From a virus: a DNA stretch of 57,657 nt. The stretch spans positions 1 through 57,657 of the IMG/VR virus record IMGVR_UViG_3300003332_000022. One strand, written 5' to 3'. How positions within the stretch are numbered: position 1 is the first letter of the stretch; every line of letters begins with the position of its first letter. The notes under the pieces are model-generated. The model had not been told where the DNA came from. It saw nothing but the letters and a program-made list of their open reading frames with translations, and did not search any database. The position numbers were made by a program, and so were the translations under genes. Below are positions 1 to 57,657 of the stretch, one piece after another.

Positions 1-973
1 TCGAGGTTTTAGCTACCAACATAAATTCTCTAATAAATAATATAGTATCTTTTTTTGATACCTTTTTATTGATTAGAGACAAGGCTGTTGATCTAATTTG
101 ATCGTGGAAGTTTTCAGCAGACATAATCTTTCTAATAGAAGCAGATATATCAAAATCTTTGCTTATGCTTCCATTATTCAAATTTACAAGATTCCCTTTA
201 TTTTCGTCACCTTTAGTAGTAATTGATTCTATGTCTGAAGGTTCCCAGTCAAGCAAGCTATTTCCCCTGTCTACATATCCTATAAATTCATTAGGATCTA
301 TAGGATCTATCCCACTTTCGATCACCCTTTTAGCGGTGTATACAGGTTGAACCGCTCTGTATATAGAGTAATCTACCAGGTTTTCACTGTTAGCTTTATT
401 CCAGGACTGAGCCCAGGACATCAGACTAACATTAGAGATAGGATTCTTTGGAGTAAAAAATAAATGGGCTTTTAGCTTTTTTGAGGTTAAGCCGAAAGAA
501 GCTGAAAATTGATATGTATAATCTGCTTGTGAAAACTCTATGGGCAGTTTATTTTCAATAAAACTTTCTATTGATTGTTTGCCGACTTTTACAAGATTAC
601 CCTCAGATTCTCGTTCATAGTTCATCATTAGAGGATAATCATCTATATCTATAGCAAACAAATCTACCATTCTATTTTCTATAGTTGGAGGCAATCCATC
701 TGGATGATCTTTCCTAGATCTTCTTAACATGTTAGACTTATCGATGTCTGGAAGAAACCCACCATGTATCATAAATACTTTTTTATTGGTTACAGTTTTT
801 AAAATTTCACTGAACTCTTTTAAATTTTCAACTTTTTGGGTTATTCCTCTAAAGTGCTTCATTAATGGATAGTCTTTTGATTTTACCCATTTCTCTGACT
901 CTTCATCATAATTAAAAGTCTTTGTTGGAAGATCTTTAATTAATGGCATTAAAAAGTTCACTTTAATCGACAT
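1..973 (-). CDS. Archaeo-eukaryotic-type primase, N-terminal half of primase-helicase (cut by window edge)
   Basis: The frame is open from ATG at 973 to the window edge, 324 codons with no stop. Residues around 110-120 read DLFAIDIDDYP, the hhhDxD metal-binding motif of AEP/PrimPol primases. A later KAHLFF segment fits the second, histidine-bearing motif, and DYSIYRAVQPVYTAKR fits the third-motif region where an Asp is followed by basic residues. AEP primases make RNA or DNA primers for replication. The segment ends in a helical stretch that normally links primase to helicase, and the helicase half lies at 55837-57657 at the opposite window end. Family call is from motifs; the join is inference. 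Confidence 0.8.
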   Translation of the reverse strand, partial: MSIKVNFLMPLIKDLPTKTFNYDEESEKWVKSKDYPLMKHFRGITQKVENLKEFSEILKTVTNKKVFMIHGGFLPDIDKSNMLRRSRKDHPDGLPPTIENRMVDLFAIDIDDYPLMMNYERESEGNLVKVGKQSIESFIENKLPIEFSQADYTYQFSASFGLTSKKLKAHLFFTPKNPISNVSLMSWAQSWNKANSENLVDYSIYRAVQPVYTAKRVIESGIDPIDPNEFIGYVDRGNSLLDWEPSDIESITTKGDENKGNLVNLNNGSISKDFDISASIRKIMSAENFHDQIRSTALSLINKKVSKKDTILFIREFMLVAKTS

Positions 974-991
974 CTTATTCCTGTTGTGAAA

Positions 992-1252
992 TTAATTAAA
1001 AAATCCTTCTTGATTGATCTTTTTCTTTTTACTAAAACCTTTGAACCTTTCTTCCCTTTTCTCCCCATTATCCCATTCAGTTGGATACCCTGTTACCTCT
1101 GTATTGCCATCTATAGAAAGTAATTTTATTGTTCCTCCATTCTTAAAATACTCATCTAAAAATGGCTTAATATCTTTGTGACTAGGATTAAACTTTGGCA
1201 ACTTTAGTTTTCTATCTGATACAGTAGATGGACTTGGATCAGGTCTTCTCAT
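992..1252 (-). CDS. Hypothetical protein, 86 aa
   Basis: Start overlaps the stop of the upstream glycosyltransferase gene as TAATG, so it is translationally coupled to it. The protein is hydrophilic and lysine-rich with no signal peptide or membrane segment. It contains a proline-rich N-terminus and a KKKK stretch near the C-terminus. I do not recognise a family. It is the last gene of the surface-modification cassette before the primase. Confidence 0.6.
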   Translation of the reverse strand: MRRPDPSPSTVSDRKLKLPKFNPSHKDIKPFLDEYFKNGGTIKLLSIDGNTEVTGYPTEWDNGEKREERFKGFSKKKKINQEGFFN

Positions 1253-1839
1253 TATAGCCTATGCTCCTTTTCGCCAAGGTGGCCTATTTGCTTAGACAGT
1301 TTTAAATCACAATAAACTTCATATCCGAATGTTCTTATATCTGCGCAAAAAGATAAATCTTCACCCCAGGTAGATTCTCCATCTTCGCTATAATCTATAT
1401 AAAAATAAGGCAAAGATAATTTATCAAATACTTCCATGTTTATTAAAGTAAATGCCATACCGATTCCTTCCACTTCTGTAACATTTCCAGCTATAGCATC
1501 CATTCTTGCCCCAACTATATTCTTTTCAATAACTGGGCCAGTCCCATCTTTCTTAGCGGCATTACATCCGATTATATCTTTGTCGTGATCAAGTAATCTT
1601 ATTAAAGCATCAGGTGGAAACCTCATATCTGAATCTATAAATAAGATATGGGTAAACCCTTTTTCCAAAGCATACTTAATACAATTATCTCTGGACAAAG
1701 GGAGCAAAGCCCCTTGAACATTAACATAACCTAATTGATATCTGGTACAAGTTGTTGCCACTAACTGAACTAAATCAGTAACGACATTAGCCCAGATATG
1801 GGTAGTAGAGGGTATAGCTATCAAAATTTTTTTGTTCAT
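1252..1839 (-). CDS. Glycosyltransferase, GT-A fold (GT2-like)
   Basis: 195 aa. The N-terminus KKILIAIPST opens a Rossmann-like beta strand; FIDSDMRFPPDAL holds the DxD metal/nucleotide-sugar motif; WGEDLSFCADIRTFGYEV is the acceptor/catalytic ED region common in phage GT-A enzymes. It would transfer a sugar from a nucleotide donor to a glycan or protein. The start overlaps the upstream sulfotransferase stop by 4 nt. It sits in a compact cassette with two sulfotransferases and an APS-kinase-like protein, so its acceptor may later be sulfated (inference). Donor and acceptor cannot be read from sequence. Confidence 0.82.
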   Translation of the reverse strand: MNKKILIAIPSTTHIWANVVTDLVQLVATTCTRYQLGYVNVQGALLPLSRDNCIKYALEKGFTHILFIDSDMRFPPDALIRLLDHDKDIIGCNAAKKDGTGPVIEKNIVGARMDAIAGNVTEVEGIGMAFTLINMEVFDKLSLPYFYIDYSEDGESTWGEDLSFCADIRTFGYEVYCDLKLSKQIGHLGEKEHRL

Positions 1840-2339
1840 GTTAATCCTTGAGAAGTTAAAAAATTAAGAATCCGCTTATTATATTCTTTTGCCAAAAATA
1901 TTCCTTCCCTTATTGACATATTATTCCTTTTAAATAAGGACTCGGCAACCTGTAATGGCTCCCTAAAGTTACAAATATAATGAGGATTGATTAAATAAGG
2001 AAGGTATAAATCTATTGTTAAGACTGTTCTTGGATCTTTCCAACCCCAGAGAATGCCTCTATCATTCTTGTATTCAACAAGATTCTTAATTTCTTGCTTA
2101 AGTTCCTCCCCAACAGAAAGTATTCTTGATGGATGAGGAGGATTATACCAAGTTCCACCTGCCTCTTTTAAGATCTTTTCATTCATATAATAGAAATCAA
2201 GATCTTCCCAGTTACCATTAGGTTGGTCACTAACAGGTCTATATCCAGATCCCATATCTATTATATGAGACAAAGCACCAGCTGTCAAACTAGTAGCGGA
2301 TCTGTGCATCCCCAATACTACAAATGTTTTAATCTTCAT
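1836..2339 (-). CDS. Sulfotransferase family protein
   Basis: I chose the ATG at 2339 (167 aa) because residues 9-16, GMHRSATS, are then the usual N-terminal PAPS 5'-phosphosulfate loop; a longer frame to 2450 would overlap the kinase gene by 120 nt. WGWKDPRT and FREPLQVAESL match the 3'-phosphate-binding region (R and S). The family moves sulfate from PAPS to hydroxyl or amine groups. The loop has Ala where RSGTS is usual, a mild deviation. The gene overlaps the APS-kinase-like gene by 11 nt, so donor synthesis and use appear co-translated. Confidence 0.82.
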   Translation of the reverse strand: MKIKTFVVLGMHRSATSLTAGALSHIIDMGSGYRPVSDQPNGNWEDLDFYYMNEKILKEAGGTWYNPPHPSRILSVGEELKQEIKNLVEYKNDRGILWGWKDPRTVLTIDLYLPYLINPHYICNFREPLQVAESLFKRNNMSIREGIFLAKEYNKRILNFLTSQGLT

Positions 2340-2658
2340 ATTTTGTACCAGGCCAAAGTTTGCCAAAGGGCATTTGGATTTCAATGCAACCCTTTTCAAA
2401 TCCTTTCTGCAAAAAACCTCTATAGCTTTTATTGGGGCTAACACAGGCAATTACTACATTAAAACCTTGTTTATCTAATAAAATTGCTAAGTCTACCAAT
2501 CTCTTTTGATTTCTTTGTCTACCATCAACTTTAAAAGTATCTGGGAATATTTTCCTAATATCATCCCCATCTAAAACAATCCCATTAATCTGTTTGGCTA
2601 TTTTATAAGCCAGGGTTGTTTTACCTGAATTTGGCTTACCTGTTATCCAATAAATCAA
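2329..2658 (-). CDS. APS-kinase-like P-loop kinase (CysC-type), short form
   Basis: 109 aa. ITGKPNSGKTTLA at residues 5-17 is a Walker A loop; VLDGDDIRK is the LDGDxxR signature of adenylylsulfate kinases; the Arg/Asn-rich helix and VVIACVSP follow the family order. APS kinase phosphorylates adenosine 5'-phosphosulfate to PAPS, the donor used by the neighbouring sulfotransferases. It is shorter than usual (cellular CysC is roughly 175-200 aa) and lacks the C-terminal lid region, so it could be minimal, truncated, or act on another small substrate. It overlaps both neighbours by a few bases. Confidence 0.72.
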   Translation of the reverse strand: MIYWITGKPNSGKTTLAYKIAKQINGIVLDGDDIRKIFPDTFKVDGRQRNQKRLVDLAILLDKQGFNVVIACVSPNKSYRGFLQKGFEKGCIEIQMPFGKLWPGTKYED

Positions 2659-3200
2659 TCTAACCTCCTTATATTATTATACTTTAGCTGATTAGTAAAC
2701 CACTTTTTATTATCTTCTTGGTTATGCGCAGGGTGATCAAACTTCCCATCTATAAAATAATAATCATTTTTAGATTCATAAAAGTCAAAACCAGCAACAT
2801 ATATCTCTGTAAATCTTTCTTGACACAGACAAGCCATAATCATTAACATACCCATATTCGGTGCAGAATTAAATTTGCCAAAAATAGTTTTTATATTTGA
2901 ACTAGGCAATACATAATCTGGATCTCTTTTAAATTTATTTATAGCTAATAGAATAAAATTTGGATGTACCAGCCATAACTCTTTAGATTTTGAGGCATAC
3001 TTAGCCACGTCATACATAGGTTCACACCTATCGTGCTTAAGCCTATGAGTAGGATTAGGCCAGCTAGACCAGGCATCGCAGAAAGGAAATTCAGTAGTAG
3101 AAATAAAACCATTCATTCTAATCACAAAATAATCTGTGAAATTTTTGCCTTTTGTTTCTTCAATAAAACACAGAGCATTACCACAAACTAGTGCTTTCAA
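2655..3200 (-). CDS. Sialyltransferase-like glycosyltransferase (GT42/GT29-like)
   Basis: The likely start is TTG at 3200: GGAGG lies 5 nt upstream and the protein then begins KALVCGNA, like the GNGPS opening of GT42 enzymes; ATG 3212 and GTG 3233 are in-frame alternatives. A central DYFVIRMNGF fits the xxVxRxN strand of sialyltransferases. The C-terminal stretch SAPNMGMLMIMACLC and EIYVAGFDFY fits the TSG...A...G...I.L.G.DFY motif, with a later H before the end. The family transfers sialic acid or a related sugar from a CMP donor. The start lies inside the small upstream ORF at 3178-3345. Confidence 0.62.
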   Translation of the reverse strand: MKALVCGNALCFIEETKGKNFTDYFVIRMNGFISTTEFPFCDAWSSWPNPTHRLKHDRCEPMYDVAKYASKSKELWLVHPNFILLAINKFKRDPDYVLPSSNIKTIFGKFNSAPNMGMLMIMACLCQERFTEIYVAGFDFYESKNDYYFIDGKFDHPAHNQEDNKKWFTNQLKYNNIRRLD

Positions 3201-3345
3201 TTTTACCTCCATTTGTTTCCCATTGGAATCCACAGTCTTTACAAATATAGAATGAGAAGTCCATTACTGTACTTCTATAAAATTTTTTATGAAAGCATGT
3301 TTCTTTTTTTGATTCATTTCGTTCTTTTTTCTCAGCTTTAGTCAT
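3178..3345 (-). CDS. Small putative zinc-binding protein, 55 aa
   Basis: ATG at 3345 overlaps the stop of the upstream sulfotransferase by 8 nt, the tight packing seen throughout this cassette. The product has CFH near residue 17 and ICKDCGF near residue 34, a plausible four-ligand zinc site, and a basic N-terminus. Its 3' end overlaps the start of the glycosyltransferase gene by about 23 nt. Codon use is like its neighbours. Function unknown; a similar C..H/C..C layout occurs in the small protein at 55592-55783. Confidence 0.5.
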   Translation of the reverse strand: MTKAEKKERNESKKETCFHKKFYRSTVMDFSFYICKDCGFQWETNGGKIESTSLW

Positions 3346-3922
3346 AATAACCAAACTCCTTCATAATGTTATAAACTTCCCTTGGAAACTCTTTATGTGG
3401 CTTAGTCTTCCAAGCGCTACACCTAACAGGCTTATAGTTATGTCCAGTTATATCGAGAACAGGATCTAATTCAAGATAACCTGATATCCAATTTATATAC
3501 CCTGGAACATTTTCAACTATATCTTCATACCAGATAAAAAGGCAATCTAGTTCTTTATTAATAAGCCCACCCATCAACTCTATATACATTTCAACAGGAT
3601 CTTCCTTAATTAACTTCCAATATTTTGACCTAAAAATGTCTCTAGGATCTCGAAGGCAAAAAATTATCTTATCAGTATTATTCCTCAATGTACCCCAGCG
3701 CTCTAAGTATGGTCGAGTAGTTTTATCGCCCGTATATATAGGATCTTTTTTAACCATCGATAAAGCGTTGTTTCTAGCTTCCCATTTACGTCTTTTATTA
3801 GGATTTCGACTAATGAAACTCCGCTTCTCATAAGTGATACTTATTCTAGGATCAATATTTAATAGGTCAGTTAGGGCAGTTGTTCCACTTCGACTGAATC
3901 CAGTTATTGCTAGTTTCTTCAT
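3338..3922 (-). CDS. Sulfotransferase family protein
   Basis: ATG at 3922 forms TAATG with the upstream stop and gives MKKLAITGFSRSGTT, placing the PAPS 5'-phosphosulfate loop (SRSGTT) at residues 9-14. FCLRDPRDIFRS near residue 90-100 is the 3'-phosphate-binding motif (RDPRD...S). About 194 aa, shorter than typical cytosolic sulfotransferases (about 250-300 aa) but normal for phage forms. It is the second sulfotransferase in the cassette, so at least two acceptor sites are possible (inference). Confidence 0.85.
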   Translation of the reverse strand: MKKLAITGFSRSGTTALTDLLNIDPRISITYEKRSFISRNPNKRRKWEARNNALSMVKKDPIYTGDKTTRPYLERWGTLRNNTDKIIFCLRDPRDIFRSKYWKLIKEDPVEMYIELMGGLINKELDCLFIWYEDIVENVPGYINWISGYLELDPVLDITGHNYKPVRCSAWKTKPHKEFPREVYNIMKEFGYYD

Positions 3923-4500
3923 TATACCCACCCATTTCTTTTGCGTTTATAATATAAGGATCTATCTGAATTAAATACTTCTTTTGAATACACTCTTTTG
4001 TAATCTTTGTCTGGTTCAACATTGGTATCTAATAGCGGATGGTTGTGCAGGACTATGGATGATGGAGAGTAATAGAATTTATTTTGTTCTATGGCTCTAT
4101 CCATTAATTCTCTATCGCAGAAGCAGTGTTGATAGCCTGTATGGAAAAATTCTCCACCTAAAGAATCTAGCATATCTCTTGAAGCAAGCCAGTGAGTTGG
4201 AAGAGTCCTTCCAGTCTTATCATTTAGGCCAACTAAGCCTGATTCATTTGTAAAATAATACACATCTATAAAAGCATTTAATAGGAAGTCTTTTTGAGGA
4301 TCTGTATCATCTCCTATAAAACAAATATAGTCACCTTTGGATTTATCAACTAATTTCTTTAACATCTTAGGACAACCAATTCTATCTTTATCCTCTTCAG
4401 CTAATATTTCAATATCTGCTATTCCTGAATTTTTCCTTATTTTATTAATCAAGCTAAGCATATTTTGAGGTCTGATAAAAGGTATACAGATTGATATCAT
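3922..4500 (-). CDS. Glycosyltransferase family 2-like protein
   Basis: 192 aa. MISICIPFIRP opens the nucleotide-binding Rossmann half, and YICFIGDDTDPQ near residue 60 supplies the DDxD-type metal motif of GT2 enzymes. A later DRELMDRAIEQ and HNHPLLD fit the acceptor side. It probably adds a sugar to a phage or host surface component, cytoplasmic. Its stop overlaps the sulfotransferase start and its own start overlaps the upstream stop by 4 nt, so the whole block is one transcript. Confidence 0.78.
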   Translation of the reverse strand: MISICIPFIRPQNMLSLINKIRKNSGIADIEILAEEDKDRIGCPKMLKKLVDKSKGDYICFIGDDTDPQKDFLLNAFIDVYYFTNESGLVGLNDKTGRTLPTHWLASRDMLDSLGGEFFHTGYQHCFCDRELMDRAIEQNKFYYSPSSIVLHNHPLLDTNVEPDKDYKRVYSKEVFNSDRSLYYKRKRNGWV

Positions 4501-4799
4501 TTATTTTCCTTTAGTTGGTCTTGTGCAAAATCCCAGACCTCACAGAAAGCATTATATTTTATATATCCAAAATCGAGATCGCCATTCGCGTGCAGTTTCC
4601 AAGCTTCTTCTCTTGTTATTGGTTTAGAATTAATCTCTTTAAGCCAGCCTATTGGGATTGATGTAAATTTTATTTCTGCAAAATTATTTACAGTAATTGA
4701 CTCATTTGCCGATATTTCATCTTTAAAACCAAAAAGCATATTTGCTAAAAGCGCATCTTCTTTGTTTATCATTTCTGGAATAATTATCTTATATTTCAT
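4497..4799 (-). CDS. Hypothetical protein, about 100 aa
   Basis: The ATG at 4799 is preferred over 4820 because GGGAGG lies 7 nt upstream and it forms an ATGA overlap with the preceding stop. The protein begins with an alternating hydrophobic strand (MKYKIIIPEM), has a DLDFGY segment and a Trp-containing helix near the end. I see no catalytic motif, signal or membrane segment. Position suggests an accessory gene upstream of the modification cassette. Confidence 0.62.
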   Translation of the reverse strand: MKYKIIIPEMINKEDALLANMLFGFKDEISANESITVNNFAEIKFTSIPIGWLKEINSKPITREEAWKLHANGDLDFGYIKYNAFCEVWDFAQDQLKENK

Positions 4800-5050
4800 C
4801 TCAAATCCTCCCTTATCCAATCAGCAAAAGATTTATTATCAGGGCACCAAGCCTTGATATATTTTTCTTCTTTATATTCTTTAATAGTTTTAATCATCTT
4901 AGTAACACAATCTGGACAGACAGCGTTTGATCCAAATAAGAACCCACCGCTAATATTAGAATTGGTATAGTCCTTATTACATAAATCGCAAAGAACAGAG
5001 TCTCCACAATCTATGGTGATTACCTCAAAGTCTTTAAATGGATCTGTCAT
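4796..5050 (-). CDS. Small protein with two CxxC motifs, 84 aa
   Basis: AAGGAG lies upstream of ATG 5050. The sequence has CDLC around residue 21 and CPDC around residue 45, a treble-clef or zinc-ribbon-like spacing, followed by a Lys-rich helix and a C-terminal Trp-containing helix. Such small zinc proteins are frequent in phage early regions and may bind nucleic acid or host proteins, but no specific role can be assigned. Overlaps both neighbours by 4 nt. Confidence 0.65.
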   Translation of the reverse strand: MTDPFKDFEVITIDCGDSVLCDLCNKDYTNSNISGGFLFGSNAVCPDCVTKMIKTIKEYKEEKYIKAWCPDNKSFADWIREDLR

Positions 5051-5352
5051 GTATTCTCCTTTTCTAATATTAATTTCAAATCATCAGCTTCAAGGCTTTC
5101 AAAAGTCCCAATAACATCTTTTAGCGCAGCTTCAAGCTTAGCAATCCTTAAATCTTTTGGATCAATTTCCTCTTCAACTTCTAAATAATAATCCGCTTTT
5201 GCTTGATACCATCCATCTTTATAATTAGAGAAGTATGATTGAAAGTTAAAAGTATTTTCTTTGAATGGATGACAATCTTTAGGATTAAGATCATTACGGA
5301 AATCTTCCCTGCCCATCTTTCTTAGTTTGGATGGGGTGTAGTTATTAGCCAT
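5047..5352 (-). CDS. Hypothetical protein with C-terminal coiled coil, 101 aa
   Basis: Starts in a 1-nt overlap with the upstream stop. The N-terminal half is basic and aromatic (FQSYFSNYKDGWYQAK); the C-terminal third, beginning near DPKDLRIAKLEAAL, has heptad-like Leu/Ala spacing typical of the short coiled coils that end many phage accessory proteins. No enzymatic motif. Part of a string of overlapping small minus-strand genes. Confidence 0.6.
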   Translation of the reverse strand: MANNYTPSKLRKMGREDFRNDLNPKDCHPFKENTFNFQSYFSNYKDGWYQAKADYYLEVEEEIDPKDLRIAKLEAALKDVIGTFESLEADDLKLILEKENT

Positions 5353-5582
5353 TATAAATCCTTTTTGGTTTTAACATCAGAAACTAAACTAAGCGGTTTA
5401 ATCATCTTTGGATCATATCCTTTTTCTTTTAGAATATTTTTCCCAGTTTGCTCGTACATCCTTAATCCACCATTCCCTTTTTGGTATCCTATCTCTGCTC
5501 CATCTATATATACTGTTACAGAATGTTCAGAATTACCTGAATAATCAGAGAACCAACGTTTTCCGTGAAATACTATTTGCAT
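5352..5582 (-). CDS. Hypothetical protein, 76 aa
   Basis: A small protein with beta-rich N-terminus (IVFHGKRWFSDY, HSVTVYIDG) and a glycine-containing turn GYQKGNGG, then a Lys-rich end. I do not recognise a family; there are no cysteines and no membrane segment. It sits 14 nt after the preceding gene and overlaps the next start by 1 nt, so it belongs to the same transcript. Confidence 0.55.
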   Translation of the reverse strand: MQIVFHGKRWFSDYSGNSEHSVTVYIDGAEIGYQKGNGGLRMYEQTGKNILKEKGYDPKMIKPLSLVSDVKTKKDL

Positions 5583-5596
5583 TTATATCCTTTTGT

Positions 5597-5803
5597 TTAT
5601 CTTCCTAGTTCCTGTAGCTCTCGTGATATTCCCCAGAGTTGATCAGCCTTTTCTTGAAATGAAGATTCATCATAAGCTAATGCCATATTTTTAAATAATC
5701 TTTCTTTGTTTTTAAACTTCATTGAAATAATTTCTGCTTTCAGAGCCTCGATTTGTGCAATTAAAGAATAAATTATAGCGAGTGTAGCTGTATCAAATGT
5801 CAT
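5597..5803 (-). CDS. Hypothetical helical protein, 68 aa
   Basis: The product is almost entirely predicted helix: an apolar N-terminal helix (ATLAIIYSLIAQIEALKAEI) then a charged amphipathic helix ending LQELGR. It could be a small coiled-coil or membrane-peripheral protein. GAGGAG lies just upstream of ATG 5803, which overlaps the stop of the preceding small gene as TAATG. Confidence 0.5.
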   Translation of the reverse strand: MTFDTATLAIIYSLIAQIEALKAEIISMKFKNKERLFKNMALAYDESSFQEKADQLWGISRELQELGR

Positions 5804-5931
5804 TACATCTCCTCAAAAAACATTCTAATAAATAGACATGTAGAATAAATCTCGCTTCTTGAATAGAAGTTCCATTGGTCGCAATATGGAGGATTGTATC
5901 TACATATAGGTTTGAATTCATTTATCGCCAC
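5803..5931 (-). CDS. Small Cys-containing protein, 42 aa (GTG start)
   Basis: Read from GTG 5931 (GAGG just upstream), the product contains FKPICRYNPPYCDQW and a C-terminal hydrophobic FIRMFFEEM. Its TAA overlaps the next gene's ATG as TAATG, the coupling used elsewhere here. An alternative frame from ATG 5921 (45 aa) overlaps the DUF1566 stop as ATGA but runs past the next start. I prefer the GTG frame from composition and coupling; moderate to low certainty. Confidence 0.4.
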   Translation of the reverse strand: MAINEFKPICRYNPPYCDQWNFYSRSEIYSTCLFIRMFFEEM

Positions 5932-6331
5932 CTCGAACGCAACGGACATACATGTTACCTGTCTTATAGTTATGGTTCACAACGCCGTTGTAGAAGTACA
6001 CATACCATGCGTAGCTAGTATAGCTAGCGTAGGTAGTAGACGACCAATAGTACGAAGAAACACATTTAAGACTATTAGTTTTACAACAATGATCATATTT
6101 TGAATGATCAACTAAGGTCAACAATTCTGTTATTGTTGGCAATCTCCATCCCTCACCTAAAGAGGTGGCGTATTCTATAGCATCATTCCAGGTCATCTTT
6201 GGTTTTGTTACTACTTCCCACTCTAAATTAGTTTCAAGATCAACCCATGTTTTCTTTTTAATTGTCCCAGATAATCTTCGTTGTAACTCGTCATACATTT
6301 CTTTAGTTGAATAATCTTTAAGTGTTGTCAT
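5918..6331 (-). CDS. DUF1566 (Lcl C-terminal-like) lectin-fold protein
   Basis: 137 aa. TWNDAIEYATSLGEGWRLPTITEL is the conserved core of DUF1566, a C-type-lectin/formylglycine-enzyme-like fold, and YVRCVRG is its usual C-terminus. Members serve as ligand-binding proteins, and some are targets of diversity-generating retroelements. The last 45 residues are dominated by Tyr, Ser, Asn and Thr, and use C-ending codons (TAC, AGC, AAC, GGC) unlike the AT-rich remainder of the gene. No signal peptide; it probably acts as a virion or host-interaction protein (inference). No reverse transcriptase is present in the window. Confidence 0.8.
   Translation of the reverse strand: MTTLKDYSTKEMYDELQRRLSGTIKKKTWVDLETNLEWEVVTKPKMTWNDAIEYATSLGEGWRLPTITELLTLVDHSKYDHCCKTNSLKCVSSYYWSSTTYASYTSYAWYVYFYNGVVNHNYKTGNMYVRCVRGGDK
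5935..6057 (-). other. Candidate variable region of the DUF1566 gene
   Basis: This 3' segment of the DUF1566 gene has a sharp rise in C/G at codon third positions: TAC four times, AGC twice, AAC three times, plus TTC and GGC. It encodes surface-type residues at the positions that vary in DUF1566 variable regions (AAY-derived NNC codons). The shift begins near 6057, where upstream codons return to AT-rich forms. It resembles a diversified cassette, but I found no template repeat. Confidence 0.45.
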
Positions 6332-6699
6332 AATTTTAAATTCTCTGGTTTAATATAATCATTTTCAATAAGCCAGATCAATGCTTCACATCTCGCTTGA
6401 GCTTCTGTGAATTTATAATTAAATGTTTTTAATTCTTTTAAATGGTTACCTTTTGTTAGTTGCCAGTAACCTACAGAGTTGATCCAAACTTTGTAACCTT
6501 TTAATAATACCCCGAGTTCTGCAACATCGGGAGCAGGATAAAATGCTGGAAATTCTTTATGGCATCCATTATAAACTTTATTTAAATACCACTCCTTATG
6601 TGTATTCTCTGTCCAATGGTACTCAGTTTTTAAAACAATATCTAATTCAACAAGTTTTTTAGCTTGCTCAAGTGTACAAACTTTATCTTCTTGTTTCAT
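6328..6699 (-). CDS. Hypothetical protein, about 123 aa
   Basis: ATG 6699 is chosen over the longer frame from 6729 because GGAG lies 5 nt upstream. The protein has a Trp/Tyr-rich centre (TEYHWTENTHKEWYLNK) and a C-terminal helix (EAQARCEALIWLIENDY). Similar short ligand-like proteins are common in phage early regions, but I cannot name the family. The 3' end overlaps the DUF1566 start by 4 nt. Confidence 0.6.
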   Translation of the reverse strand: MKQEDKVCTLEQAKKLVELDIVLKTEYHWTENTHKEWYLNKVYNGCHKEFPAFYPAPDVAELGVLLKGYKVWINSVGYWQLTKGNHLKELKTFNYKFTEAQARCEALIWLIENDYIKPENLKL

Positions 6700-6700
6700 G

Positions 6701-7015
6701 TTATCTCCAACTATCTCTAATAAAAGCAATATATTTTAAAGTTTCCGCTTTAGTAGGAATAGCCCTTAACCTATCATAGGCAGAATCAGGATTATAACAA
6801 GCATCGTTGTTAATAGGACATTGCTCACAGGAAAGTTCATTATCTACCATCCACTCACAAGCGGGAAAATCTATCTCTGAAGTATTAAAGACATCTTTTA
6901 ATAATACATCGAAGTCCTCTTGAAAGTACATCATATTAAATAAACCGTCTGATCTTAAAGATACATTATCATATAGCTTTTGCCAAAATTCGATATGTGC
7001 GGTTTGGTAGTTCAC
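6701..7015 (-). CDS. Hypothetical Cys-rich protein, 104 aa (GTG start)
   Basis: GTG 7015 is preceded by a perfect GGAGG with 5-nt spacing. The centre carries a cluster CEWMVDNELSCEQCPINNDAC, four cysteines that may bind metal or form an Fe-S or zinc site. The rest is helical with Phe/Tyr-rich N-terminus. No known function. It is the first gene after the promoter at 7045-7073, so it heads this accessory transcript. Confidence 0.62.
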   Translation of the reverse strand: MNYQTAHIEFWQKLYDNVSLRSDGLFNMMYFQEDFDVLLKDVFNTSEIDFPACEWMVDNELSCEQCPINNDACYNPDSAYDRLRAIPTKAETLKYIAFIRDSWR

Positions 7016-7044
7016 TTTTACCTCCTTTAATATTATATAATAAG

Positions 7045-7073
7045 ACTATATAGGTTTAAAAGTAATCCGTAAA
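7045..7073 (-). promoter_or_regulatory. Promoter (TTTACG-N17-TATAGT)
   Basis: On the minus strand the -35 is at 7073-7068 and the -10 TATAGT at 7050-7045 with exactly 17 bp between. The spacer ends AAACCTA, as in the promoter at 53286-53314. Start of transcription would be near 7038, about 23 nt before the GTG of the gene at 7015. Confidence 0.6.
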
Positions 7074-7090
7074 GGATAAAATAGATGTAT

Positions 7091-7213
7091 TTAATCTTTA
7101 GCCATATAACTGCTTACTTCAATATTATCAAACCTATCCAGCTCTTTTTTACAAGATCTTGTTATCCAGCAGATAGAGAAAATAAGGAATGCTATTATAA
7201 TTAGTTGTTTCAT
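7091..7213 (-). CDS. Single-span membrane peptide, 40 aa
   Basis: From ATG 7213 (AAGGAT upstream) the product begins MKQLIIIAFLIFSICWI, a strong hydrophobic segment, followed by RSCKKELDRFD, a charged cytoplasmic or periplasmic tail. The Cys at 21 could be a lipobox-like residue but lacks the L-[AS]-[GA]-C pattern. Small membrane peptides of this sort can be host-takeover or lysis-timing factors; no family recognised. Confidence 0.5.
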   Translation of the reverse strand: MKQLIIIAFLIFSICWITRSCKKELDRFDNIEVSSYMAKD

Positions 7214-7221
7214 TTTATCCT

Positions 7222-7461
7222 TTATATAGGGGTTAATTTGTATTTTTCAGAATTGTTTAGTAAATACTTATCCCCTTTATATAGCATTTTTATATTGCCA
7301 TTGTCTGGTATTTTAACATAGTCTGATGCTTGTAAAAAATTCAAAGCCTCTATATTTTCACTACCAAATTTGTTTACAAAATTATTAAAATTTGCCGAAT
7401 TAGGATCATCTTTTATAAACTCCAATATATCTAAATCTATTTGGTTTAATTTTTTGGCCAT
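7222..7461 (-). CDS. Putative winged-helix-like protein, about 79 aa
   Basis: ATG 7461 (MAKKLNQIDLDILEFIK) follows the upstream stop closely; the longer frame to 7527 would overlap the upstream gene by about 60 nt. The N-terminal helix, the central FNNFVNKFG helix and the final beta-like IKMLYKGDKYLL resemble a winged-helix DNA-binding fold, the last element being a wing. This could be a transcriptional regulator, which would fit its place near the control region, but the assignment is weak. Confidence 0.5.
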   Translation of the reverse strand: MAKKLNQIDLDILEFIKDDPNSANFNNFVNKFGSENIEALNFLQASDYVKIPDNGNIKMLYKGDKYLLNNSEKYKLTPI

Positions 7462-7468
7462 TTTTGTC

Positions 7469-8008
7469 TCATTCAAATCTAGGTTTTTTTGGTACATATC
7501 CTTCTTTGCGATATTCAGAATTTCCACTCAAAGCTGCCGCCCTGTTAGTTGCTACTAAATTAATCCATGCTTTGTATCTACGTTCCGCTTCTATTTTTGC
7601 CTTCTCGAATAATTCATACACGCCAATTTCTATCTCTATATTTTGACTAGCGGCAACTTTTAATAATAATGCATCCTCTTTACTTGGGATATATAATATA
7701 TGACTATTAACTCTGTAACATCCTTTTTCTGGTTCGAAAATTATATCAAAGAATGTAGTATCCTTTATGGAAGCTGAAGCTGAAATAACTTCATCTTCTT
7801 TATCATTAGGATATTGTTTGGCCACCACAATCCAAGTTAGCCCATTAAAGTAGCACTTCTTTAATTGAAAAGGTTTAGGTTTTATAGTATAGGTTACCAA
7901 TTTAGGCTTAACCTCTTCAAATGAAGGTTGTTTGTTTATCTCTTCTGGGCTTTCTCCTTCTTTGAATTCTTCTTCATTAAAATCATCATTAAATTCTTTG
8001 TTTACCAT
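7469..8008 (-). CDS. Hypothetical protein, 179 aa
   Basis: Strong AAGGAG site upstream of ATG 8008. The N-terminus is very acidic (FNDDFNEEEFKEGESPEE), followed by a beta-rich middle (LVTYTIKPKPFQLKKCYF, TWIVVAKQ) and a long Ala/Glu/Arg helix ending in a basic tail. It is the first gene downstream of the promoter at 8062-8090, so probably early expressed. No family recognised; the acidic leader could mimic DNA or bind basic host proteins (speculative). Confidence 0.6.
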   Translation of the reverse strand: MVNKEFNDDFNEEEFKEGESPEEINKQPSFEEVKPKLVTYTIKPKPFQLKKCYFNGLTWIVVAKQYPNDKEDEVISASASIKDTTFFDIIFEPEKGCYRVNSHILYIPSKEDALLLKVAASQNIEIEIGVYELFEKAKIEAERRYKAWINLVATNRAAALSGNSEYRKEGYVPKKPRFE

Positions 8009-8061
8009 TTTATCTCCTTGTTTAATTAGGTTTGATTTATATTAATTTACTCGTTATATTT

Positions 8062-8090
8062 ATAATAATCTAAACCTATTGAAAAGTAAA
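8062..8090 (-). promoter_or_regulatory. Promoter (TTTACT-N17-TATTAT)
   Basis: -35 TTTACT at 8090-8085 followed by TTTCAA, 17-bp spacer, -10 TATTAT at 8067-8062. The extended -35 TTTACTTTTCAA is identical to that of the opposing promoter at 8382. Start of transcription near 8055, upstream of the gene at 8008. Confidence 0.65.
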
Positions 8091-8140
8091 GGTTAATTTT
8101 TAGTTATTTTCTTTGTACTCATAGGACCAGTATTGGATAG

Positions 8141-8163
8141 GTAAAGTTAAAAATAAACTTTAC
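8141..8163. promoter_or_regulatory. Dyad symmetry in divergent control region
   Basis: GTAAAGTT and AACTTTAC form perfect 8-bp arms around a 7-nt spacer. The site lies in the 460-nt gap between the divergent promoters at 8062-8090 (minus) and 8382-8410 (plus). It could be an operator or a weak hairpin. The rest of the gap (8009-8470) is AT-rich and holds no convincing ORF. Confidence 0.35.
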
Positions 8164-8381
8164 ACTGAGTTTGAAACATATTGTAGGTTCGAGGGGTTTT
8201 TTACTTTAAATTACTTAGCTATAGTATTTTTTTTGTCGTCTTTTAGATTATATTAAGGTTATTCTATAAAACGATATATAATTCAGTATAGCTAAAGAAG
8301 TGCTAGGAAATCGGGTTTAAACCTACAAATCAATACAACTACATTGTAAAGATTAATGATATTAGGTGCTTATATAAGGAC

Positions 8382-8410
8382 TTTACTTTTCAAAGGATTT
8401 TTATTATAAT
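8382..8410 (+). promoter_or_regulatory. Promoter (TTTACT-N17-TATAAT)
   Basis: TTTACT at 8382-8387, 17-bp spacer starting TTTCAA, consensus TATAAT at 8405-8410. Transcription would start near 8417, giving a leader of about 54 nt before the small terminase ATG at 8471. It is the only plus-strand promoter seen before the late operon promoter at 12213. Confidence 0.7.
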
Positions 8411-8425
8411 AGAGACATTATTTGA

Positions 8426-8449
8426 CCACCCGAACTTGAACTTTTTACT
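8426..8449 (+). repeat. Dispersed motif CCACCCG-N9-TTTTTACT, copy 1
   Basis: CCACCCG at 8426-8432, nine bases, then TTTTTACT at 8442-8449, inside the small terminase leader. The same spaced motif occurs at about 9093-9116 and 9155-9178; weaker forms (CCCG-N9-ATTTTA) lie at 10727 and 10777. The fixed 9-bp gap across otherwise different sequence suggests a protein-binding site. Confidence 0.5.
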
Positions 8450-8470
8450 AACCATAACCAATAAACTAAA

Positions 8471-8989
8471 ATGACTGCTATACCTGTTGTAGAGGAAAAA
8501 CCTATCAATCCAAGTAAACCATATACTGTGATGCCAAATGGAGGGATAAGATTCTATACAACCAAGTATCGTACTGAAATGGATCAGATTGCTTATGATG
8601 CTGTCGCTCAAGAAGATGGAACATTAACCCATGCTTGCTATGCTTTGGGAATTGCTAAATCAACCTTGCTAAAATGGATGGGAAGATATCCTAGTTTCTT
8701 TGAAGCAATTTCAAGAGGGAAAGAAGTTGGGGAATATTTGTTTAGACAAAAAGTTAAGGAAGTGGCTTTCCAACCAACTAGTGGAGTCAATAATACTCTT
8801 ATTAAGATGATTGCTCGGAATGTCCATGGTATTGATATTGAAAGTGAAGTTAGCATCAACATTAACGTTGGTAATAAGAAGGAATTGGCAAATGAAGATT
8901 GTAGGCTTTATCAGGAGGAAATGGAGAATATAATTGAAGGTGATTATGAGGAAGTTGCTCAGATTGAGCATAATGATGAAGACCAATGA
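8471..8989 (+). CDS. terS: Terminase small subunit
   Basis: 172 aa. Residues about 40-90 form a helix-turn-helix region (GTLTHACYALGIAKSTLLKWMGRYPSF, written here in parts: HACYALGIAKSTLLKW) typical of small terminases that recognise the packaging site. A later helix and an acidic tail (EYEEVAQIEHNDEDQ-like) match oligomerisation and large-subunit contact regions. It is separated by about 5 kb from the large subunit, unusual since the two genes are usually adjacent. No Shine-Dalgarno precedes the ATG. Tandem palindromes follow immediately and may be its target. Confidence 0.75.
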   Translation: MTAIPVVEEKPINPSKPYTVMPNGGIRFYTTKYRTEMDQIAYDAVAQEDGTLTHACYALGIAKSTLLKWMGRYPSFFEAISRGKEVGEYLFRQKVKEVAFQPTSGVNNTLIKMIARNVHGIDIESEVSININVGNKKELANEDCRLYQEEMENIIEGDYEEVAQIEHNDEDQ

Positions 8990-8997
8990 TTAGGACA

Positions 8998-9067
8998 GTA
9001 ACGTTACCAGCGGTACTTTTCAAGGTAGGTAACGTTACAGTAACGTTACAGTAACGTTACAGTAACG
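8998..9067. repeat. Tandem 11-bp palindromic repeats (GTAACGTTACA)
   Basis: Three head-to-tail copies of GTAACGTTACA at 9029-9061 plus a partial at 9062-9067, and one isolated GTAACGTTAC at 8998-9007. Each unit is a perfect 10-bp palindrome, and the 11-bp period places the units on nearly one DNA face. Position right after the small terminase gene suits a packaging (pac) site or a regulator array. Confidence 0.7.
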
Positions 9068-9092
9068 ATTGAAAACAACTAAAAATTCAGGC

Positions 9093-9178
9093 CACCCGTG
9101 TGGACGCTTTTTACTAGTTGGGGCACCCTGGACAAAATTTTTTGGGCGAGTTGACCACCCGCCCATTCGCTTTTTACT
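9093..9178 (+). repeat. Motif CCACCCG-N9-TTTTTACT, copies 2 and 3
   Basis: Copies at about 9093-9116 (spacer TGTGGACGC) and 9155-9178 (spacer CCCATTCGC) share both flanks exactly with copy 1 at 8426. They overlap the end of the small minus-strand gene at 9174. No plus-strand gene in this stretch is convincing. Confidence 0.5.
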
Positions 9179-9347
9179 CCATCGCCTCGACCCAAATTTC
9201 AATATCTTCTTCGCTAGACAACACCAAAAGATCAGTTACAACCCTCAAGGGCAATTCACTCTTATTAACATTAGCAAAATCAATGGCCACCCAATGATCA
9301 TCTTTCAATAGGATCTTAGATACCCTCAAATCCATACTCATCAACAT
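9174..9347 (-). CDS. Hypothetical acidic protein, 57 aa
   Basis: Frame from ATG 9347 (also Met at 9341 and 9335) to TAA 9174. It encodes an amphipathic, protein-like sequence: LRVSKILLKDDHWVAIDFANV, split here as SKILLKDDHW and VAIDFANVNK, then VVTDLLVLSSEEDIEIW. AGGAG lies about 13 nt upstream, rather far. Just upstream, in another frame without a start codon, lies RIGELYFNVDEYGFEG, which may be the missing N-terminus after a 1-nt frameshift. Function unknown. Confidence 0.45.
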   Translation of the reverse strand: MLMSMDLRVSKILLKDDHWVAIDFANVNKSELPLRVVTDLLVLSSEEDIEIWVEAME

Positions 9348-9390
9348 TAAAGTATAATTCTCCTATTCTAAAAGGTTGTATCTACCCTTA

Positions 9391-9455
9391 GCAATCGTTT
9401 AAAGCGGGTAAATAATCTGTTCATATACCTCCCCTATAACTTACTATAGGGGATA
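9391..9455. repeat. Intergenic dyad element, copy 1
   Basis: A CGTTTAAAG box at about 9395 is followed some 35 nt later by CCCCTATA-ACTTAC-TATAGGGG (9432-9453), an 8-bp perfect stem with 6-nt loop. Related elements occur near 26055, 38590, 45304 and 55530. On the minus strand the dyad contains TATAGT, the -10 of this phage's promoters, but no good -35 is present here. Confidence 0.5.
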
Positions 9456-9462
9456 GGTTTAA

Positions 9463-9669
9463 TCAATTTTCTAAGGGGGTTAAATCGATTTGATAGTCAC
9501 AAACAGGGCATATACCATCTTCTATATGCATTGGGAGGGAATATATAGAACAATTAGGGCATTGGATTGCCCTTCTTACTTGGATTAATTTTTTGAGATC
9601 TTGGAGATTTTCAACAACCACTTGGGCTATTGAATTGGCTCTATTATACACTTCAATTTTTTCTCTCAT
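9463..9669 (-). CDS. Zinc-ribbon protein, 68 aa
   Basis: The C-terminal half has CPNC at about residues 37-40 and CPVC at about 54-57, a classic zinc ribbon, after an N-terminal helix rich in Val/Leu/Glu. Such proteins often bind DNA, RNA or RNA polymerase. It belongs to the minus-strand set driven from the promoter at 10654-10682. No strong Shine-Dalgarno is visible. Confidence 0.62.
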   Translation of the reverse strand: MREKIEVYNRANSIAQVVVENLQDLKKLIQVRRAIQCPNCSIYSLPMHIEDGICPVCDYQIDLTPLEN

Positions 9670-9768
9670 CTTTTTTAACCTTTTTGATTTTTTGATTTTC
9701 GTAATATTAGCTAAAATAGCTATTTCAATTCTTGAAAGAAACGACTTAATTTGAGAAGGGATTACGAC

Positions 9769-9984
9769 TTACGACCTTGCCTCTTGTCCATAATTCAGTT
9801 CTTGTTCAATGGACCCTATGTCAGGGCCACGAACAATAACAATAAGATCTCCCTCTTCGCAAGAGATCAGGTGGTTGTATTTCTTTCCGAAATACTCGTC
9901 ATCTGCGTTGGCAATATAGCTCCCGCAAAAAAAGTTATTATTTTTTTTTGCGTCGGCTATTGCTTTCCCTAATAAAATTTTCAT
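9769..9984 (-). CDS. Hypothetical protein, about 71 aa
   Basis: ATG 9984 is preferred to 10044 because AAGGGAAAC sits directly upstream and the product begins with a clean hydrophobic strand, MKILLGKAIADAKK. The middle NNNFFCGSYIANADDEYFGKKY and the C-terminal DLIVIVRGPDIGSIEQEL look like a small alpha/beta domain. No known family. An intact small gene in a region where neighbours appear frameshifted. Confidence 0.5.
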   Translation of the reverse strand: MKILLGKAIADAKKNNNFFCGSYIANADDEYFGKKYNHLISCEEGDLIVIVRGPDIGSIEQELNYGQEARS

Positions 9985-10107
9985 GTTTCCCTTTTTTTTG
10001 AGTTTTTGGATTAAAGTTCTTTCTCGACAGCTAGTCAAGCCCAACTACAAGGAGCAATTTCACAATTATCACTAAAGTCACAAAGTTTAATTTGGTCTTG
10101 ATTGAGT

Positions 10108-10263
10108 TTAAAACCAAATCGAATTTATTCCTTTTAAGCACAATTCTTCATTTTCGTATTTCCTTATTAATGAAATGCGTCTAAGAGCTTCATCAAAATC
10201 AATTAACTTTGATATGTAGTCTTCCTTAACGCCATTCATCAAAAGCTTAATTTCTTCTTTCAT
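10108..10263 (-). CDS. Hypothetical helical protein, 51 aa (possibly truncated)
   Basis: Frame from ATG 10263 to TAA 10108. The sequence is protein-like and helical (MKEEIKLLMNGVKEDYISKL, then DFDEALRRISLIRKYENEE). Just past the stop a shifted frame continues with FGFKLNQDQIKLCDFSDNC and APCSWA, which also looks coding, so the gene may have lost its 3' part to a 1-nt indel near 10120. No known function. Confidence 0.45.
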   Translation of the reverse strand: MKEEIKLLMNGVKEDYISKLIDFDEALRRISLIRKYENEELCLKGINSIWF

Positions 10264-10297
10264 TTTCAACACCCGGTTTTGTGGATTTTACTACTAA

Positions 10298-10313
10298 GGG
10301 GCCAATTAGCCCC
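10298..10313 (-). terminator. Small GC hairpin after minus gene
   Basis: GGGGC-TAATTG-GCCCC on the minus strand, 7 nt past the stop at 10320. The following sequence is TTAGTAG rather than a T-run, so it may stabilise mRNA ends or be a weak terminator. Confidence 0.35.
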
Positions 10314-10319
10314 GATCTT

Positions 10320-10606
10320 TTATCTATCAAAGGAGCAAATAGGAGGAGAACCAAAGTAAGCCATCTTCGCATCTATCTCGTCAATAGAAAAACTTGAATC
10401 AGCAACTCGAACATTTTTAGGCTCGTCATCAATAAACAAGTAAGCCTCTTCATCTTCACTCAAATCAAAGCTCTTCAAATACTCCAAGGGCTCAATTCCG
10501 CTAGGAAGGGATACAACTTTCCAAGGGGTCAAATCCTCTCTCGGATATTCTTGGTCATCTTCCCCACCAAGTAGAACGCTATAAAATTGGTAAAGTTAAA
10601 TTTCAT
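10320..10606 (-). pseudogene. Small gene with probable 1-nt frameshift
   Basis: A strong start (AGGAG before ATG 10606) opens a frame that ends after 25 codons at about 10529. The long downstream frame (10320-10532, containing LPSGIEPLEYLKSFDLSEDEE) has no normal start; its natural extension upstream in the same frame reads LYQFYSVLLGGEDDQEYP up to a TAA just after the ATG region. The two parts look like one protein of about 95 aa split by a +1 shift near 10594. Recoding or a sequence error are alternatives. The product is acidic; function unknown. Confidence 0.5.
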
Positions 10607-10653
10607 TTTATCTCCTTTTAGGTTATTGTTTGAGTTCTTACTCGTTATATTTT

Positions 10654-10682
10654 ATTCTACCTAGCGGAAGTTGAAAAGTAAA
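10654..10682 (-). promoter_or_regulatory. Promoter (TTTACT-N17-TAGAAT)
   Basis: -35 TTTACT at 10682-10677 followed by TTTCAA, 17-bp spacer, -10 TAGAAT at 10659-10654. Start near 10647 gives a leader of about 40 nt before ATG 10606. It is probably the promoter for the small minus genes down to 9174. Confidence 0.65.
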
Positions 10683-10726
10683 GGAGTTGAATTGATTTAT
10701 CTTTTTTAAATCAACTACATCCAAGA

Positions 10727-10830
10727 CCCGAACTTGAATATTTTAGGTTGGTGAAATGCGAGTTTTCAATCCAACGCCCGGTCGTGAATATTTTACATGC
10801 CAACTGGCCATTTTTGGGTGGTGAAATGTG
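10727..10830 (+). repeat. Two CCCG-N9-ATTTTA motifs and paired GGTGAAATG boxes
   Basis: CCCG-AACTTGAAT-ATTTTAGG at 10727-10747 and CCCG-GTCGTGAAT-ATTTTACA at 10777-10797 are weaker versions of the motif at 8426. Each is followed by a GGTGAAATG box (near 10751 and 10820). This segment has no gene. Confidence 0.4.
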
Positions 10831-10852
10831 TAAATGGTGGTGATTAGTCAAA

Positions 10853-10972
10853 CTTAACATAAACATTAGTTAAACTTAGTCTAAGTTTGACTTAACATGA
10901 ACATTAGTTAAACTTAACATCAAATCAAATCTATAAAATAATAGATTTTGAAATCTATAAAATAATAGATTT
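10853..10972. repeat. Direct repeats of 26 bp and 22 bp
   Basis: A 26-bp unit starting CTTAACAT and ending TTAAACTTA occurs at 10853-10878 and 10891-10916 with one mismatch; between and around them AAACTTA-GTC-TAAGTTT forms a dyad. A 22-bp unit AAATCTAT...ATAGATTT, itself nearly palindromic, is repeated exactly at 10927-10948 and 10951-10972. The block lies just past the terminator at 10982 and contains no ORF. Possible regulator or replication-protein sites. Confidence 0.6.
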
Positions 10973-10981
10973 CATCCAGGC

Positions 10982-11012
10982 AAAAAAAATTGGAGCGATA
11001 TTTCGCTCCAAT
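10982..11012 (-). terminator. Rho-independent terminator
   Basis: On the minus strand a perfect 10-bp stem (ATTGGAGCGA / TCGCTCCAAT, 4-nt loop, 11012-10989) runs into eight T residues (10989-10982). It lies 8 nt after the stop at 11021. It is the clearest intrinsic terminator in the window. Confidence 0.85.
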
Positions 11013-11020
11013 CTTAAAAT

Positions 11021-11371
11021 CTATTTCTTTTTTGAAATTGATTTTTTTGGGCTAGCTAATTTTTTTGCTAGCTTGATTCCTTCGTCTGAGGCCTTTTTGA
11101 TATAAGTCGCTTTTTGTCCTCGATAAAAACTTGGGCCGGATTTTTTCAAAATTCGCAAAGTTGTTCGAATTAAACTTTGCTCTCTGGCTTTGATTCTTAC
11201 TTCGTAACCGTTTTTGGTTTTGATTGGAGTTTTTTGATTTAAGACTTCGCAACCGTTTTTGGTAAAGTCAATAATTGAAGCTTGAAGAAGACCCAAATTT
11301 TCAAAAGCGATCGTATAAACTACGCCAGATTTTGAAGAAGATCCACGAACCATTTTAATTTGACTTTTCAT
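11021..11371 (-). CDS. Basic hypothetical protein, 116 aa
   Basis: AGGAAT precedes ATG 11371. The product has a beta-rich middle (GVVYTIAFENLGLLQASIID) and a strongly basic C-terminus ending KLASPKKSISKKK, suggesting nucleic-acid binding. It stands alone between the promoter at 11506-11534 and the terminator at 10982-11012, a monocistronic unit beside the repeat array at 11862-12114. A role as a replication or array-binding protein is possible but is inference from place and charge only. Confidence 0.55.
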   Translation of the reverse strand: MKSQIKMVRGSSSKSGVVYTIAFENLGLLQASIIDFTKNGCEVLNQKTPIKTKNGYEVRIKAREQSLIRTTLRILKKSGPSFYRGQKATYIKKASDEGIKLAKKLASPKKSISKKK

Positions 11372-11505
11372 TTTATTCCTTTTTTTGAATTTTTGGATTT
11401 TTGGATTTTGAGCAAAATTTTTGGGAAGTAGATATTTTTTGTACCGGCTTATCCCGGATCCAGCTTCTCAGCTCCTTTGAGGTGTTTCCCTGACCTCTAT
11501 TTATA

Positions 11506-11534
11506 ATACTACTCTGGAAAAATCAGAAAGTAAA
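11506..11534 (-). promoter_or_regulatory. Promoter (TTTACT-N17-TAGTAT)
   Basis: -35 TTTACT at 11534-11529, 17-bp spacer, -10 TAGTAT at 11511-11506. Predicted start near 11499 leaves a long leader of about 128 nt before ATG 11371, which contains a mixed-composition stretch near 11440-11490 that could form secondary structure. Confidence 0.6.
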
Positions 11535-11574
11535 GAAAAAAAGATCAGAAAATCGCCTGTAATATCAGGAGTTT

Positions 11575-11655
11575 AGTAAAATAATTAAAATAAAATGATT
11601 TAAATAGGATAAAAATAAATGAAAATAAATAAAAATAAAATGAAAATAGTTTAGT
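11575..11655. other. AT-rich tract, possible DNA-unwinding element
   Basis: About 80 bp composed almost only of A and T, with A-rich short units (AAAATAA, AAAATGA) repeated irregularly. It lies 200 bp from the 23-bp repeat array and is gene-free. AT-rich tracts next to repeated binding sites are typical of replication origins; here that is inference. The rest of 11372-11861 holds no convincing gene. Confidence 0.45.
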
Positions 11656-11861
11656 TAGGTTTGAAAAATCTAGCTAAACCGATAATTATCGCAAAAATCG
11701 TTTTCTATCGGTTTAAATCGCAGAAATCTGTTTCTGGTAAATAATGGAAAGTAAAGGGTTTCAGCCTTATTTATTCTAATGCTATCTATTAGCCAGACTT
11801 TATTAGCCAAACTTAATTGCTTAGTTAAGTATAGCTAATGGGAAAAAATTACCTGTTGGGT

Positions 11862-12114
11862 GTTTGTATATACTAATTGGAATTGTTTGCCTATACTAAA
11901 TGATAATGTTCGCATATACTAATTTGAATTGTTAGTATATAAGAAATGGAAATGTTCGTATTGGCTAACTTGTAATGTTAGTATATACGAATTGTTTTGT
12001 TTAGTATATACGAAATGATAATGTTTGTATAGGCAAACTTGAATTGTTTGCGTTAGCAAATTTGTAATGTTCGTATACGCAAAAAAGTATTGTTTGCCCT
12101 AACAAACATCCAAC
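11862..12114. repeat. Array of eleven degenerate 23-bp iterons
   Basis: Eleven head-to-tail units with exact 23-bp period (11862, 11885, 11908, 11931, 11954, 11977, 12000, 12023, 12046, 12069, 12092). Each begins GTTNG (one begins TTTAG), then six variable bases, then CNAA or a near match (unit 4 has AGAA), then about six bases usually ending AAT or ATT. GTTNG-N6-CNAA is a degenerate dyad (for example TTTGC and GCAAA in unit 9). Between units the invariant bases stay while the rest drifts. There are no unique spacers, so it is not CRISPR. Best explained as binding sites for an initiator or partition-type protein. Confidence 0.8.
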
Positions 12115-12212
12115 CAACCCTATTATTCTCACCCCTGGTTGCTACCGCGCACTAACCACTCGAATACCATCACCCCCATGTCCTGTCTAAAAAATTTTTT
12201 CAATTTTTTTTC

Positions 12213-12241
12213 TTTACTAATCAATTCCCCCCAACTATACT
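12213..12241 (+). promoter_or_regulatory. Late operon promoter (TTTACT-N17-TATACT)
   Basis: TTTACT at 12213-12218, 17-bp spacer, TATACT at 12236-12241. The predicted start, 7 bp past the -10, falls on the A of the endolysin ATG at 12248, so the first gene may be translated from a leaderless message. The spacer carries a C6 run. Confidence 0.6.
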
Positions 12242-12247
12242 AATAAT

Positions 12248-12619
12248 ATGAATACAAATTGGGGAGCATTCAAAACACATTTCAAACCAGAAGAGTTCGC
12301 TGATCCAACAGGCGCCAACGGCATGAACGAAGACTTCATGTCTAAACTGTTCTCAGCCAGGGTATTGGCCGATACATCTTTCAAAATAACCTCTGGGTTT
12401 AGAACCCCAGAACATAACGCTAAAGTAGGTGGCTCTAAAACATCTTCTCACTTGTTTGGCCTAGCAAGCGATATAGAAGCACACAATTCAATAAAGCGGA
12501 GCCTAATCATTTCTTCATTGCTAGAAGTTGGCTTCACAAGAATAGGAATTGGCGCCACTTTTATACACGTTGATTTGGATCCTATAAAAACGCAAAATGT
12601 CATTTGGCTATATCAATGA
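12248..12619 (+). CDS. Peptidase M15-family endolysin
   Basis: 123 aa. SGFRTPEHNAKVGGSK, then SSHLFGLASDIE, supply the conserved SxHxxGxAxD zinc-ligand motif, and FIHVDLD near the end gives the last His. M15 peptidases cut peptidoglycan cross-links or stem peptides and serve as endolysins. No signal peptide, so release needs a holin, possibly the small membrane protein two genes on. There is no Shine-Dalgarno; the promoter predicts a leaderless start. Confidence 0.85.
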   Translation: MNTNWGAFKTHFKPEEFADPTGANGMNEDFMSKLFSARVLADTSFKITSGFRTPEHNAKVGGSKTSSHLFGLASDIEAHNSIKRSLIISSLLEVGFTRIGIGATFIHVDLDPIKTQNVIWLYQ

Positions 12620-13758
12620 AAAAAATTTTTTTATTTTTTTTAATAATCATTTTGACCACTTCTTGTAAGGATATTGCTGATAAGTGGTTTGGAACATCAT
12701 CTTCAACTCCAAATCCTGTTCCTATTGGGACAGACACCACTTTTACACAAGCAGAATTAGATGATAAAATTTCCTTATATATAAGTGCACAAGAAAAACA
12801 TATAGATTCTTATAACTTGATTCTACCAAAGCTCGATAACACTTTTGTGCAACAAGGAGATGCGGCAACTTGGACGGCGGCAACTATTTCCACTAATTGT
12901 ATGCTAAAACAAGATGTTACTTCTTTATGGCAAGGGATGAAGGGCATCCAACTGTCTAGCGGAACATTAATAAGGCACCCTTTAGATGTTGGAGGAACGT
13001 CAATATCCAAGGATTTAATTGCCTTATGGCTATCGATGGGTGCAATAGCTTATCATACAGATTGTGAACCTGTTAAAAGTGAATTTGGGGCGTCATTAAT
13101 TAAATTTATTGAATATGGTAGAGATAATAATTGGGAATACGGGCTAGCGGGTAGAAAAGATTTATCGACTACTCTTTTAGTTGGTAGGCAAGCTTTAAAG
13201 GCTGTTTCTAGCCTTTATAATCTAGGTTATAGCGATAGTGCCTTAAATATGAATACTTCGATAAGCAATGTTTTAACTAATGCCTCGATGGCTGACTTTA
13301 TTAATGAAAATTACTATAAATGTCATCGAAATGCTGATCAAGTTGCTTGTTTACGCATTGTAGACCAAGGAGTTTTTGGCAATCACTTAACCTTCCAAAC
13401 AATTTTAATTCATTATATCGAAGCTTTACATGTGGAAGATCCAGTTTATAAATTAAAATATTTAAAGCTTTCTCTTGAGTCTTTGGCTAGAGTGGGTGAT
13501 AATATTGGTTATAACAACTGGTTATTTGTCTCAGCCTATCGTAAACTGGTTCTTCAAACTGATGCAAACGATGATATTTTTAGCTTTTTATACCACAAAT
13601 TTCCTGATTCACTTCCTACTGAGAAGGTAGGAGTTGAAGGTTGGGGCTGTACAGACTTTATTTGGCAAAGAGTTCCAGGGGAAAATTGTAATAATAGCAA
13701 CTTAACTCATATTGGAACTGATTTCTTAATGGTAGTTGGCATTTTAAAAGGACTATAA
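12616..13758 (+). CDS. Predicted lipoprotein, 380 aa, unknown function
   Basis: ATG 12616 overlaps the endolysin stop (ATGA) and gives MKKIFLFFLIIILTTSC: a basic start, hydrophobic core and a Cys at 17 as a lipobox-like lipidation site. A Ser/Thr/Pro-rich linker follows, then a helical body with many Trp, Cys and paired aromatic residues and repeated Leu/Ala helices, suggesting an alpha/alpha-toroid or repeat fold. It would sit on a membrane facing the periplasm. Between endolysin and holin-like genes it may help lysis, exclude superinfection or act on glycans. No family recognised. Confidence 0.6.
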   Translation: MKKIFLFFLIIILTTSCKDIADKWFGTSSSTPNPVPIGTDTTFTQAELDDKISLYISAQEKHIDSYNLILPKLDNTFVQQGDAATWTAATISTNCMLKQDVTSLWQGMKGIQLSSGTLIRHPLDVGGTSISKDLIALWLSMGAIAYHTDCEPVKSEFGASLIKFIEYGRDNNWEYGLAGRKDLSTTLLVGRQALKAVSSLYNLGYSDSALNMNTSISNVLTNASMADFINENYYKCHRNADQVACLRIVDQGVFGNHLTFQTILIHYIEALHVEDPVYKLKYLKLSLESLARVGDNIGYNNWLFVSAYRKLVLQTDANDDIFSFLYHKFPDSLPTEKVGVEGWGCTDFIWQRVPGENCNNSNLTHIGTDFLMVVGILKGL

Positions 13759-13765
13759 GGTGATT

Positions 13766-13966
13766 ATGGACTATATGATAGATTTAGGCATTGCTTATTA
13801 TCCTCAAGTTGGGATAGGATTGGCTATTTTAGCGGTAATTTATGGTGGGGCTAAAGCCATTGCTAAAATAACACCTACTAAAAAGGATGATAAGATTGTT
13901 GAAAAGCTCGAAAAAGCCGGCATTGGTAAATTTCTTTCAAGATTTAATCCTTTAAATAAAAAGTAA
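13766..13966 (+). CDS. Small single-span membrane protein, holin candidate
   Basis: ATG 13766 is preferred to GTG 13760 because AAGG sits 5 nt upstream. 66 aa with one membrane segment (VGIGLAILAVIYGGAKAIAK) and a basic, helical C-terminus (KKDDKIVEKLEKAGIGKF). Size, topology and place beside the endolysin suit a class III holin or a lysis accessory, but no family signature is visible. Stop overlaps the terminase start by 1 nt. Confidence 0.5.
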   Translation: MDYMIDLGIAYYPQVGIGLAILAVIYGGAKAIAKITPTKKDDKIVEKLEKAGIGKFLSRFNPLNKK

Positions 13967-16608
13967 TGGCAGGATATCCTAACTTCAAAAAAATTCTTCA
14001 CAAACGTGCTCAAAAGATCATTAAGATTAAGAGTGATCCTAGACTTATGCGTGGTGCTTGGCACTATTATAAGGATAGGCCTGTTGAATATATTTGTGAT
14101 TGGGGTGTTACTTATGATCCTAGAAATGCGGGTACAGATATTCCTACCTTAATGCCATTTGTTCCATTTAAACGTCAAAAAGAGTTTATAAGATTTCTGT
14201 ATGCGTGTCTGCTAGATCAAGAAAATGGTGGATGTGAGAAATGTCGTGACGTTGGAGCGACTTGGATAGCGGCAAATTTCAGTGATTGGCTATGGAGATT
14301 TCACCCAGGGTCTGCTATAGGTTGGGGATCTCGTAAAGAGAGTTTAGTTGATAAAATGGGAGATCCTGATTCTATATTCGAGAAGATTAGAATGGTTCAG
14401 GAGAATATCCCCTCATTTTTACAGCCAAAAGGATGGAATTCAAAGGTTCATGCTACCTATATGAAGATAATTAATCCTGAAAATGGGTCTACGATAACCG
14501 GAGAAGCGGGTGACAACATTGGTAGAGGCGGGAGGAAAACCATATATTTTAAAGACGAAGCCCAACCATTAACCTCTAAGGTATTAACTCCTACTGGATT
14601 TAAATTAATGGGTGATATAGAGGTTGGCTCTATTATATCTCATCCATATAATGGTACCTCTAAAGTTACTCAGATAAAAGAGTTTGAATCAGTGGAAACA
14701 TTTAGATTTAAATTCAGCGATGGAATGATTGCCGAGTGTAGTCCAAATCATTTATGGGAAGTAACAAAAACTTGGGGCAAAAAGAAAAAGTTTATAACTT
14801 CAGCAAAAGCATTATATGAAGATTATGTCTATAATAGCCCAGGTGGCCAAAAACAATATAAGTATAGGATTCCTATCTGCGATGTTATAGAATTTGACTC
14901 AAAAGAAGAATTGCCTCTTGATCCTTATTTAGTTGGAGCTTTAATAGGTGATGGCTCTGTTCATAAAGTGCCCAATGCTACTCCTGGTTTTACTACTGCT
15001 GATGAATTTATGGTTCAAGAATTTGAGAGGCTGTTGCCAGAAGGTGTAGAGATTATGAATAGAGGTGGTTATGCTTATAGCATTTGTGATGTTATTGGAG
15101 TCAAATCTAATAGGTTTAATAAAAGCAGAGCCAGAAAAGTAGTTGGGGATTCAGGGATAGGTGGATGCTTATCCTATCAAAAGTTTATTCCAGATGCATA
15201 TAAATATTCGACTCCTGAAAATAGGTTTGATTTATTACAAGGGTTGATGGATACTGATGGATGTGGTTCTGGAGTTGCTAGTTTTCATACATCTTCTGAG
15301 AAGTTAGCAAATGATGTATTGTTTCTAGTTCAGTCTTTAGGTGGGACTGCTACTTATAATATAAAGCCAAATGAGATGCATAGAGATATGTATGTATTAC
15401 ATCTAGCTTTACCAAAGTGGCCTGCTCCTTTTAGACTTGAAAGAAAGATTGCATCCCTTAACCCAAGAAAACATCCAGTGGGCAGAGCTATTATTTCAAT
15501 TGAGCTGTTAGAAGCTCAGCCTATGAGGTGTATTTCTGTAGATTCTAAAGATGGATTATACTTAACTGACAACTTTGTAGTAACCCATAATTCAGCCCAT
15601 TATGAAAGACCTGAAAAAATCGAAGCTGCTCTCGGTGATAATACTAACATACAAATTGACATCTCTTCAGTTAATGGGCCTACTACTGTATTTCAAAGAA
15701 GAATTGACGCAGGAGAGGTATGGGAGCCTGATTCTACTCCAAGAAAAGGAGCGACCAGAGTTTTTATCTTTGACTGGTCAGACCATCCATTAAAAACCCA
15801 GGAATGGTATGATACAAGAAGAGCAAGAGCAGTTGAAGAAGGGTTGCTTCATATATTTGCTCAAGAGGTTGATCGAGATGCCACTGCTGCTGTTGAAGGA
15901 ATTTTAATTCCTGGTAATTGGGTTACTGCTATTATTGATGCTCATATTAAACTGAATATTCCTATTACTGGAAAGAAGATTGCCGCTTTTGATGTAGCTG
16001 ACGGTGGAGAAGATAAACAGGGTTTATCTTTAAGGCATGGTATTCTACAGTATATTTCTGATAAGTGGGATGCTCCAGATGTAGGTGTAGCTACTCAAAA
16101 AGCATTATTCAGGTGTAAAAGAGAAAGGGTTACATCCCTACAATATGATAATATTGGTGTTGGATCTGGGGTTAAGTCTGAGATTAATAGGCTGGAAAGA
16201 GAAAAATTATTGCCTAAAAGTCTTGATGTAGTTGGGTGGAACGCTTCTGGAAAGGTATTAAAACCTAATGCCAGAGTGATAAGAGGTGATAAACAATCAC
16301 CTAGAAACAAAGATTTTTATGCTAATTTAAAGGCTCAAGGGTGGTGGCAATTGCGATTGCGTTGCGAAAAGACATTTAAAATGATTAATCAGGTAGCTGA
16401 ATATCCTGTTGATGAGCTTATTAGTCTTGATTCTAATATGAAAGGGTTACAGGAACTGAGAAAAGAACTGTCTCAGCCAACTTATTCTATAAATGGTGCT
16501 GGCAAGTTAGTTATTGATAAGAAGCCTGATGGGATGAAGTCTCCTAATAGAGCGGATGCGACTATGATGAATTACTGGCCTAAACACAAAAGACAAGTCT
16601 TCATTTAA
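13966..16608 (+). CDS. terL: Terminase large subunit with intein
   Basis: 880 aa precursor; about 537 aa after splicing. ATPase: variant Walker A at residues 91-100 (EKCRDVGATW) and Walker B/catalytic acid at 193-199 (IYFKDEA). Residues 200-542 are an intein splitting DEA from SAHYERPEKI. RuvC-like nuclease: Asp in AAFDVADGG (about 676), Asp in SLQYDNIGVG, and the final Asp pair in NRADATMM near 866. The enzyme cuts concatemeric DNA and pumps it into proheads with the small subunit at 8471. TAATG overlap with the preceding gene. Confidence 0.92.
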   Translation: MAGYPNFKKILHKRAQKIIKIKSDPRLMRGAWHYYKDRPVEYICDWGVTYDPRNAGTDIPTLMPFVPFKRQKEFIRFLYACLLDQENGGCEKCRDVGATWIAANFSDWLWRFHPGSAIGWGSRKESLVDKMGDPDSIFEKIRMVQENIPSFLQPKGWNSKVHATYMKIINPENGSTITGEAGDNIGRGGRKTIYFKDEAQPLTSKVLTPTGFKLMGDIEVGSIISHPYNGTSKVTQIKEFESVETFRFKFSDGMIAECSPNHLWEVTKTWGKKKKFITSAKALYEDYVYNSPGGQKQYKYRIPICDVIEFDSKEELPLDPYLVGALIGDGSVHKVPNATPGFTTADEFMVQEFERLLPEGVEIMNRGGYAYSICDVIGVKSNRFNKSRARKVVGDSGIGGCLSYQKFIPDAYKYSTPENRFDLLQGLMDTDGCGSGVASFHTSSEKLANDVLFLVQSLGGTATYNIKPNEMHRDMYVLHLALPKWPAPFRLERKIASLNPRKHPVGRAIISIELLEAQPMRCISVDSKDGLYLTDNFVVTHNSAHYERPEKIEAALGDNTNIQIDISSVNGPTTVFQRRIDAGEVWEPDSTPRKGATRVFIFDWSDHPLKTQEWYDTRRARAVEEGLLHIFAQEVDRDATAAVEGILIPGNWVTAIIDAHIKLNIPITGKKIAAFDVADGGEDKQGLSLRHGILQYISDKWDAPDVGVATQKALFRCKRERVTSLQYDNIGVGSGVKSEINRLEREKLLPKSLDVVGWNASGKVLKPNARVIRGDKQSPRNKDFYANLKAQGWWQLRLRCEKTFKMINQVAEYPVDELISLDSNMKGLQELRKELSQPTYSINGAGKLVIDKKPDGMKSPNRADATMMNYWPKHKRQVFI
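14563..15591 (+). mobile_element. Intein with LAGLIDADG homing endonuclease (343 aa) in terminase
   Basis: Starts QPLTSKVLTPTG (intein block A, but Gln instead of Cys/Ser at position 1) and ends NFVVTHN followed by Ser as +1 extein residue (blocks F/G). Block B histidine is in SPNHLWEV. Two endonuclease motifs are visible: LVGALIGDG (about precursor residues 322-330) and LLQGLMDTDG (about 423-432). It is inserted inside the ATPase Walker B site, a typical choice since loss must be precise. Gln1 is a recognised but rare nonstandard intein N-terminus. Confidence 0.9.
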
Positions 16609-16621
16609 CCCATAAAACTTA

Positions 16622-17938
16622 ATGAAAATACCATTTTTCTCTAAAGCTAAACCAAAAACTATACAAAAGAAATCAGTTTCTTATGATGTTGCTCCTGATT
16701 CTTTTTTAGCTGCTATGTTTAATAGTGGTAGCTGGATTACCGCATCTCAGGCTATGAAGATGTATAGGAATACAGCTGCGGTTGCTACTTCTGTAGATAT
16801 GATAGCTGATTTGGTAAAACAAATTAAGCCTGTTATAGAAACAAATGATGGGAAATTTACTGATAAACATCCAATTTTAGATTTGTTAAAAAATCCTAAT
16901 TCTTTTGGTACATATTTTGATTTTATGGGTACTTTGTGTCGTGACTATTTACTTAAACACGATGCTCTTATATTATCCGCTGGTAATGTAAAAAGACCAC
17001 CTATTGAAATGTATCCTATTTCACTTCAAAATACGACTGTACAACAAGCTCCTGATGATTATCCTGGTTCTTATATAGTAACCAGAGGTGTCTATACTGG
17101 GAATTATATAAGGACAATTGATAAAAATAGAGATGCCCGCTTTTATGATTCTGTTCTTAAAGAATTGTATCATATTAGAGGTTTCTCATCCAGGGTTTTA
17201 AAGACAGAATCTGATTCTCCTTTACAAGCTGCTGCGATGGAAGCTAAACAGATAATTAAAGGTAAGTATCACAATGTTAAAATGTTAGAAAATGGCGGTA
17301 GGCTTTCATTATTGGTTACTTTTAATGATGAAGACTATATAGATGATGATGAGCACCAAACAAGAGTTCAAAGATTAAATGAGCAATACTCTGGCGCTGA
17401 GAATGCTGGAAAGATCGGTGTTATTTCTGGAGCTGATGTCTCTAATATTAAGGAGTTTGGGAAGTCAAATAAAGATATGGATTATGGTAACTTAGAAAGA
17501 GCAGCGTCAAACTCTATATATCTAAGGTATAACATCCCCTTGTCTTTGGTTACTATGGATGCTTCCACTTTCGATAATATGAAAACAGGCATATCTTTGC
17601 TTTATGATAACGCAGTAATTCCTACAGCGGTAGTTTTGTTTGCTGGTTTGACAAGGTTCTTATTACCAAGATATGGTATGGATCCAGGTAAAGAAAAGAT
17701 TACATATAATCCTGAGTCAATAGAACCACTTAAACAGCGGAAGTTAGATGAGCTTCAGCAAAGAAAGAAAATAGATATAGAAACAGTCAATGAACTTCGT
17801 GCTTCCATCCCAGGGAAAAAACCAATTGAAGGTGGAGATGTTTTATATCAGAAAAGTGGTATGTTGCCATTAGGTGAAAAGGAAGAAATAAACAACCCAG
17901 ATGAAGAGGATGATAATGAAAATATCGATGCCAACTAA
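16622..17938 (+). CDS. Portal protein, HK97 type
   Basis: 438 aa. MYRNTAAVATSVDMIAD and the following HPILDLLKNPN segment are characteristic of the Phage_portal family (vertex ring through which DNA passes). NIPLSLV and the long C-terminal helix (IEPLKQRKLDELQQRKK) fit the stem and crown. The acidic C-terminus overlaps the protease start by about 20 nt. Order terL-portal-protease-capsid is canonical for HK97-like heads. Confidence 0.9.
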   Translation: MKIPFFSKAKPKTIQKKSVSYDVAPDSFLAAMFNSGSWITASQAMKMYRNTAAVATSVDMIADLVKQIKPVIETNDGKFTDKHPILDLLKNPNSFGTYFDFMGTLCRDYLLKHDALILSAGNVKRPPIEMYPISLQNTTVQQAPDDYPGSYIVTRGVYTGNYIRTIDKNRDARFYDSVLKELYHIRGFSSRVLKTESDSPLQAAAMEAKQIIKGKYHNVKMLENGGRLSLLVTFNDEDYIDDDEHQTRVQRLNEQYSGAENAGKIGVISGADVSNIKEFGKSNKDMDYGNLERAASNSIYLRYNIPLSLVTMDASTFDNMKTGISLLYDNAVIPTAVVLFAGLTRFLLPRYGMDPGKEKITYNPESIEPLKQRKLDELQQRKKIDIETVNELRASIPGKKPIEGGDVLYQKSGMLPLGEKEEINNPDEEDDNENIDAN

Positions 17939-18992
17939 GATTGATGGTCATAAGACTTTCCCATTTGAGATAAAAGAATTCAAAGAGGATGGAGATTTTT
18001 TTACATTTGAAGGCTATCTTTCTACATTTGGAAATGAAGACAGGGGTGGAGATATAGTAGTCAAAGGTGCGTTTCAAGATTCTTTGAAAGAACATATGCC
18101 TTCTTTGTTATGGATGCATAAAACTGATGAACCAATAGGGGTATTTGATTCCTTAGAAGAAGATGATTATGGTTTATATGTTAAAGGAAGGATGCCTAAA
18201 GACGATGATTTCGTGCTTAAAAGGGTGATGCCCCAGATGAAAATAGGCTCTATTAAATCTATGTCTATAGGGTACTCAGCGTATGGAAGAGATGGAATAT
18301 CATATGAAAAAGACGTTCGTTATCTTAAAAAATTGTTTCTTTGGGAAGGATCTCTTGTTACAATTCCTATGAATGATCAAGCTAATTTAAAAACAAAAGC
18401 AGCTATGTCATTTAGTGATGATCTTCCTATTGCTCCTAGGCCAACTCTCTGGGATGAACTTCCTGCCCTTGGTAGAATCAGAGACTGGGCTGGGACAGAT
18501 AGTGAAGGGTTACAAGATCCAGAAGTACAAGAAAAATACAGACAAGCATTTTTGTGGTATGATCATGAAGATCCAGATGATCTTGGATATTATAAATTGT
18601 TGATCGCTGATATCATAGATGGTGAGCTGACAGTAGTACCCAGGGCAATATTCCAAGCAGCTGCTAGAATTAATGGCGCTCGTGGAGGAATATGGTTCTG
18701 GTTTGAAGAAGACAGGCCTAAAGTTATGAATACTATTGAAAAGTATTATAACAAAATGGGCTTGGCTAGTCCTTTTGGTAAGACTTTTCGGATTGATGAT
18801 TTTAAAGCCCACGATGAAAGGACTTTGGAAGAATTGTTCCATAATGGAGTAAAAGTTAGTAGCAAATCTGCTGTAAAGTTAGTCTCTTTCATAAAGCAGG
18901 GAGCTGACCGAGATGGTCAGACCAGCGTCAGTGTTGATACTGATTTGAATTTGACTTCTGTATTAGAATCACTCAAATCTTTTAATAAATAA
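17916..18992 (+). CDS. Prohead protease, HK97 type, with extra C-terminal domain
   Basis: Start ATG 17916 with GAGG 6 nt upstream. The N-terminal 160 residues show the U35 protease pattern: FEGYLSTFGNEDRGGDIV, split here as EGYLSTFGN and RGGDIVVKGAF; catalytic His in LLWMHKTDEP; Ser in SMSIGY. It cleaves scaffold and capsid N-termini inside the prohead. Residues about 175-355 form an additional domain (RAFLWYDHED, YKLLIADIIDGEL, ARGGIWFW, YYNKMGL) seen attached to proteases in other phages as I recall it; its role is unclear, possibly scaffold-like. Confidence 0.88.
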   Translation: MKISMPTKIDGHKTFPFEIKEFKEDGDFFTFEGYLSTFGNEDRGGDIVVKGAFQDSLKEHMPSLLWMHKTDEPIGVFDSLEEDDYGLYVKGRMPKDDDFVLKRVMPQMKIGSIKSMSIGYSAYGRDGISYEKDVRYLKKLFLWEGSLVTIPMNDQANLKTKAAMSFSDDLPIAPRPTLWDELPALGRIRDWAGTDSEGLQDPEVQEKYRQAFLWYDHEDPDDLGYYKLLIADIIDGELTVVPRAIFQAAARINGARGGIWFWFEEDRPKVMNTIEKYYNKMGLASPFGKTFRIDDFKAHDERTLEELFHNGVKVSSKSAVKLVSFIKQGADRDGQTSVSVDTDLNLTSVLESLKSFNK

Positions 18993-19006
18993 TAAGGAGA
19001 ATAATA

Positions 19007-20236
19007 ATGGCTGGTGAAAATGAAAAAATAGTTCTGGAAGTGAAAGAGGCTGTAGATGCAATGCGAAGTACTGTTGAGAAGTATGGTGCTGAATCTGCCG
19101 AGTTCAAAGAAATGCTGGATAAGACAGAAAAGGCGATGGAAGCTGACCATAAGGCTCATGAAGAGATGATGGTTAAGCAAGCTGAACAAGAAAAGAAAAA
19201 TGATGATCTGGAAGAAAGAGTCAAAGATTTTGAACTTCGAATGGCTCAAAAGGATTCTGATGTTAAAACTGATTATAAAGATAGTCTGGAATATAAATCT
19301 CTTTCTAAGTATTTTCAGTATGGCGAAGATGCTTTGGATGATGAAGAGCATACAGCTCTTAAGGCCAATAACAAGACCATGCGAATGGATGATGACACTG
19401 CTGGTGGTTATTTAACCACTACTGAATTTGATACTACTATAATCAAAAAGATTACAGAAGTATCAGCAGTTCGTCAATATGCAAGAGTCCGTTCAGTATC
19501 CAAAAAGACAATGGAAATCCCAAAAAGGGAATCCATCCCTACAGCAACTTATGAAGGTGAAGCTGCTGCTGGGGGTGATGACCAGTCTGCATATGGTAAT
19601 GAACAGTTGACAACCTATCGTCTGACTGTAACAGTTCCTTTTACTCAAGATCTCTTAGGAGATTCTGCTTTTGATCTGGAATCTGAGATTACAGGTGATG
19701 TAGCAGAGTCAATGGCTCAGAAAGAAGGAGCTATGTTTGTTAATGGGGATGGTGCTAATAAACCAGAAGGATTTTTGGTTCATCCTGATATTGTAGCTGG
19801 GGCGATTGATACTCAAACTACTATAACTCTTTCAGGAGATGATCTTCTGCTTCTGACTGGACAGTTAAAAGTAGGGTACAATCCAATGTATGGATTTAAT
19901 CGTGCTACACTTGCTTTCTTGAGAACTTTAAAAGCATCTACTTCTGGTACATATATTTGGCAAGCCTCATTGGCTCCAAATGTTCCTAATACCATCGGTG
20001 GTGAACCATATGCAGTTTTTAATGATATGCCTGATTATACTACGATTGGAAATTTACCTGTAATTTATGGTGACTTCAAACGTGGTTATACCATTACTGA
20101 TCGTACTGGTACTTTGATCATCCGAGATCAATATGCTAAGAAAAGACAAGCAATTATCGAAATGACTTTCCATCGTTGGAATACAGGGCAAGTAACTTTA
20201 GCTGAGGCATTTGTGGCTTTGGAAGTTAAGTCGTAG
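19007..20236 (+). CDS. Major capsid protein, HK97 fold
   Basis: 409 aa. Residues 1-85 are a charged coiled coil rich in Glu/Lys/Ala, the delta domain that acts as scaffold and is normally removed by the protease. The body has the family landmarks GGYLTTTEF, a beta-rich E-loop-like region (RVRSVSKKTMEIPK), GDGANKPEGFL and a C-terminal ...ITDRTGTLIIRDQYA. Strong AAGGAG upstream. A stable hairpin follows the gene and may boost capsid mRNA. Confidence 0.92.
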   Translation: MAGENEKIVLEVKEAVDAMRSTVEKYGAESAEFKEMLDKTEKAMEADHKAHEEMMVKQAEQEKKNDDLEERVKDFELRMAQKDSDVKTDYKDSLEYKSLSKYFQYGEDALDDEEHTALKANNKTMRMDDDTAGGYLTTTEFDTTIIKKITEVSAVRQYARVRSVSKKTMEIPKRESIPTATYEGEAAAGGDDQSAYGNEQLTTYRLTVTVPFTQDLLGDSAFDLESEITGDVAESMAQKEGAMFVNGDGANKPEGFLVHPDIVAGAIDTQTTITLSGDDLLLLTGQLKVGYNPMYGFNRATLAFLRTLKASTSGTYIWQASLAPNVPNTIGGEPYAVFNDMPDYTTIGNLPVIYGDFKRGYTITDRTGTLIIRDQYAKKRQAIIEMTFHRWNTGQVTLAEAFVALEVKS

Positions 20237-20266
20237 TAATTATTAACATTTGATTTTATTGTTTAA

Positions 20267-20292
20267 TCCTATCCTTTTCACTAAGGATAGGA
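20267..20292 (+). terminator. Hairpin after capsid gene
   Basis: TCCTATCCTT-TTCACT-AAGGATAGGA is a perfect 10-bp stem with 6-nt loop, about 30 nt after the capsid stop. It is followed by TATTATAAAAG rather than a pure T-run, so it could be a partial terminator or an mRNA-stabilising structure that raises capsid expression. Confidence 0.55.
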
Positions 20293-20326
20293 TATTATAA
20301 AAGTAAATAAACATCTAGGAGGTGTT

Positions 20327-20749
20327 ATGAACAATGTACACGATCTTCACCACAAATCCAAGGCGCAAGTTGCTTTGACGTCTCAAGCTATTGCCACTGA
20401 CACCACAACTGTGGGAGCAACTATCGATACAGCGGGATTTGAAGGATTAGAATTTGTATTTCTTACCAAAACTTTGACTGATGGTGATTATGCAGTTGAT
20501 TTGTATGAAAGCGATGCCGCACTAATGACTGGGGAGACAATTGTTTCTGCGGAAGAGATGCTGGGCGATATTGCATTCACCGATGATGCAGATGACAATG
20601 CTGTTGCAAGAGTTGGTTATATTGGTAAGAAACGATATGTAAGAGCAAAAGTTGTTTCAACTAATACAACTACTGGAATTGATATGCTTTCAGGGGTTGC
20701 TCTTCTTTTCTCTCCAAAACATCAGCCTCAAGCTGCTCAGAATGGATAG
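20327..20749 (+). CDS. Probable head decoration/structural protein, 140 aa
   Basis: AGGAGG lies upstream of the ATG. A beta-rich sequence with evenly spaced Thr/Val and Asp (TDGDYAVDLYESD, RYVRAKVVSTNT) follows the capsid gene directly, the usual place of capsid decoration or fibre proteins. An individually bracketed unit: hairpins at 20267 and 20771 flank it, so it may be produced at a level close to the capsid protein. Family not certain. Confidence 0.6.
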   Translation: MNNVHDLHHKSKAQVALTSQAIATDTTTVGATIDTAGFEGLEFVFLTKTLTDGDYAVDLYESDAALMTGETIVSAEEMLGDIAFTDDADDNAVARVGYIGKKRYVRAKVVSTNTTTGIDMLSGVALLFSPKHQPQAAQNG

Positions 20750-20770
20750 TTGATATCCTGAATCTTAATT

Positions 20771-20796
20771 GTGGTCTTTAAAAAGGCCACTTTTAT
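20771..20796 (+). terminator. Hairpin-T terminator after decoration gene
   Basis: GTGGTCTTT and AAAGGCCAC pair (one G-T pair) around AA, followed by TTTTAT. It lies about 20 nt after the stop at 20749 and just before the next Shine-Dalgarno. Probably attenuates rather than ends late transcription, since tail genes follow on the same strand. Confidence 0.6.
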
Positions 20797-20807
20797 AAAG
20801 AGGAACC

Positions 20808-21218
20808 ATGAAAGTTAAACTTTTAAAAACTGGATCATATTCATATTCTCCGATTGGTTTTCCAGTTATTGAGATTAAAGAAGAAGATGTTGGTAGTATA
20901 ATCCCTCTGAAAAAAGAATATGCCAATAGGCTTATTAAATTTAAATGTGCTGAAGAAGTTATTGTGGCTGGAGAAGAGCCAGAAGTGACAAAAAAAGAAG
21001 TGGTTCAAGTAGTAGAAGTTGAAGAACCTGAAGAAAATGAAGAAGAACTGACTAAAGAGGAACTGGTTATCTACCTTAATAAAATTATTAAAGGCAAAGA
21101 TGAATCAGAGCAAAAACAAATTATTCAAGATTGGGGTATCCTCAATCTGGATCACAAAGTAAGCAAAACAAAAAAAGTAGAAAATATGATTAATGATCTA
21201 GTTGACTTATCTGAATAG
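20808..21218 (+). CDS. Hypothetical head-region protein, 136 aa
   Basis: N-terminal beta strands (MKVKLLKTGSYSYSP), then a Glu-rich linker (EPEENEEELTKEELV), then a short helical C-terminal domain (IQDWGILNLDHKVSK and EVNMINDL-like) that resembles HeH/LEM or SAP-type two-helix modules often found at the ends of phage head-tail proteins. Its place between decoration and connector genes suggests a head-completion or minor structural protein. Not identified further. Confidence 0.55.
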   Translation: MKVKLLKTGSYSYSPIGFPVIEIKEEDVGSIIPLKKEYANRLIKFKCAEEVIVAGEEPEVTKKEVVQVVEVEEPEENEEELTKEELVIYLNKIIKGKDESEQKQIIQDWGILNLDHKVSKTKKVENMINDLVDLSE

Positions 21219-21226
21219 GCTAAACA

Positions 21227-21829
21227 ATGGATGATTTTTATACAGAAACCACCACACACGAATTCCCTTTGGGTTTCCCTATCAGATTTTTATCAGTTAA
21301 TCCATTAGCCTTTCCAGCAGTTCAAGATTGGGGAAGGGATATAGATTCAGCTGATGAGGAGCTTGTTAATTCATTGATAGCAGCAGTAACTGAGTTGTTT
21401 CAAAGTATGACAAATCGTATTTTTATTACTTCTGAATTTACAGGAAAATTTGCTAACTTGTGTTATTCTTCATATGAGCCATATCCATTTATTGAAATAA
21501 GGAGATCGCCATTAGTATCAATATCTGAATTGAGAGTAAATGGAGTAGCAAATACTGATTATGTTATAAAAGAATCAAGTGGTTTTGCTAGAGTCTTATT
21601 TACCACAACTCCAATTTTAGATGTAGAAGCATATCCTATTGAAGTTGACTTTGTTGCTGGATATGGAACTCAAGATCAAATTCCAGGCGATGTAAAAACT
21701 GCTTTGCAACAATGGGTTTTATTCTTTTATGAAAATAGAGGTGATGTATCTCCTGATGCAAAACAGACAATGCCTTTTGTGGTAAGACACATTCTTAAAA
21801 AATACCGAATTGTAAACACTTATGGGTAA
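21227..21829 (+). CDS. Head-tail connector (gp6-like adaptor)
   Basis: 200 aa. Helical N-terminal part with ELVNSLIAAVTELFQSMTNR and a middle of beta strands (FIEIRRSPLVSISEL, VDFVAGYG) followed by DVKTALQQWVLFFYENR matches the Phage_connect/gp6-like adaptor that docks under the portal. It overlaps the next joining-protein gene by 8 nt. The gene order is the usual connector set. Confidence 0.72.
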   Translation: MDDFYTETTTHEFPLGFPIRFLSVNPLAFPAVQDWGRDIDSADEELVNSLIAAVTELFQSMTNRIFITSEFTGKFANLCYSSYEPYPFIEIRRSPLVSISELRVNGVANTDYVIKESSGFARVLFTTTPILDVEAYPIEVDFVAGYGTQDQIPGDVKTALQQWVLFFYENRGDVSPDAKQTMPFVVRHILKKYRIVNTYG

Positions 21830-22208
21830 ACTCAACTTAAAAAGGAGAAGGTCAAGAAGGCCTCAAGTTGGAGATATGCGCATAAGAATTAGCATATACC
21901 AAAGAGACATACAATCGCCAACTTTTGGATCTGCTAAGTTCTCTCAAAAATATACTCTTATTGATACTGTTTGGGCAAGTCCAGAAACGACAAAAGGCGA
22001 AGGCTTATTTACTGGAGTTGAATTAAAGACAGAAGTTACAGATGTATTTAAAATTCGATATAGAGATGATGTTACCTCTGAAAATGTAATAAAATATAAT
22101 GGAAATATTTTTAGCATTCTATCAGTAGATGACATGGATAGAAGGAAAACATTTCTTAAAATATTCTGTAATGTTCTAGGTGACGAAGACCTGGAGGCAA
22201 ACCAATGA
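21822..22208 (+). CDS. Head-tail joining protein (stopper-like)
   Basis: 128 aa. RIRISIYQRDIQSPTFGS, then VWASPETTKGEG and FKIRYRDDVTSENVI, then ILSVDDMDRRKTFLKI follow the pattern of Phage_H_T_join (HK97 gp7/SPP1 gp16 type): IxxYxR...G......W...W A.......E.......FxIRY...I.....I.Y.G..Y.I..... The role is to close the portal channel and join the tail. A basic N-terminal extension precedes the domain. Confidence 0.78.
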   Translation: MGKLNLKRRRSRRPQVGDMRIRISIYQRDIQSPTFGSAKFSQKYTLIDTVWASPETTKGEGLFTGVELKTEVTDVFKIRYRDDVTSENVIKYNGNIFSILSVDDMDRRKTFLKIFCNVLGDEDLEANQ

Positions 22209-22639
22209 TCAATATATATAGTACTGTAAAAAGCAAAAGAGTTATTAATAAATTGCTCAGAGCTGAAACGGAAACCAATAAAAGACTACACGATGCTCTT
22301 TGTGAAATAGGATCTGAGAATGTAAGACATGCTAAAGCATTAATGGCTGAAAAGAAATCAGGCATAGTATATAATCTAAAAGGAAGATTGCATAGAGCAT
22401 CAGCTCCTGGCGAGGCTCCAGCAATAAAAAGCGGAAGGATGCAAAGAAATATGTATTATAAAGTAAGTGGTCATACTGAATTAAGATTTGGATCAAAAGT
22501 TCCACATCTTAGATATACAGAATTAGGAACCAAATTTATGGCTCCAAGACCATTGCTTATAATGACAGCAGAAGACAGGCAAGGAATAGTTTATAATACA
22601 TTGAAAAATTATAAAATCAATCAATTCTTAAGCATATAA
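22205..22639 (+). CDS. HK97 gp10-like neck protein
   Basis: 144 aa. An N-terminal helix (KRVINKLLRAETETNKRL), SGIVYNLKGRLHRASAPGEAPA, and YTELGTKFMAPRPLLIM with terminal helix are typical of the gp10/Phage_HK97_gp10-like family: xxSGxLxxSxxx...YxxxxExGTxxxxxRPfLxpA. It is a neck or tail-completion component. Four-nt overlap with the joining protein, and TAATG with the next gene. Confidence 0.8.
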   Translation: MINIYSTVKSKRVINKLLRAETETNKRLHDALCEIGSENVRHAKALMAEKKSGIVYNLKGRLHRASAPGEAPAIKSGRMQRNMYYKVSGHTELRFGSKVPHLRYTELGTKFMAPRPLLIMTAEDRQGIVYNTLKNYKINQFLSI

Positions 22640-23757
22640 TGAAAATAGCTGATGTTGTTTCCCAAATGCAATTAGTCCTTCCAAAATATACTGATTATTT
22701 TGATGGAGATATTGGTGTATCATCTATAATTGCGACTGCAACTTTAGCAACAATTACAACTACCGCTGCTCATGGTTTAGCTACTGGTGACCCAATAACC
22801 ATTATAGAGGTTAGAAATCAAAATTCTTTATTAACTATTTCTAAAGATGGATTAGTTTATACATTTACTACTTCAGATTATCATGATTTAACATTAGGTT
22901 ATCCTGGATATGAAACTGTATTACTAGGTGGATTTATAGATCCTGCTTGGAATGGAAATTTTACACTAGTTGATGTTCCTAGCAGAAATACTTTTAAAAT
23001 AAGAACTACTAATTCACCTCCCATTGGTGAGGATAGTTTTCCACTTTCAATGCCTTATACTTTTGGTCTTTTACTAGATCACACAGAGCATTTAGATGAA
23101 AACAGAATAGATGGGATTAATGGAAGATATGCTTCTACAGTTATTGATTCTAATACCATAACTGTAAGTGGAACTTTTAAAGCAGGAAGTTATTCTTCAG
23201 GGCAATTAAAAAAGGCAGTTAGAATAGCAGGGTCAATAGATATAGAAAGAACCATTGAAGAATACACTCAACAGAGTTTAGAAGAATTATGGGCATTTGT
23301 CTCTATGCATGATGTTAGTGCTTCAAAAGACAGAAATGCCTATAATGATGCCGTTGCTACTTTCGCCAGAGGTGAAGATCCTAGGCTGAGACTCATCGAT
23401 GGGTTCTCTGTGTATTTAATTGGGAATGTAACTGGTGAAATAGCAGCGACTGACACCTTGGATATTATGCGCCATGATTTATTAGGGCCATTGCTAAAAA
23501 CATTATATGGCGTTAAGTTTGGTACTGGACTGTCAACAGAAAGTGATTTTAAATGCATACTCACTAGCCATAATCAAGTTTTTTATAATCGAGCAATATT
23601 AGTTTATCAATATGCTTTTGAATTTAGTTCAGATATTACATTAGATGATGCAGCTAATGAAGATGATACTCGTGCATTTTCAGAATTTGAGTACACCCAT
23701 GAATTTGGAACTGCTGATACTGAGTATTTTGAAGCAGATTCAAAATTACCTGAATAG
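22639..23757 (+). CDS. Tail terminator-like protein with inserted beta module
   Basis: 372 aa. N- and C-terminal segments flank a region at residues about 30-125 whose TTTAAHGLATGDPITI and NGNFTLVDVPSRNTFKI match the AHGLxxGDxVxIxG...GxFxVxxVxxxTFxI beta module common in phage tail proteins. The remainder has IRIAGSIDIERTIEEYTQQ-like and YQYAFEFSSDI strands. Position before the DUF2635-type gene and the sheath matches Mu gp37 (DUF1834), so tail terminator or tail-tube cap is likely. Longer than usual because of the insertion. Confidence 0.55.
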   Translation: MKIADVVSQMQLVLPKYTDYFDGDIGVSSIIATATLATITTTAAHGLATGDPITIIEVRNQNSLLTISKDGLVYTFTTSDYHDLTLGYPGYETVLLGGFIDPAWNGNFTLVDVPSRNTFKIRTTNSPPIGEDSFPLSMPYTFGLLLDHTEHLDENRIDGINGRYASTVIDSNTITVSGTFKAGSYSSGQLKKAVRIAGSIDIERTIEEYTQQSLEELWAFVSMHDVSASKDRNAYNDAVATFARGEDPRLRLIDGFSVYLIGNVTGEIAATDTLDIMRHDLLGPLLKTLYGVKFGTGLSTESDFKCILTSHNQVFYNRAILVYQYAFEFSSDITLDDAANEDDTRAFSEFEYTHEFGTADTEYFEADSKLPE

Positions 23758-23763
23758 GAAATT

Positions 23764-23970
23764 ATGAAATCTAAAAAGAATATTGTTGCTTTTGAAAAAG
23801 TTAATTCTCGTAGAAAAATCAGAATAAACACCCCACTAGCAGGACATCTAGTTGGAGCTGTCATAGCCATCAAAGTTGATGAGAATAACACTCCTTTAGA
23901 TAGATATTGGAGAGACAGAGTAAAAGATTCGACAATTGATGGCTGTGTCGAATTTGTAGAGAAAGCATAG
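23764..23970 (+). CDS. DUF2635-like small protein (Mu gp38-like)
   Basis: 68 aa. PLAGHLVGAV, then PLDRYWRDRVKDSTIDG fits the DUF2635 pattern of a conserved Trp-Arg-Arg region near the end, and it lies directly before the sheath gene as in Mu. Function unknown; members are small tail-cluster proteins. A weak AATAGC-T6-GCTATT hairpin lies 10 nt after its stop. Confidence 0.7.
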   Translation: MKSKKNIVAFEKVNSRRKIRINTPLAGHLVGAVIAIKVDENNTPLDRYWRDRVKDSTIDGCVEFVEKA

Positions 23971-24024
23971 CATCTTAGCAATAGCTTTTTTGCTATTTAT
24001 ACTAATAATCAAAAAGGAGGCGTT

Positions 24025-25608
24025 ATGCCGATTTCTCAACCTGAAGTAACTTTTTCAATAATCCCAGCTTCACAATTAGCAGGAGTCGCTAGTCAAAGAG
24101 TTTTAGTAGTTGGTCAAATGGGTGCTGCTGGTTTGGCAACAGATGGAGCTTTGATTCGTGAATTCCCAAATGATGGATCTGAAGATGCTCAATTTGCAGC
24201 CACAAGTCACATAGCTGGATTAGTTAGAGCTTTTAAAGAAGAAAACAAAGTATCATATTTGGATGTTATCCCATTAGCTGATTCTGGAACAGGGGTAGCA
24301 GCTACTGCTGTAATAACATTGACATCTGGACCTGCTACTGATGGAGTTGTATTTTATGTTAGCATAGGATCTAAAAAAGAGTTTAGAGCAAAAGTAACAG
24401 TAACTGCACTAGACACCATTACTGAGATTGGGGATGCTATTGTTGCTGCTTTCGCATCCTATACCAAAAAGCCATTTACTCTTTCTAATAGTGCTGGAGT
24501 TGTAACCATCACAGCAGCAAACAAAGGAACATTGGCTAATGAATGGGGTATTGAAATTGAAGGAGATATTACAGAATCATCTGCATTCCCTGCTTCATTT
24601 CCAATTCCTTTCTTTATTCCTGGAGTTACATTGGCTCTTACTGGCTGGACAGGTGGAGCGAATGATCCAATATTAACTGGTATTCTGGATGTAGTTGGAG
24701 ATACAAGATATCAAACGATTATTTGGCCTTCTGCTTATCCTATTACAGAAGTTCAAGACCTTCTTGATGCGAGGTTTAATGTTTCTAATAATGTTCTTGA
24801 TGGAGTAGCCATCCAAACAAAAGTGGGGACATTATCAGCAGTAAAATCATATATAGCGGCAATCAATTCTCAATCTGTTGTAGTTGTTGCTCAAAAGGCT
24901 ATTTCAGAAGCACTTTATATTGGCCCTTCAACAATGGAATTTCCAGACATAATGTCTTCTCAAATATCTGCGATTAGAGCATTGCGAAAAACTCAAGGTG
25001 CTGTTCTTACTCGATATTTGACGACTGTTGCAGCAAGAGATCAATTTGGTGGAATAGCACTTGCTACTCTTCCTTATTTTAATACAGATATTCCAAACCT
25101 CTCTGTAGGAAAAATTCAACATGAATTTAACAGAGTGGATATTGCAGAATTGACAGCAAATGGAGCGGCAACTATTGGTCCAAATCAAGCATATAATGGA
25201 ACTATTTTTGGAGAGTTTGCAACCACATATCTAACTGATACTGCTGGTAATTCTGATGATAGTTATAAATTTTTAAACACTGTAGATGCCGCTAGTGTCA
25301 TCCGTGAATATTTTTACGCAAATTTTAAGTCTCGTTATGCACAAACTAGATTGACTGATGGAGATTTAGTTGAAGGTCGTGATATGGCAAATGCCGCCAG
25401 TATTAGAGCTTTTTGTAATAGGCTGTATAATGCTCTTGCTGATGAAGCCATTGTCCAGAAAGGAGTGGCTGCTAAAAAAGATTATAATCAAAATTTGGTT
25501 ATATCCATAGATGTCAGAACAGGAACAGCTACTATAAACCAAGCACCTCTTTTGGTTTCTCAATTTAGAGCTGCAATTGGAACAATTCAAATCAATTTTG
25601 GAGGTTAA
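24025..25608 (+). CDS. Tail sheath protein (Mu gpL-like)
   Basis: 527 aa, typical length for the Mu-type contractile sheath. PISQPEVTFSIIPASQLAGV and RVLVVGQMG are the family N-terminus; GANDPILTGIL and the C-terminal ...VIREYFYANF, GRDMANAASIRAFCNRLY and VSQFRAAIG also match. The sheath surrounds the tube and contracts on infection. GGAGG lies 5 nt before ATG. This gene establishes the myovirus morphotype. Confidence 0.9.
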   Translation: MPISQPEVTFSIIPASQLAGVASQRVLVVGQMGAAGLATDGALIREFPNDGSEDAQFAATSHIAGLVRAFKEENKVSYLDVIPLADSGTGVAATAVITLTSGPATDGVVFYVSIGSKKEFRAKVTVTALDTITEIGDAIVAAFASYTKKPFTLSNSAGVVTITAANKGTLANEWGIEIEGDITESSAFPASFPIPFFIPGVTLALTGWTGGANDPILTGILDVVGDTRYQTIIWPSAYPITEVQDLLDARFNVSNNVLDGVAIQTKVGTLSAVKSYIAAINSQSVVVVAQKAISEALYIGPSTMEFPDIMSSQISAIRALRKTQGAVLTRYLTTVAARDQFGGIALATLPYFNTDIPNLSVGKIQHEFNRVDIAELTANGAATIGPNQAYNGTIFGEFATTYLTDTAGNSDDSYKFLNTVDAASVIREYFYANFKSRYAQTRLTDGDLVEGRDMANAASIRAFCNRLYNALADEAIVQKGVAAKKDYNQNLVISIDVRTGTATINQAPLLVSQFRAAIGTIQINFGG

Positions 25609-25610
25609 CA

Positions 25611-25991
25611 ATGTCTGAAAGAGCATTAAGCAATCCAACAGTAGAAGTCAATGATGAGGTGATAGCCATTATCCCTAATTCACTTTCATATAAAAATGGA
25701 ATTGGGGATAAAGAGGCAAAAGCTGCTTCTTCAGGCGGTAATGCAATTTCAATTGTGATTACTGAAAATGCTGAAACTAAAATCAGCATGGTTAAATTCA
25801 AGATGTATAATACCGCTGGTAATTTACAGCTGGTAAAAGATTGGAGTTCTCTTTATTCAAATACCATTTCTATATCTGAGCACGAAGTATCTGAGTCATT
25901 TAGTGACATGGTTATTACCACAGAACCAGAGCGAGCTGTTGGCGCAGACGGTGAATTAGAAGTGGAATGGAAGGGCGCACCTAATCTATAA
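25611..25991 (+). CDS. Tail tube protein (Mu gpM-like)
   Basis: 126 aa, directly after the sheath with GGAGG before ATG. NPTVEVNDEVIAIIPNSLSY opens the Phage_tail_tube fold; beta strands with KISMVKFKMYNTAGN and the C-terminal ELEVEWKGAPN complete it. It polymerises into the inner tube through which DNA passes. A hairpin and T-run at 26055-26083 follow, which would keep its message separate from the less-needed chaperone and tape measure. Confidence 0.85.
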   Translation: MSERALSNPTVEVNDEVIAIIPNSLSYKNGIGDKEAKAASSGGNAISIVITENAETKISMVKFKMYNTAGNLQLVKDWSSLYSNTISISEHEVSESFSDMVITTEPERAVGADGELEVEWKGAPNL

Positions 25992-26054
25992 TTTTAATAT
26001 CTATATCTTATTATACAAGTCTATTAGCAGCCTTAGAACACTGTTATAGGCTTT

Positions 26055-26083
26055 ACCCTATACTAAGATATAGGTATTTTTTT
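26055..26083 (+). terminator. Hairpin plus T7, also intergenic dyad element copy 2
   Basis: CCTATA-CTAAGA-TATAGG (26057-26074) is followed by TA and seven T residues, so it can act as a partial terminator after the tail tube gene. It belongs to the dyad element family; the next 45 bp (TTAATCC, TTTTAACAGC, TTTTTATAA) resemble the sequence after the element at 38590. The remainder of the gap 25992-26146 holds no gene. Confidence 0.55.
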
Positions 26084-26146
26084 AATCCTTTTAACAGCGT
26101 TATTTTTATAAACCTTTGAAATAATTAACTTTTTTAATAACCAAAG

Positions 26147-26650
26147 ATGGAAAAAGAATATATATTCCAATCATCTGATCCTATAAAGTATAGTGTAAAG
26201 GGAAAGTTTGAAGAAACTGCCTCTGTTATATTTTCAGTTCCTAATATGGATGTGTTCGATGAAGTAGCAGATTTTGAGCAATTGTTTATGGGTTCTATAA
26301 TTTCTGCTGGAAATTTCGCAAACAAGGGAAATGATAAGACTCCAGAAGCAGAAAGTGGAAATACTATGGATCAGCTGAAAGATAACACTCCAAAAGCGAG
26401 TGAGATAAAAGTATTGATTCACCTTTCCCAAGAAGTAAAGGTGAAAGATCTTTTTAACTCTTTTAAAAAGATCGCATATAAAACTGGCAAACTTGATGAA
26501 TCTCAATTTATAAAGCCAAAACATTTTGATGGCTTATCCAGAGATGACTCTATTAGGATGCTTTGTGAATATGCTTCTTTTTTTACATTCCCCTCGTTAT
26601 TGGGGGGAGAGCAGAACGTAAAAGATGGTTCCGAGACATCTGCGACATAG
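26147..26650 (+). CDS. Tail assembly chaperone, short form (gpG/gp41-like)
   Basis: 167 aa. An acidic, helical protein between tail tube and tape measure, as for G-type tail assembly chaperones that coat the tape measure during assembly. No strong Shine-Dalgarno (ACCAAAG ATG). It contains the slippery heptamer at 26602-26608, and about 14 codons later stops at 26650; ribosomes that slip read on in the -1 frame to 26775 to make a longer GT-like form. Confidence 0.78.
   Translation: MEKEYIFQSSDPIKYSVKGKFEETASVIFSVPNMDVFDEVADFEQLFMGSIISAGNFANKGNDKTPEAESGNTMDQLKDNTPKASEIKVLIHLSQEVKVKDLFNSFKKIAYKTGKLDESQFIKPKHFDGLSRDDSIRMLCEYASFFTFPSLLGGEQNVKDGSETSAT
26602..26608 (+). promoter_or_regulatory. Programmed -1 frameshift site (GGGGGGA)
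   Basis: The heptamer G GGG GGA lies in phase for -1 slippage (frame-0 codons TTG GGG GGA) at codon 152-154 of the chaperone gene. The downstream -1 frame stays open for 55 codons. GGGGGGA is an established phage tail-chaperone slip site type. Confidence 0.8.
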
Positions 26651-26775
26651 TTAAGTTCTATGAAGGTGGTCTGCAGTTTGATGCTGCCTTCAAATTAAGT
26701 TATAGTATGATTCTTGATTTAAAAAGAGAAGCTGCTATAATGAATGAACAAATCAAAAAAGCCCAGGACAAATAA
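26608..26775 (+). CDS. -1 frame extension of the tail chaperone (long form)
   Basis: After a -1 slip the ribosome reads RAERKRWFRDICDIVK, then FYEGGLQFDAAFKLSYS and a terminal MNEQIKKAQDK, ending TAA 26775, whose last base starts the tape measure ATG (TAATG). The full frameshift product would be 209 aa. There is no start codon of its own at the front of this ORF and its sequence is protein-like, so expression by frameshift is the natural reading. The T-domain in other phages contacts the tape measure. Confidence 0.8.
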   Translation, partial: RAERKRWFRDICDIVKFYEGGLQFDAAFKLSYSMILDLKREAAIMNEQIKKAQDK

Positions 26776-28427
26776 TGGCATTTAATATTGAATATGTTTA
26801 TCAAATAACTGATAAATATTCAGCAAAATTAAAAAAAATAGTAGCCAATACTAACAAAGCTGGGAATGCCATTTCTAAAGTTAGTGAGAAAATGAAGAAA
26901 ACAGGCTATAAAATGACTAGCCTTAGAAACATTATTTCAGCTTCTTACGGGGCAGCTGCAGTGGCACTCCCAATAAAATTAGCGGCAGACTTTGAAGAAC
27001 AGATGATCAATGTAAGAAGAATTGTTGATTTTAAATCTGAAGATTCATTTAAAAAATTTAGGGAGGGAATTGAAAAAACAGCAGTACACTTAGGTAAAAT
27101 GCCATCTGATATTGGAAAGGTAGCATATGAAGCAGCCAAGCAAACTGGATCAGAAAAAGGATTATTAGGAGCTGTAAAATTAGCAGCTGAAGCAGGAATA
27201 GCATTTGATTTAGATTCTCTTTTTGCTGGGGAGGCAATTGGTAGACTAAAAGCAAGATTTGGCTTAGTTAATGATGAAGCAAGACTATTTCTTGACTCTA
27301 TTAATTATCTTGGAGACAGGAATGCTACAACTGGCCAAAGAATTATGAAGACTATTGGTTATGGTATGTCTGCGTTTGCAGGGCTAAAAGGAGTGCCAAA
27401 AGAATTTGTAGCTGGTTGGGCTACAGTTTCTAGTATATTGGTTGAAACTCCAAGGAAAGCCGCAACTGCGTTTAAAATCCTAACTGAAGATATGCAAGGG
27501 AATAGGTGGAAGAATAAATTCGCAAAAGGGCCACACAAAGCAATAATGGAACTTCTTGATTTTCTTAATCGTAAAAGTGCAAAATCAAGAATAAGATATT
27601 TAGATAAGCATTTTAGTAAACCAGCAGCTAGATTATTGAAACTTGCTACTGAAAATACAGATCAAGTAAATAGAGTATTTAATCAAGTAAAATCAGGTAA
27701 AGGTGCTGGATCTCTAGTTGATGAATTAAACAAAAAATTAAAAGGTACTAATACTGCTTTAGATAGAATGAAATCTGTTGCTGCAATAGTTGGAATTGCT
27801 ATTGGAGATATTGTGAATCCAACTATAAAACAAGCACAGCCAGCATTAACTGATTTAGCGTGGAATATAAGAGATTGGATAGTAATTCACCCTAAAATAA
27901 CAAAATGGATTGTTGGGATAGTTGCTGGCTTTGCTGCGTTGATGCTATTTATAGTTGCTTTCGGATTGATATCAATAGCTGTTGGAGCTTTAATTGCACC
28001 AGTAGGTGCTATTTTTGGTTTTTTATTTGGCATACCAGGTTTGATTATCTTAATTATAGGTGGGTTTATATATTTGGCAAATAAAGCTGGTCTATTTAAA
28101 AACACAATTAAGTCTGTGCTTTTCTTTATAAAAGAAATTAAAAAATGGTGGGATAAGATTGATTTTACCAAATTTAGTTTTTTTAATAAATTGCCTAAAT
28201 GGGTTCAGAATATGTTTACTGGTTCTTCACAAATTGTAACCTTAGAAAGACCCAAAGATGGCTGGCCTGGTGAAAAACAACAATCTGTTTCTTCTAGTTC
28301 TACAGTGAGTAAGGCTTTCATAGATTTAATAATAAAAGCCACTACTGAAAAAGGAACAGAAATAGTAGATTATAATTCAGATAGTTCAGCTTCTATGAAC
28401 CTTGGATTTTATATGGGAGATTATTAA
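26775..28427 (+). CDS. Tape measure protein
   Basis: 550 aa. Helical N-terminus (MAFNIEYVYQITDKYSAKLKK), then AADFEEQMINVRR, KMPSDIGKVAYEAAKQ and GLKGVPKEFVAGWATV-type regions that match TP901 tape measures, followed by hydrophobic segments (IVGIVAGFAALMLFIVAFGL; PGLIILIIGGFIYLANKAGL) typical of the membrane-active end. It sets tail length; at about 1.65 kb it predicts a relatively short tail. Its ATG overlaps the chaperone stop. Confidence 0.85.
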   Translation: MAFNIEYVYQITDKYSAKLKKIVANTNKAGNAISKVSEKMKKTGYKMTSLRNIISASYGAAAVALPIKLAADFEEQMINVRRIVDFKSEDSFKKFREGIEKTAVHLGKMPSDIGKVAYEAAKQTGSEKGLLGAVKLAAEAGIAFDLDSLFAGEAIGRLKARFGLVNDEARLFLDSINYLGDRNATTGQRIMKTIGYGMSAFAGLKGVPKEFVAGWATVSSILVETPRKAATAFKILTEDMQGNRWKNKFAKGPHKAIMELLDFLNRKSAKSRIRYLDKHFSKPAARLLKLATENTDQVNRVFNQVKSGKGAGSLVDELNKKLKGTNTALDRMKSVAAIVGIAIGDIVNPTIKQAQPALTDLAWNIRDWIVIHPKITKWIVGIVAGFAALMLFIVAFGLISIAVGALIAPVGAIFGFLFGIPGLIILIIGGFIYLANKAGLFKNTIKSVLFFIKEIKKWWDKIDFTKFSFFNKLPKWVQNMFTGSSQIVTLERPKDGWPGEKQQSVSSSSTVSKAFIDLIIKATTEKGTEIVDYNSDSSASMNLGFYMGDY

Positions 28428-29668
28428 TGGCTGATTTAAGGCAATTAGCATCTCTACATCACAAATCTTCATTCCGTAGAGTAAATTTTATAACAGATTC
28501 AGAATCTGTAGATAGAGGACAAAAAGTAGCAGTTCATGAATATCCAAATAGTGATAAGAGGTTTGCTGAACCATTAGGCAAAATCCCTCCTATTATTGAT
28601 CTTCGTGCATATGTGGCTCAGGATAGCATTATAAACACAGATAATGCTTTTGAACAAAGAAAAAAATTAGAAGAGGCATTGGAGAAACCAGGCCCTGGAG
28701 AATTAATTCATCCAGTATATGGTGCAATTCAAGTTCAAGTTGGACCATATACTGTAAAATCCAATCAGCGGCAAATGGGCAGATTTGATTTTGAAATCAA
28801 ATTTTATTCATCAACAGTAGTAACTCCAAATCCAGTTAGAGCAAATAAGAATACCGCTAGACAAATTGCTTCTTTTATGAGGATTAATACTCATAAAACT
28901 TTAGATGATTTATATGAAGACCCAGAAGATTCATTTAGCATTTTTGATGCAGTGGATACTGTAAATGATGCACTAGATGCAGTAAATGATGCAATAAATG
29001 ATGTAGTTGATCCTATTGAAGAAGTTGTAGCTAAAACAAAATCATCAATTAATAAATTTAGAAGTGGGATATATTCTATTGTTCAAACTGCAGCTGGAAT
29101 GAAAAATTCATTTGAAGATTTATATAATACTTTTATCCAATTGTCTCTTGATCCTGGTACTCTTTCAAATGCTTGGATGAATTTAATTAATTTTGGAACA
29201 GATAGTGATGGTAAACCATCTCCTAAAAGATCATCCAGTACTTATAAAAGATCTGTTGCTGCAAATAATAGAAAAACAATTGAATCTTATAACCAGACAA
29301 TTGGATACGCTGGTTTGATGGAAGGGATAGGTAATACTGATTTTGCTAGTACTGCTGAATTAAATGAAGCTATAGAAGAAGCAGATCAGATTTATTCAAA
29401 TTTATTTGAAAATAATCCAAGTGATTTAAATTTAGATCCTGATGTTCGTTCAAGCGCATTAGATTTAAAAGATGCTGTAAGAACAATATTGGATTCACAA
29501 TCTGCTAAAACTTGGAGATCTCAAGAATTAGATCCTGGATTTACTTCTTTATCATTGGCTTCATATAGGTATTATGGAAATATAGATTTATTACAAACGC
29601 TAATAGATTTAAATCCTGACCAATCAGTATCTCAGATAAAAAATCCAATACAGGCTATTACAACATGA
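28427..29668 (+). CDS. DNA circularisation N-domain tail protein (Mu gp43-like)
   Basis: 413 aa. SFRRVNFITDSESVDRGQKV, HEYPNSDKRFAEPLGKIP and AYGPGELIHPVYG-like GELIHPVYG followed by QMGRFDFEIKF match the DNA_circ_N domain of the Mu gpN family. These proteins sit at the tube-baseplate junction. Residues after 150 form long helices with an Asp/Ala-rich repeat (DAVDTVNDALDAVNDAIND). 1-nt overlap on both sides. Confidence 0.8.
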   Translation: MADLRQLASLHHKSSFRRVNFITDSESVDRGQKVAVHEYPNSDKRFAEPLGKIPPIIDLRAYVAQDSIINTDNAFEQRKKLEEALEKPGPGELIHPVYGAIQVQVGPYTVKSNQRQMGRFDFEIKFYSSTVVTPNPVRANKNTARQIASFMRINTHKTLDDLYEDPEDSFSIFDAVDTVNDALDAVNDAINDVVDPIEEVVAKTKSSINKFRSGIYSIVQTAAGMKNSFEDLYNTFIQLSLDPGTLSNAWMNLINFGTDSDGKPSPKRSSSTYKRSVAANNRKTIESYNQTIGYAGLMEGIGNTDFASTAELNEAIEEADQIYSNLFENNPSDLNLDPDVRSSALDLKDAVRTILDSQSAKTWRSQELDPGFTSLSLASYRYYGNIDLLQTLIDLNPDQSVSQIKNPIQAITT

Positions 29669-30732
29669 GTTTATCAATAGTTTTAGCAGGTGATGAATAT
29701 AAAGATTTTAAGAGTGCACATGTAGAGCGTAATATTGAAACTGCTTGCAGTTTTTTTGAATTTGTAGCAACTGTTTCTGAAAATAAACTTATGCCCATTC
29801 ACGAATCTGATTCAGTTAAAATTTTAGCAGATGGAGAATTAATACTTACTGGATGGGTTGATTCATATACTATTAATTATGATCATAATTCGCATACTGT
29901 AAATATTAAAGGAAGAAGTCGAACTCAAGATTTAGTTGATTGTAGTGCTCCATCTGTTAAAGAATATGAAAAAATCGGGTTTTATGCTTTAGTTGAAGAT
30001 GTGTGCAAAAAATTTGGCATTGCTGTGATAAACAATATTGCTGATCCAATAGATCCATTTTTAGATATAGAAAGTAGTGAACTTGGTCAAACTGCGTTTT
30101 CTTTTTTAGAACCATTTGCTAAAAGAAGACAAGTATTGCTAACTGATGATGAATATGGAAGGTTAGTAATCACAAGAGGAGCTAAAGAAAAGTCAGGATT
30201 ACAGCTGAAGAATATATTAAATGGGAAGGATAACAATATAAAAAGCGGAGCCAGGAAAACGGATGTATCCAGCCTATACAGTCAATATGGGGCATTGATG
30301 CAAGACTATCCCCTTGATTTGACTGATTTTACTACAATAGCTGAACTTTTAGAAGACTCAGGAGCTGCAACTGATTTTGAAATTCGGCCTGCTAGAAAAT
30401 TAGAATTTTATACTGAAGAGGAAACTGAGGCATTTAATTTAACTGATAGAGCGAATTGGGAAAAATCAATTAGAAGAGCAAGGGCATTTACTTATAGTTG
30501 TACAGTCCAAGGGCATACTTATAAAGATGAACTTTGGAAAACAAATATCCTATATAAAGTATTTGATGATTTCACACAAGTCCATACTGAATTATTATGT
30601 AAAAGAATAACTTACAACTATTCTGTCCATGAGGGTTCTACCACTACTTTATATTTTACCTTTAAAACTGCATACACTTTAGAGGCTGAAAAGGAACAAA
30701 TAATCTTAAATGATAAGTATGAATTTTATTAA
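29665..30732 (+). CDS. Baseplate hub protein (Mu gpP/gp44-like)
   Basis: 355 aa, the typical size. SIVLAGDEYKDFKSAHVERN and SVKILADGELILTGWVDSY, then SRTQDLVDCSAP are the conserved first hub domain (LysM-like/beta fold). The C-terminal half (RNANRARTYTC-like AFTYSCTVQGH) also fits. Forms the trimeric hub under the tail tube to which the spike attaches. Four-nt overlap with gp43-like gene. Confidence 0.85.
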   Translation: MSLSIVLAGDEYKDFKSAHVERNIETACSFFEFVATVSENKLMPIHESDSVKILADGELILTGWVDSYTINYDHNSHTVNIKGRSRTQDLVDCSAPSVKEYEKIGFYALVEDVCKKFGIAVINNIADPIDPFLDIESSELGQTAFSFLEPFAKRRQVLLTDDEYGRLVITRGAKEKSGLQLKNILNGKDNNIKSGARKTDVSSLYSQYGALMQDYPLDLTDFTTIAELLEDSGAATDFEIRPARKLEFYTEEETEAFNLTDRANWEKSIRRARAFTYSCTVQGHTYKDELWKTNILYKVFDDFTQVHTELLCKRITYNYSVHEGSTTTLYFTFKTAYTLEAEKEQIILNDKYEFY

Positions 30733-30785
30733 TCTAAACAATGAAAAACATATACTTTCAAATCGTTTTTTAGTAGAATAATAGT

Positions 30786-31502
30786 ATGAATCCTATTAAA
30801 ACAAAATTTTTAAATCTAATAAAACAAGCATATATTAGCTTAGTTGGCGATGATGATAGGCCATACCCAAGAGGGGAATCAACAGCTAGTGGCAAAATAT
30901 CAAAATTTGTAAGAATGTCAGTATATGGGGTATGTTCTAATCCTCCAAAAAATTCTCATGTACTGATGTTCAACTCTCAAGGCAGAGAATCAAATAAATT
31001 TGGGTTTATAAATGATTTTGTAAATAGGAAAAAAGATCTTTTAGAAGGTGAAGCTGCTTTAGTGAATACTATGACTGGCGCTTTTGTTTTGATGAAGGCA
31101 GATGGTTCAGTTCACATTAGTGGATTGGATAAACTAGATGTAGATTCTGATCTGAATGTTGATGGAGATATAAATGTAACAGGAGATGTTAATATTGATG
31201 GAAATGCCAATGTTGAAGGAGATGTTACAGCAGTTGGCGATGTTACAGCAGAAGGCGATATTGTTGCAGATTCAGCAGGAACAGCAATATCATTATTAGA
31301 TCACTTCCACCAAGGGAATCTTGGATACCCGACAGATAAGCCAATTATGGCTGGTGGTGGAACTACACCTTCAACTAAGCCAACAACCAATTCCAATGGG
31401 GATATTATAACAGGAGTTGAAGCAACAAGTCTCGACAATCATACTCACCCATATAGCTGGACTGATACAGCAGGATCTGGTAATACTGAATCCCCAAATT
31501 AA
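30786..31502 (+). CDS. Baseplate spike protein (Mu gp45-like)
   Basis: 238 aa. N-terminal OB-like domain, then a beta-helix of repeated short strands (VDSDLNVDGDINVTGDVNID and NVEGDVTAVGDVTAEGD), and an apex with two HxH-type motifs (LDHFHQ; DNHTHPYSW) known in Mu/P2 spikes to bind iron. The spike pierces the outer membrane. Shorter than proteins with extra enzymatic parts. Precedes gp46-like. Confidence 0.85.
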   Translation: MNPIKTKFLNLIKQAYISLVGDDDRPYPRGESTASGKISKFVRMSVYGVCSNPPKNSHVLMFNSQGRESNKFGFINDFVNRKKDLLEGEAALVNTMTGAFVLMKADGSVHISGLDKLDVDSDLNVDGDINVTGDVNIDGNANVEGDVTAVGDVTAEGDIVADSAGTAISLLDHFHQGNLGYPTDKPIMAGGGTTPSTKPTTNSNGDIITGVEATSLDNHTHPYSWTDTAGSGNTESPN

Positions 31503-31504
31503 TT

Positions 31505-31957
31505 ATGATTGATATAAAAGCATCACTAACAGAAGATGGAAGTTTCACTATTGGTTTTACAGATGGGGATCTAGCAAAAGAAGATGGTTTTGATACTGCC
31601 ATAAATTTATCTTTATTTACAGACAAAAGAGCATCTGAAGATAGAATATCAGATCCTAGTAAAAGAAGAGGGTGGCTTGGAAATGTTGCCTCTCCAGTTG
31701 AAGGCAGGCAATTAGGAAGTCTTTTGTGGCTTATTAACCAAAGAAAATTAATACCTGAAACGAGAAATGATGCAATATCTTATTGTACTGATGCTTTAAA
31801 CTGGATTGTAGAAGATGGATTTGCAAAATCAGTTACGACAACTGGGGAAATAATTCCAAGATTAGGAATTGAGCTTAAAATAACTATTGTTCCAAATACA
31901 GGTGATGAATTAGTTTATTACAGAAGACTATGGGAGCTGACTGGAAATGCCTCTTAA
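31505..31957 (+). CDS. Baseplate wedge protein (Mu gp46-like)
   Basis: 150 aa. FTDGDLAKEDGFDTAINLSL, then DPSKRRGWLGN and GRQLGSLLWLINQRKL and the terminal YYRRLWELTG match the phage GP46 family. A structural component of the wedge. It overlaps the J-like gene by 11 nt. Gene order spike-gp46-gp47-gp48 is that of Mu. Confidence 0.85.
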   Translation: MIDIKASLTEDGSFTIGFTDGDLAKEDGFDTAINLSLFTDKRASEDRISDPSKRRGWLGNVASPVEGRQLGSLLWLINQRKLIPETRNDAISYCTDALNWIVEDGFAKSVTTTGEIIPRLGIELKITIVPNTGDELVYYRRLWELTGNAS

Positions 31958-33251
31958 TTTACCAACATATCAAACAATAGTAGATAGGAACAGATCTGAT
32001 TTAAAAAGATTTTTAGAAGATCTTGATCCAACTATTTATGCTTCATTGATAAGAGCAATTGTCGATTCAAATTCAGGAAGGCATTATGATAGCACTTTAT
32101 CAATTAATCAATTAGCCAAAGAATTATTTCCAGATACTGCTAGTCTTGATTATTTAACTCGCTGGGCAGCATATGAAGGATTGACTCCATTTTCAGAAGA
32201 ACAATCAGAAGGTTATTATGTTGCAACTGGTACAGCAGGGTCAATTATTCCTGCTGGTAGAAAAGTGTCCACTCAAGATGGTAATAATTACAATGTTAAT
32301 TTAGCGGCAACGATAGCAAATAATAGCATAAGCATAACTTCTTTAACAAGAGTTGGATCTATTGTAACTGCTGTAACAAGTGAGCCTCATAAATTTGCTT
32401 CGAATATGGAAGTGAATATAACTGGGGCTACACCAATAGACTATAATGGAACATATACTATTATAGCTACTGCTGAAAATGAGTTTACTTACACAATATC
32501 TGCTACCCCTACAACTCCCGCTACTGGAACAATATTAGCTGATGCAGATTGTGCGTATGTATATATCACTTCTGATGAATCAGGACAAGTTCAAAATTTA
32601 GATTCAGGTGCTCAACTAGACCTTACTACGTTGGAGGCTGGAGTTGATCAAACAGGATATGTAGCAGTATTAGGAGTACTTGGAGGCAGGGATACTGAAA
32701 CAAAAGCAAGTTTGTTAAATAGGACAGTTCAAAGTAGAGCAAATCCAGTAGCTAACTTTAATGTATCAGCAATAACACTAGCGGCACTTAGCATTCAAGG
32801 AGTTACTAGAGTAAAAGTAAAACGGATAACTCCTGATATTGGCGATGTTACAATTTTATTTGTAAGAGATGGAGATGCTAACATAATTCCTTCTGTGTCT
32901 GAGGCGGCAGAAGTAAAAGCGGCAATTGTAGATATTATGCCTGCTAATAGTTCTGAAAGTGATATCCATGTTCCTACTGTAACTGCTGTAGAAACTAATT
33001 ATGATTTTCTTGTTATCTCTCCATCTACTGTGACAATGAGAGCTGCAATTGAAGCCAATATAAAAGCATTTTATCAAGATGAAGTGGATTTTGAAACTAG
33101 CATATCAGAAGATCAATACCGAGCAGCTATTATTGACACAATTGATCCAGATACGGGAGAAAAATTGAGTTCTTTTACTTTAAATAATCCAACTACTGAT
33201 ATTACAGTAGGTGATGATTCAATAGGGACTCCAGGTGATATAACATTTTAA
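31947..33251 (+). CDS. Baseplate J-like protein (Mu gp47)
   Basis: 434 aa. LPTYQTIVDRNRSDLKR, LDYLTRWAAYEGLTP and GYYVATGTAGSIIPAG are the Baseplate_J N-terminus, and RVKVKRITPDIGDVTILF with EIKAAIVDIMP-like continuation are the central core. Residues about 130-200 hold an insertion (VTSEPHKFASNMEVNITGA, YNGTYTIIATAENEFTY) of the same AHGLxxGDxVxIxG type as in the protein at 22639. Encodes a wedge arm linking hub to fibres. Confidence 0.88.
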   Translation: MPLNLPTYQTIVDRNRSDLKRFLEDLDPTIYASLIRAIVDSNSGRHYDSTLSINQLAKELFPDTASLDYLTRWAAYEGLTPFSEEQSEGYYVATGTAGSIIPAGRKVSTQDGNNYNVNLAATIANNSISITSLTRVGSIVTAVTSEPHKFASNMEVNITGATPIDYNGTYTIIATAENEFTYTISATPTTPATGTILADADCAYVYITSDESGQVQNLDSGAQLDLTTLEAGVDQTGYVAVLGVLGGRDTETKASLLNRTVQSRANPVANFNVSAITLAALSIQGVTRVKVKRITPDIGDVTILFVRDGDANIIPSVSEAAEVKAAIVDIMPANSSESDIHVPTVTAVETNYDFLVISPSTVTMRAAIEANIKAFYQDEVDFETSISEDQYRAAIIDTIDPDTGEKLSSFTLNNPTTDITVGDDSIGTPGDITF

Positions 33252-33255
33252 TATT

Positions 33256-33882
33256 ATGCCAAATTTATTTGATCCATTATCTGAATCTCTTAATCACCAA
33301 TTGCTAGCTGCCCATAATCCTCCTGGGAAATTTTGGGAAAAGACATTTGATATAGATGATGATTTTGGAAAACTTTTCCTTGGTCTTTCTGTTGAGTTTT
33401 ATAGGTTTCAAGTTCTGGAGAAGAAATTATATGACGAAATGGATATAGAGCAAGCTGATGAATTATTAGTTGATTGGGAAAGATCAGTTGGATTGCCAAA
33501 TTCTTGTTTGGAGACCACTACTGAGTCCATTACAAGAAGAAGAGAACAAGTTTATCAAATGTTCTCAAAATTTCAAGGTGTTCAAAAAACAGAAGATTTT
33601 ATAAGGGTGGCTGCGTTTTTTGGATATGTAATAAGTATTGTACCAGGTGGGGAAGTTGGAGTGTTTCCTCTTCCTATTCCTTTTATGTTTTCTTCAAGTG
33701 GTAAAGCAGCCAAGCATACAATATTTATGGTATTAACTAATATTCCATCAGGGGCGCAATATTTCCCATTGCCTGTTCCAATACCTTTTAGTTCAGGCGG
33801 GGCAACTTTTTTACAGTGTATTTTTAGTCAGCTGGCTCCAGCTAATGTTAAAGTCATAGTTATCAACCAAGGAGATTTATAG
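33256..33882 (+). CDS. Baseplate/tail protein, Mu gp48-like (DUF2313/YmfQ)
   Basis: 208 aa. RSVGLPNSCLETTTESITRR, then VYQMFSKFQGVQKTEDFIRVA and FGYVISIVPGGEVGVFPLPI are the YmfQ/DUF2313 signature. It connects the J-like arm to tail fibres. The final part (FPLPVPIPFSSGG, LQCIFSQLAPANVKV) contains a repeated PFPLPxPxxFSSG motif. Conventional position before the fibre gene. Confidence 0.82.
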   Translation: MPNLFDPLSESLNHQLLAAHNPPGKFWEKTFDIDDDFGKLFLGLSVEFYRFQVLEKKLYDEMDIEQADELLVDWERSVGLPNSCLETTTESITRRREQVYQMFSKFQGVQKTEDFIRVAAFFGYVISIVPGGEVGVFPLPIPFMFSSSGKAAKHTIFMVLTNIPSGAQYFPLPVPIPFSSGGATFLQCIFSQLAPANVKVIVINQGDL

Positions 33883-35325
33883 ATGAGAGATATAACCGAT
33901 AAAATTGATGATGCTGGAAATACACTGCCAGCTGCTCAATTTAATGCGAATTTAAATTCAGAATTAAAAAATGTCGTATCAAGTGCGGACATAACTATGG
34001 ATGCAGATGGTGGCCCTGATACTGGTGGGCTAAATATGCTGGCTCAGTCAATATCAGCATATGCAAACGCTGGTGCATCATATGAAGATTCCGGGGCAGC
34101 AAATTCATATGTATTGTCAATTTCTACCAACTTGAAAACTACAACTAAATATTATGATGGCATGAAAGTTATTTTCAAAGTTGGTAATACCAATACTGGT
34201 GCCTCAACTGTGAACATTTCTTCTCTTGGATCAAAAGATATAACTACATTGGATGGCTCTGATCTTCCAGGAGATAAGTTGATTGCTGATACTTATGCGA
34301 CAATTGTTTATAATCTAACTGATGACCGATTTGAATTTATAGATCCTGCACAAGAAGGTATTACTGGAATATATAGAAATGTCATTATCAATGGGGATAT
34401 GCGAGTTGCTCAAAGAGGAACGAGTTTTGCTGCTGCTACTAACCAATATGTTTTAGACCGTTGGAAATATGTGGGAACTGCTGGAATAGTAACTGTTACT
34501 CAAGATTCAGATATGCCAGCAAATCATCCAGAATTACAAAATTCTCTTAAAGTTGATGTTACAACCCTAGATGCTTCGATTGCAGCTGGTGATTACTCCG
34601 CAATTGACCAAAGGATTGAAGGTTATAATCTTGCACCCTTTGTTGGTAAAGCAACAACTTTAAGCTTTTGGGTTAAATCTTCAAAAACTGGGACTTATTG
34701 TGTTGGATATATTAATGATGGATCTGATAGAAATTATATTTCTGAATACACCATAAATGTAGCAGATACTTGGGAATTTAAAGAGATCCCAGTGACATTT
34801 GATTATTCAGGAGGCACTTGGGATTACACAAATGGAATTGGATTGATAACAAGATTTTCTTTGGCTTGTGGAACCGACTTTCAAGCAGCTAAAGACATTT
34901 GGAATAGCTCAAATGACTGGGCAACATCAAGTCAAGTTAATTTTTTAGATTCAACATCAAACAATTTTTTCCTAACTGGTGTCCAATTGAATCTTGGCAC
35001 AACAGCGTTAGATTTTCAACCTCGGAGTTATGCGGAAGAGTTGGCCTTGTGCTTAAGGTATTACTATGAAAACACAATTACCTTTGGTGAATCTATAACA
35101 GGCATACTTAATGAATATTTCAGAAATTCAATTCTGCATCCTGTAAAAATGAGGACAACCCCTACGTTGGTAGATGAATCAACAACCACCCAAGGAGCAG
35201 CGGTAACAGTAACAACCTATGCACCAGGATCAAATGAAACAAGTGCAAATATTCTGGTAAAAGTCGATGGCGGAGGTGGGTGGTCATCAGGAATTATTAC
35301 TTTTAGTGCAGATTCTGAATTATAA
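33883..35325 (+). CDS. Tail fibre protein
   Basis: 480 aa. The N-terminus [19 protein letters not shown] attaches to the baseplate; [19 protein letters not shown] begins the carbohydrate-binding jelly-roll module that many phage fibres carry, with [19 protein letters not shown] downstream and [16 protein letters not shown] in the core. It should bind the host surface. GGAGATTTATAG precedes ATG. Directly followed by a chaperone-like gene. Confidence 0.78.
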
Positions 35326-35335
35326 AAGGAGAGTT

Positions 35336-35662
35336 ATGTATAAAACAACAGGAAGTGGAGTAAAAAGATTATCTGATATGGCAAGCATCCCAAATGACCC
35401 CGCCAACACAGATTGGCAAGAATATCAAAAATGGCTGGCAGAAGGCAACACGCCAGAGCCAGAATTTACACCTGAAGAAATAGCAGCAAATGAAGCTATT
35501 CAATATCAGGCTGATAGGATTAGTGGTACAGAAGATGAACCATTGAAATATGCTTCTCAGACTGAACAGTTGGATATGCAATATTGGGATATAGTGAATA
35601 AAACAAGCAATTGGAAAGCTCATATTGCGGCTGTTAAATTAGCTCATCCAAAGCCTGAGTAA
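35336..35662 (+). CDS. Tail fibre assembly/associated protein, about 108 aa
   Basis: Start ATG 35336 (AAAAGGAG upstream) gives [19 protein letters not shown], with [20 protein letters not shown], a motif repeatedly found in tail fibre assembly proteins, and [10 protein letters not shown]. The final part ([19 protein letters not shown]-like) is helical. A longer frame starting 35267 overlaps the fibre and is not used. Likely a fibre chaperone or adaptor. Confidence 0.7.
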
Positions 35663-35664
35663 TT

Positions 35665-36093
35665 ATGACAACTCAAGGAATATCTGCAGGCAATGTTGTC
35701 TGGATTAATTTGATTGATGAACTGAATCTTGAGACAGGCAAAGGATATATTTTACAGAATGTGTCCTTTGTCAGTCATTGGTATTCAGAACAAGAATCTA
35801 TTCCTGTAGATGGTGATCCATATCACATATTCCTTCCAAAAGCACTAAAGAATATTATCCCACAAGCAGGAATTGGCATATGGGTTAAATCTGAAAATAA
35901 TTCAAGTAGAATAACGCTATCAGTTACTGAAGACCGATCAATAGTTGTAACAGAAGATAGTAGGGTAGATAGTCAAATTGCAAAATTATTTTCTCTTCTT
36001 AATAATGCAATTTTACTTCTGAGCAAAATCGAAACTCACCTCAGTTTTGTAACAGAAGAAAACATAAAAGAAAAGGATATAAATGATTATTGA
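35665..36093 (+). CDS. Hypothetical virion-associated protein, 142 aa
   Basis: Starts 2 nt after the fibre chaperone stop. Beta-rich N-terminus (GYILQNVSFVSHWYSEQES), conserved-looking GIGIWVKSENNSSRITLSV, and a C-terminal helix (AKLFSLLNNAILLLSKIETHL) that could be a coiled coil. Its product may be a tail appendage. No family recognised. Confidence 0.6.
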   Translation: MTTQGISAGNVVWINLIDELNLETGKGYILQNVSFVSHWYSEQESIPVDGDPYHIFLPKALKNIIPQAGIGIWVKSENNSSRITLSVTEDRSIVVTEDSRVDSQIAKLFSLLNNAILLLSKIETHLSFVTEENIKEKDINDY

Positions 36094-36634
36094 AGGAAGT
36101 GGAGATGGTGCAAATTTTACTGCTGGAGTAACAGAAGAAAATCGGTTAAAAGCTGAATGTGTTATTATGACAGAAGAGCATTATATTAATGCTGTTAAAG
36201 GCAAATCTTACACTATGCTGGTAAGTGTTACTCCTACTGGCCCTGGAGATTGTTTTTTATATTTGAAAAATAATGATGAAGACCCATTGGTAATTTCAGA
36301 ACTTACTCTATATTGTGCTGCTGATGAGTTTTTCCAATTTAAACTTGGAGATATTGGGATTCCTATTGGCGGAGCAGATGCTGCTCTCACAAATAGAAAT
36401 GCTGGATCTGGTAATGAGGCTGATGTAACAGCTTTATTTGGCGCAGACATTACTGGAATGTCAGGTGGTGGGATTGTTGCTGGTTCATTTGTAAAAGGTG
36501 GAGAGAATAGTCACAAAATTGAACCTAGATCTGGTATTATAATCCCTAAAAATAAAATATTCACAGGTTGGGTAGTTACAGGAACAGCAGCAGTTATAGC
36601 TGGAATGGGTATTTCATTTCATCACGAACATTAA
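36083..36634 (+). CDS. Probable virion structural protein, 183 aa
   Basis: Overlaps the preceding gene by 11 nt. Gly/Ala/Thr-rich beta sequence (GSGDGANFTAGVTEENRL, GIPIGGADAALTNRNAGSGN) with C-terminal FTGWVVTGTAAVIAGMGISF and His-rich end (HHEH). EENRLKAECV and DEDPLVISELTL are typical of short tail-decorating beta-sandwich proteins in fibre clusters. Role inferred from location; no enzymatic motif. Confidence 0.6.
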   Translation: MIIEGSGDGANFTAGVTEENRLKAECVIMTEEHYINAVKGKSYTMLVSVTPTGPGDCFLYLKNNDEDPLVISELTLYCAADEFFQFKLGDIGIPIGGADAALTNRNAGSGNEADVTALFGADITGMSGGGIVAGSFVKGGENSHKIEPRSGIIIPKNKIFTGWVVTGTAAVIAGMGISFHHEH

Positions 36635-36643
36635 AGGTAAGTT

Positions 36644-37747
36644 GTGATTAAAGTTGAAATCAGAGATCCAAAAACAAAAAGGTCAGCAGTAGTAATTAAT
36701 GGCAATGAGGAAATTAATGCCCTTGTTACAGCTACAAGACCATTAAAGACTTTTGTCAATGATCTTAGATATTTTATAAATGAGGATTATGGGGCAGCTA
36801 TGAATCAAGATGCCTCAGTTGGTGGTACACCAGAGAAAGTACATGATGGAACTGATTCAGCTTTATGGAACGCCACTGATATTGTTGGTGGAGGAAGGAC
36901 AACATTTAATTCAGCTGATCAGAACCATACAGCGGCAGGTGCTAAGTCTGTAAAGGTTGATGATGCCCCTGTAGGAGATGTTTTCCAATTTGATAAGGGT
37001 GCTGATTTAGATTGCAATGGGTATGTATCTTTGTCTCTATGGATTTATGTAGACAAAAACTGGAAACTTGGTGACTCAGTATCTATCTATGGTTGGGATA
37101 CTGGAACAGGCTTACAAGTTGGTACTGAAGTATTTTTAGAAGATTATTTTAACTGGGCAAGTTATGATGAGTGGCAGAAAATTAGTATTCCACTAATTGA
37201 TTTTGGAGACTTGTCTGAGTATACTACTTTAGATGCTTTAAGGATAAGGCAAGTAGCAGATGAAGGGAAAGCACCAAAATATTACCTGGATGATATACAA
37301 TTTGAAGAAACGGGTGATCCAATTAAATTTTCTATTAAACCTGAACTTGGTACTTGGCTTCATGTTAGCAGTCTACAGATGCAAATGGCAGATGCTTATA
37401 CAGGAGTATTGGCTGATTCAACTATGCTTAAAATACCCTACAATGGTTTTTTAGGATTGAGTAAATTGATAACTGGAATTCTTTATAAAAGAGAAACTGC
37501 TGGCAAAATAGTAATTACCAATATTCTGAAGCAATTTTTAGATTTTATGGCATTAACAAAAGCCAAAATAACAGGTTCAGGTTCTGATGGAACAAATACT
37601 TGGGTTACTATGGAGACTATCTTTACTGAACCAGTTGTTCTAAAATCTGAAGATGATGATGAAATGTCACTTACTCTCAATGATGACATGAGCGAGTTAT
37701 TAGAATTCAGAGTTGGGGCAGGGTGTAAAATTGAACAGAGATGTTAA
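36644..37747 (+). CDS. Putative carbohydrate-binding tail protein, 367 aa (GTG start)
   Basis: GTG 36644 with AAAGG upstream. N-terminal linker, then a region (residues about 75-225) with AAGAKSVKVDDAPVGDVFQF, GYVSLSLWIYVDKNW and PKYYLDDIQFEETG, the pattern of CBM-like jelly-roll domains that end in a YLDDI strand. The later part is helical then beta, ending in Cys-rich CKIEQRC. May recognise host surface glycans together with the fibre. Confidence 0.6.
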   Translation: MIKVEIRDPKTKRSAVVINGNEEINALVTATRPLKTFVNDLRYFINEDYGAAMNQDASVGGTPEKVHDGTDSALWNATDIVGGGRTTFNSADQNHTAAGAKSVKVDDAPVGDVFQFDKGADLDCNGYVSLSLWIYVDKNWKLGDSVSIYGWDTGTGLQVGTEVFLEDYFNWASYDEWQKISIPLIDFGDLSEYTTLDALRIRQVADEGKAPKYYLDDIQFEETGDPIKFSIKPELGTWLHVSSLQMQMADAYTGVLADSTMLKIPYNGFLGLSKLITGILYKRETAGKIVITNILKQFLDFMALTKAKITGSGSDGTNTWVTMETIFTEPVVLKSEDDDEMSLTLNDDMSELLEFRVGAGCKIEQRC

Positions 37748-37771
37748 TGTTAATTATTTGGGGTTTAAATA

Positions 37772-38050
37772 ATGCAAAATCATAGGCTACCAGATCATTT
37801 GATCCAAAATCACGAACAGCATTTCAGAGATATTTTTTCTAAATTAAATAAATTAATACCTGCTACTACATTAATATCAGCAGCCACGATAATGATAGCT
37901 TTATGGGGGATTTTATTTGGGCTCTTGTATGCTGATATATCTGATGTCAAAAAACAAGCTGCTAAAGATAGAATTGAAGTTGTCAGAGAATTAGGTGAAA
38001 TAAAAACATTAATAGCAGGCTTAAAAAATCCAAAACAAAATCTTAACTAA
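37772..38050 (+). CDS. Single-span membrane protein, second holin candidate
   Basis: 92 aa. N-terminal soluble part (MQNHRLPDHLIQNHEQHF), one hydrophobic span (TTLISAATIMIALWGILFGL), then a charged coiled-coil helix (KKQAAKDRIEVVRELGEI). This layout resembles small phage membrane accessory proteins (XhlA-like but with the span in the middle). It ends the plus-strand operon and overlaps by 8 nt, tail to tail, the resolvase gene on the other strand. Confidence 0.55.
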   Translation: MQNHRLPDHLIQNHEQHFRDIFSKLNKLIPATTLISAATIMIALWGILFGLLYADISDVKKQAAKDRIEVVRELGEIKTLIAGLKNPKQNLN

Positions 38051-38504
38051 CTGCTATCATTAATGCCTCTGCTCTATCCACATCTTTCTTCCGCTTTAAT
38101 TGAGGAAGTAAGTCTGGATACATTTTCAATACAGCCAGCCTAGACATATCCTTTGGCATATTGATCAATCCAAATTTCTTCTTCCACTGGGTTGGCCTAA
38201 CCATCCTTGGTTCATATCCTGATAATCTTATCACATTAAAAGCGGTATAAAAAGCTCCAGCAAAAACCCAAGCTACTGATTTGCCATCAGTAGGCATGAC
38301 TCCAACTATCTCCATCGTTACTGATTCTATTTCATGGGGGCAATTCTTAATTAAATTATACAGTTTTACTGAATCAACCATTCTATGATATTTAGAAGCA
38401 ACAGCCCAAGGTATTTCCATAACTGGCATATCAAATAATTTTATTTTTTTATCACTTACGAAAGCAATTGCCCCATTCAAACCTGGGTCTATTCCAATTT
38501 TCAT
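38043..38504 (-). CDS. RuvC-like Holliday junction resolvase
   Basis: 153 aa. GIDPGLNGAIAFV at the N-terminus carries the first catalytic Asp; MEIVGVMP the second acid; and KKKDVDRAEALMIA the closing Asp pair, the RNase H-fold pattern of RuvC. It resolves four-way junctions made during recombination-dependent replication and clears branched DNA before packaging. AAGGAG upstream of ATG 38504. Convergent overlap with the late operon end. Confidence 0.88.
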   Translation of the reverse strand: MKIGIDPGLNGAIAFVSDKKIKLFDMPVMEIPWAVASKYHRMVDSVKLYNLIKNCPHEIESVTMEIVGVMPTDGKSVAWVFAGAFYTAFNVIRLSGYEPRMVRPTQWKKKFGLINMPKDMSRLAVLKMYPDLLPQLKRKKDVDRAEALMIAVS

Positions 38505-38559
38505 ATTTTCTCCTTAATATCCTTTTTAAATTCTTATATAGTTAAAATACAGATCGTTT

Positions 38560-38640
38560 AAAGGGGGTTAAAAAGCTGATTAAGGGCTTACCCTATATAT
38601 TAGGTAGTCTATAAAGTTAAATCCCTTTAACAGCCTTTTT
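38560..38640. repeat. Intergenic dyad element, copy 3
   Basis: CGTTTAAAGGGGG at about 38563 is followed by CTTACCCTATATATTAGG (imperfect dyad near 38590-38605), then AATCCCTTTAACAGCC and TTTTTATTATAA, nearly as after the element at 26055. On the minus strand TTTAAC-N16-TATATA could be a promoter for the resolvase gene. The gap 38505-38663 has no gene. Confidence 0.5.
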
Positions 38641-38663
38641 ATTATAAGTTACTGAAATTACTA

Positions 38664-39872
38664 CTAATCAAAATTAGGCTCGCTTTTATCTAATCTCCAG
38701 CCTTTAAATCTAGGTTGTCTCATAGAACCAGCTTTTGTTTTTTCTTTGTATTCAAACTCTCCAATTAATCCTGTATAGTGTTCTGGAGCTTCCCAGAATT
38801 TCTTTCTATCTGAATCTGTGAATCCTGTTCCAACTTTTACTTGGTGTCCATCAAAATCTACATATATCCCACCTGCTGAATTTTCATATTTACCTTTCCC
38901 TTCAAATACTCCAGTACAAATACAATCAGCAGTTTTTATAGGAACAAGTCTCCACCAAATTCTTTTATCCTCATATGCTCCATCTCTTGGGCAAGCAACA
39001 ATTCCTTCAAAGCCTTGATCTAAAGCAGATTGATAATACTCCATCAATTCTTCTTCATTGTCGACAACATTTTGCTTTACAATCTGTATTGGGCAATTTG
39101 CTTTGACTGGCAGCAAGTGTTGATTCATTGTCAAATATCTTTCATATTTTCCCCCTCGTAAATCTCCATCGAAAACCATATAAACCGCTTCTGGTACTGG
39201 ATCCAGATTTCTGATTAAACCACTCGCTGAATCAAATATGCTACCTGGAACAACTATCTCGCCATCTACATCAAAAGGAATCTTTTCTAATAATGCTTCG
39301 ATATGATCCATTCCATTTATCTTTTTATATGATCGAGAAAAGATTTCTCCAGATATTGAACGCCCACGTACTCCATCATATTTAATAGAAACCAGAAGTG
39401 GATAAACCGCTTTATTTGGAGGAAACGTTTTACAAAGCGGAATAGCTGGTTTGTCTGTTCCTCCATTTTTAAATGTAGGAATTAGGCCTGGCCAAACTTT
39501 GTTGATAGATCTAATGTGAATACCTAATTTTAAATCTTTATTTATTATTCCTTGAAATAACTTAGACTGATCTTCTGTCAATTGAACTAAATAATCAGAA
39601 ATAGTTTCATTCGCTAAATTACCAGATAAATTTCTTTTTGATAATTCTTCTAGTATGACTTTGGCATTTCCTTCTAAAGAACCATCTTCATTATGGCAAG
39701 TAAAGCCAGTACCACAACCTGTAGAAAGATTAGGAGCTGTTATATAATATTTCTTATGAGGATTATAAGTCCACTCCAAAATTTCTTTCAACTCTGGGCT
39801 TTTTGAAAGCAAAGCAATTTTGGCATTTCCTGAAGCTTTTCTTATCCTATCTAACTTGTTTATTATTTCCAT
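38664..39872 (-). CDS. ATP-dependent DNA ligase
   Basis: 402 aa. The nucleotidyl-lysine motif I is SIKYDGVRGR (KxDGxR); IFSRSYKKIN is motif Ia/III region; FDVDGEIV and QGFEGIVAC follow as motifs III-IIIa and IV; and WWRLVPIKTADC with an OB-fold end (GLIGEFEYKEKT, RQPRFKGWR) completes the enzyme. It seals nicks in lagging-strand synthesis. AAGGAG precedes the ATG. Confidence 0.92.
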   Translation of the reverse strand: MEIINKLDRIRKASGNAKIALLSKSPELKEILEWTYNPHKKYYITAPNLSTGCGTGFTCHNEDGSLEGNAKVILEELSKRNLSGNLANETISDYLVQLTEDQSKLFQGIINKDLKLGIHIRSINKVWPGLIPTFKNGGTDKPAIPLCKTFPPNKAVYPLLVSIKYDGVRGRSISGEIFSRSYKKINGMDHIEALLEKIPFDVDGEIVVPGSIFDSASGLIRNLDPVPEAVYMVFDGDLRGGKYERYLTMNQHLLPVKANCPIQIVKQNVVDNEEELMEYYQSALDQGFEGIVACPRDGAYEDKRIWWRLVPIKTADCICTGVFEGKGKYENSAGGIYVDFDGHQVKVGTGFTDSDRKKFWEAPEHYTGLIGEFEYKEKTKAGSMRQPRFKGWRLDKSEPNFD

Positions 39873-40122
39873 CTATCTCCTTTTTGAAAATAAGTTTAGT
39901 AAATAGTTTACCATTTTCTTTATCAATTTTTGCATCAATAGCATAATCATCTAAAACTGGATACCTCCTACCAAATTTCTTGAATGTTGAATCTAATGTA
40001 CTCATTACTCTTTTATAATACAACTTACCCATTGGTAGCTTTTTTAATTTTCTTTTGAACTCTTCTTCTATCTCAGCATATATACTGGTTACTGATTTTT
40101 CAATTTTTGGTTTTCTGCCCAT
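39847..40122 (-). CDS. Hypothetical protein, 91 aa
   Basis: ATG 40122 is better spaced (GAGG 4 nt upstream) than ATG 40125. A basic N-terminus (GRKPKIEKSV), a helical middle (EIEEEFKRKLKKLPMGK) and C-terminal strands (DYAIDAKIDKENGKLFTKLIF). It lies between polymerase and ligase, overlapping both, so may be a replication accessory. No known family. Confidence 0.6.
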   Translation of the reverse strand: MGRKPKIEKSVTSIYAEIEEEFKRKLKKLPMGKLYYKRVMSTLDSTFKKFGRRYPVLDDYAIDAKIDKENGKLFTKLIFKKEIDGNNKQVR

Positions 40123-42953
40123 CATTCCTCTCTGGTGATTTTCATTATATTCTGAACAAACATTATATTCCAGCCATTAATTTTTTTGCCATATGCCATA
40201 TACCAGTCACGATTTTCTTTACCTGTTTCTGCTATATCCTTACCTATCCTGTTGTAATCTTCTTTTTTGATCTTAACCATCATAGAGTCTGTATCATCCT
40301 CCAATGTAATATTAAGCCAAGCAGTCTGGCCAGTTTCATACTTACCACCACGTTCTGTTACAAAGCAAGCTTCATTTGCATCTCTCAAGTTCTTTTTTAT
40401 CATACAACCAATAACTGTATGGTATCCATCGTGATCGGCGTCTTTTATATGGGTAGCTGGATTATTAAGATTATTGCTAGCTGGATCTGTATAATAATCT
40501 CCATATATTTCTCTCCCAGGATACAAATATTTAAAAGGGCTTTTTGCTTTTTTAATAATAGCTTTCATTCCAGCAGGTAATGGTTCCCTATCTCTTCTCA
40601 ATTTGATAAACTGGTTAGCTTTCTTAACAGCCATACCATGTAATGTTTTTATACCTCCATATAAAATTCCATCTTTAACACCCCAATTAGCTTCAGATTT
40701 AAATTTATCAAAGTGCTTATAAACCACGCCATCATTCTCTATAGCATCCCGCAGGATCTTAACAGCGGATTGATCAGATCTTGCGTGGTTTAAACAAGCT
40801 ACTACAAACTCCATAGGGTAATTCCCTTTCATATATGCGCAAAGATAAGAAATTAAGGCATATGCTACAGCGTGGGATTGATTAAAGCCGTAGCTGCCGA
40901 ACGTCAATATGCCGCCCCATACTACTTTTGCCTCATCTTCAGAGCTGCCATTCTTTATAGCCCCAGCAAGGAATTTTTCTCTATACTGCCCAAAAAACTC
41001 CTCTCCATAAGACTTTGACATAGCACGTCTTAGTGTATCTAAGTCTTTCCAAGATAGTCTGCCATATTCTCTACCAATAGTCATTATTTGTTCTTGGTAA
41101 ATTATAGTTCCATAGGTTTTTTTAGTTGCTTTAATAATAGCTGGGTGATCCGCTAAATACTTTGGTTTTTCTTTTCCTGTTCTAAATTTAATAAACCTGT
41201 TTGCCCCTCCAGAGTTTAATGGGCCAGGTCTACCAAGAGCTGTTAAAGCAGTTATATCATCGATATGCTCAACTGGCATATTCTTAGCAAGTCCCTTAAT
41301 TGCTGGGCCTTCAAACTGAAATATTCCATTATACCTGTGATCATTAAAGACATCATACGCTTTTTGATCATCTAATGGGATCTCGTATAACCAATCATAT
41401 GGTTTTCCTATCTGATCGCAAACAGTAGCAAGTATAGATAATGTTCTAAGACCAAGAGCGTCAATTTTTAATAAGTTAATGCTTTCAGCATCTTTCTTAT
41501 CAAGCATAGCAATTCGCTTATTATCTCTACAATTAACTCCAGCATAATCAGTTATTGGCCTATTACAAACTAATATTCCTGCTGCGTGAATTCCAGTATG
41601 CAGTGCGTGTGATTCGATTTTACTAACAACTCCCATTTGAGGATACTTCTCAATAAATCTTTTCCCAATATCTGTATCTTTGATAGTATCTTCTATACAA
41701 AACTTAGATCTAGCATCGCCTCCAGACCTATCCATAATAGCATCCTTCAATTCTTCCACTTCTCCTATTGGGATATTTAATGATTTAGCAAAGCGGGTTA
41801 TAGCTGATTTTGCTTTCATTCTATTTATATTTCCAATCTGAGCTACGCATTCTGGCCCATATTTTTTAGATAAATATTTCAAGCACATATGCCGTTTATC
41901 ATCCTGGAAATCTATATCAATATCAGGAAGATCAAAGCGGTTAACATCAATAAAACGCTCAAAATAAAGATCATATTCCAAAGGGTCAATTTCGGTAATT
42001 CCCATAAGATAACAAACAAGAGAACCAGCAGAAGAACCACGAGAAGGTCCAACTGCCATCTTGGTCTTGGCATATCTGATAAGATCAGCAACAACGAGAA
42101 AATAATCAACATAATCCTTGCTATTGATAAGCTTGATTTCTCTTTCATATCTCTCCTTGTATTTACCATCATTCCAGATATCAATACCATGCTTTTTAGC
42201 TCCTTGCTCACACCAATGAGCCATATCATCTGAACCAATATACTGAACCATTGGCGCATTTGGAAGTTCCACATTACAATGTTTTGATAGCTTTTCTAAG
42301 TTAGATAAAGCCTTTTTCCTATTTGGGAAATGAGATTCCCAATCTTCTTTAGACCAGATATGTAATGGGTATGATTTACTTTCCCATAATCTGTTATCAG
42401 CAAAAGGTTCATATATCTTTTTATCATCTACTTCAGGGTAGTAATTATCAATGCATGCAATTTCTGGCATCTTATTAGGGTTATTATCCCATTGAGAGAA
42501 AGGTATATTTGGACCTAACTCCTTGAAAACAAACCGCTTTATAAGATCCCATCTAGGTGCCACGCCAGATAATATTGCTACATCTGAAGATAATTCATTT
42601 ATTTGGTGGTAAGAAATTCTTGGGGTATAATAGAATTGTTTGTGAGCTACATCTATTAAATAATAAATCTCTTGAAGACCTTTGGAAGTTTTTGCTATAA
42701 AAGTCATTTGGTTAAAAGCAATCCTTCTTTCCTTTAATAAAGCATCTTCATATACAGGAAGTTTTACTCCATATATTGGTTTGATCCCTGCGGCTTTACA
42801 AGCCTTTCTCCAAGGCAAGTGGCCAAAAGTATTATTTGTATCTGCTATCCCTGCTGATTTACCTCCTAAAGATGCGCATTTTTTAGCTACATCATCTATG
42901 TGACCAAAAACACCCTTGAATGTGAATTCGGTTTTTAGACTAATCCAAGTCAT
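40122..42953 (-). CDS. DNA polymerase III alpha subunit-like (DnaE family C)
   Basis: 943 aa from ATG 42953 (AGAGG 5 nt upstream). PHP region at residues 1-70 is degenerate: the usual HxH and DH metal ligands are replaced (SLKTEFTF, GIADTNN). Catalytic palm: GPSRGSSAGSLV (302-313) and LPDIDIDFQDD (342-352), then HTGIHAAGILV and GRPGPLNSGGANRFI, the thumb and fingers landmarks of family C. C-terminal OB-like segment. It should be the replicative polymerase, with proofreading from the separate DnaQ-like gene at 43928. Confidence 0.92.
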   Translation of the reverse strand: MTWISLKTEFTFKGVFGHIDDVAKKCASLGGKSAGIADTNNTFGHLPWRKACKAAGIKPIYGVKLPVYEDALLKERRIAFNQMTFIAKTSKGLQEIYYLIDVAHKQFYYTPRISYHQINELSSDVAILSGVAPRWDLIKRFVFKELGPNIPFSQWDNNPNKMPEIACIDNYYPEVDDKKIYEPFADNRLWESKSYPLHIWSKEDWESHFPNRKKALSNLEKLSKHCNVELPNAPMVQYIGSDDMAHWCEQGAKKHGIDIWNDGKYKERYEREIKLINSKDYVDYFLVVADLIRYAKTKMAVGPSRGSSAGSLVCYLMGITEIDPLEYDLYFERFIDVNRFDLPDIDIDFQDDKRHMCLKYLSKKYGPECVAQIGNINRMKAKSAITRFAKSLNIPIGEVEELKDAIMDRSGGDARSKFCIEDTIKDTDIGKRFIEKYPQMGVVSKIESHALHTGIHAAGILVCNRPITDYAGVNCRDNKRIAMLDKKDAESINLLKIDALGLRTLSILATVCDQIGKPYDWLYEIPLDDQKAYDVFNDHRYNGIFQFEGPAIKGLAKNMPVEHIDDITALTALGRPGPLNSGGANRFIKFRTGKEKPKYLADHPAIIKATKKTYGTIIYQEQIMTIGREYGRLSWKDLDTLRRAMSKSYGEEFFGQYREKFLAGAIKNGSSEDEAKVVWGGILTFGSYGFNQSHAVAYALISYLCAYMKGNYPMEFVVACLNHARSDQSAVKILRDAIENDGVVYKHFDKFKSEANWGVKDGILYGGIKTLHGMAVKKANQFIKLRRDREPLPAGMKAIIKKAKSPFKYLYPGREIYGDYYTDPASNNLNNPATHIKDADHDGYHTVIGCMIKKNLRDANEACFVTERGGKYETGQTAWLNITLEDDTDSMMVKIKKEDYNRIGKDIAETGKENRDWYMAYGKKINGWNIMFVQNIMKITREE

Positions 42954-43425
42954 GGAACCTCTTTTTATGAGATATAGACATTTTGCTCTTTGATCCATTA
43001 GAATGTTTTTTCCCATACATTCCATTGTTTGCACCAGCTGTTTTTATAGAAATTTTCCTTTTTGTTTCATCTGAATGCTTTTTACCATTCATACCTACAT
43101 GTCTTCCTTTGTTTACACTATCTTTTGCATTATCTTTATGAGTGCCTAAAAATAAATGATCAGGATTGCAACAAGAAGGATTATCACAGCTATGACACAC
43201 CAATAAATTCTGATCAATATTATTGTTAGCTATATAATAAGCAACTCTGTGAGCACCTTTTATTATGGCGCCATCAATAGTGGTAATTTGATATGTACCA
43301 TAGCCTGCTTTATTTTTTTTTCCTAAAAATGGCATACATCCATTTTCATCTTCTTTTCCCATTAACTTGTAAAAATCAGCAATTCTTTTTTTGTTGAATT
43401 CTTTATAATATTCATCAGATGACAT
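42940..43425 (-). CDS. Free-standing HNH homing endonuclease with NUMOD3 repeats
   Basis: 161 aa. GAHRVAYYIANN, LLVCHSCDNPSCCNPDHLFLG, split here as VCHSCDNPSCCNPDHL, is the HNH zinc-stabilised nuclease core (H...C..C...C..H). Two C-terminal repeats, GMNGKKHSDETKRKIS and GMYGKKHSNGSKSKMS, are NUMOD3-type DNA-recognition modules. It lies between polymerase and methyltransferase genes and overlaps the polymerase start by 14 nt. A selfish element typical of phage replication genes. Confidence 0.9.
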   Translation of the reverse strand: MSSDEYYKEFNKKRIADFYKLMGKEDENGCMPFLGKKNKAGYGTYQITTIDGAIIKGAHRVAYYIANNNIDQNLLVCHSCDNPSCCNPDHLFLGTHKDNAKDSVNKGRHVGMNGKKHSDETKRKISIKTAGANNGMYGKKHSNGSKSKMSISHKKRFHDLD

Positions 43426-43426
43426 A

Positions 43427-43928
43427 TTATTCCTTTATGAGTTGAGTTAACAATACAAGATTTCTATGAGCTATTCCACAAATCATATTGAAGCCAATTC
43501 CCATTTTCCACTCGATTTGGTTTTTGTTATAATATTTATTCTTAAATAAAGTCTTGTATGTTTCCTCGGTGAAAAAATGCTTATGATCTAAATCTTGAAA
43601 TGCTATATCTGATCCTCCATAAGGAACTGCTATAAACATTATTCCTCCTGGTTCTAATACTCGCTGGCATTCCAGAAGAACCTTAACAGGCTCCATACAA
43701 TGCTCAAGAAAATGGAAAGCAAAAATCTCAGCTATTGATCCATCATCATAAGGAATATGAGTCAGCGTCATATTCAGGGAGGTCAAGCGGTATTGTACCT
43801 GGTATCTTTTTATTACCTGCTCCAAGATTTAAAGATGGTTTTGGTATCTCATTAGAATGGACTGGTTCTAATTCAGGTACATGTCTGTCCATAGCTAATT
43901 TAAAAAATTCTTGAAATGTTAAATCCAT
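43427..43928 (-). pseudogene. SAM-dependent methyltransferase, split by frameshift
   Basis: Two frames make one protein. The first (43928-43746) holds PSLNLGAGNKKIPG (motif I, SAM loop) and PLDLPEYDAD (motif II), then runs out. The second continues LTHIPYDDGSIAEIFAFHFL, then EHCMEPVKVLLE and VLEPGGIMFIAVPYGG (motifs IV-V of type-11 methyltransferases). The +1 shift falls near 43765-43785 without a homopolymer. It could be a real inactivation, recoding, or a sequencing indel. Substrate unknown. The HNH gene beside it hints at a homing-related event. Confidence 0.72.
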
Positions 43929-44488
43929 TATTTATTTCTCCTTTGTGATTTTAACCATTTATAAGATTCCCAAGTAGCTAAAACATCAGCCTTAGCTTGG
44001 TGAGCATTAATTATTTCTTTACCTGTAGCCAATTTATATAACTCTGAATTTTTGAGCCTATACCCTTTTAAATGCATTGACTGCTCAACTGTACAGAAAC
44101 TGATTGGAGGATAAGGAAAATGAAATTCTTTACCAATCCGTTTTAATTCATTTATTAGCATTCCTCTATCAAAAGTTTCGTTGTGAGCAACAGAGGAATG
44201 ACTGCCAAAAAATACATCAGCTACTTCTCTATAAACCTCTACAAATGTTGGAGAGTCTTTTACATCATTATTTGATATACCATTTATCTTAGTAATAAAC
44301 TCTGGTATTGGAATAGGTGGTTTGATCAAAGTATTTAATTCTAAAAGAATTTTCCCATTACCATCTACCTGTATTGCGTATATCTCTATAATATGAGGCT
44401 GGATAGCTTCATCATTTCCTTCTGGTTTCAAGAGTCCAGTCGTTTCCGTATCCCAAACTGTTACTATATCATCTATAGGATCTATCAT
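43928..44488 (-). CDS. DnaQ-like 3'-5' exonuclease (DEDDh)
   Basis: 186 aa. TVWDTETTGLLKP carries the Exo I D-E pair; VAHNETFDRGML the Exo II Asp; and INAHQAKADV the DEDDh His and final Asp. It probably proofreads for the DnaE-like polymerase two genes downstream, or trims DNA ends. AAGGAG lies upstream of ATG 44488. Four-nt overlap with the preceding HAD gene and TAATG with the following methyltransferase. Confidence 0.88.
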   Translation of the reverse strand: MIDPIDDIVTVWDTETTGLLKPEGNDEAIQPHIIEIYAIQVDGNGKILLELNTLIKPPIPIPEFITKINGISNNDVKDSPTFVEVYREVADVFFGSHSSVAHNETFDRGMLINELKRIGKEFHFPYPPISFCTVEQSMHLKGYRLKNSELYKLATGKEIINAHQAKADVLATWESYKWLKSQRRNK

Positions 44489-45246
44489 AATAGCTCCTTA
44501 TCTATATGCTGCAACATCATAGAATAAACAGATAAATCATCAAGGCTATCTTCATGCCCTTTGCTAAAGTTCAAACTATATCTATGAAGCTTAGCAGCCA
44601 TCATAACAATAATACTGAATCTTTGAAAATCAGCTTTTGTTTTTAAAGTTAATCCATCAGGGAATAATCCTTTCATTACTGGCCCAAACTTTTTATATGA
44701 GTCTCCATAAACGGGATTTCTGGATTTAAATAGATCAGCTGCATCACTCAAAAGTTGGTCTGGAGTTTTAGCATCCTTCACCAGAACAGCTTGCTTTTTA
44801 CTACCAATAATATCACCAACACATAAAGTCCTAACTCCATTTTCTCTATACATTTGGCAAACATCTTCTCTATCATCTATAGCAAAGTGTATTTCTCTTC
44901 CAAAATCCTTAATGCTCTTTAAATGAAGATATTTCAAATTTGGACTACTTAAACTCATTTGATCCATATTCCTCATATATAAAGAAGATATATCAAACTC
45001 TAATTCTCCCAAAATCCAATTCCAAGTTTTATCTTTCACATAGATAGGTCTTGCTGTAGAACCTACTATTTCATATTTGTGTGAAAGAGATTCTACTATT
45101 TCTACTACATGTTCTATTGGTTTATCTTTATCGCAAGATTCATGAAACTTCTCCCAAGTTCCTCCATTACTTGGAATGAATTTATTCCTCCATTTAGAGT
45201 CAGATACAGTTCCATCGAGATCTATTATAATAACCTTTTTATTCAT
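44485..45246 (-). CDS. HAD phosphatase fused to MazG-like domain
   Basis: 253 aa. Residues 1-165: IIIDLDGTVSD (HAD motif I), GSTARP (motif II region) and AIDDREDV (motif III), like the 3'-phosphatase part of polynucleotide kinases. Residues about 175-253: YGDSYKKFGPVMKGLFP, then MMAAKLHRYSLNF and HEDSLDDLSVYSMML, a DUF1599/DUF6378-type MazG-like fold (helices with E/D metal ligands) that often hydrolyses NTPs. The fusion may clean DNA ends and nucleotide pools. Strong GGAG upstream and promoter at 45315. Confidence 0.75.
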   Translation of the reverse strand: MNKKVIIIDLDGTVSDSKWRNKFIPSNGGTWEKFHESCDKDKPIEHVVEIVESLSHKYEIVGSTARPIYVKDKTWNWILGELEFDISSLYMRNMDQMSLSSPNLKYLHLKSIKDFGREIHFAIDDREDVCQMYRENGVRTLCVGDIIGSKKQAVLVKDAKTPDQLLSDAADLFKSRNPVYGDSYKKFGPVMKGLFPDGLTLKTKADFQRFSIIVMMAAKLHRYSLNFSKGHEDSLDDLSVYSMMLQHIDKELL

Positions 45247-45261
45247 ACTTGTCTCCTATAT

Positions 45262-45324
45262 ACAAACGATTTAAAGGGGGTTTAAAGGGTGTTTAACTCC
45301 TTACCCTATATCTTACTATAGGGT
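45262..45324. repeat. Intergenic dyad element, copy 4, overlapping a promoter
   Basis: ATTTAAAGGGGG at about 45266 is followed by CCCTATA-TCTTAC-TATAGGG at 45304-45323, a 7-bp perfect dyad (flanked by A/T for one more pair). The -10 of the minus-strand promoter at 45315-45343 is inside one arm, so a protein bound to the dyad would block RNA polymerase. Confidence 0.6.
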
Positions 45325-45343
45325 AATTTTATTATAAAGTAAA
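45315..45343 (-). promoter_or_regulatory. Promoter (TTTACT-N17-TATAGT)
   Basis: -35 TTTACT at 45343-45338, 17-bp spacer, -10 TATAGT at 45320-45315. Start near 45308 inside the dyad; leader of about 60 nt before the HAD-MazG gene at 45246. Likely drives the polymerase-exonuclease-ligase operon. Confidence 0.65.
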
Positions 45344-45375
45344 GGCTTGTTTTAGGCTAAGTTACTGAAATTACA

Positions 45376-46134
45376 CTACATAGTCATCCCTTTCTCATTA
45401 GCTTTTGGAGCTGCTTGATGTGAACTATTTTCCCACTCATATTTGATCCGATCTCTTATGGTACTAGGATCAAAACAGTATTGCTGGATGGGGCATTTTG
45501 TATAAAGTGGAAATGCACATGATCCATACTTAACACAATAAACATTTAATAATGGTTCTGCCCAAGGGTGAAGTTCTAATACTTGAGCTACCATCATTTT
45601 AAAGACTTTTTGATATTCCCCTTCTGCTCTTTTACAGAGCCTCAGCTCTGCCATATGGCCTAATTCTCTAAGATGAAATTTTGACATAATCTGAGTGTGA
45701 ATACCAGTTCCTAATATTCCTCTAGCATTTTGAACATCTTCCCCTTTGTCGATCATTTCTCCGTATTTCTTTAGGCTGAAGTCAAAAGCCTCTTGATACT
45801 CTGGCATATCAGAACTAACTAAATAACCAAAATTTCTGGCATCTACTACTCTCATAGCCTGCTGTTGATAAGCAGCTTCTCTGGTTCTAATTAATTGATG
45901 AGTAAAAGCTCTTGAAACATTAGTTATGTGAAAAGTATAGTGAACAAATTCAAAACTTGACTTTATAGTATTTAACATATATTCGATATGATCTCTTTTC
46001 TCATCCATAGACATCTTTTTGACTTGCTCAAAGGTAATTCCTGGAGTTAATCTACTGCTTTTTGAAAATACTAATAAATCTACCGCATCTTGAGTATGCT
46101 GTATTAATTCAACTTTTGGCTCTAACTTTTCCAT
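45376..46134 (-). CDS. ThyX-like flavin-dependent thymidylate synthase, variant motif
   Basis: 252 aa. THQLIRTREAAYQQQAMR corresponds to the ThyX signature RHRxxSxxxxSxR, but His is replaced by Thr and the key Ser by Ala (RTR-x7-A). The upstream FEFVHYTFHITNVSRAF segment and downstream HMAELRLCKRAEGEYQKVF match ThyX helices and flavin contacts. ThyX makes dTMP from dUMP; the altered site may mean a different reaction (such as another C5 modification) or relaxed mechanism. Two genes on lies a flavoprotein. Confidence 0.75.
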   Translation of the reverse strand: MEKLEPKVELIQHTQDAVDLLVFSKSSRLTPGITFEQVKKMSMDEKRDHIEYMLNTIKSSFEFVHYTFHITNVSRAFTHQLIRTREAAYQQQAMRVVDARNFGYLVSSDMPEYQEAFDFSLKKYGEMIDKGEDVQNARGILGTGIHTQIMSKFHLRELGHMAELRLCKRAEGEYQKVFKMMVAQVLELHPWAEPLLNVYCVKYGSCAFPLYTKCPIQQYCFDPSTIRDRIKYEWENSSHQAAPKANEKGMTM

Positions 46135-46143
46135 GTTTCTCCT

Positions 46144-46416
46144 TTATCGGTTTGTTCTATTAACAGATTCACAAGGCCCACCTGTTTTCTGTTTGGGCTT
46201 AAAAACATCCTCTTCAACGATTTTTAGTTGTGGCTCATCAAACCATTGGGTATCAATTGGCTTGTCATCTTTCAATTTTGATGGCTTTACTCCATAAGTA
46301 TTACAATTATTAAGCCATTGACTTCTGGAAATAACTATTCCTTCAAATCCTGTGATTTTATCTTTTACTCTGCATCCTAATGGAACTTTAAAAGTTGATT
46401 TATTTATTTGTTTCAT
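46144..46416 (-). CDS. Hypothetical protein, 90 aa (SH3/KOW-like)
   Basis: GCRVKDKITGFEGIVISRSQW opens like an SH3-type barrel (V.D...G..G.V..R), followed by NCNTYGVKPSKLKD and WFDEPQLKIVEED, then a Lys-rich tail. Similar short proteins of the type G.V..R..Y......Y.V........FDE..L recur in phages as unnamed. Lies between the ThyX-like and flavoprotein genes. Confidence 0.55.
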   Translation of the reverse strand: MKQINKSTFKVPLGCRVKDKITGFEGIVISRSQWLNNCNTYGVKPSKLKDDKPIDTQWFDEPQLKIVEEDVFKPKQKTGGPCESVNRTNR

Positions 46417-47343
46417 CTATATCTCCACATCGTGATTATAAAGTACAGAAGCGTAATTTCCACGCTCCATAAGTTTCCTGATGACAAAAATATCATCAAG
46501 TACATCATCCAGCATCAATTTTGTCCTCCAAGTTGCTACTCTCCCAAGAGAGTATATATTATGTTTAAGAGTTAAGTCGAGAATCAATTTAGATCGAATT
46601 TTATTATCAATAGTAACCATCTTGCCAACTTCTTGTTTGTGGTTTATTAACAATTCTCCATCCAGATCATTTTCATTTATTCCAAGTGAATTAAATACTA
46701 ATCCAAAATCTCCATCACTTGCTTCCAATGGATCTATACTCTCAATAATAAGAATATCCCCATTCAAAGTTGCCCTATATACTTTTTGGAGATCACTTGG
46801 ATAATAAATAGTAGCATGAGAATCACAATCCTTGATCTTGAACTTGGTTACATAAATAGATTTATGATGTATATTGCCAATCATAGTATGCATGGAATCA
46901 GTTTCTTGGAGCATTTCTTGAAGCGGAAGTGTATTGATAATCTGATCATCCCATTCATTATTCCACAGATTGCTCTTGTTAAATGCAACCTGGCAACTCT
47001 TCTTCCACAAAACATCATAAAAATTTTCCGGTGGGATATATCTGATTTCACTATCTATATTTGATATACTCCGATTTGAAATTGTTCCAGATACCTTTTT
47101 TGAATACATATGAATCATATCAGGAGTTGGGCCAACATTCTTTTCACCATACCAGATAGATTTATTCACCTGAACTTTCTTGAATCTTATTCCCAAGAAT
47201 TCTCCAATCTTATTTGTTTTCATTCTAAGCAAAGCTTGGTGTTTCATTCTGCATTCTTCTTTTGTTTTGTGTTCATAAATGATCGCATCTTTAAAAACGC
47301 AACCTGCCAATAATCCTGTAAATCCTGCTCCTAGTATTATCAT
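46417..47343 (-). CDS. FAD/NAD(P)-binding oxidoreductase-like protein
   Basis: 308 aa. MIILGAGFTGLLAGCVFKDA is a clear GxGxxG Rossmann start, and YSLGRVATWRTKLMLDDV near the end resembles the GR...W motif that holds FAD in UDP-galactopyranose-mutase-like and amine-oxidase-like proteins. The middle is diverged. Adjacent to a ThyX variant, it may work on nucleotides or a thymidine-like base, or on a nucleotide sugar for the surface cassette (both inferred). Overlaps the next small gene by 4 nt. Confidence 0.6.
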   Translation of the reverse strand: MIILGAGFTGLLAGCVFKDAIIYEHKTKEECRMKHQALLRMKTNKIGEFLGIRFKKVQVNKSIWYGEKNVGPTPDMIHMYSKKVSGTISNRSISNIDSEIRYIPPENFYDVLWKKSCQVAFNKSNLWNNEWDDQIINTLPLQEMLQETDSMHTMIGNIHHKSIYVTKFKIKDCDSHATIYYPSDLQKVYRATLNGDILIIESIDPLEASDGDFGLVFNSLGINENDLDGELLINHKQEVGKMVTIDNKIRSKLILDLTLKHNIYSLGRVATWRTKLMLDDVLDDIFVIRKLMERGNYASVLYNHDVEI

Positions 47344-47504
47344 TTTTTAGTCCTTGCTAGAGTTATAACTAACCAAGTTGGTCCACCTGACTCAGAATCA
47401 TAAGCACATTGCGCTAATATTATAATGTTATAATCATGCCTCCATTGATTCAATTTCTTTTGGCATTCAGATGGGATTCCTTCAATTATTTTATATTCTG
47501 GCAT
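47340..47504 (-). CDS. Hypothetical protein, 54 aa
   Basis: ATG 47504 with GGAGATAAA upstream and stop overlapping the flavoprotein ATG (ATGA). The sequence, MPEYKIIEGIPSECQKKLNQ then WRHDYNIIILAQCA and TWLVITLART, is a compact alpha/beta unit. It is well conserved in codon style with its neighbours. No family recognised. Confidence 0.55.
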   Translation of the reverse strand: MPEYKIIEGIPSECQKKLNQWRHDYNIIILAQCAYDSESGGPTWLVITLARTKK

Positions 47505-47513
47505 TTTATCTCC

Positions 47514-49073
47514 TTAAAATTCACTATCTTTAATATCAATATACTTCCCTGATTCATTAACTAAAATTCTTCTTGGAGTAGCCAAGGCAACATCCGCTGT
47601 TAGGGCAGCTAACCTAGCAGTTTTTGGCATTTCTATATCTGCTCTCCTGTTCCACCAATGCTTAGCCATATATGTTGCTCTACCTCCATGTTCTATAGCT
47701 ACGAGTTTATCAAATCTTCTTATCCCACAAATGTGAGTTGCTTTTAGCATTGGAATCCCTCTTCCACTCATATACCAACTATATTCCATCTTATCTACTG
47801 TAAACCAATTATTCTCAGATACTACACTTTGGGTCCCTGATTTCATAGTAAGATGGTGTTTAAAAGTAAAAGGATGTAAGCACGAAGGGCAAGTCCTACA
47901 AGCAATATGGACAATCTCCTGGCAATTATCGCAAACTTTCATAATTGCCTCACCACCTCCCCCTGTTCCTTTTACTACTATAACTGGAGCATCAATTGGA
48001 CCATTTCTTAAAAGATTTCCAGCATAATCTAAAACCAAACAATCTTCTTTTTTAGAAGACACCCTCATTCCTCTTAAAATAATTTGGCAATGAAGTGGAG
48101 CACTAGCGGTAGATCTCAACAAGGCTATTAGGTCAACTTCTGGAATATCAACTCCTGTAGTTAACATAGCTACTGAAACCAAAGCCTGATATTGATTACT
48201 TTCTCTAAAATTTGAAATTATTGAGTTTCTATCAATACCTGTTTGCGAGTGAACAACTCTTGATCTAATTCCTACTTCATTTAATTTACTACAGATATGT
48301 TCGCAATGCTCTATATCAATAGCATAAACTAACCATTTCTTTCTTACATCTTTATAAGCGTATAAATCCTTGATTATTTCAGAAGTTATTCCCTCTCTAT
48401 CAAATGCCAAAGACAATTCTTTTATTATAAAATCTCCAGCTTGCTGTTTTATCTGACTCGCATCTAAAGTAATACCAGGTTGTTTACTGGTTATTCTACA
48501 GAGTCTAGGTGGGTTTTGCTCTTGAAGTTCTTTTATTCTTATGGTATAAATTATATCTGTAAAATAAGCATTTTCTGCTAAATGCAAATAACCAGTAACA
48601 TTCCTAAATGGAGTTGCTGTAAAACCAATAGTAGGTTTCTTTATTTTATCTAGGAATGTTCTGTATCTACTTTTGGCTCTATTACCTACTTTGTGAGCTT
48701 CATCTACTATTATAAGATTGAAATCTTTAAATAAATCAACCTTATTATAAATAGATTGAATCCCTGCTACAGTTATATTTTTAATTGTTTTACTTCTTAG
48801 CCCTGAAGAATACAATCCTATCTCTCTATCTGGAATTTGCTCTGAGATAGTTTTATGATTTTGAGATAATATCTCTTGGTCATCAGATAGGATTAATATT
48901 TTCTGTTTTGGCCATTTACTTAAAACAATTCTGCAAAATTCTGAAAATATAACTGTTTTGCCTGATCCACCCGGAGCAGATATTAGCGGATTGCCTTTTT
49001 TACCAGAATTAAAGTAATTGAAAATAGCATCAATAGCTTCAATTTGGTAATCGAATGGTTTATAAAGTGACAT
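47514..49073 (-). CDS. SF2 DNA helicase, RadD-like, with zinc ribbon
   Basis: 519 aa. Motif I SAPGGSGKTVIF, Ia, motif II LIIVDEAHKVG (DEAH), motif III GFTATPFRN, and motif VI LHCQIILRGMRV in order. A C-terminal zinc site: CDNCQEIVHIACRTCPSC. YejH/RadD-type helicases act in repair and branch processing. GGAG weak upstream. It is next to nuclease genes, as in recombination modules. Confidence 0.88.
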   Translation of the reverse strand: MSLYKPFDYQIEAIDAIFNYFNSGKKGNPLISAPGGSGKTVIFSEFCRIVLSKWPKQKILILSDDQEILSQNHKTISEQIPDREIGLYSSGLRSKTIKNITVAGIQSIYNKVDLFKDFNLIIVDEAHKVGNRAKSRYRTFLDKIKKPTIGFTATPFRNVTGYLHLAENAYFTDIIYTIRIKELQEQNPPRLCRITSKQPGITLDASQIKQQAGDFIIKELSLAFDREGITSEIIKDLYAYKDVRKKWLVYAIDIEHCEHICSKLNEVGIRSRVVHSQTGIDRNSIISNFRESNQYQALVSVAMLTTGVDIPEVDLIALLRSTASAPLHCQIILRGMRVSSKKEDCLVLDYAGNLLRNGPIDAPVIVVKGTGGGGEAIMKVCDNCQEIVHIACRTCPSCLHPFTFKHHLTMKSGTQSVVSENNWFTVDKMEYSWYMSGRGIPMLKATHICGIRRFDKLVAIEHGGRATYMAKHWWNRRADIEMPKTARLAALTADVALATPRRILVNESGKYIDIKDSEF

Positions 49074-49079
49074 ATTAGG

Positions 49080-49904
49080 TTATTTCTTTAAAATGTTCAT
49101 TATGGCATATCTTCTACAAGCTTTTAATTGCTGGTCAAAAGTCAGTTCCAGATTAGAAAATCTACTACATTCCCATACGCCATCATCACATATATCGCAA
49201 TAAGTACAAGTTCTACATGTTTTTAAAGGTTCTGCACCCATGTGGCAAATATCATAAAATTTACACCACTTACATTCATACCAAGTAGGGCCACCTATTT
49301 TAGCAGGAGGCACTTCTGTGGAAATAATATCCATGCCTTTTTTGATTAACTCTTTTGCGTGCGCATTATCACTTTCAAATCTCCAATAAATACGGCTATC
49401 ATCATTTTTGTTTACTACTATATATAAGGTTCTTTTCAACTTTCCTAAATACATATAAGTACAAATTTGACCATAATATGATTGACTAAACTCCCTTAAC
49501 CCTACTTTTTTTAACTTTTTGAAATTTTTATCGTTTGCGGTCTTAATTTCTAATAAATGATCTGTTTTTGGAGCATCTGGTACATTTCCCACTACTCCAT
49601 CACTATGGCCTTTGATATGACCCTGGCCGCAGATATATGTTTCCTGCTTAGATATAATATTAATACCAATGGCTTCTAAATCCGCTATTACAATGGGTTC
49701 TTCTCTATGCCCACGACTCAAAAGCCTAACATTTCTTGCTCCTAATTCTTCTTGAGCGCATAACCTAAAAGCATACCATAGCTTTCTGTTACATTTATCC
49801 CCTATACCAGAAAGACCTAAATATGATCTTAAATCATTTTTGATCATTTTGTCTTCTATTTCAATTTCAGTTTTTAATCTTAAATCTGATGGTATTTTTG
49901 CCAT
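49080..49904 (-). CDS. Cas4/RecB-like PD-(D/E)XK exonuclease with Cys cluster
   Basis: 274 aa. Active site: GHSDGVVGNV (Asp) and LLEIKTAND (E-x-K), with a later QICTYMYLG helix. C-terminal Cys-rich stretch CKWCKFYDIC, CRTCTYCDIC and CSRF holds many cysteines, more than the four of a Cas4-type Fe-S cluster, so an extra metal site is possible. Phage exonucleases of this kind make 3' overhangs for recombination, consistent with Sak4-like and RuvC-like partners nearby. Confidence 0.82.
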   Translation of the reverse strand: MAKIPSDLRLKTEIEIEDKMIKNDLRSYLGLSGIGDKCNRKLWYAFRLCAQEELGARNVRLLSRGHREEPIVIADLEAIGINIISKQETYICGQGHIKGHSDGVVGNVPDAPKTDHLLEIKTANDKNFKKLKKVGLREFSQSYYGQICTYMYLGKLKRTLYIVVNKNDDSRIYWRFESDNAHAKELIKKGMDIISTEVPPAKIGGPTWYECKWCKFYDICHMGAEPLKTCRTCTYCDICDDGVWECSRFSNLELTFDQQLKACRRYAIMNILKK

Positions 49905-49911
49905 TTTATCC

Positions 49912-50274
49912 TTATACTGAATTTAAATACGCCAAATATTCTTTTGCGCATTTTTCATGAAGTGATTCATTATTAAAAGTATATTCTCCACAATTTGGGC
50001 ATTTTCCTGTAGGCTCAGGCAAGCTTTCATCTAACTCTATATATTCAAATCCTGGAACAAACTGAACAATAGTTGGATCTACTATTAACCCATCTTCTGT
50101 TTTTAACCACCAATGTTCTGATAGGCCATCTAGTGGGCAATTATAATGTCCTCTAACTAAAACCAGCTCAGGAAATATAGCCTTCATCTTCTTAGAATGA
50201 ATTTCACATGTCCCATAGGCTTTGTTCTTATTTAGATTGAGGCCATCAATATAATTTTTATATTTTTTATTCAT
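49912..50274 (-). CDS. Hypothetical protein with possible Cys-His-Asp site and zinc ribbon
   Basis: 120 aa. GTCEIHSKKMKAIFPEL, then RGHYNCPLDGLSEHWWL and DGLIVDPTIVQFVPG place Cys, His and Asp in an order seen in transglutaminase/NlpC-like cysteine enzymes. The C-terminal CPNCGEYTFNNE with a later HEKC is a zinc ribbon. It may be a small cysteine peptidase, amidase or inactive relative. A weak AAGG (AAAAGGTTAAAATG) precedes ATG. Confidence 0.55.
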   Translation of the reverse strand: MNKKYKNYIDGLNLNKNKAYGTCEIHSKKMKAIFPELVLVRGHYNCPLDGLSEHWWLKTEDGLIVDPTIVQFVPGFEYIELDESLPEPTGKCPNCGEYTFNNESLHEKCAKEYLAYLNSV

Positions 50275-50348
50275 TTTAACCTTTTGAGTTTTAAAATTAA
50301 TGAACCAATAGAGCCACCCTTGGGTGACCCAAATTCACGCATTAATTA

Positions 50349-50849
50349 TTATTCTTCCCAACCTGGATCTTCTGTTTCTTCTACAACAGGCTTTCTTGCG
50401 GCAGCTGCTTTCTTTGGAGCTGCTTTCTTTTTATTCGGGTTGGCCTGAATTCCAAGAGCTGCGTATCCAGAAGTAATATTTTGAGCAGGATAATCACCTT
50501 TTGCTGCTTTAATTCTAACTTTTACAGTCATTGGGATTCCATGAAGCTCAACAGTATCCTGTACCTGGGCTTTCCCACACGCTCGACATATAGTAGCCAG
50601 TTCCTTATTAGCAATCTCTACTGCTATTGGATTCGCATTAATCACATTAAGGTTTGTCCAAATTTTCCTTCCTTTGAACTCTCCTTGAATGATAGACATC
50701 TCAAACTTGATATACTTCCCTTTCTTATCTTTTGTGGTAACCAGATCTGAATTGGTAATCTGCATAGCATAATCACCTTGAGGTACTGGATCAAAGTTGG
50801 ACATGTCATCGAACTGGTTGCTATCAAAAGCGTTTTGTAATTTTGCCAT
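50349..50849 (-). CDS. DUF669 single-strand-DNA-associated protein
   Basis: 166 aa. DPVPQGDYAMQITNSDL, TKDKKGKYIKFEMSIIQGE and GRKIWTNLNVINANP, then ELATICRACGK are the DUF669 pattern. Members lie with RecA-fold ATPases or SSAPs in phage recombination modules. The C-terminus is Lys/Ala-rich then acidic (EETEDPGWEE), an arrangement like the tails of single-strand binding proteins. Its gene is followed by the Sak4-like gene upstream. Confidence 0.82.
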   Translation of the reverse strand: MAKLQNAFDSNQFDDMSNFDPVPQGDYAMQITNSDLVTTKDKKGKYIKFEMSIIQGEFKGRKIWTNLNVINANPIAVEIANKELATICRACGKAQVQDTVELHGIPMTVKVRIKAAKGDYPAQNITSGYAALGIQANPNKKKAAPKKAAAARKPVVEETEDPGWEE

Positions 50850-50917
50850 TTTTATCCTTTTTTTAAATTATGGTTTAAACTTATTTGCCTAAATTTTACT
50901 CGCCTTGATTTTTTTTA

Positions 50918-51880
50918 CTAATCTTCTACTTCATACTCTTCTTCACTTTCTCCCATTGAAGCTTCAGCAGCTGAATCCATGTCCTCTTCTTCAACCTCTT
51001 CTTCCTCGACTTCTTCATCAGGGATTTCTTCAACCTCACTCTCTTCAACTTCTTCAGATACTTCCTCTTCAACTTCTTCTGTTTCCTCTTCTGTTTCTAA
51101 AGATTCATCAGTATCCTCAAAAGATCCTTCCACTTCAATTTCTTCTTCATCTGATTCTATTACTTCTTCAGCTTCTTTGGCAATTACCACTTCCTCTATA
51201 ATCTCATCAGAAAGAGCTTTATCGAAAATTGCTGTCAAATCTGCTTCTTCAGTAGGTTCCATTCTACCACCACGAGCTTTCGCAGTATATTGGATATCAG
51301 ATTCAGTCTGGAGAAATCGAAACTTCCCTCCATCTTCTTCTTGACCTACTCTTAGAACAAAGCAGAAATCAAATAGATAAGGTAGCTGAGGACCCAGTTG
51401 CTGACCAGGCATAGATGGTCCATAACTCGTTATCCCAGTAAAATCATCGTGCATTCTTCTTAACTTTGCTGTAAAATAAACATGTTTCCCTTCTATGTCC
51501 CTGAATTTTTTGATCATAGGTAGAAGTTTATCAGCATAAGCTCCATAAGCTTGTCTTGGATCTGCTCCACATTTTTCCTTCTCTTCAGATAAAACAGTTT
51601 CTGCTATATCAGAGATAGAATCCAGACAGATTGTTTCAAACCTACTCGCTCTTTTGTCTGAAGTTACAAAGGTGTAAGCATCCTCTAAATCTTCAAATGT
51701 CTTTATTTCAATAACTGGTATCTTCTGATCTTTTAAAGTCAACAATCCCTTTTCCGCTGAGATAATAAGCGGTTTAGGTGCGGTCTTTATAAGAAAAGTT
51801 TTACCAACGCCACTTTCTCCATATACTAATGCTTTAACATAAGCAGCGGATTCAGCGGTTGTGGTTAATCTTATTGCCAT
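50918..51880 (-). CDS. Sak4-like RecA-fold ATPase with long acidic tail
   Basis: 320 aa. Walker A YGESGVGKTFLI (20-31), Walker B-like TICLDSISDI, and a sensor region HVYFTAKLRR correspond to AAA_24/Sak4 proteins that help anneal strands with SSB. Residues about 228-320 are almost all Glu, Asp, Ser, Val with EEVEEEVSEEVEE-type runs: an acidic tail unusual in length for this family. It may mimic DNA or recruit partners such as the basic protein at 52644. Confidence 0.8.
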   Translation of the reverse strand: MAIRLTTTAESAAYVKALVYGESGVGKTFLIKTAPKPLIISAEKGLLTLKDQKIPVIEIKTFEDLEDAYTFVTSDKRASRFETICLDSISDIAETVLSEEKEKCGADPRQAYGAYADKLLPMIKKFRDIEGKHVYFTAKLRRMHDDFTGITSYGPSMPGQQLGPQLPYLFDFCFVLRVGQEEDGGKFRFLQTESDIQYTAKARGGRMEPTEEADLTAIFDKALSDEIIEEVVIAKEAEEVIESDEEEIEVEGSFEDTDESLETEEETEEVEEEVSEEVEESEVEEIPDEEVEEEEVEEEDMDSAAEASMGESEEEYEVED

Positions 51881-52254
51881 TATTCCTCGATATGTTTAAT
51901 TTTTAATGAAGGGGTACCAGGCTTTGATTCTACAGCTTGGTGTAGGATGGAATCTTCTGGCAACTCTTTATACTTCTTAGCAACCAGTTTAGGATCATAT
52001 TTTATACAGCCTTTTTCCTCCTTGTTTAATTTGTGGAAAATTTCTTTGAGAATATCAACATCAAACTTTTGACTTAGTTTAGCTGTAGCAGCCGCATCTA
52101 AACCAAATTTCTTAAAATGGGTAGTTCCTTTGATTTGATCTTTAAGGATCTCTTCGCAAATTTCTTTTCGCAAAACCATCTCATTTTCTTTTGCGACATC
52201 TAATTCAATTTTTGCTTCTTCCCATTGGAGTAAAGTTTTCTTTTTTAGAGACAT
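51880..52254 (-). CDS. Hypothetical protein, 124 aa, recombination-module partner
   Basis: MSLKKKTLLQWEEAKIELDV opens a helix, then KFGLDAAATAKLSQKFDVDI and a KYDPKLVAKKYKELPEDS-like middle with a basic KIKHIEE end. Proteins of this type are commonly encoded beside AAA_24/DUF669 genes in phage genomes. It overlaps the Sak4-like start by 1 nt. Unknown function; perhaps an ssDNA-binding helper. Confidence 0.6.
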   Translation of the reverse strand: MSLKKKTLLQWEEAKIELDVAKENEMVLRKEICEEILKDQIKGTTHFKKFGLDAAATAKLSQKFDVDILKEIFHKLNKEEKGCIKYDPKLVAKKYKELPEDSILHQAVESKPGTPSLKIKHIEE

Positions 52255-52433
52255 TTAGTTCCATGGTTTAAAAAGGTTATTAGAGAATCAACTAAATCAG
52301 GATCACCTCTAAAAAATATTATAGCAATCATAATTATAATAGTAAAGCTCAAAATAGCATGAAGAAACATATTCCAAAATCGTTCAGCAAAATCATTCTC
52401 TGCTAGTATTTCATCTTTCTCTTCTCTATTCAT
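52245..52433 (-). CDS. Single-span membrane protein, 62 aa
   Basis: A charged N-terminus (MNREEKDEILAENDFAERF), one hydrophobic segment (AILSFTIIIMIAIIFF), and a short tail ending TKCL. It overlaps the next gene by 10 nt. Could be a membrane-anchoring or host-inhibition peptide; no family. Confidence 0.5.
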   Translation of the reverse strand: MNREEKDEILAENDFAERFWNMFLHAILSFTIIIMIAIIFFRGDPDLVDSLITFLNHGTKCL

Positions 52434-52589
52434 TATTTTTTTTTAGGGTTAATATTAATTAAAAATTAGCCTAAAACATTTGTATACACCCTGAAATAAT
52501 CTTGATAAATAAGATTATATATAAGTAATAGGGTATTTTTTAATATCTATTTAAAGGCTTTTTTAAACTTTGATTTTTTTAAATTTTGG

Positions 52590-52616
52590 ATACTACTGAC
52601 TATTTGCCAGTAGTAT
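52590..52616. terminator. Hairpin after the basic-tail protein gene
   Basis: ATACTACTG and CAGTAGTAT form a perfect 9-bp stem with 9-nt loop, 28 nt past the stop at 52644. Neither strand has a clean T-run. The remaining gap 52434-52643 is AT-rich, contains a 6-bp dyad AATCTT...AAGATT near 52499-52517 and a TATAAT-like box on the minus strand at 52519-52514 but no convincing -35 or gene. Confidence 0.45.
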
Positions 52617-52643
52617 TGTTTTACTGCCGATTTTTGCTAAAGA

Positions 52644-53225
52644 CTATTCGTCACCCCAGTCTTCATCTTCATCTTTTTTAACTACTTTTTTGCCTTTTTT
52701 TGGCAATTTCTTGGGAGATTTGACAGGCTTATCTTCTTTTGCCTTTTCTACTTTTGCTTTTTCTTTGGCCTTTTCTGCCTTTTCTGCTGCTTTTGCTTTT
52801 GCATCAGCTTTAACAATCGCAGCACCTTTAGCATTATTTTCACCATTACCTTTTGACTTCTTAAAAGCCATCCGAATAACTGCCTGATTTGGCCCTTCGA
52901 AAACAAGAGTTACACCAGAATGATGAGGCTCAATTTTTGCTCCTTCCCTAACTGTAATATCTTCAATGGCCATCCGGTTAGCGATTTCAGCCATATACTT
53001 TTCACTGTTTGCGCTAATTTTCATAAAGCACCTTCCATCACGAGCAGGACTGGCTTTGATTGCTGCCCTTCCTTTTTTGATTACTTCGCCTGTCTTTTCA
53101 TCAACAGTATCAGGAATAGCAGCTTGATCTGGAATAGCAGGTCTAGCTTTTTGATTAGTCATACTAACTAATCTTGCTACGTTTGAAGGTACATTCATAT
53201 CACTTGCTTCTTTTTTAATTTCCAT
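52644..53225 (-). CDS. Putative DNA-binding protein with basic repeat tail and acidic tip, 193 aa
   Basis: Residues 1-120 have beta-rich elements (RCFMKISANSEKYMAEI, SGVTLVFEGPNQAVIRM). Residues about 130-185 are Lys/Ala-rich (AEKAEKAKEKAKVEKAKE, KKLPKKGKKVVKK), like histone-H1-type tails. The last residues, DEDEDWGDE, form an acidic Trp tip like that of SSB proteins. It may be the phage single-strand binding protein or a DNA-condensing protein. First gene after the promoter at 53286. Confidence 0.55.
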   Translation of the reverse strand: MEIKKEASDMNVPSNVARLVSMTNQKARPAIPDQAAIPDTVDEKTGEVIKKGRAAIKASPARDGRCFMKISANSEKYMAEIANRMAIEDITVREGAKIEPHHSGVTLVFEGPNQAVIRMAFKKSKGNGENNAKGAAIVKADAKAKAAEKAEKAKEKAKVEKAKEDKPVKSPKKLPKKGKKVVKKDEDEDWGDE

Positions 53226-53270
53226 TTTTCATCCTAGGCTTTTTGGTTTTAAAAAACTTTCTGAATTCTG

Positions 53271-53297
53271 AACCTATAAAATTATACTATATAGGTT
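53271..53297. promoter_or_regulatory. Palindromic operator over promoter -10
   Basis: AACCTATA (53271-53278) and TATAGGTT (53290-53297) are perfect 8-bp arms separated by 11 bp, and the -10 at 53286-53291 lies within. The promoter at 7045-7073 retains one half, AACCTATA, directly beside its -10, suggesting a common repressor or activator. Confidence 0.55.
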
Positions 53298-53314
53298 TAA
53301 CTTAAATAAGTAAA
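53286..53314 (-). promoter_or_regulatory. Promoter (TTTACT-N17-TATAGT)
   Basis: -35 TTTACT at 53314-53309, 17-bp spacer ending AAACCTA, -10 TATAGT at 53291-53286. Start near 53279; leader of about 54 nt to ATG 53225. Confidence 0.65.
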
Positions 53315-53348
53315 GATAAAAATTACTGTTAACGAAAATAATTCATCG

Positions 53349-53654
53349 TTAAGATCCTTGGTATGCCAACCCTCTTCTCATCCTAAATTTAGATGCTTGC
53401 CGCTTGGTTGGCTCTATTTTTACTGCGGCACAAAAAGCTTTAAATTTTTCTAGCTTCGCAAACTCAACATTATCCAAATTTCCTCTGTGTCCTATTAAAG
53501 ATTCAGCAGCCTTTTTTCTGGGGTTGCTATTAATCATTCCTGTAATTCTTTTGATTCCTATTTCTTTTGTAGCAAACTTTTTAATATCTTTGCCCTTGTT
53601 CATACTATTATAAATATTAACAAGTTCAGACATTGTTTTATTAGTAAGTACCAT
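53349..53654 (-). CDS. Hypothetical basic protein, 101 aa
   Basis: GGAG lies before ATG 53654. Helical sequence with KTMSELVNIYNSMNKGKDIK at the start, a middle KKAAESLIGHRGNL and basic KRQASKFRMRRGLAYQGS end. It may bind nucleic acid; the N-terminus resembles small phage proteins with a YN...K.F...G motif, but I cannot place it. Confidence 0.55.
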   Translation of the reverse strand: MVLTNKTMSELVNIYNSMNKGKDIKKFATKEIGIKRITGMINSNPRKKAAESLIGHRGNLDNVEFAKLEKFKAFCAAVKIEPTKRQASKFRMRRGLAYQGS

Positions 53655-53656
53655 TA

Positions 53657-53834
53657 CTATTCTCCCATAAGGAATTTATCAGTTTCACAACTAGATAGTC
53701 TACCTATTTCAAATTCAGGCAATCTATCTATTATTTCTATCTTGCCACCATTAGCAAGATAGTACTCAACAGCTTTGTTAATTTCAGCTCTATTTGGTTT
53801 GTGCTTTTTCTTTTGACCACGCCTTTTTGCCATT
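53657..53834 (-). pseudogene. Small basic gene disrupted by 1-nt frameshift
   Basis: ATG 53834 gives MAKRRW then a stop within 15 codons. Removing one base in the GGCGGTGG stretch near 53820 would instead yield MAKRRGQKKKHKPNR, AEINKAVEYYLANGGK, then IEIIDRLPEFEIGRLS and a stop at 53657, a coherent 58-aa protein that fills the gap. The next gene's start follows directly. Real decay or a sequence error. Confidence 0.5.
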
Positions 53835-53863
53835 TTTACCTTCCAACTGAAGTTATGCTATCT

Positions 53864-54064
53864 TCATTTACCTGAAAAAACTAAATCAGTTTCTTTAATT
53901 GGATTAGAAGATGGAAATTGGATATCAACTGGTTCATAACTTTTTATTCCATCTATAGAGAATGCATATTCAAATTTAAACTTTTTGCCAATGGAGTTAT
54001 CTAAATAAGATGCGTGTACTCCCTTTGGCGAATAAATAGCGGTTATTTTAGCCATATTATTCAT
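53864..54064 (-). CDS. Hypothetical protein, 66 aa
   Basis: Small alpha/beta-type product with MAKITAIYSPKGVHASYLDN, FKFEYAFSIDG and EPVDIQFPSSN, beta-hairpin rich. It could start at 54064 or 54055; both lie in an overlap with the gene upstream. No recognised family. Confidence 0.5.
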   Translation of the reverse strand: MNNMAKITAIYSPKGVHASYLDNSIGKKFKFEYAFSIDGIKSYEPVDIQFPSSNPIKETDLVFSGK

Positions 54065-54290
54065 TATCCTTTAAATCAACTACCATTAACTTCCTGAGCT
54101 TAGAATATCTAATCTCAACTTCTGAAATGTTTCTATCTTTTTCAAGATCTTGTTTGTTGCAATATCTTCCACTATGTTGATGATTAATAGATGCTACGAC
54201 AAAATCTTTATTAGAGTTGAAAACTTCTAAAACTTCCGCTTTTGATTTATAATCCCTTCCATAAGCGGGTGTTACAATTATCCAAGACAT
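54057..54290 (-). CDS. Conserved-type hypothetical protein, 77 aa
   Basis: SWIIVTPAYGRDYKSKAEVLE, then DFVVASINHQHSGRYCNKQD and LRKLMVVDL form a compact alpha/beta unit. The TPAYGRDY and SGRYCNKQDL strings look like a widespread small phage family whose function is unknown. It overlaps both neighbours by 8-13 nt. Confidence 0.6.
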   Translation of the reverse strand: MSWIIVTPAYGRDYKSKAEVLEVFNSNKDFVVASINHQHSGRYCNKQDLEKDRNISEVEIRYSKLRKLMVVDLKDNE

Positions 54291-54625
54291 TTACCCTCCA
54301 TATAATCTAATAATTCATCAATAGTTGACCTTCCACAAAGAGTTGTGCTATCCATAATATCCTTTAATCTATTTTTTATGCTTTTGTGAATCTCATACTT
54401 CAATTCGCAAATCCTTATTGCTGGATGGATTGTAAGCATAGTATCTCCAGAAAATACCAAGGAAGACATACAAATATAATCTGGGCTGTCACTAGAATAG
54501 CGGGCAATGTATTCAATAAAAGATTCTTTTTCGCAAACATATAAATCAAACTTCCCATGATTGTATATGTCTTCTGTTCCGAGAAAAATACACAAATCAC
54601 AATCGTGTTTATATAAAGGAGTCAT
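54278..54625 (-). CDS. Hypothetical Cys-containing protein, 115 aa
   Basis: HDCDLCIFLGTEDIYNHGKF, DLYVCEKESFI and YIARYSSDSPDYICMSS form a conserved-looking first half with four cysteines (zinc site likely). The second half is helical, ending DELLDYMEGKCLG. Widespread but uncharacterised in phages. Start overlaps the upstream stop by 1 nt. Confidence 0.62.
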   Translation of the reverse strand: MTPLYKHDCDLCIFLGTEDIYNHGKFDLYVCEKESFIEYIARYSSDSPDYICMSSLVFSGDTMLTIHPAIRICELKYEIHKSIKNRLKDIMDSTTLCGRSTIDELLDYMEGKCLG

Positions 54626-55320
54626 TATGCCTCCACCTGAGTGTTTAGACTAATTTGTTGACCATCTGTAAAACCATCTCTTGCTATTCTATGATCTCTA
54701 ACTTTTGCACTGCTTGGATTACCTGACATTACATCCATGCTTTCTTTTATCCAATTAAAAATATCCTTAGTCTCATCAAGTACTGCTAGGTCGGTTGATC
54801 CAGAATATTGCTTTACCAACTCTTCTCTTTGAGCTCTTAGCTTTTCACTCAGTCCATGGGTTAAGCCAGTAAGATAAGTATTCTTGTATTTAGTTCCTTT
54901 TAAATCATTTTGATATTTATACTCTTGCCAACGATTATCGAATTCCCCCATAAGCCAAGGTTGCATGTAGCAAGCTATCTTAACATTGTGAGATTTCCCA
55001 TATATCTTAATAGCTCTGAAGCCATTATAGTCTTTGTGGATAATAATCTTAACATTATAAAAATTTTGGATTATACTATTGACAGAGTTTTCAGCTAGAG
55101 AAGATTTCATCATAGCAAAAATCTCTTCTCCAACTACATATTTTTTATCAGGATCTTTACTTTCAACTTGAGACATATCCAAGTTATATTTATCTAACAA
55201 TTTTTGAGCCTGAAGCATTGCTGTATCTCTTTCTGCTTCAGTTGACCCTCTTTCAGATAGCTCCATAATCTTTCTGATTTTCTCAAGGATCTTCTCTGTT
55301 GCCTCTTCGTTGTTTTCCAT
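54625..55320 (-). CDS. DUF2786 domain protein, 231 aa
   Basis: The N-terminal EKILEKIRKIMELSERGS, then EAERDTAMLQAQKLLDKYNL and DMSQVE are the DUF2786 signature (helical). The rest (KNTYLTGLTHGLSEKLRAQ, DGQQISLN end) matches the longer version of the family. Role unknown; often in phage early or replication regions. First gene after promoter 55375. Confidence 0.78.
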   Translation of the reverse strand: MENNEEATEKILEKIRKIMELSERGSTEAERDTAMLQAQKLLDKYNLDMSQVESKDPDKKYVVGEEIFAMMKSSLAENSVNSIIQNFYNVKIIIHKDYNGFRAIKIYGKSHNVKIACYMQPWLMGEFDNRWQEYKYQNDLKGTKYKNTYLTGLTHGLSEKLRAQREELVKQYSGSTDLAVLDETKDIFNWIKESMDVMSGNPSSAKVRDHRIARDGFTDGQQISLNTQVEA

Positions 55321-55374
55321 AATTCCTCTTTTTTGAGTTTTTAAATTTTTTGATTTCTTACTCTCTATAATTAT

Positions 55375-55403
55375 ATACTAATCCAGAAATATTGAAAAGT
55401 AAA
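55375..55403 (-). promoter_or_regulatory. Promoter (TTTACT-N17-TAGTAT)
   Basis: -35 TTTACT at 55403-55398 followed by TTTCAA, 17-bp spacer, -10 TAGTAT at 55380-55375. Start near 55368; leader of about 48 nt to ATG 55320. Confidence 0.65.
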
Positions 55404-55491
55404 GGATTGAAATGGTTTATTATTATATTCTCCAATATTTCTTTTATTAGTATATATCATATATAAGCTACTGATTTAATTAACTTTTTAA

Positions 55492-55550
55492 AGTCGTTTA
55501 AAGCCTGTATATAGAATGTAAATTATTCCCCTTCTCTTAGTATAGGGGCA
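55492..55550. repeat. Intergenic dyad element, copy 5 (degenerate)
   Basis: CGTTTAAAG at about 55495 is followed near 55530 by CCCC...CTCTTAG-TATAGGGG, with one arm decayed. The rest of the gap 55404-55591 holds no gene. Confidence 0.4.
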
Positions 55551-55591
55551 CTAATGTTTTCGCTATATAAGGCTGTATAGAGATCTGGTTT

Positions 55592-55783
55592 TTATGCATC
55601 CTTAGTTTCAGATATTAGATTCCTAGTATCTAATTGGATAACATTATCTATTCCCTTTTTTGGTTTTGATAATATTTTATGGCAATTAACACATACAATT
55701 TGCTCCCATAATACCTTATTATCAATCCAGCTTTTTGTTTTAACAAATCTATGGTTACATTCTTTATCAATTTTTGATTTCAT
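55592..55783 (-). CDS. Small protein with C-H/CxxC zinc site, about 63 aa
   Basis: ATG 55783 with GAGG 6 nt upstream is preferred to TTG 55795. ECNHRFVKTKSWIDNKVLWE, then VCVNCHKILSKPKK give a C-x-H...C-x-x-C ligand set similar to the small protein at 3178-3345. Probably zinc-binding and nucleic-acid-related. Directly after the primase-helicase gene. Confidence 0.55.
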   Translation of the reverse strand: MKSKIDKECNHRFVKTKSWIDNKVLWEQIVCVNCHKILSKPKKGIDNVIQLDTRNLISETKDA

Positions 55784-55836
55784 TATTTTCCTCAATTCTA
55801 ACTACCTTCCATTTAGCCATTGGTTTAGATTCTTCT

Positions 55837-57657
55837 CTAACCAACATAAAACCTCTTAGTATGAAGTCTTTCATACCAAGAATATAACGTCCCAAAGTAT
55901 GTAGCTTTCTCATTGAATGCTTCTAATATTGCGTGTTTAAATTCTGATCCATTAACATCCACAGAGACATTAGTTCCACTTACCTGAACTCCATCTACCA
56001 ACTGCATTAAATCTCTTGTTAAGAAAGGTTTAGATCCAAACGTCTTATTAAGTAATTCTAACAATTCACCTTTGGCAGTAGTCTCATCATCTAAGAAATC
56101 ATTTCTATCAAATACATCTAACAGGTCTTCTCCACATATTTCCATTAATGGTATTCTAACAAATTTATTCCATTCTTTAAAGCGGGCAGCGGTTTCATAC
56201 TTGGAAAAATCTAAATTTTTCCCAACCATTACCAAGGATAAGACTGCGCTAATAATTTTCTTGCGGTTATCCATCGCCCATTGACCAATATCTTGTCTTC
56301 CAAACTTTCTAAATTCTGGCCTTTCAACATTAGGTACTATTCTGATTGGTAGTATTCTTGTAGCAAAGTCTCCTTTGAAGACAATATTGTTACCAGTAAA
56401 TAGCCATAGAACACTACTAGGTACTTCTTCAGTTTCATTAACGCCAAGTTTCCTCCTTGAGTAAGTGCCACTAGTCATAGCCTTTGCTAATTCATTACTA
56501 GCAACAGCGGCATCCTTTTTAATATTATCAAACAATACACAGCTATGTCCTTCTCTAAGGATAGCCAGGAGGTGTTTCCCTAATTCCTCATCGCTATCAC
56601 TCCAACCAGTAGCAGCAACAGGCCTATTATATATAGAGTAACTCATTAACTGAGCCAATGTAGTCTTACCAGAAGAAGGTTTTGGACTAACAATAGCATA
56701 ACCAGGCATCCCATTATCCCCAGTAACATAAGGTCTTTGAATAGCGGTCATAAACATTCCTACTGCTCCAGCTAAATCTAGTTTTGTCTGGAAAGGAAAT
56801 TCAGCCAATACCTCTTCTGTTAAGTATCTATATGCTTTCTCTGGATCAATTATTTTAACTTTCAATTTTCTATGTAGTTCGGCATATAAACCAGTATTAG
56901 GATCATATCCACTTTTCTCGACTAGCCTCCACTTATCATCTATAAAAGGATGTTCAACTATTCCAGCTAATGGCTTCCAATTTACTCCATACATCTTAGG
57001 TACAGAGTTGAGGATAGAGTCTGGACAAACTATCTCTTTACCAGTTTCATTTAGGAATATACAATCTTTTTCTACTCTACTTCTAATGATTCCTACAGGA
57101 TTATCTATTGTTTGAACAATAGGCATTGGAGGATAATCATCTTTTAGATTTATCTTTTTGGTTATCTGGCGAATGGTTTTGGGAATAGAATGAGATATTA
57201 TACAAATTGTATTCCCTAATTTATATACTTCTGGTTTTTTCTTGGAAGCTGCTAATATCTTAGCAACAGAATTAGTAACAGAACCATAAGTAGAGTTTGT
57301 TAATTCTAACTCAAATATATCTTGATTCTTTCTCTCTTCTGTTTTTAGCTTTCTAGCAATTTCTGCCATTTCTGCCTTTTTCTCTTCTTTGGCAGTCCGT
57401 ATATCTTCACTTATCGCTCTTGGGCCAAATTTCAATAACTCATCTAATTCTCTAACCAATCCTTTTAGTTCAGTTCCTTCAAATGGGATTAACTTTTTAG
57501 CAAATTCTTTTTTTAACATCTCTTTATCTGAAGTTAATATCCATTTTAGAACGTCATTATAATCAGGTATATCAACTATAGACATTGCCGAGTCTACTGC
57601 TCTTGAAATATCATCGTATCTCATTTGCCAATCTGCTAATCTCTCTTCATCATTTTT
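55837..57657 (-). CDS. Primase-helicase, C-terminal helicase half (cut by window edge)
   Basis: Open from the edge (11 codons before the first Met at 57624) to 55837. PKPSSGKTTLAQLM is the Walker A of a P-loop helicase; SCVLFDNIKKD is Walker B; WLFTGNNIVFKGDFATR holds sensor/Arg finger (N and R), as in the DUF927/SF3-like phage helicases. Preceding DWQMRYDDISRAVDSAM is the linker that follows primase domains. With 1-973 it would form a protein of about 930 aa that unwinds and primes DNA. The helicase part is secure, the join is inference. Confidence 0.85.
   Translation of the reverse strand, partial: KNDEERLADWQMRYDDISRAVDSAMSIVDIPDYNDVLKWILTSDKEMLKKEFAKKLIPFEGTELKGLVRELDELLKFGPRAISEDIRTAKEEKKAEMAEIARKLKTEERKNQDIFELELTNSTYGSVTNSVAKILAASKKKPEVYKLGNTICIISHSIPKTIRQITKKINLKDDYPPMPIVQTIDNPVGIIRSRVEKDCIFLNETGKEIVCPDSILNSVPKMYGVNWKPLAGIVEHPFIDDKWRLVEKSGYDPNTGLYAELHRKLKVKIIDPEKAYRYLTEEVLAEFPFQTKLDLAGAVGMFMTAIQRPYVTGDNGMPGYAIVSPKPSSGKTTLAQLMSYSIYNRPVAATGWSDSDEELGKHLLAILREGHSCVLFDNIKKDAAVASNELAKAMTSGTYSRRKLGVNETEEVPSSVLWLFTGNNIVFKGDFATRILPIRIVPNVERPEFRKFGRQDIGQWAMDNRKKIISAVLSLVMVGKNLDFSKYETAARFKEWNKFVRIPLMEICGEDLLDVFDRNDFLDDETTAKGELLELLNKTFGSKPFLTRDLMQLVDGVQVSGTNVSVDVNGSEFKHAILEAFNEKATYFGTLYSWYERLHTKRFYVG

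Follow-up and report, generated by a model that had tools for sequence, protein, structure and literature searches.

Sulfotransferases with unclear function have been reported from phages (PMC10580990; PMC8290583), and mycobacteriophages glycosylate their capsid and tail proteins, according to work cited in PMC12363180. The APS kinase CysC of Mycobacterium tuberculosis binds APS through Asp480, Arg483, Phe492, Arg497 and Ser524. Its lid carries Arg559, the catalytic Lys562 and Phe576, and one single change in this lid abolishes activity (PMC4373884). A search of the open-access literature yielded no account of phages that pair an APS kinase with a sulfotransferase, nor of a clade of APS kinases without a lid. 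Here, we describe a phage locus in which a lid-less, APS-kinase-like protein is encoded among sulfotransferase and glycosyltransferase-like genes.

The window, i.e. the whole stretch of DNA that was analysed, is the complete IMG/VR virus record IMGVR_UViG_3300003332_000022 of 57,657 bases. Judging from its open reading frames it derives from a tailed phage, with a series of terminase-, portal-, capsid-, tail-sheath- and baseplate-like genes on the plus strand. The cassette is encoded on the minus strand, with a primase-like ORF downstream that extends past the left end. Reading leftwards, it consists of the following genes:

3922–4500, minus strand: glycosyltransferase-like protein, 192 aa, upstream flank of the cassette (PF00535, 13 bits, E = 0.097; relative in L031)
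3338–3922/3931, minus strand: sulfotransferase ST2, 194 aa from ATG 3922, with GTG 3931 also possible (PF13469, PF00685)
3178–3345, minus strand: small 55-aa ORF with a CxxC pair (CKDCGF), from its translation
2655–3203, minus strand: putative GT42/sialyltransferase-like protein, 182 aa from TTG 3203 behind GGAGG (sub-threshold PDB match)
2329–2658, minus strand: lid-less APS-kinase-like protein, 109 aa (PF01583; structure model and PDB matches; clade profile; tree)
1836–2339, minus strand: sulfotransferase ST1, 167 aa from ATG 2339 (PF13469 below cut-off; tblastn match; alignment)
1252–1839, minus strand: GT-A-like glycosyltransferase, 195 aa, downstream flank of the cassette (phrog_1574; PF03452 Anp1)

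From position 4500 down to 992, every gene is on the minus strand, with overlaps or short gaps. The original prediction placed the cassette in one transcript. The genes are indeed co-oriented, and because no leftward terminator-like site was found in positions 1–8700, a single transcript is plausible. The predicted overlap of 11 nt between the kinase gene and the ST1 gene was likewise confirmed, given the ST1 start at ATG 2339. The 55-aa ORF between ST2 and the sialyltransferase-like gene had been overlooked before; it overlaps the end of the former and the start of the latter.

The protein encoded at 2329–2658 matched the APS kinase family PF01583 over residues 2–90 (E = 1.3e-12; 48.5 bits against a cut-off of 21.1), in line with its earlier designation as APS-kinase-like. 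Its gene starts with TTG behind AAGGAGG. The P-loop (GKPNSGKT) and the LDGDxxR motif (LDGDDIR), which form the catalytic core of CysC, are present, together with F42, R47, an SP pair at residues 74–75 and the tail FGKLWPGTKYE. Against TIGR00455, the NCBI equivalog model of CysC, the protein scored 47.7 bits, under the cut-off of 138.7.

A structure model of the kinase, with an alignment of nine relatives as input, reached a pLDDT of 86.5 and replaced a single-sequence model (pLDDT 43.6), which was discarded. The fold comparison with CysC that had been suggested as a check was favourable. The best PDB matches were the APS kinases 7yq1, 8a8h and 7yq0 (TM on the query 0.71–0.80), and the matching solved APS kinases include complexes with APS; gluconate kinases were among the matches as well. 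A profile of the nine relatives agreed with this ranking, as it found 24 APS kinases in the PDB at 2.6e-23 to 1.5e-12 and the next other kinase at 1.4e-6. Alignment and motif mapping identified equivalents of all five APS-binding residues of the M. tuberculosis enzyme (Asp480/D32, Arg483/R35, Phe492/F42, Arg497/R47, Ser524/S74). We would not file the protein as CysC; its sequence and predicted fold suggest that it most likely works like one.

Relatives of the kinase were taken from viral contigs by alignment queries; the single protein as query retrieved none from these contigs. Some of them are full-length and CysC-like, others belong to shorter kinds. The kind to which the window kinase belongs is about 110–140 aa long and has the tail GGxLWxGTxYExP in place of the CysC lid. 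In a maximum-likelihood tree this short kind was monophyletic (support 99/98), and its sister was a second short kind that includes a protein of phage DLP_6. A profile of the short clade built without the window protein recognised the window kinase at 2.2e-30 (Z = 1000). The window copy is some ten residues shorter than its relatives. Every member of the clade found was viral. When one genome per bacterial and archaeal species was scanned, at least 15 relatives were obtained, with none of the short kind among the matches listed. Hence, the short clade is virus-only in the present sampling.

The lid with Arg559, Lys562 and Phe576 (M. tuberculosis CysC numbering) is absent from the window kinase and from the entire short clade, which also has no conserved Lys standing in for the lid Lys. 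The original prediction had pointed out that the usual C-terminal part was lacking. This absence is real, but it is a trait of the whole viral clade rather than a defect of the window copy. A truncated or frameshifted CysC was considered and rejected, since the relatives end alike and the stop codon is followed by the ST1 frame instead of lost kinase sequence.

Loss of the lid could mean that the kinase is catalytically dead or a mere carrier, while active sulfotransferases draw on PAPS of the host. Many hosts make PAPS for sulfate assimilation. Moreover, a phage whose terminase links it to the window phage (G003, a 65-kb record) has a sulfotransferase among glycosyltransferase-like genes in an apparent capsid locus, and no APS kinase was found in that record. 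However, the diverged short clade has retained the P-loop, LDGD and APS-site residues throughout, which suggests selection for catalysis, and a dead kinase is in our view quite improbable.

Both proteins that had been predicted to be sulfotransferases retained this assignment, ST1 less firmly than ST2. ST2 exceeded the cut-offs of PF13469 (E = 8.7e-9; 36.4 bits against 27) and PF00685 (E = 3.8e-6), reached 1.1e-7 in a search of its own genome, and contains the PAPS-site motifs GFSRSGTT and CLRDPRDIFRS. ST1, with 167 aa against a model of 216 positions, stayed below the PF13469 cut-off (E = 0.057; 14.1 bits against 27). It carries the candidate PAPS-site motifs GMHRSATS and REPLQVAESL, and in tblastn 99% of ST1 matched, at 30% identity (E = 5e-10), a sulfotransferase-like protein of 414 aa from a chromosomal cluster of Pseudomonas, which itself scores only 20.4 of the 27 bits. 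Single-protein scans of viral contigs gave no close viral relatives of ST1 or ST2. ATP sulfurylase, PAPS-reductase-type and PAP-phosphatase-type genes were not recognised in the phage record, which had no match to PF01507, PF01747 or PF00459. The supply of APS and the removal of PAP would therefore fall to the host.

The assembled set of genes was originally regarded as unusual. In contrast, we found that APS-kinase and sulfotransferase genes are recurrent neighbours in viral contigs, among them those of many unrelated phages. Linkage was first judged by a custom sulfotransferase profile, which is biased towards its seeds, and was then repeated with Pfam PF13469. A PF13469 match lay within 1 kb in 20 of the 80 viral APS-kinase records, compared to 3.3 expected at random positions; in 20,000 trials of random placement at most 12 records were linked, and never 20. 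At nine of the 13 loci of the short clade, a sulfotransferase was adjacent or one gene away (L036, L037, L040, L041, L043, L054, L116, L118 and the window), and the two genes overlap by 4 nt in L040 and by 8 nt in L116. No sulfotransferase was found near the short kinase in L044 and in the lineage of L038, L039 and L117. As a control, 80 loci were fetched by the common flanking glycosyltransferase; they contained one sulfotransferase, and this lay beside an APS-kinase-like gene (L213).

Within 1 kb, six of 12 short-clade records were linked versus 14 of 68 records of other viral APS kinases (Fisher p = 0.064), and within 2 kb these numbers were seven of 12 versus 14 of 68 (p = 0.011). The short clade is thus not clearly more linked than the rest, which implies that the pairing characterises viral APS kinases in general. 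The partner sulfotransferases of the short clade belong to at least three subfamilies, and a profile of the L040/L054/L116 type gives window ST1 only 7.5 bits. Since the partners differ in subfamily, the kinase has been paired with different sulfotransferases. Hence, the set is a recurrent, little-described phage module and no one-off, and its recurrence supports a role of the kinase in making PAPS.

The closest relative phage with this region, L031, lacks the block; its two flanking transferase genes overlap by 4 nt. Hence, either one of the two lineages has acquired the block or the other has lost it. Accessory cargo would behave in the same way, and unrelated accessory genes might have come together here by chance. 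However, with the pairing recurring far above random placement and with repeated short overlaps, chance grouping is scarcely credible.

The gene neighbourhoods also bear on the substrate of the kinase. Having lost the lid and its catalytic Lys, the short kinase might have changed to a sugar, nucleoside or nicotinamide riboside as substrate in a cofactor or glycan-donor pathway, with the sulfotransferases nearby as part of a shared glycan-modification locus. In other viruses APS kinase is fused with nucleotidyltransferase (L042, L048, L057), the sister clade includes fusions with an NMNAT-like domain (DLP_6, L114), and in L039 a separate CTP_transf_like (NMNAT-type) gene adjoins the short kinase. 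The gluconate kinases among the structural matches fit such a change as well. Against it, the APS-site residues are kept, profile and fold put APS kinases first, and the linkage with sulfotransferases extends to the fusions, as in L048 and L213 even the gene of the fusion protein overlaps the sulfotransferase gene. A change of substrate therefore appears unlikely, and we retain phosphorylation of APS as the preferred function.

The three sugar-transferase labels of the original prediction are weak. The two proteins labelled GT2-like both fell below Pfam cut-offs. The protein at 3922–4500 scored 13 of the required 23.3 bits for GT2 (PF00535) and has a relative with 32% identity at L031:13425-14105. 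The protein at 1252–1839 scored 19 bits for PF03452 Anp1 (E = 0.0011; cut-off 28.8); in its favour are a match to phrog_1574 (E = 1.2e-19) and a DSD motif (D69-S-D71). It belongs to a very common phage family, with a 58% identical relative at L031:14102-14689. The label sialyltransferase-like at 2655–3203 is unproven, as this protein had no Pfam match at an E threshold of 1 and no PHROG match, and its lone, sub-threshold PDB match was a CMP-Neu5Ac LOS alpha-2,3-sialyltransferase (E = 0.17). No relatives were found in phages or viral contigs. Kinship with proteins of L116, L118 and L032 that are MptE-like or occupy a similar place was tested but not seen (hhalign probability 2%).

In the relatives, the blocks hold further glycosyltransferase-like and sulfotransferase genes, and they lie beside or between virion genes. 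The block of L116 has the major head protein on one side and the neck and tail genes on the other; it contains another sulfotransferase-like ORF, which stays below the PF03567 cut-off with 17.1 bits, and, judged by eye, glycosyltransferase-like ORFs. L118 has three sulfotransferases, one of which is fused to a methyltransferase, beside neck genes. L040 shows a similar arrangement, with its block next to or within a group of virion head and neck genes, and so, judging from their ORFs, do L041 and L054. A stretch assigned to 'Pseudomonas phage Y4' was rejected as a further phage with the same pair, because it looks like a chromosomal bacterial surface-glycan cluster.

The window block belongs to a leftward, replication-side operon outside the capsid locus, and a virion target of its sulfotransferases is proposed by analogy with these relatives. 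A virion acceptor is plausible because mycobacteriophages, according to the work cited in PMC12363180, glycosylate capsid and tail proteins. The position of the block with replication genes, upstream of the primase-like ORF, could point to phage DNA or a small molecule as acceptor instead of a surface glycan or protein. DNA-modifying glycosyltransferases do occur in some phages. However, an unsystematic look noticed no base-modification enzymes beside the block, the copies near capsid genes in relatives suggest targets on the virion or a surface, and PF13469 covers protein-tyrosine sulfotransferases as well as glycan sulfotransferases. An acceptor of this type is therefore very improbable.

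We conclude, with a probability of roughly 0.58, that the block is a phage sulfation module, in which a minimal APS kinase makes PAPS for the linked sulfotransferases and these transfer sulfate to a glycan or protein, either of the virion or of the host surface. APS would be supplied by the ATP sulfurylase of the host and phosphorylated to PAPS by the lid-less kinase. PAPS would then pass to ST1 and ST2; the gene overlap probably couples translation of ST1 to that of the kinase. The two sulfotransferases would sulfate a glycan or protein side chain that is built or carried beside the phage glycosyltransferase-like proteins, and the virion or the host surface is the most likely site of this acceptor. 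The original proposal that the phage builds PAPS and sulfates a glycan or surface component thus gains from the fold, the kept APS-site residues and the linkage as far as PAPS is concerned, whereas the absence of the catalytic lid speaks against it.

A bolder version, in which a phage-evolved APS kinase of about 110–140 aa has discarded the lid and sulfates virions together with its partner sulfotransferase, possibly by direct hand-over of PAPS, is conceivable but tentative. More generally, it is probable that some phages sulfate sugars or proteins of the virion or of the host surface. The recurrent pair, located beside capsid genes in several relatives, makes phage PAPS and sulfate on virions or host surfaces directly testable. 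If true, sulfation of phage capsids would add a new class to the known virion modifications, and a lid-less APS kinase of 110 residues would reveal how little of the enzyme suffices.

Compared with the APS kinase CysC (PF01583/TIGR00455; M. tuberculosis CysC, A. fulgidus 7yq1), the window kinase shares the P-loop core, LDGDxxR, the aromatic residue and Arg of the APS site, the SP motif and the predicted fold. In contrast to CysC, it is about 60–70 residues shorter, has no lid and ends in the new short tail of its clade (GGxLWxGTxYE). Compared with the PAPS-dependent sulfotransferases of PF13469/PF00685, ST2 exceeds the Pfam cut-offs and has the PAPS-site motifs of the 5' and 3' type; ST1 has candidates for both motifs but is short and under the cut-off. 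In the capsid glycosylation of mycobacteriophages Che8, Corndog and Myrna (Freeman et al. 2023, cited in PMC12363180), phage glycosyltransferases decorate virion proteins; sulfation is not among the features described in the part of PMC12363180 that concerns them. Finally, a bacterial surface-glycan cluster in OQ572406 has the same trio of adjacent genes as the window (sulfotransferase, CysC and glycosyltransferases), but it lies on a bacterial chromosome, encodes a full-length CysC of 196 aa with lid, and has its genes on opposite strands.

Several other features of the window were noted. The terminase large subunit (13966-16608) is 880 aa long and contains an intein-like insert ending in ...VVTHN, followed by S, whereas its relative in the closest relative phage has 545 aa and lacks this insert. 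A thymidylate synthase of the ThyX type (PF02511, 8.5e-31) is encoded at 45376-46134. The protein encoded at 5918-6331 has a C-terminus that, judged by eye, resembles DUF1566/C-type-lectin-like domains, as found in targets of diversity-generating retroelements. Furthermore, the minus-strand ORFs open at the record ends (1-973 and 55837-57657) resemble two pieces of one primase/helicase. Hence, the record may represent an almost entire circularly permuted genome, with a few bases missing at the join.

Within the sulfotransferase gene that overlaps the short kinase gene, a perfect match to a sigma-70-type promoter was found (TTGACA-17-TATAAT, 12/12; 2260-2288, minus strand), which may be a chance occurrence.

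In phage locus L118, a sulfotransferase is fused to a Methyltransf_24 domain (1325-2530), and two further sulfotransferases are present in the same block. Record OQ572406.1, titled 'Pseudomonas phage Y4' and marked UNVERIFIED, was set aside, because the stretch read resembles a bacterial chromosome carrying a surface-glycan cluster.

In locus L039, the end of a stand-alone CTP_transf_like (NMNAT-type) gene (5267-5749) coincides exactly with the start of the short kinase gene; no sulfotransferase was found nearby in this lineage. In five phage proteins, an N-terminal APS-kinase-like domain is joined to a C-terminal NMNAT-type nucleotidyltransferase domain.

APS-kinase-like/NMNAT-type fusions in phage loci, with the basis of the C-terminal assignment
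L004:6989-7720, judged by eye
L042:5983-6903, judged by eye
L048:5974-6753, CTP_transf_like
L057:5986-6795, judged by eye
L213:6736-7524, CTP_transf_like

In both L048 and L213, a sulfotransferase gene overlaps the fusion gene by 4 nt. The fusion could be either a PAPS-synthase analogue or an NAD-related enzyme; its domain order matches the kinase-then-sulfurylase order of animal PAPS synthases.

Follow-up and report, generated by a model that had tools for sequence, protein, structure and literature searches.

To our knowledge, most lytic phages with replication genes of their own have no mapped origin. Plasmid iterons are bound by monomers, are mostly non-palindromic, are described as helically phased, and usually have the rep gene adjacent to them. 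In the iteron origins of the plasmids RK2, R6K, P1 and F, the direct repeats lie about 20-23 bp apart with an unwinding element in their neighborhood (PMC5043065). In ori-lambda, the iterons are 19-bp imperfect inverted repeats that are bound by the O protein and flanked by an AT-rich region (PMC7466680), and O binds as dimers (PMC5043065). The RepA_N-type origin of PLE, a satellite of phage ICP1, is a noncoding region in which semi-palindromic direct repeats serve as iterons (PMC7145576). Among other phage sites, the T1-like phage TLS carries intergenic repeats of a short operator-like sequence (PMC11447400), and the pac site is a 22-bp asymmetric sequence in P22 and a set of multiple contact points in SPP1 (PMC9611059). 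We describe here an array of eleven phased palindromic units in a phage genome, which we read, at about even odds (probability of roughly 0.5), as an iteron-type replication origin formed together with a neighboring AT-rich unwinding element.

The window, i.e., the whole stretch of DNA that was analyzed, is a 57,657-bp IMG/VR phage record devoid of end repeats. Both of its ends fall inside minus-strand ORFs with primase-like matches, which are out of frame by one when the ends are simply joined, and from these two features we infer that the genome is circularly permuted and, a small gap aside, nearly complete, with the right-end ORF probably being the C-terminal part of the protein begun at the left end. 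The rightward genes span 12248-38050 and include the M15 endolysin, TerL, a portal neighbor (according to the annotation of its relatives) and more genes that we read as structural. The leftward genes make up most of the remainder, among them PolIII alpha, an exonuclease subunit, a helicase, a Cas4-like exonuclease and a ligase. Searches for RNA families and tRNAs returned none. No intergenic gap of the record is larger than the one that holds the array (11372-12247), which separates the leftward genes from the late/terminase operon on the right, and the AT-rich tract, the minus-strand basic ORF and the late genes that the initial annotation had placed around the array are indeed there (Table 1).

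Table 1. Coordinates of the features discussed in the text.
Feature	Position	Strand	Remarks
Primase-like protein, N-terminal part, cut by the record end	2-970	-	phrog_16950 DNA primase; phrog_3712 'replication origin binding', N-terminal side
TerS-like HTH protein (small terminase)	8471-8989	+	phrog_309, E 4e-8
Lone lysine-rich protein, 116 aa	11021-11371	-	Positional counterpart of the L251 basic ORF
AT-rich tract, putative DNA unwinding element	11575-11655		A-rich on + strand; degenerate 10-14 bp repeats
Connecting stretch with unphased half-site-like elements	11656-11860		Putative function
Left boundary arm GTTGGGTGTTTGT of inverted repeat	11855-11867	+	13 nt, 92% complementary to 12102-12114
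Right boundary arm ACAAACATCCAAC of inverted repeat bracketing the array	12102-12114	-	
M15 peptidase (endolysin), first gene right of the array	12248-12619	+	
TerL, 1.85 kb right of the array	13966-16608	+	Aligns to relatives in two pieces around an insert
Primase-like ORF at the right end	55837-57624	-	phrog_19930; matches C-terminal side of primase/polymerase families

The array comprises 11 units on the plus strand (11861-12113), which start at 11861, 11884, 11907 and so on up to 12091, each step being exactly 23 bp. Eleven units in this exact period are what the initial annotation had described, and both the start positions and the self-match of the array at lag 23 bear this out (0.635, whereas 500 dinucleotide shuffles reached no more than 0.427 at any lag from 10 to 39). 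Each unit is made of a 16-bp imperfect palindrome with a TATA-like center, GTTNG-N6-CNAA(C/T/A), and of a 7-bp spacer. The GTTNG and CNAA blocks that had been singled out as conserved are each intact in ten of the eleven units, the exceptions being unit 7 (TTTAG) for the former and unit 4 (AGAA) for the latter. The TT at unit positions 3-4, the G at 6 and the AA at 15-16 are invariant, and position 22 is an A in 10/11 units, while pairwise identity between units ranges from 9 to 20 of the 23 positions and the information content totals about 28 bits across the 23 columns. What had been called a loose dyad is stronger than claimed: its center falls between positions 9 and 10, its clearest copy is TTAGTATATACGAA, and 4-7 of the 8 pairs are matched in each 16-bp core, so that every unit is an imperfect inverted repeat in the manner of the lambda-type iterons. 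Within units, the two half-sites show no covariation (57 pairs, against a permutation mean of 56.8), and the dyad thus rests on the consensus; within-unit covariation was rejected as a proof of palindromy, the half-sites being interchangeable among units. All units can be given the same direction because conservation is stronger on their left side (A-W-T-G-T-T-N-G) than on the right one.

This motif is confined to a single locus. TTNG-N6-CNAA occurs 35 times on the plus strand of the record, 10 of these within the array and in a single phase, and GTTNGTATATACNAA finds outside the array three matches at 2 mismatches and none at fewer, all matches with at most one mismatch lying inside it; a genome-wide spread of copies, as in stoperators, is absent, and single copies elsewhere in the record do not exceed chance. 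At the DNA level, comparison of the array with phages and plasmids gave only chance-level short matches. As a minor caveat, the exact 23-bp phase over 11 units may be the mere footprint of a tandem duplication followed by substitutions, from which such a phase follows, and a functionless, decaying tandem repeat would also fit the higher-order periods of 46 and 69 bp in the array and its absence from the relative L251 (see below). We nevertheless consider decay very improbable, since the half-site positions are invariant while the units differ at most other places, and since unrelated phages have independent arrays that share these half-sites and a 23-bp phase.

The array shares its gap with the most easily melted DNA of the record. 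According to nearest-neighbor energies, the least stable 60-mer of the whole record starts at 11577 and the least stable 100-bp window at 11572, and the AT-rich tract, which is adjacent to the array (225 bp to its left), could play an unwinding role, although intergenic DNA is AT-rich anyway and this gap is the largest one. The connecting stretch carries TATTAGCCA(G/A)ACTT twice at 11787-11818, TTAGTTAAGTATAGCTAA at about 11822 and a TAAACCGATA/TATCGGTTTA inverted repeat. GC skew, which the initial annotation had named as a check, gave a divided answer. The cumulative curve is flat and minimal over about 8-13 kb, with its lowest point near 12.8 kb in raw form and at 10.6 kb after detrending, hence near the array, and it peaks at 38.0 kb; the turn, however, falls where the genes switch direction, which makes it weak evidence for an origin, and it may be transcriptional in cause.

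An iteron origin is what best fits the combination of semi-palindromic direct repeats, a fixed phase, a record-wide melting minimum, a single locus, a skew turn and a set of replication genes (PolIII alpha, helicase, primase, ligase and exonuclease). A putative initiator encoded by the phage would bind each of the eleven palindromes, probably as a dimer, and the bound proteins would form a single ordered nucleoprotein complex, which we propose because the sites share one phase and one direction. The strain exerted by this complex would melt the AT-rich tract at 11575-11655, on which the helicase/primase and the PolIII-alpha-type polymerase of the phage could load. The forks would run both ways, each arm with the direction of transcription, and would meet near 38 kb.

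The anatomy on which this reading draws, namely semi-palindromic repeats with fixed spacing and an AT-rich neighbor, is that of ori-lambda and of the RepA_N origins. Tandem imperfectly palindromic sites beside an AT-rich region are common to ori-lambda and the window, a likeness in arrangement, and GTTGG...CCAAC arrays located inside O-like/DnaD-like genes of other phages add to it. The initial claim that no described phage array has such a unit was too strong, palindromic iterons being textbook matter (lambda ori; PMC7466680). The window differs from ori-lambda by its eleven sites instead of 4-6, by its intergenic position outside any initiator gene whereas the lambda-type array is in-gene, by the 225 bp to the AT-rich tract, and by the fact that no O-like gene was recognized in this phage. 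The RepA_N-type origins of PLE and pSK41/pTZ2162 also have semi-palindromic direct repeats in noncoding DNA, but these converge on a poly-A tract while the units of the window are TATA-like at their center, and no RepA_N protein was recognized by scanning Pfam/PHROG (not every ORF against both libraries). The spacing of the direct repeats and the neighboring unwinding element are shared with the iteron plasmids, but the sites of the window are palindromic, no rep gene was recognized beside them, and their helical phasing differs. Indeed, 23 bp correspond to 2.2 helical turns, so neighboring sites are not on one face, which speaks against an origin.

It also speaks against an origin that the Pfam/PHROG scans (again, not every ORF against both libraries) recognized no initiator, and that none adjoins the array. 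The sole initiator-like lead is the primase-like ORF at 2-970, through its weak 'replication origin binding' PHROG match, and this protein could be the initiator. The lysine-rich protein at 11021-11371, which the initial annotation had put forward as the array binder, found no support in this role: AlphaFold predicts a beta-beta-alpha-beta-beta-alpha fold with a long basic C-terminal helix at moderate confidence (mean pLDDT 71.7, two-sequence alignment), its structural matches are weak (best E 0.02, to RNA polymerase subunit L-like folds), and it has no relatives in the viral contigs searched. A centromere-like partition site or a nucleoid-structuring array bound by this basic protein would explain why repeated sites lie beside a small basic protein gene, and L251 has a basic ORF in the same place. 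But L251 retains this ORF without the array, the model is not a recognized DNA-binding fold, and neither ParA, ParB, ParM, TubZ nor RHH proteins were found among the proteins scanned against Pfam/PHROG, so the partition NTPase and adaptor expected of a centromere are absent from this set; no integrase was found either. We hold a centromere to be highly improbable. Of the origin-or-centromere reading initially proposed, it is the origin half that is strengthened, by the melting minimum, the skew turn, the single locus, the arrays of three other phages and the motif in initiator genes.

The nearest relative found is L251/L255 (a 15,359-bp contig), whose TerL is 74-76%, portal-like protein 61% and TerS 35% identical to those of the window. 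L251 keeps the gene layout, including a gap of 1.1 kb, but inspection and a repeat search revealed no such array in this gap, and nowhere on the 15,359-bp contig does the two-unit pattern occur, even when 3 mismatches are allowed. A minus-strand lysine-rich ORF of 123 aa occupies the place of the 116-aa ORF of the window, with 21% identity after alignment and no BLASTP hit. As the array is missing despite the shared layout, it turns over quickly, through gain, loss or replacement. The initial annotation had held that the origin reading fails if related phages replicate without the array. Such a relative, with a TerL about 75% identical and no array in 15.4 kb, does weigh against an origin, as does DSL-LC05, which is kin to the largest array-bearing clade (clade A) and also lacks the array; thus the array is not conserved, but its absence in L251 does not make it functionless. 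Among the named TerL relatives, six stretches near TerL held no comparable phased array, and the endolysin relatives were uninformative for synteny.

That the array adjoins the late/terminase operon is explained no less well by two other functions than by an origin. The array could be a bidirectional operator, on which a phage regulator (a repressor or a late activator) would bind cooperatively and control both the leftward gene at 11021-11371 and the rightward endolysin-TerL operon. It lies between divergent units, 134 bp before the endolysin ATG, its 16-bp palindromic sites are typical of HTH dimers, the clusters of clade A and of the phage G008 are likewise at divergent junctions, and a quick turnover suits a repressor-operator pair. 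But eleven sites are many for a single junction, dispersed single sites are absent though the record has many transcription units, no repressor-like protein was seen among the proteins scanned, and promoter-like matches do not stand out from those in shuffles (12, against an expected 8.4). The L5 stoperators and the TLS repeats resemble the array as repeated short operator-like sequences of phages, but their copies are dispersed, one per intergenic region, whereas all copies of the window stand in one tandem array. The operator reading is thus possible but doubtful.

The array could also be a pac site, to which the TerS-like HTH protein (8471-8989) would bind so that TerL starts headful packaging of the concatemer. 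Published pac sites are not known to us as arrays of many phased palindromes. As with the pac sites of P22 and SPP1, a link to the terminase genes can be drawn, since arrays occur within a few kb of terL in several unrelated lineages and since, in clade A, the first gene past the array encodes a 149-aa protein that appears TerS-like from our own reading of its sequence and position; it has a weak match (E 0.025) to an annotated small terminase in DSL-LC05. However, L272 has a close homologue of this protein (E 6e-60) and no array, for which reason the protein was rejected as a necessary partner of the array. The TerS of L251 is 35% identical to that of the window, and L251 has no array. The reviewed pac sites differ (asymmetric in P22, multiple contacts in SPP1), TerS binds weakly and with little specificity in vitro (PMC9611059), and the arrays inside initiator genes are in a setting unlike terL. 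The two-sequence model of the window TerS was too poor to use. The case of L272 and the absence of dispersed sites lower the pac and operator readings, and we regard a pac site as unlikely.

Pattern scans of IMG/VR gave clustered palindromes with TTAG/CTAA half-sites in many phages among the matches listed; this class is defined by our own search patterns, the counts from its clades are not independent, and it probably mixes functions. G008, G009 and G010 (54-61 kb) are unrelated phages whose proteins resemble those of the window marginally at best, and they have TTAG-N8-CTAA palindromes at exact multiples of 23 bp. The 23-bp scan required three consecutive units, so only the phase beyond those three is independent, and there the three phages keep the multiples of 23 bp. 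L212 (2302-2477) and L224 (4673-4848), one of them on a 150-kb contig, each have nine palindromic sites with exactly 20-bp spacing. Three settings can be distinguished. In the first, GTTGG-N6-CCAAC versions 22-23 bp apart lie within O-like/DnaD-like initiator genes (L102, L103, L109, L112), and this related motif favors an origin; the stability minimum of the locus adjoins the in-gene array in L109 and L112, and a scan with a 22-bp period also gave the in-gene arrays of L101-L103 and L106-L107. In the second, the arrays are intergenic and near the terminase: clade A (37 contigs, with the array before the 149-aa protein, about 0.6 kb from TerL), L104, L105, L115, L142, L145, L154/L187, L241, G008 and G010 (3-5 kb), and G009 (7 kb). 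In the third, a small group, they are near primase/helicase genes. That many arrays are near terminase and not replication genes is a point against an origin.

DNA stability gives these arrays a further link to an origin. In the four whole or nearly whole records (window, G008, G009, G010), the least stable 60-mer always lies in an intergenic gap with array sites in it, a coincidence with a chance of about 0.003 when intergenic gaps are weighted by length. Among the fetched loci of at least 7 kb, 500 bp or less separate the stability minimum from the array in 19/22 clade-A loci, which are one lineage, but outside this clade in only 8/26, versus 2.7 expected. The skew minimum of G009, about 7 kb from its array, also counts against an origin, and a protein comparison of the window, G008, G009 and G010 for a shared binder gave no protein common to all four. 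We tentatively suggest, and without much confidence, a recurrent phage origin module, in which phased TTAG-N8-CTAA arrays would be joined to the most meltable DNA of the phage at the start of the late/terminase-side operon, outside initiator genes, in unrelated phages and with a phase fixed per lineage (20 or 23 bp). If so, its fast gain and loss would imply either swappable initiator/iteron pairs or one site that serves replication start plus packaging or late transcription.

If the array is an origin, genomes can be searched for its signature, a single locus at which phased TTAG/CTAA palindromes adjoin the least stable DNA; this signature already flags candidate origins in at least three other phages of 54-61 kb and in the 37 contigs of one clade. 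Should the array serve packaging or a late switch instead, it would be an unusually large palindromic example of such a site.

Several other repeats and inserts were observed. L117 (5491-5950, on a 29-kb contig) has at least 19 TTAG/CTAA sites alternating between 23 and 24 bp, and a weakly ParB-like protein is encoded 2.4 kb away. The TerL relative L099 carries at 1545-1735, about 2 kb upstream of terL, a 17-bp tandem array of TATAATTGCGAACGGTC-like units, i.e., a different unit in a similar place, and L245 (Rhizobium phage RHph_I65) has scattered GTTAAGA/TCTTAAC copies in the gap upstream of TerS (5602-6050), possibly a parallel regulatory or packaging repeat. The window TerL contains an insert of about 330 aa, which we read as an intein; the TerL of L251 (545 aa, 75% identical) is free of it, and that of G008 (L261:9120-11606) likewise has an insert, which matches a thymidylate-synthase PHROG. 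Directly before a small ORF of the window, the 11-bp palindrome GTAACGTTACA is repeated in tandem in 3.5 perfect copies (9029-9067). Degenerate TTAGTTAAACTTAACAT repeats lie on the downstream side of the basic ORF (10843-10920), and the counterpart place of L251 has unrelated TCGAACTAT and TCAGAATTGCNCA repeats. Finally, a hairpin-like AATCTAT(A/T)AAATAATAGATTTTGA, possibly a terminator or a processing site, is conserved in the stretch that separates TerS from the basic ORF; the window has two copies of it (10927-10972), and in L251 it lies at about 4575-4600.
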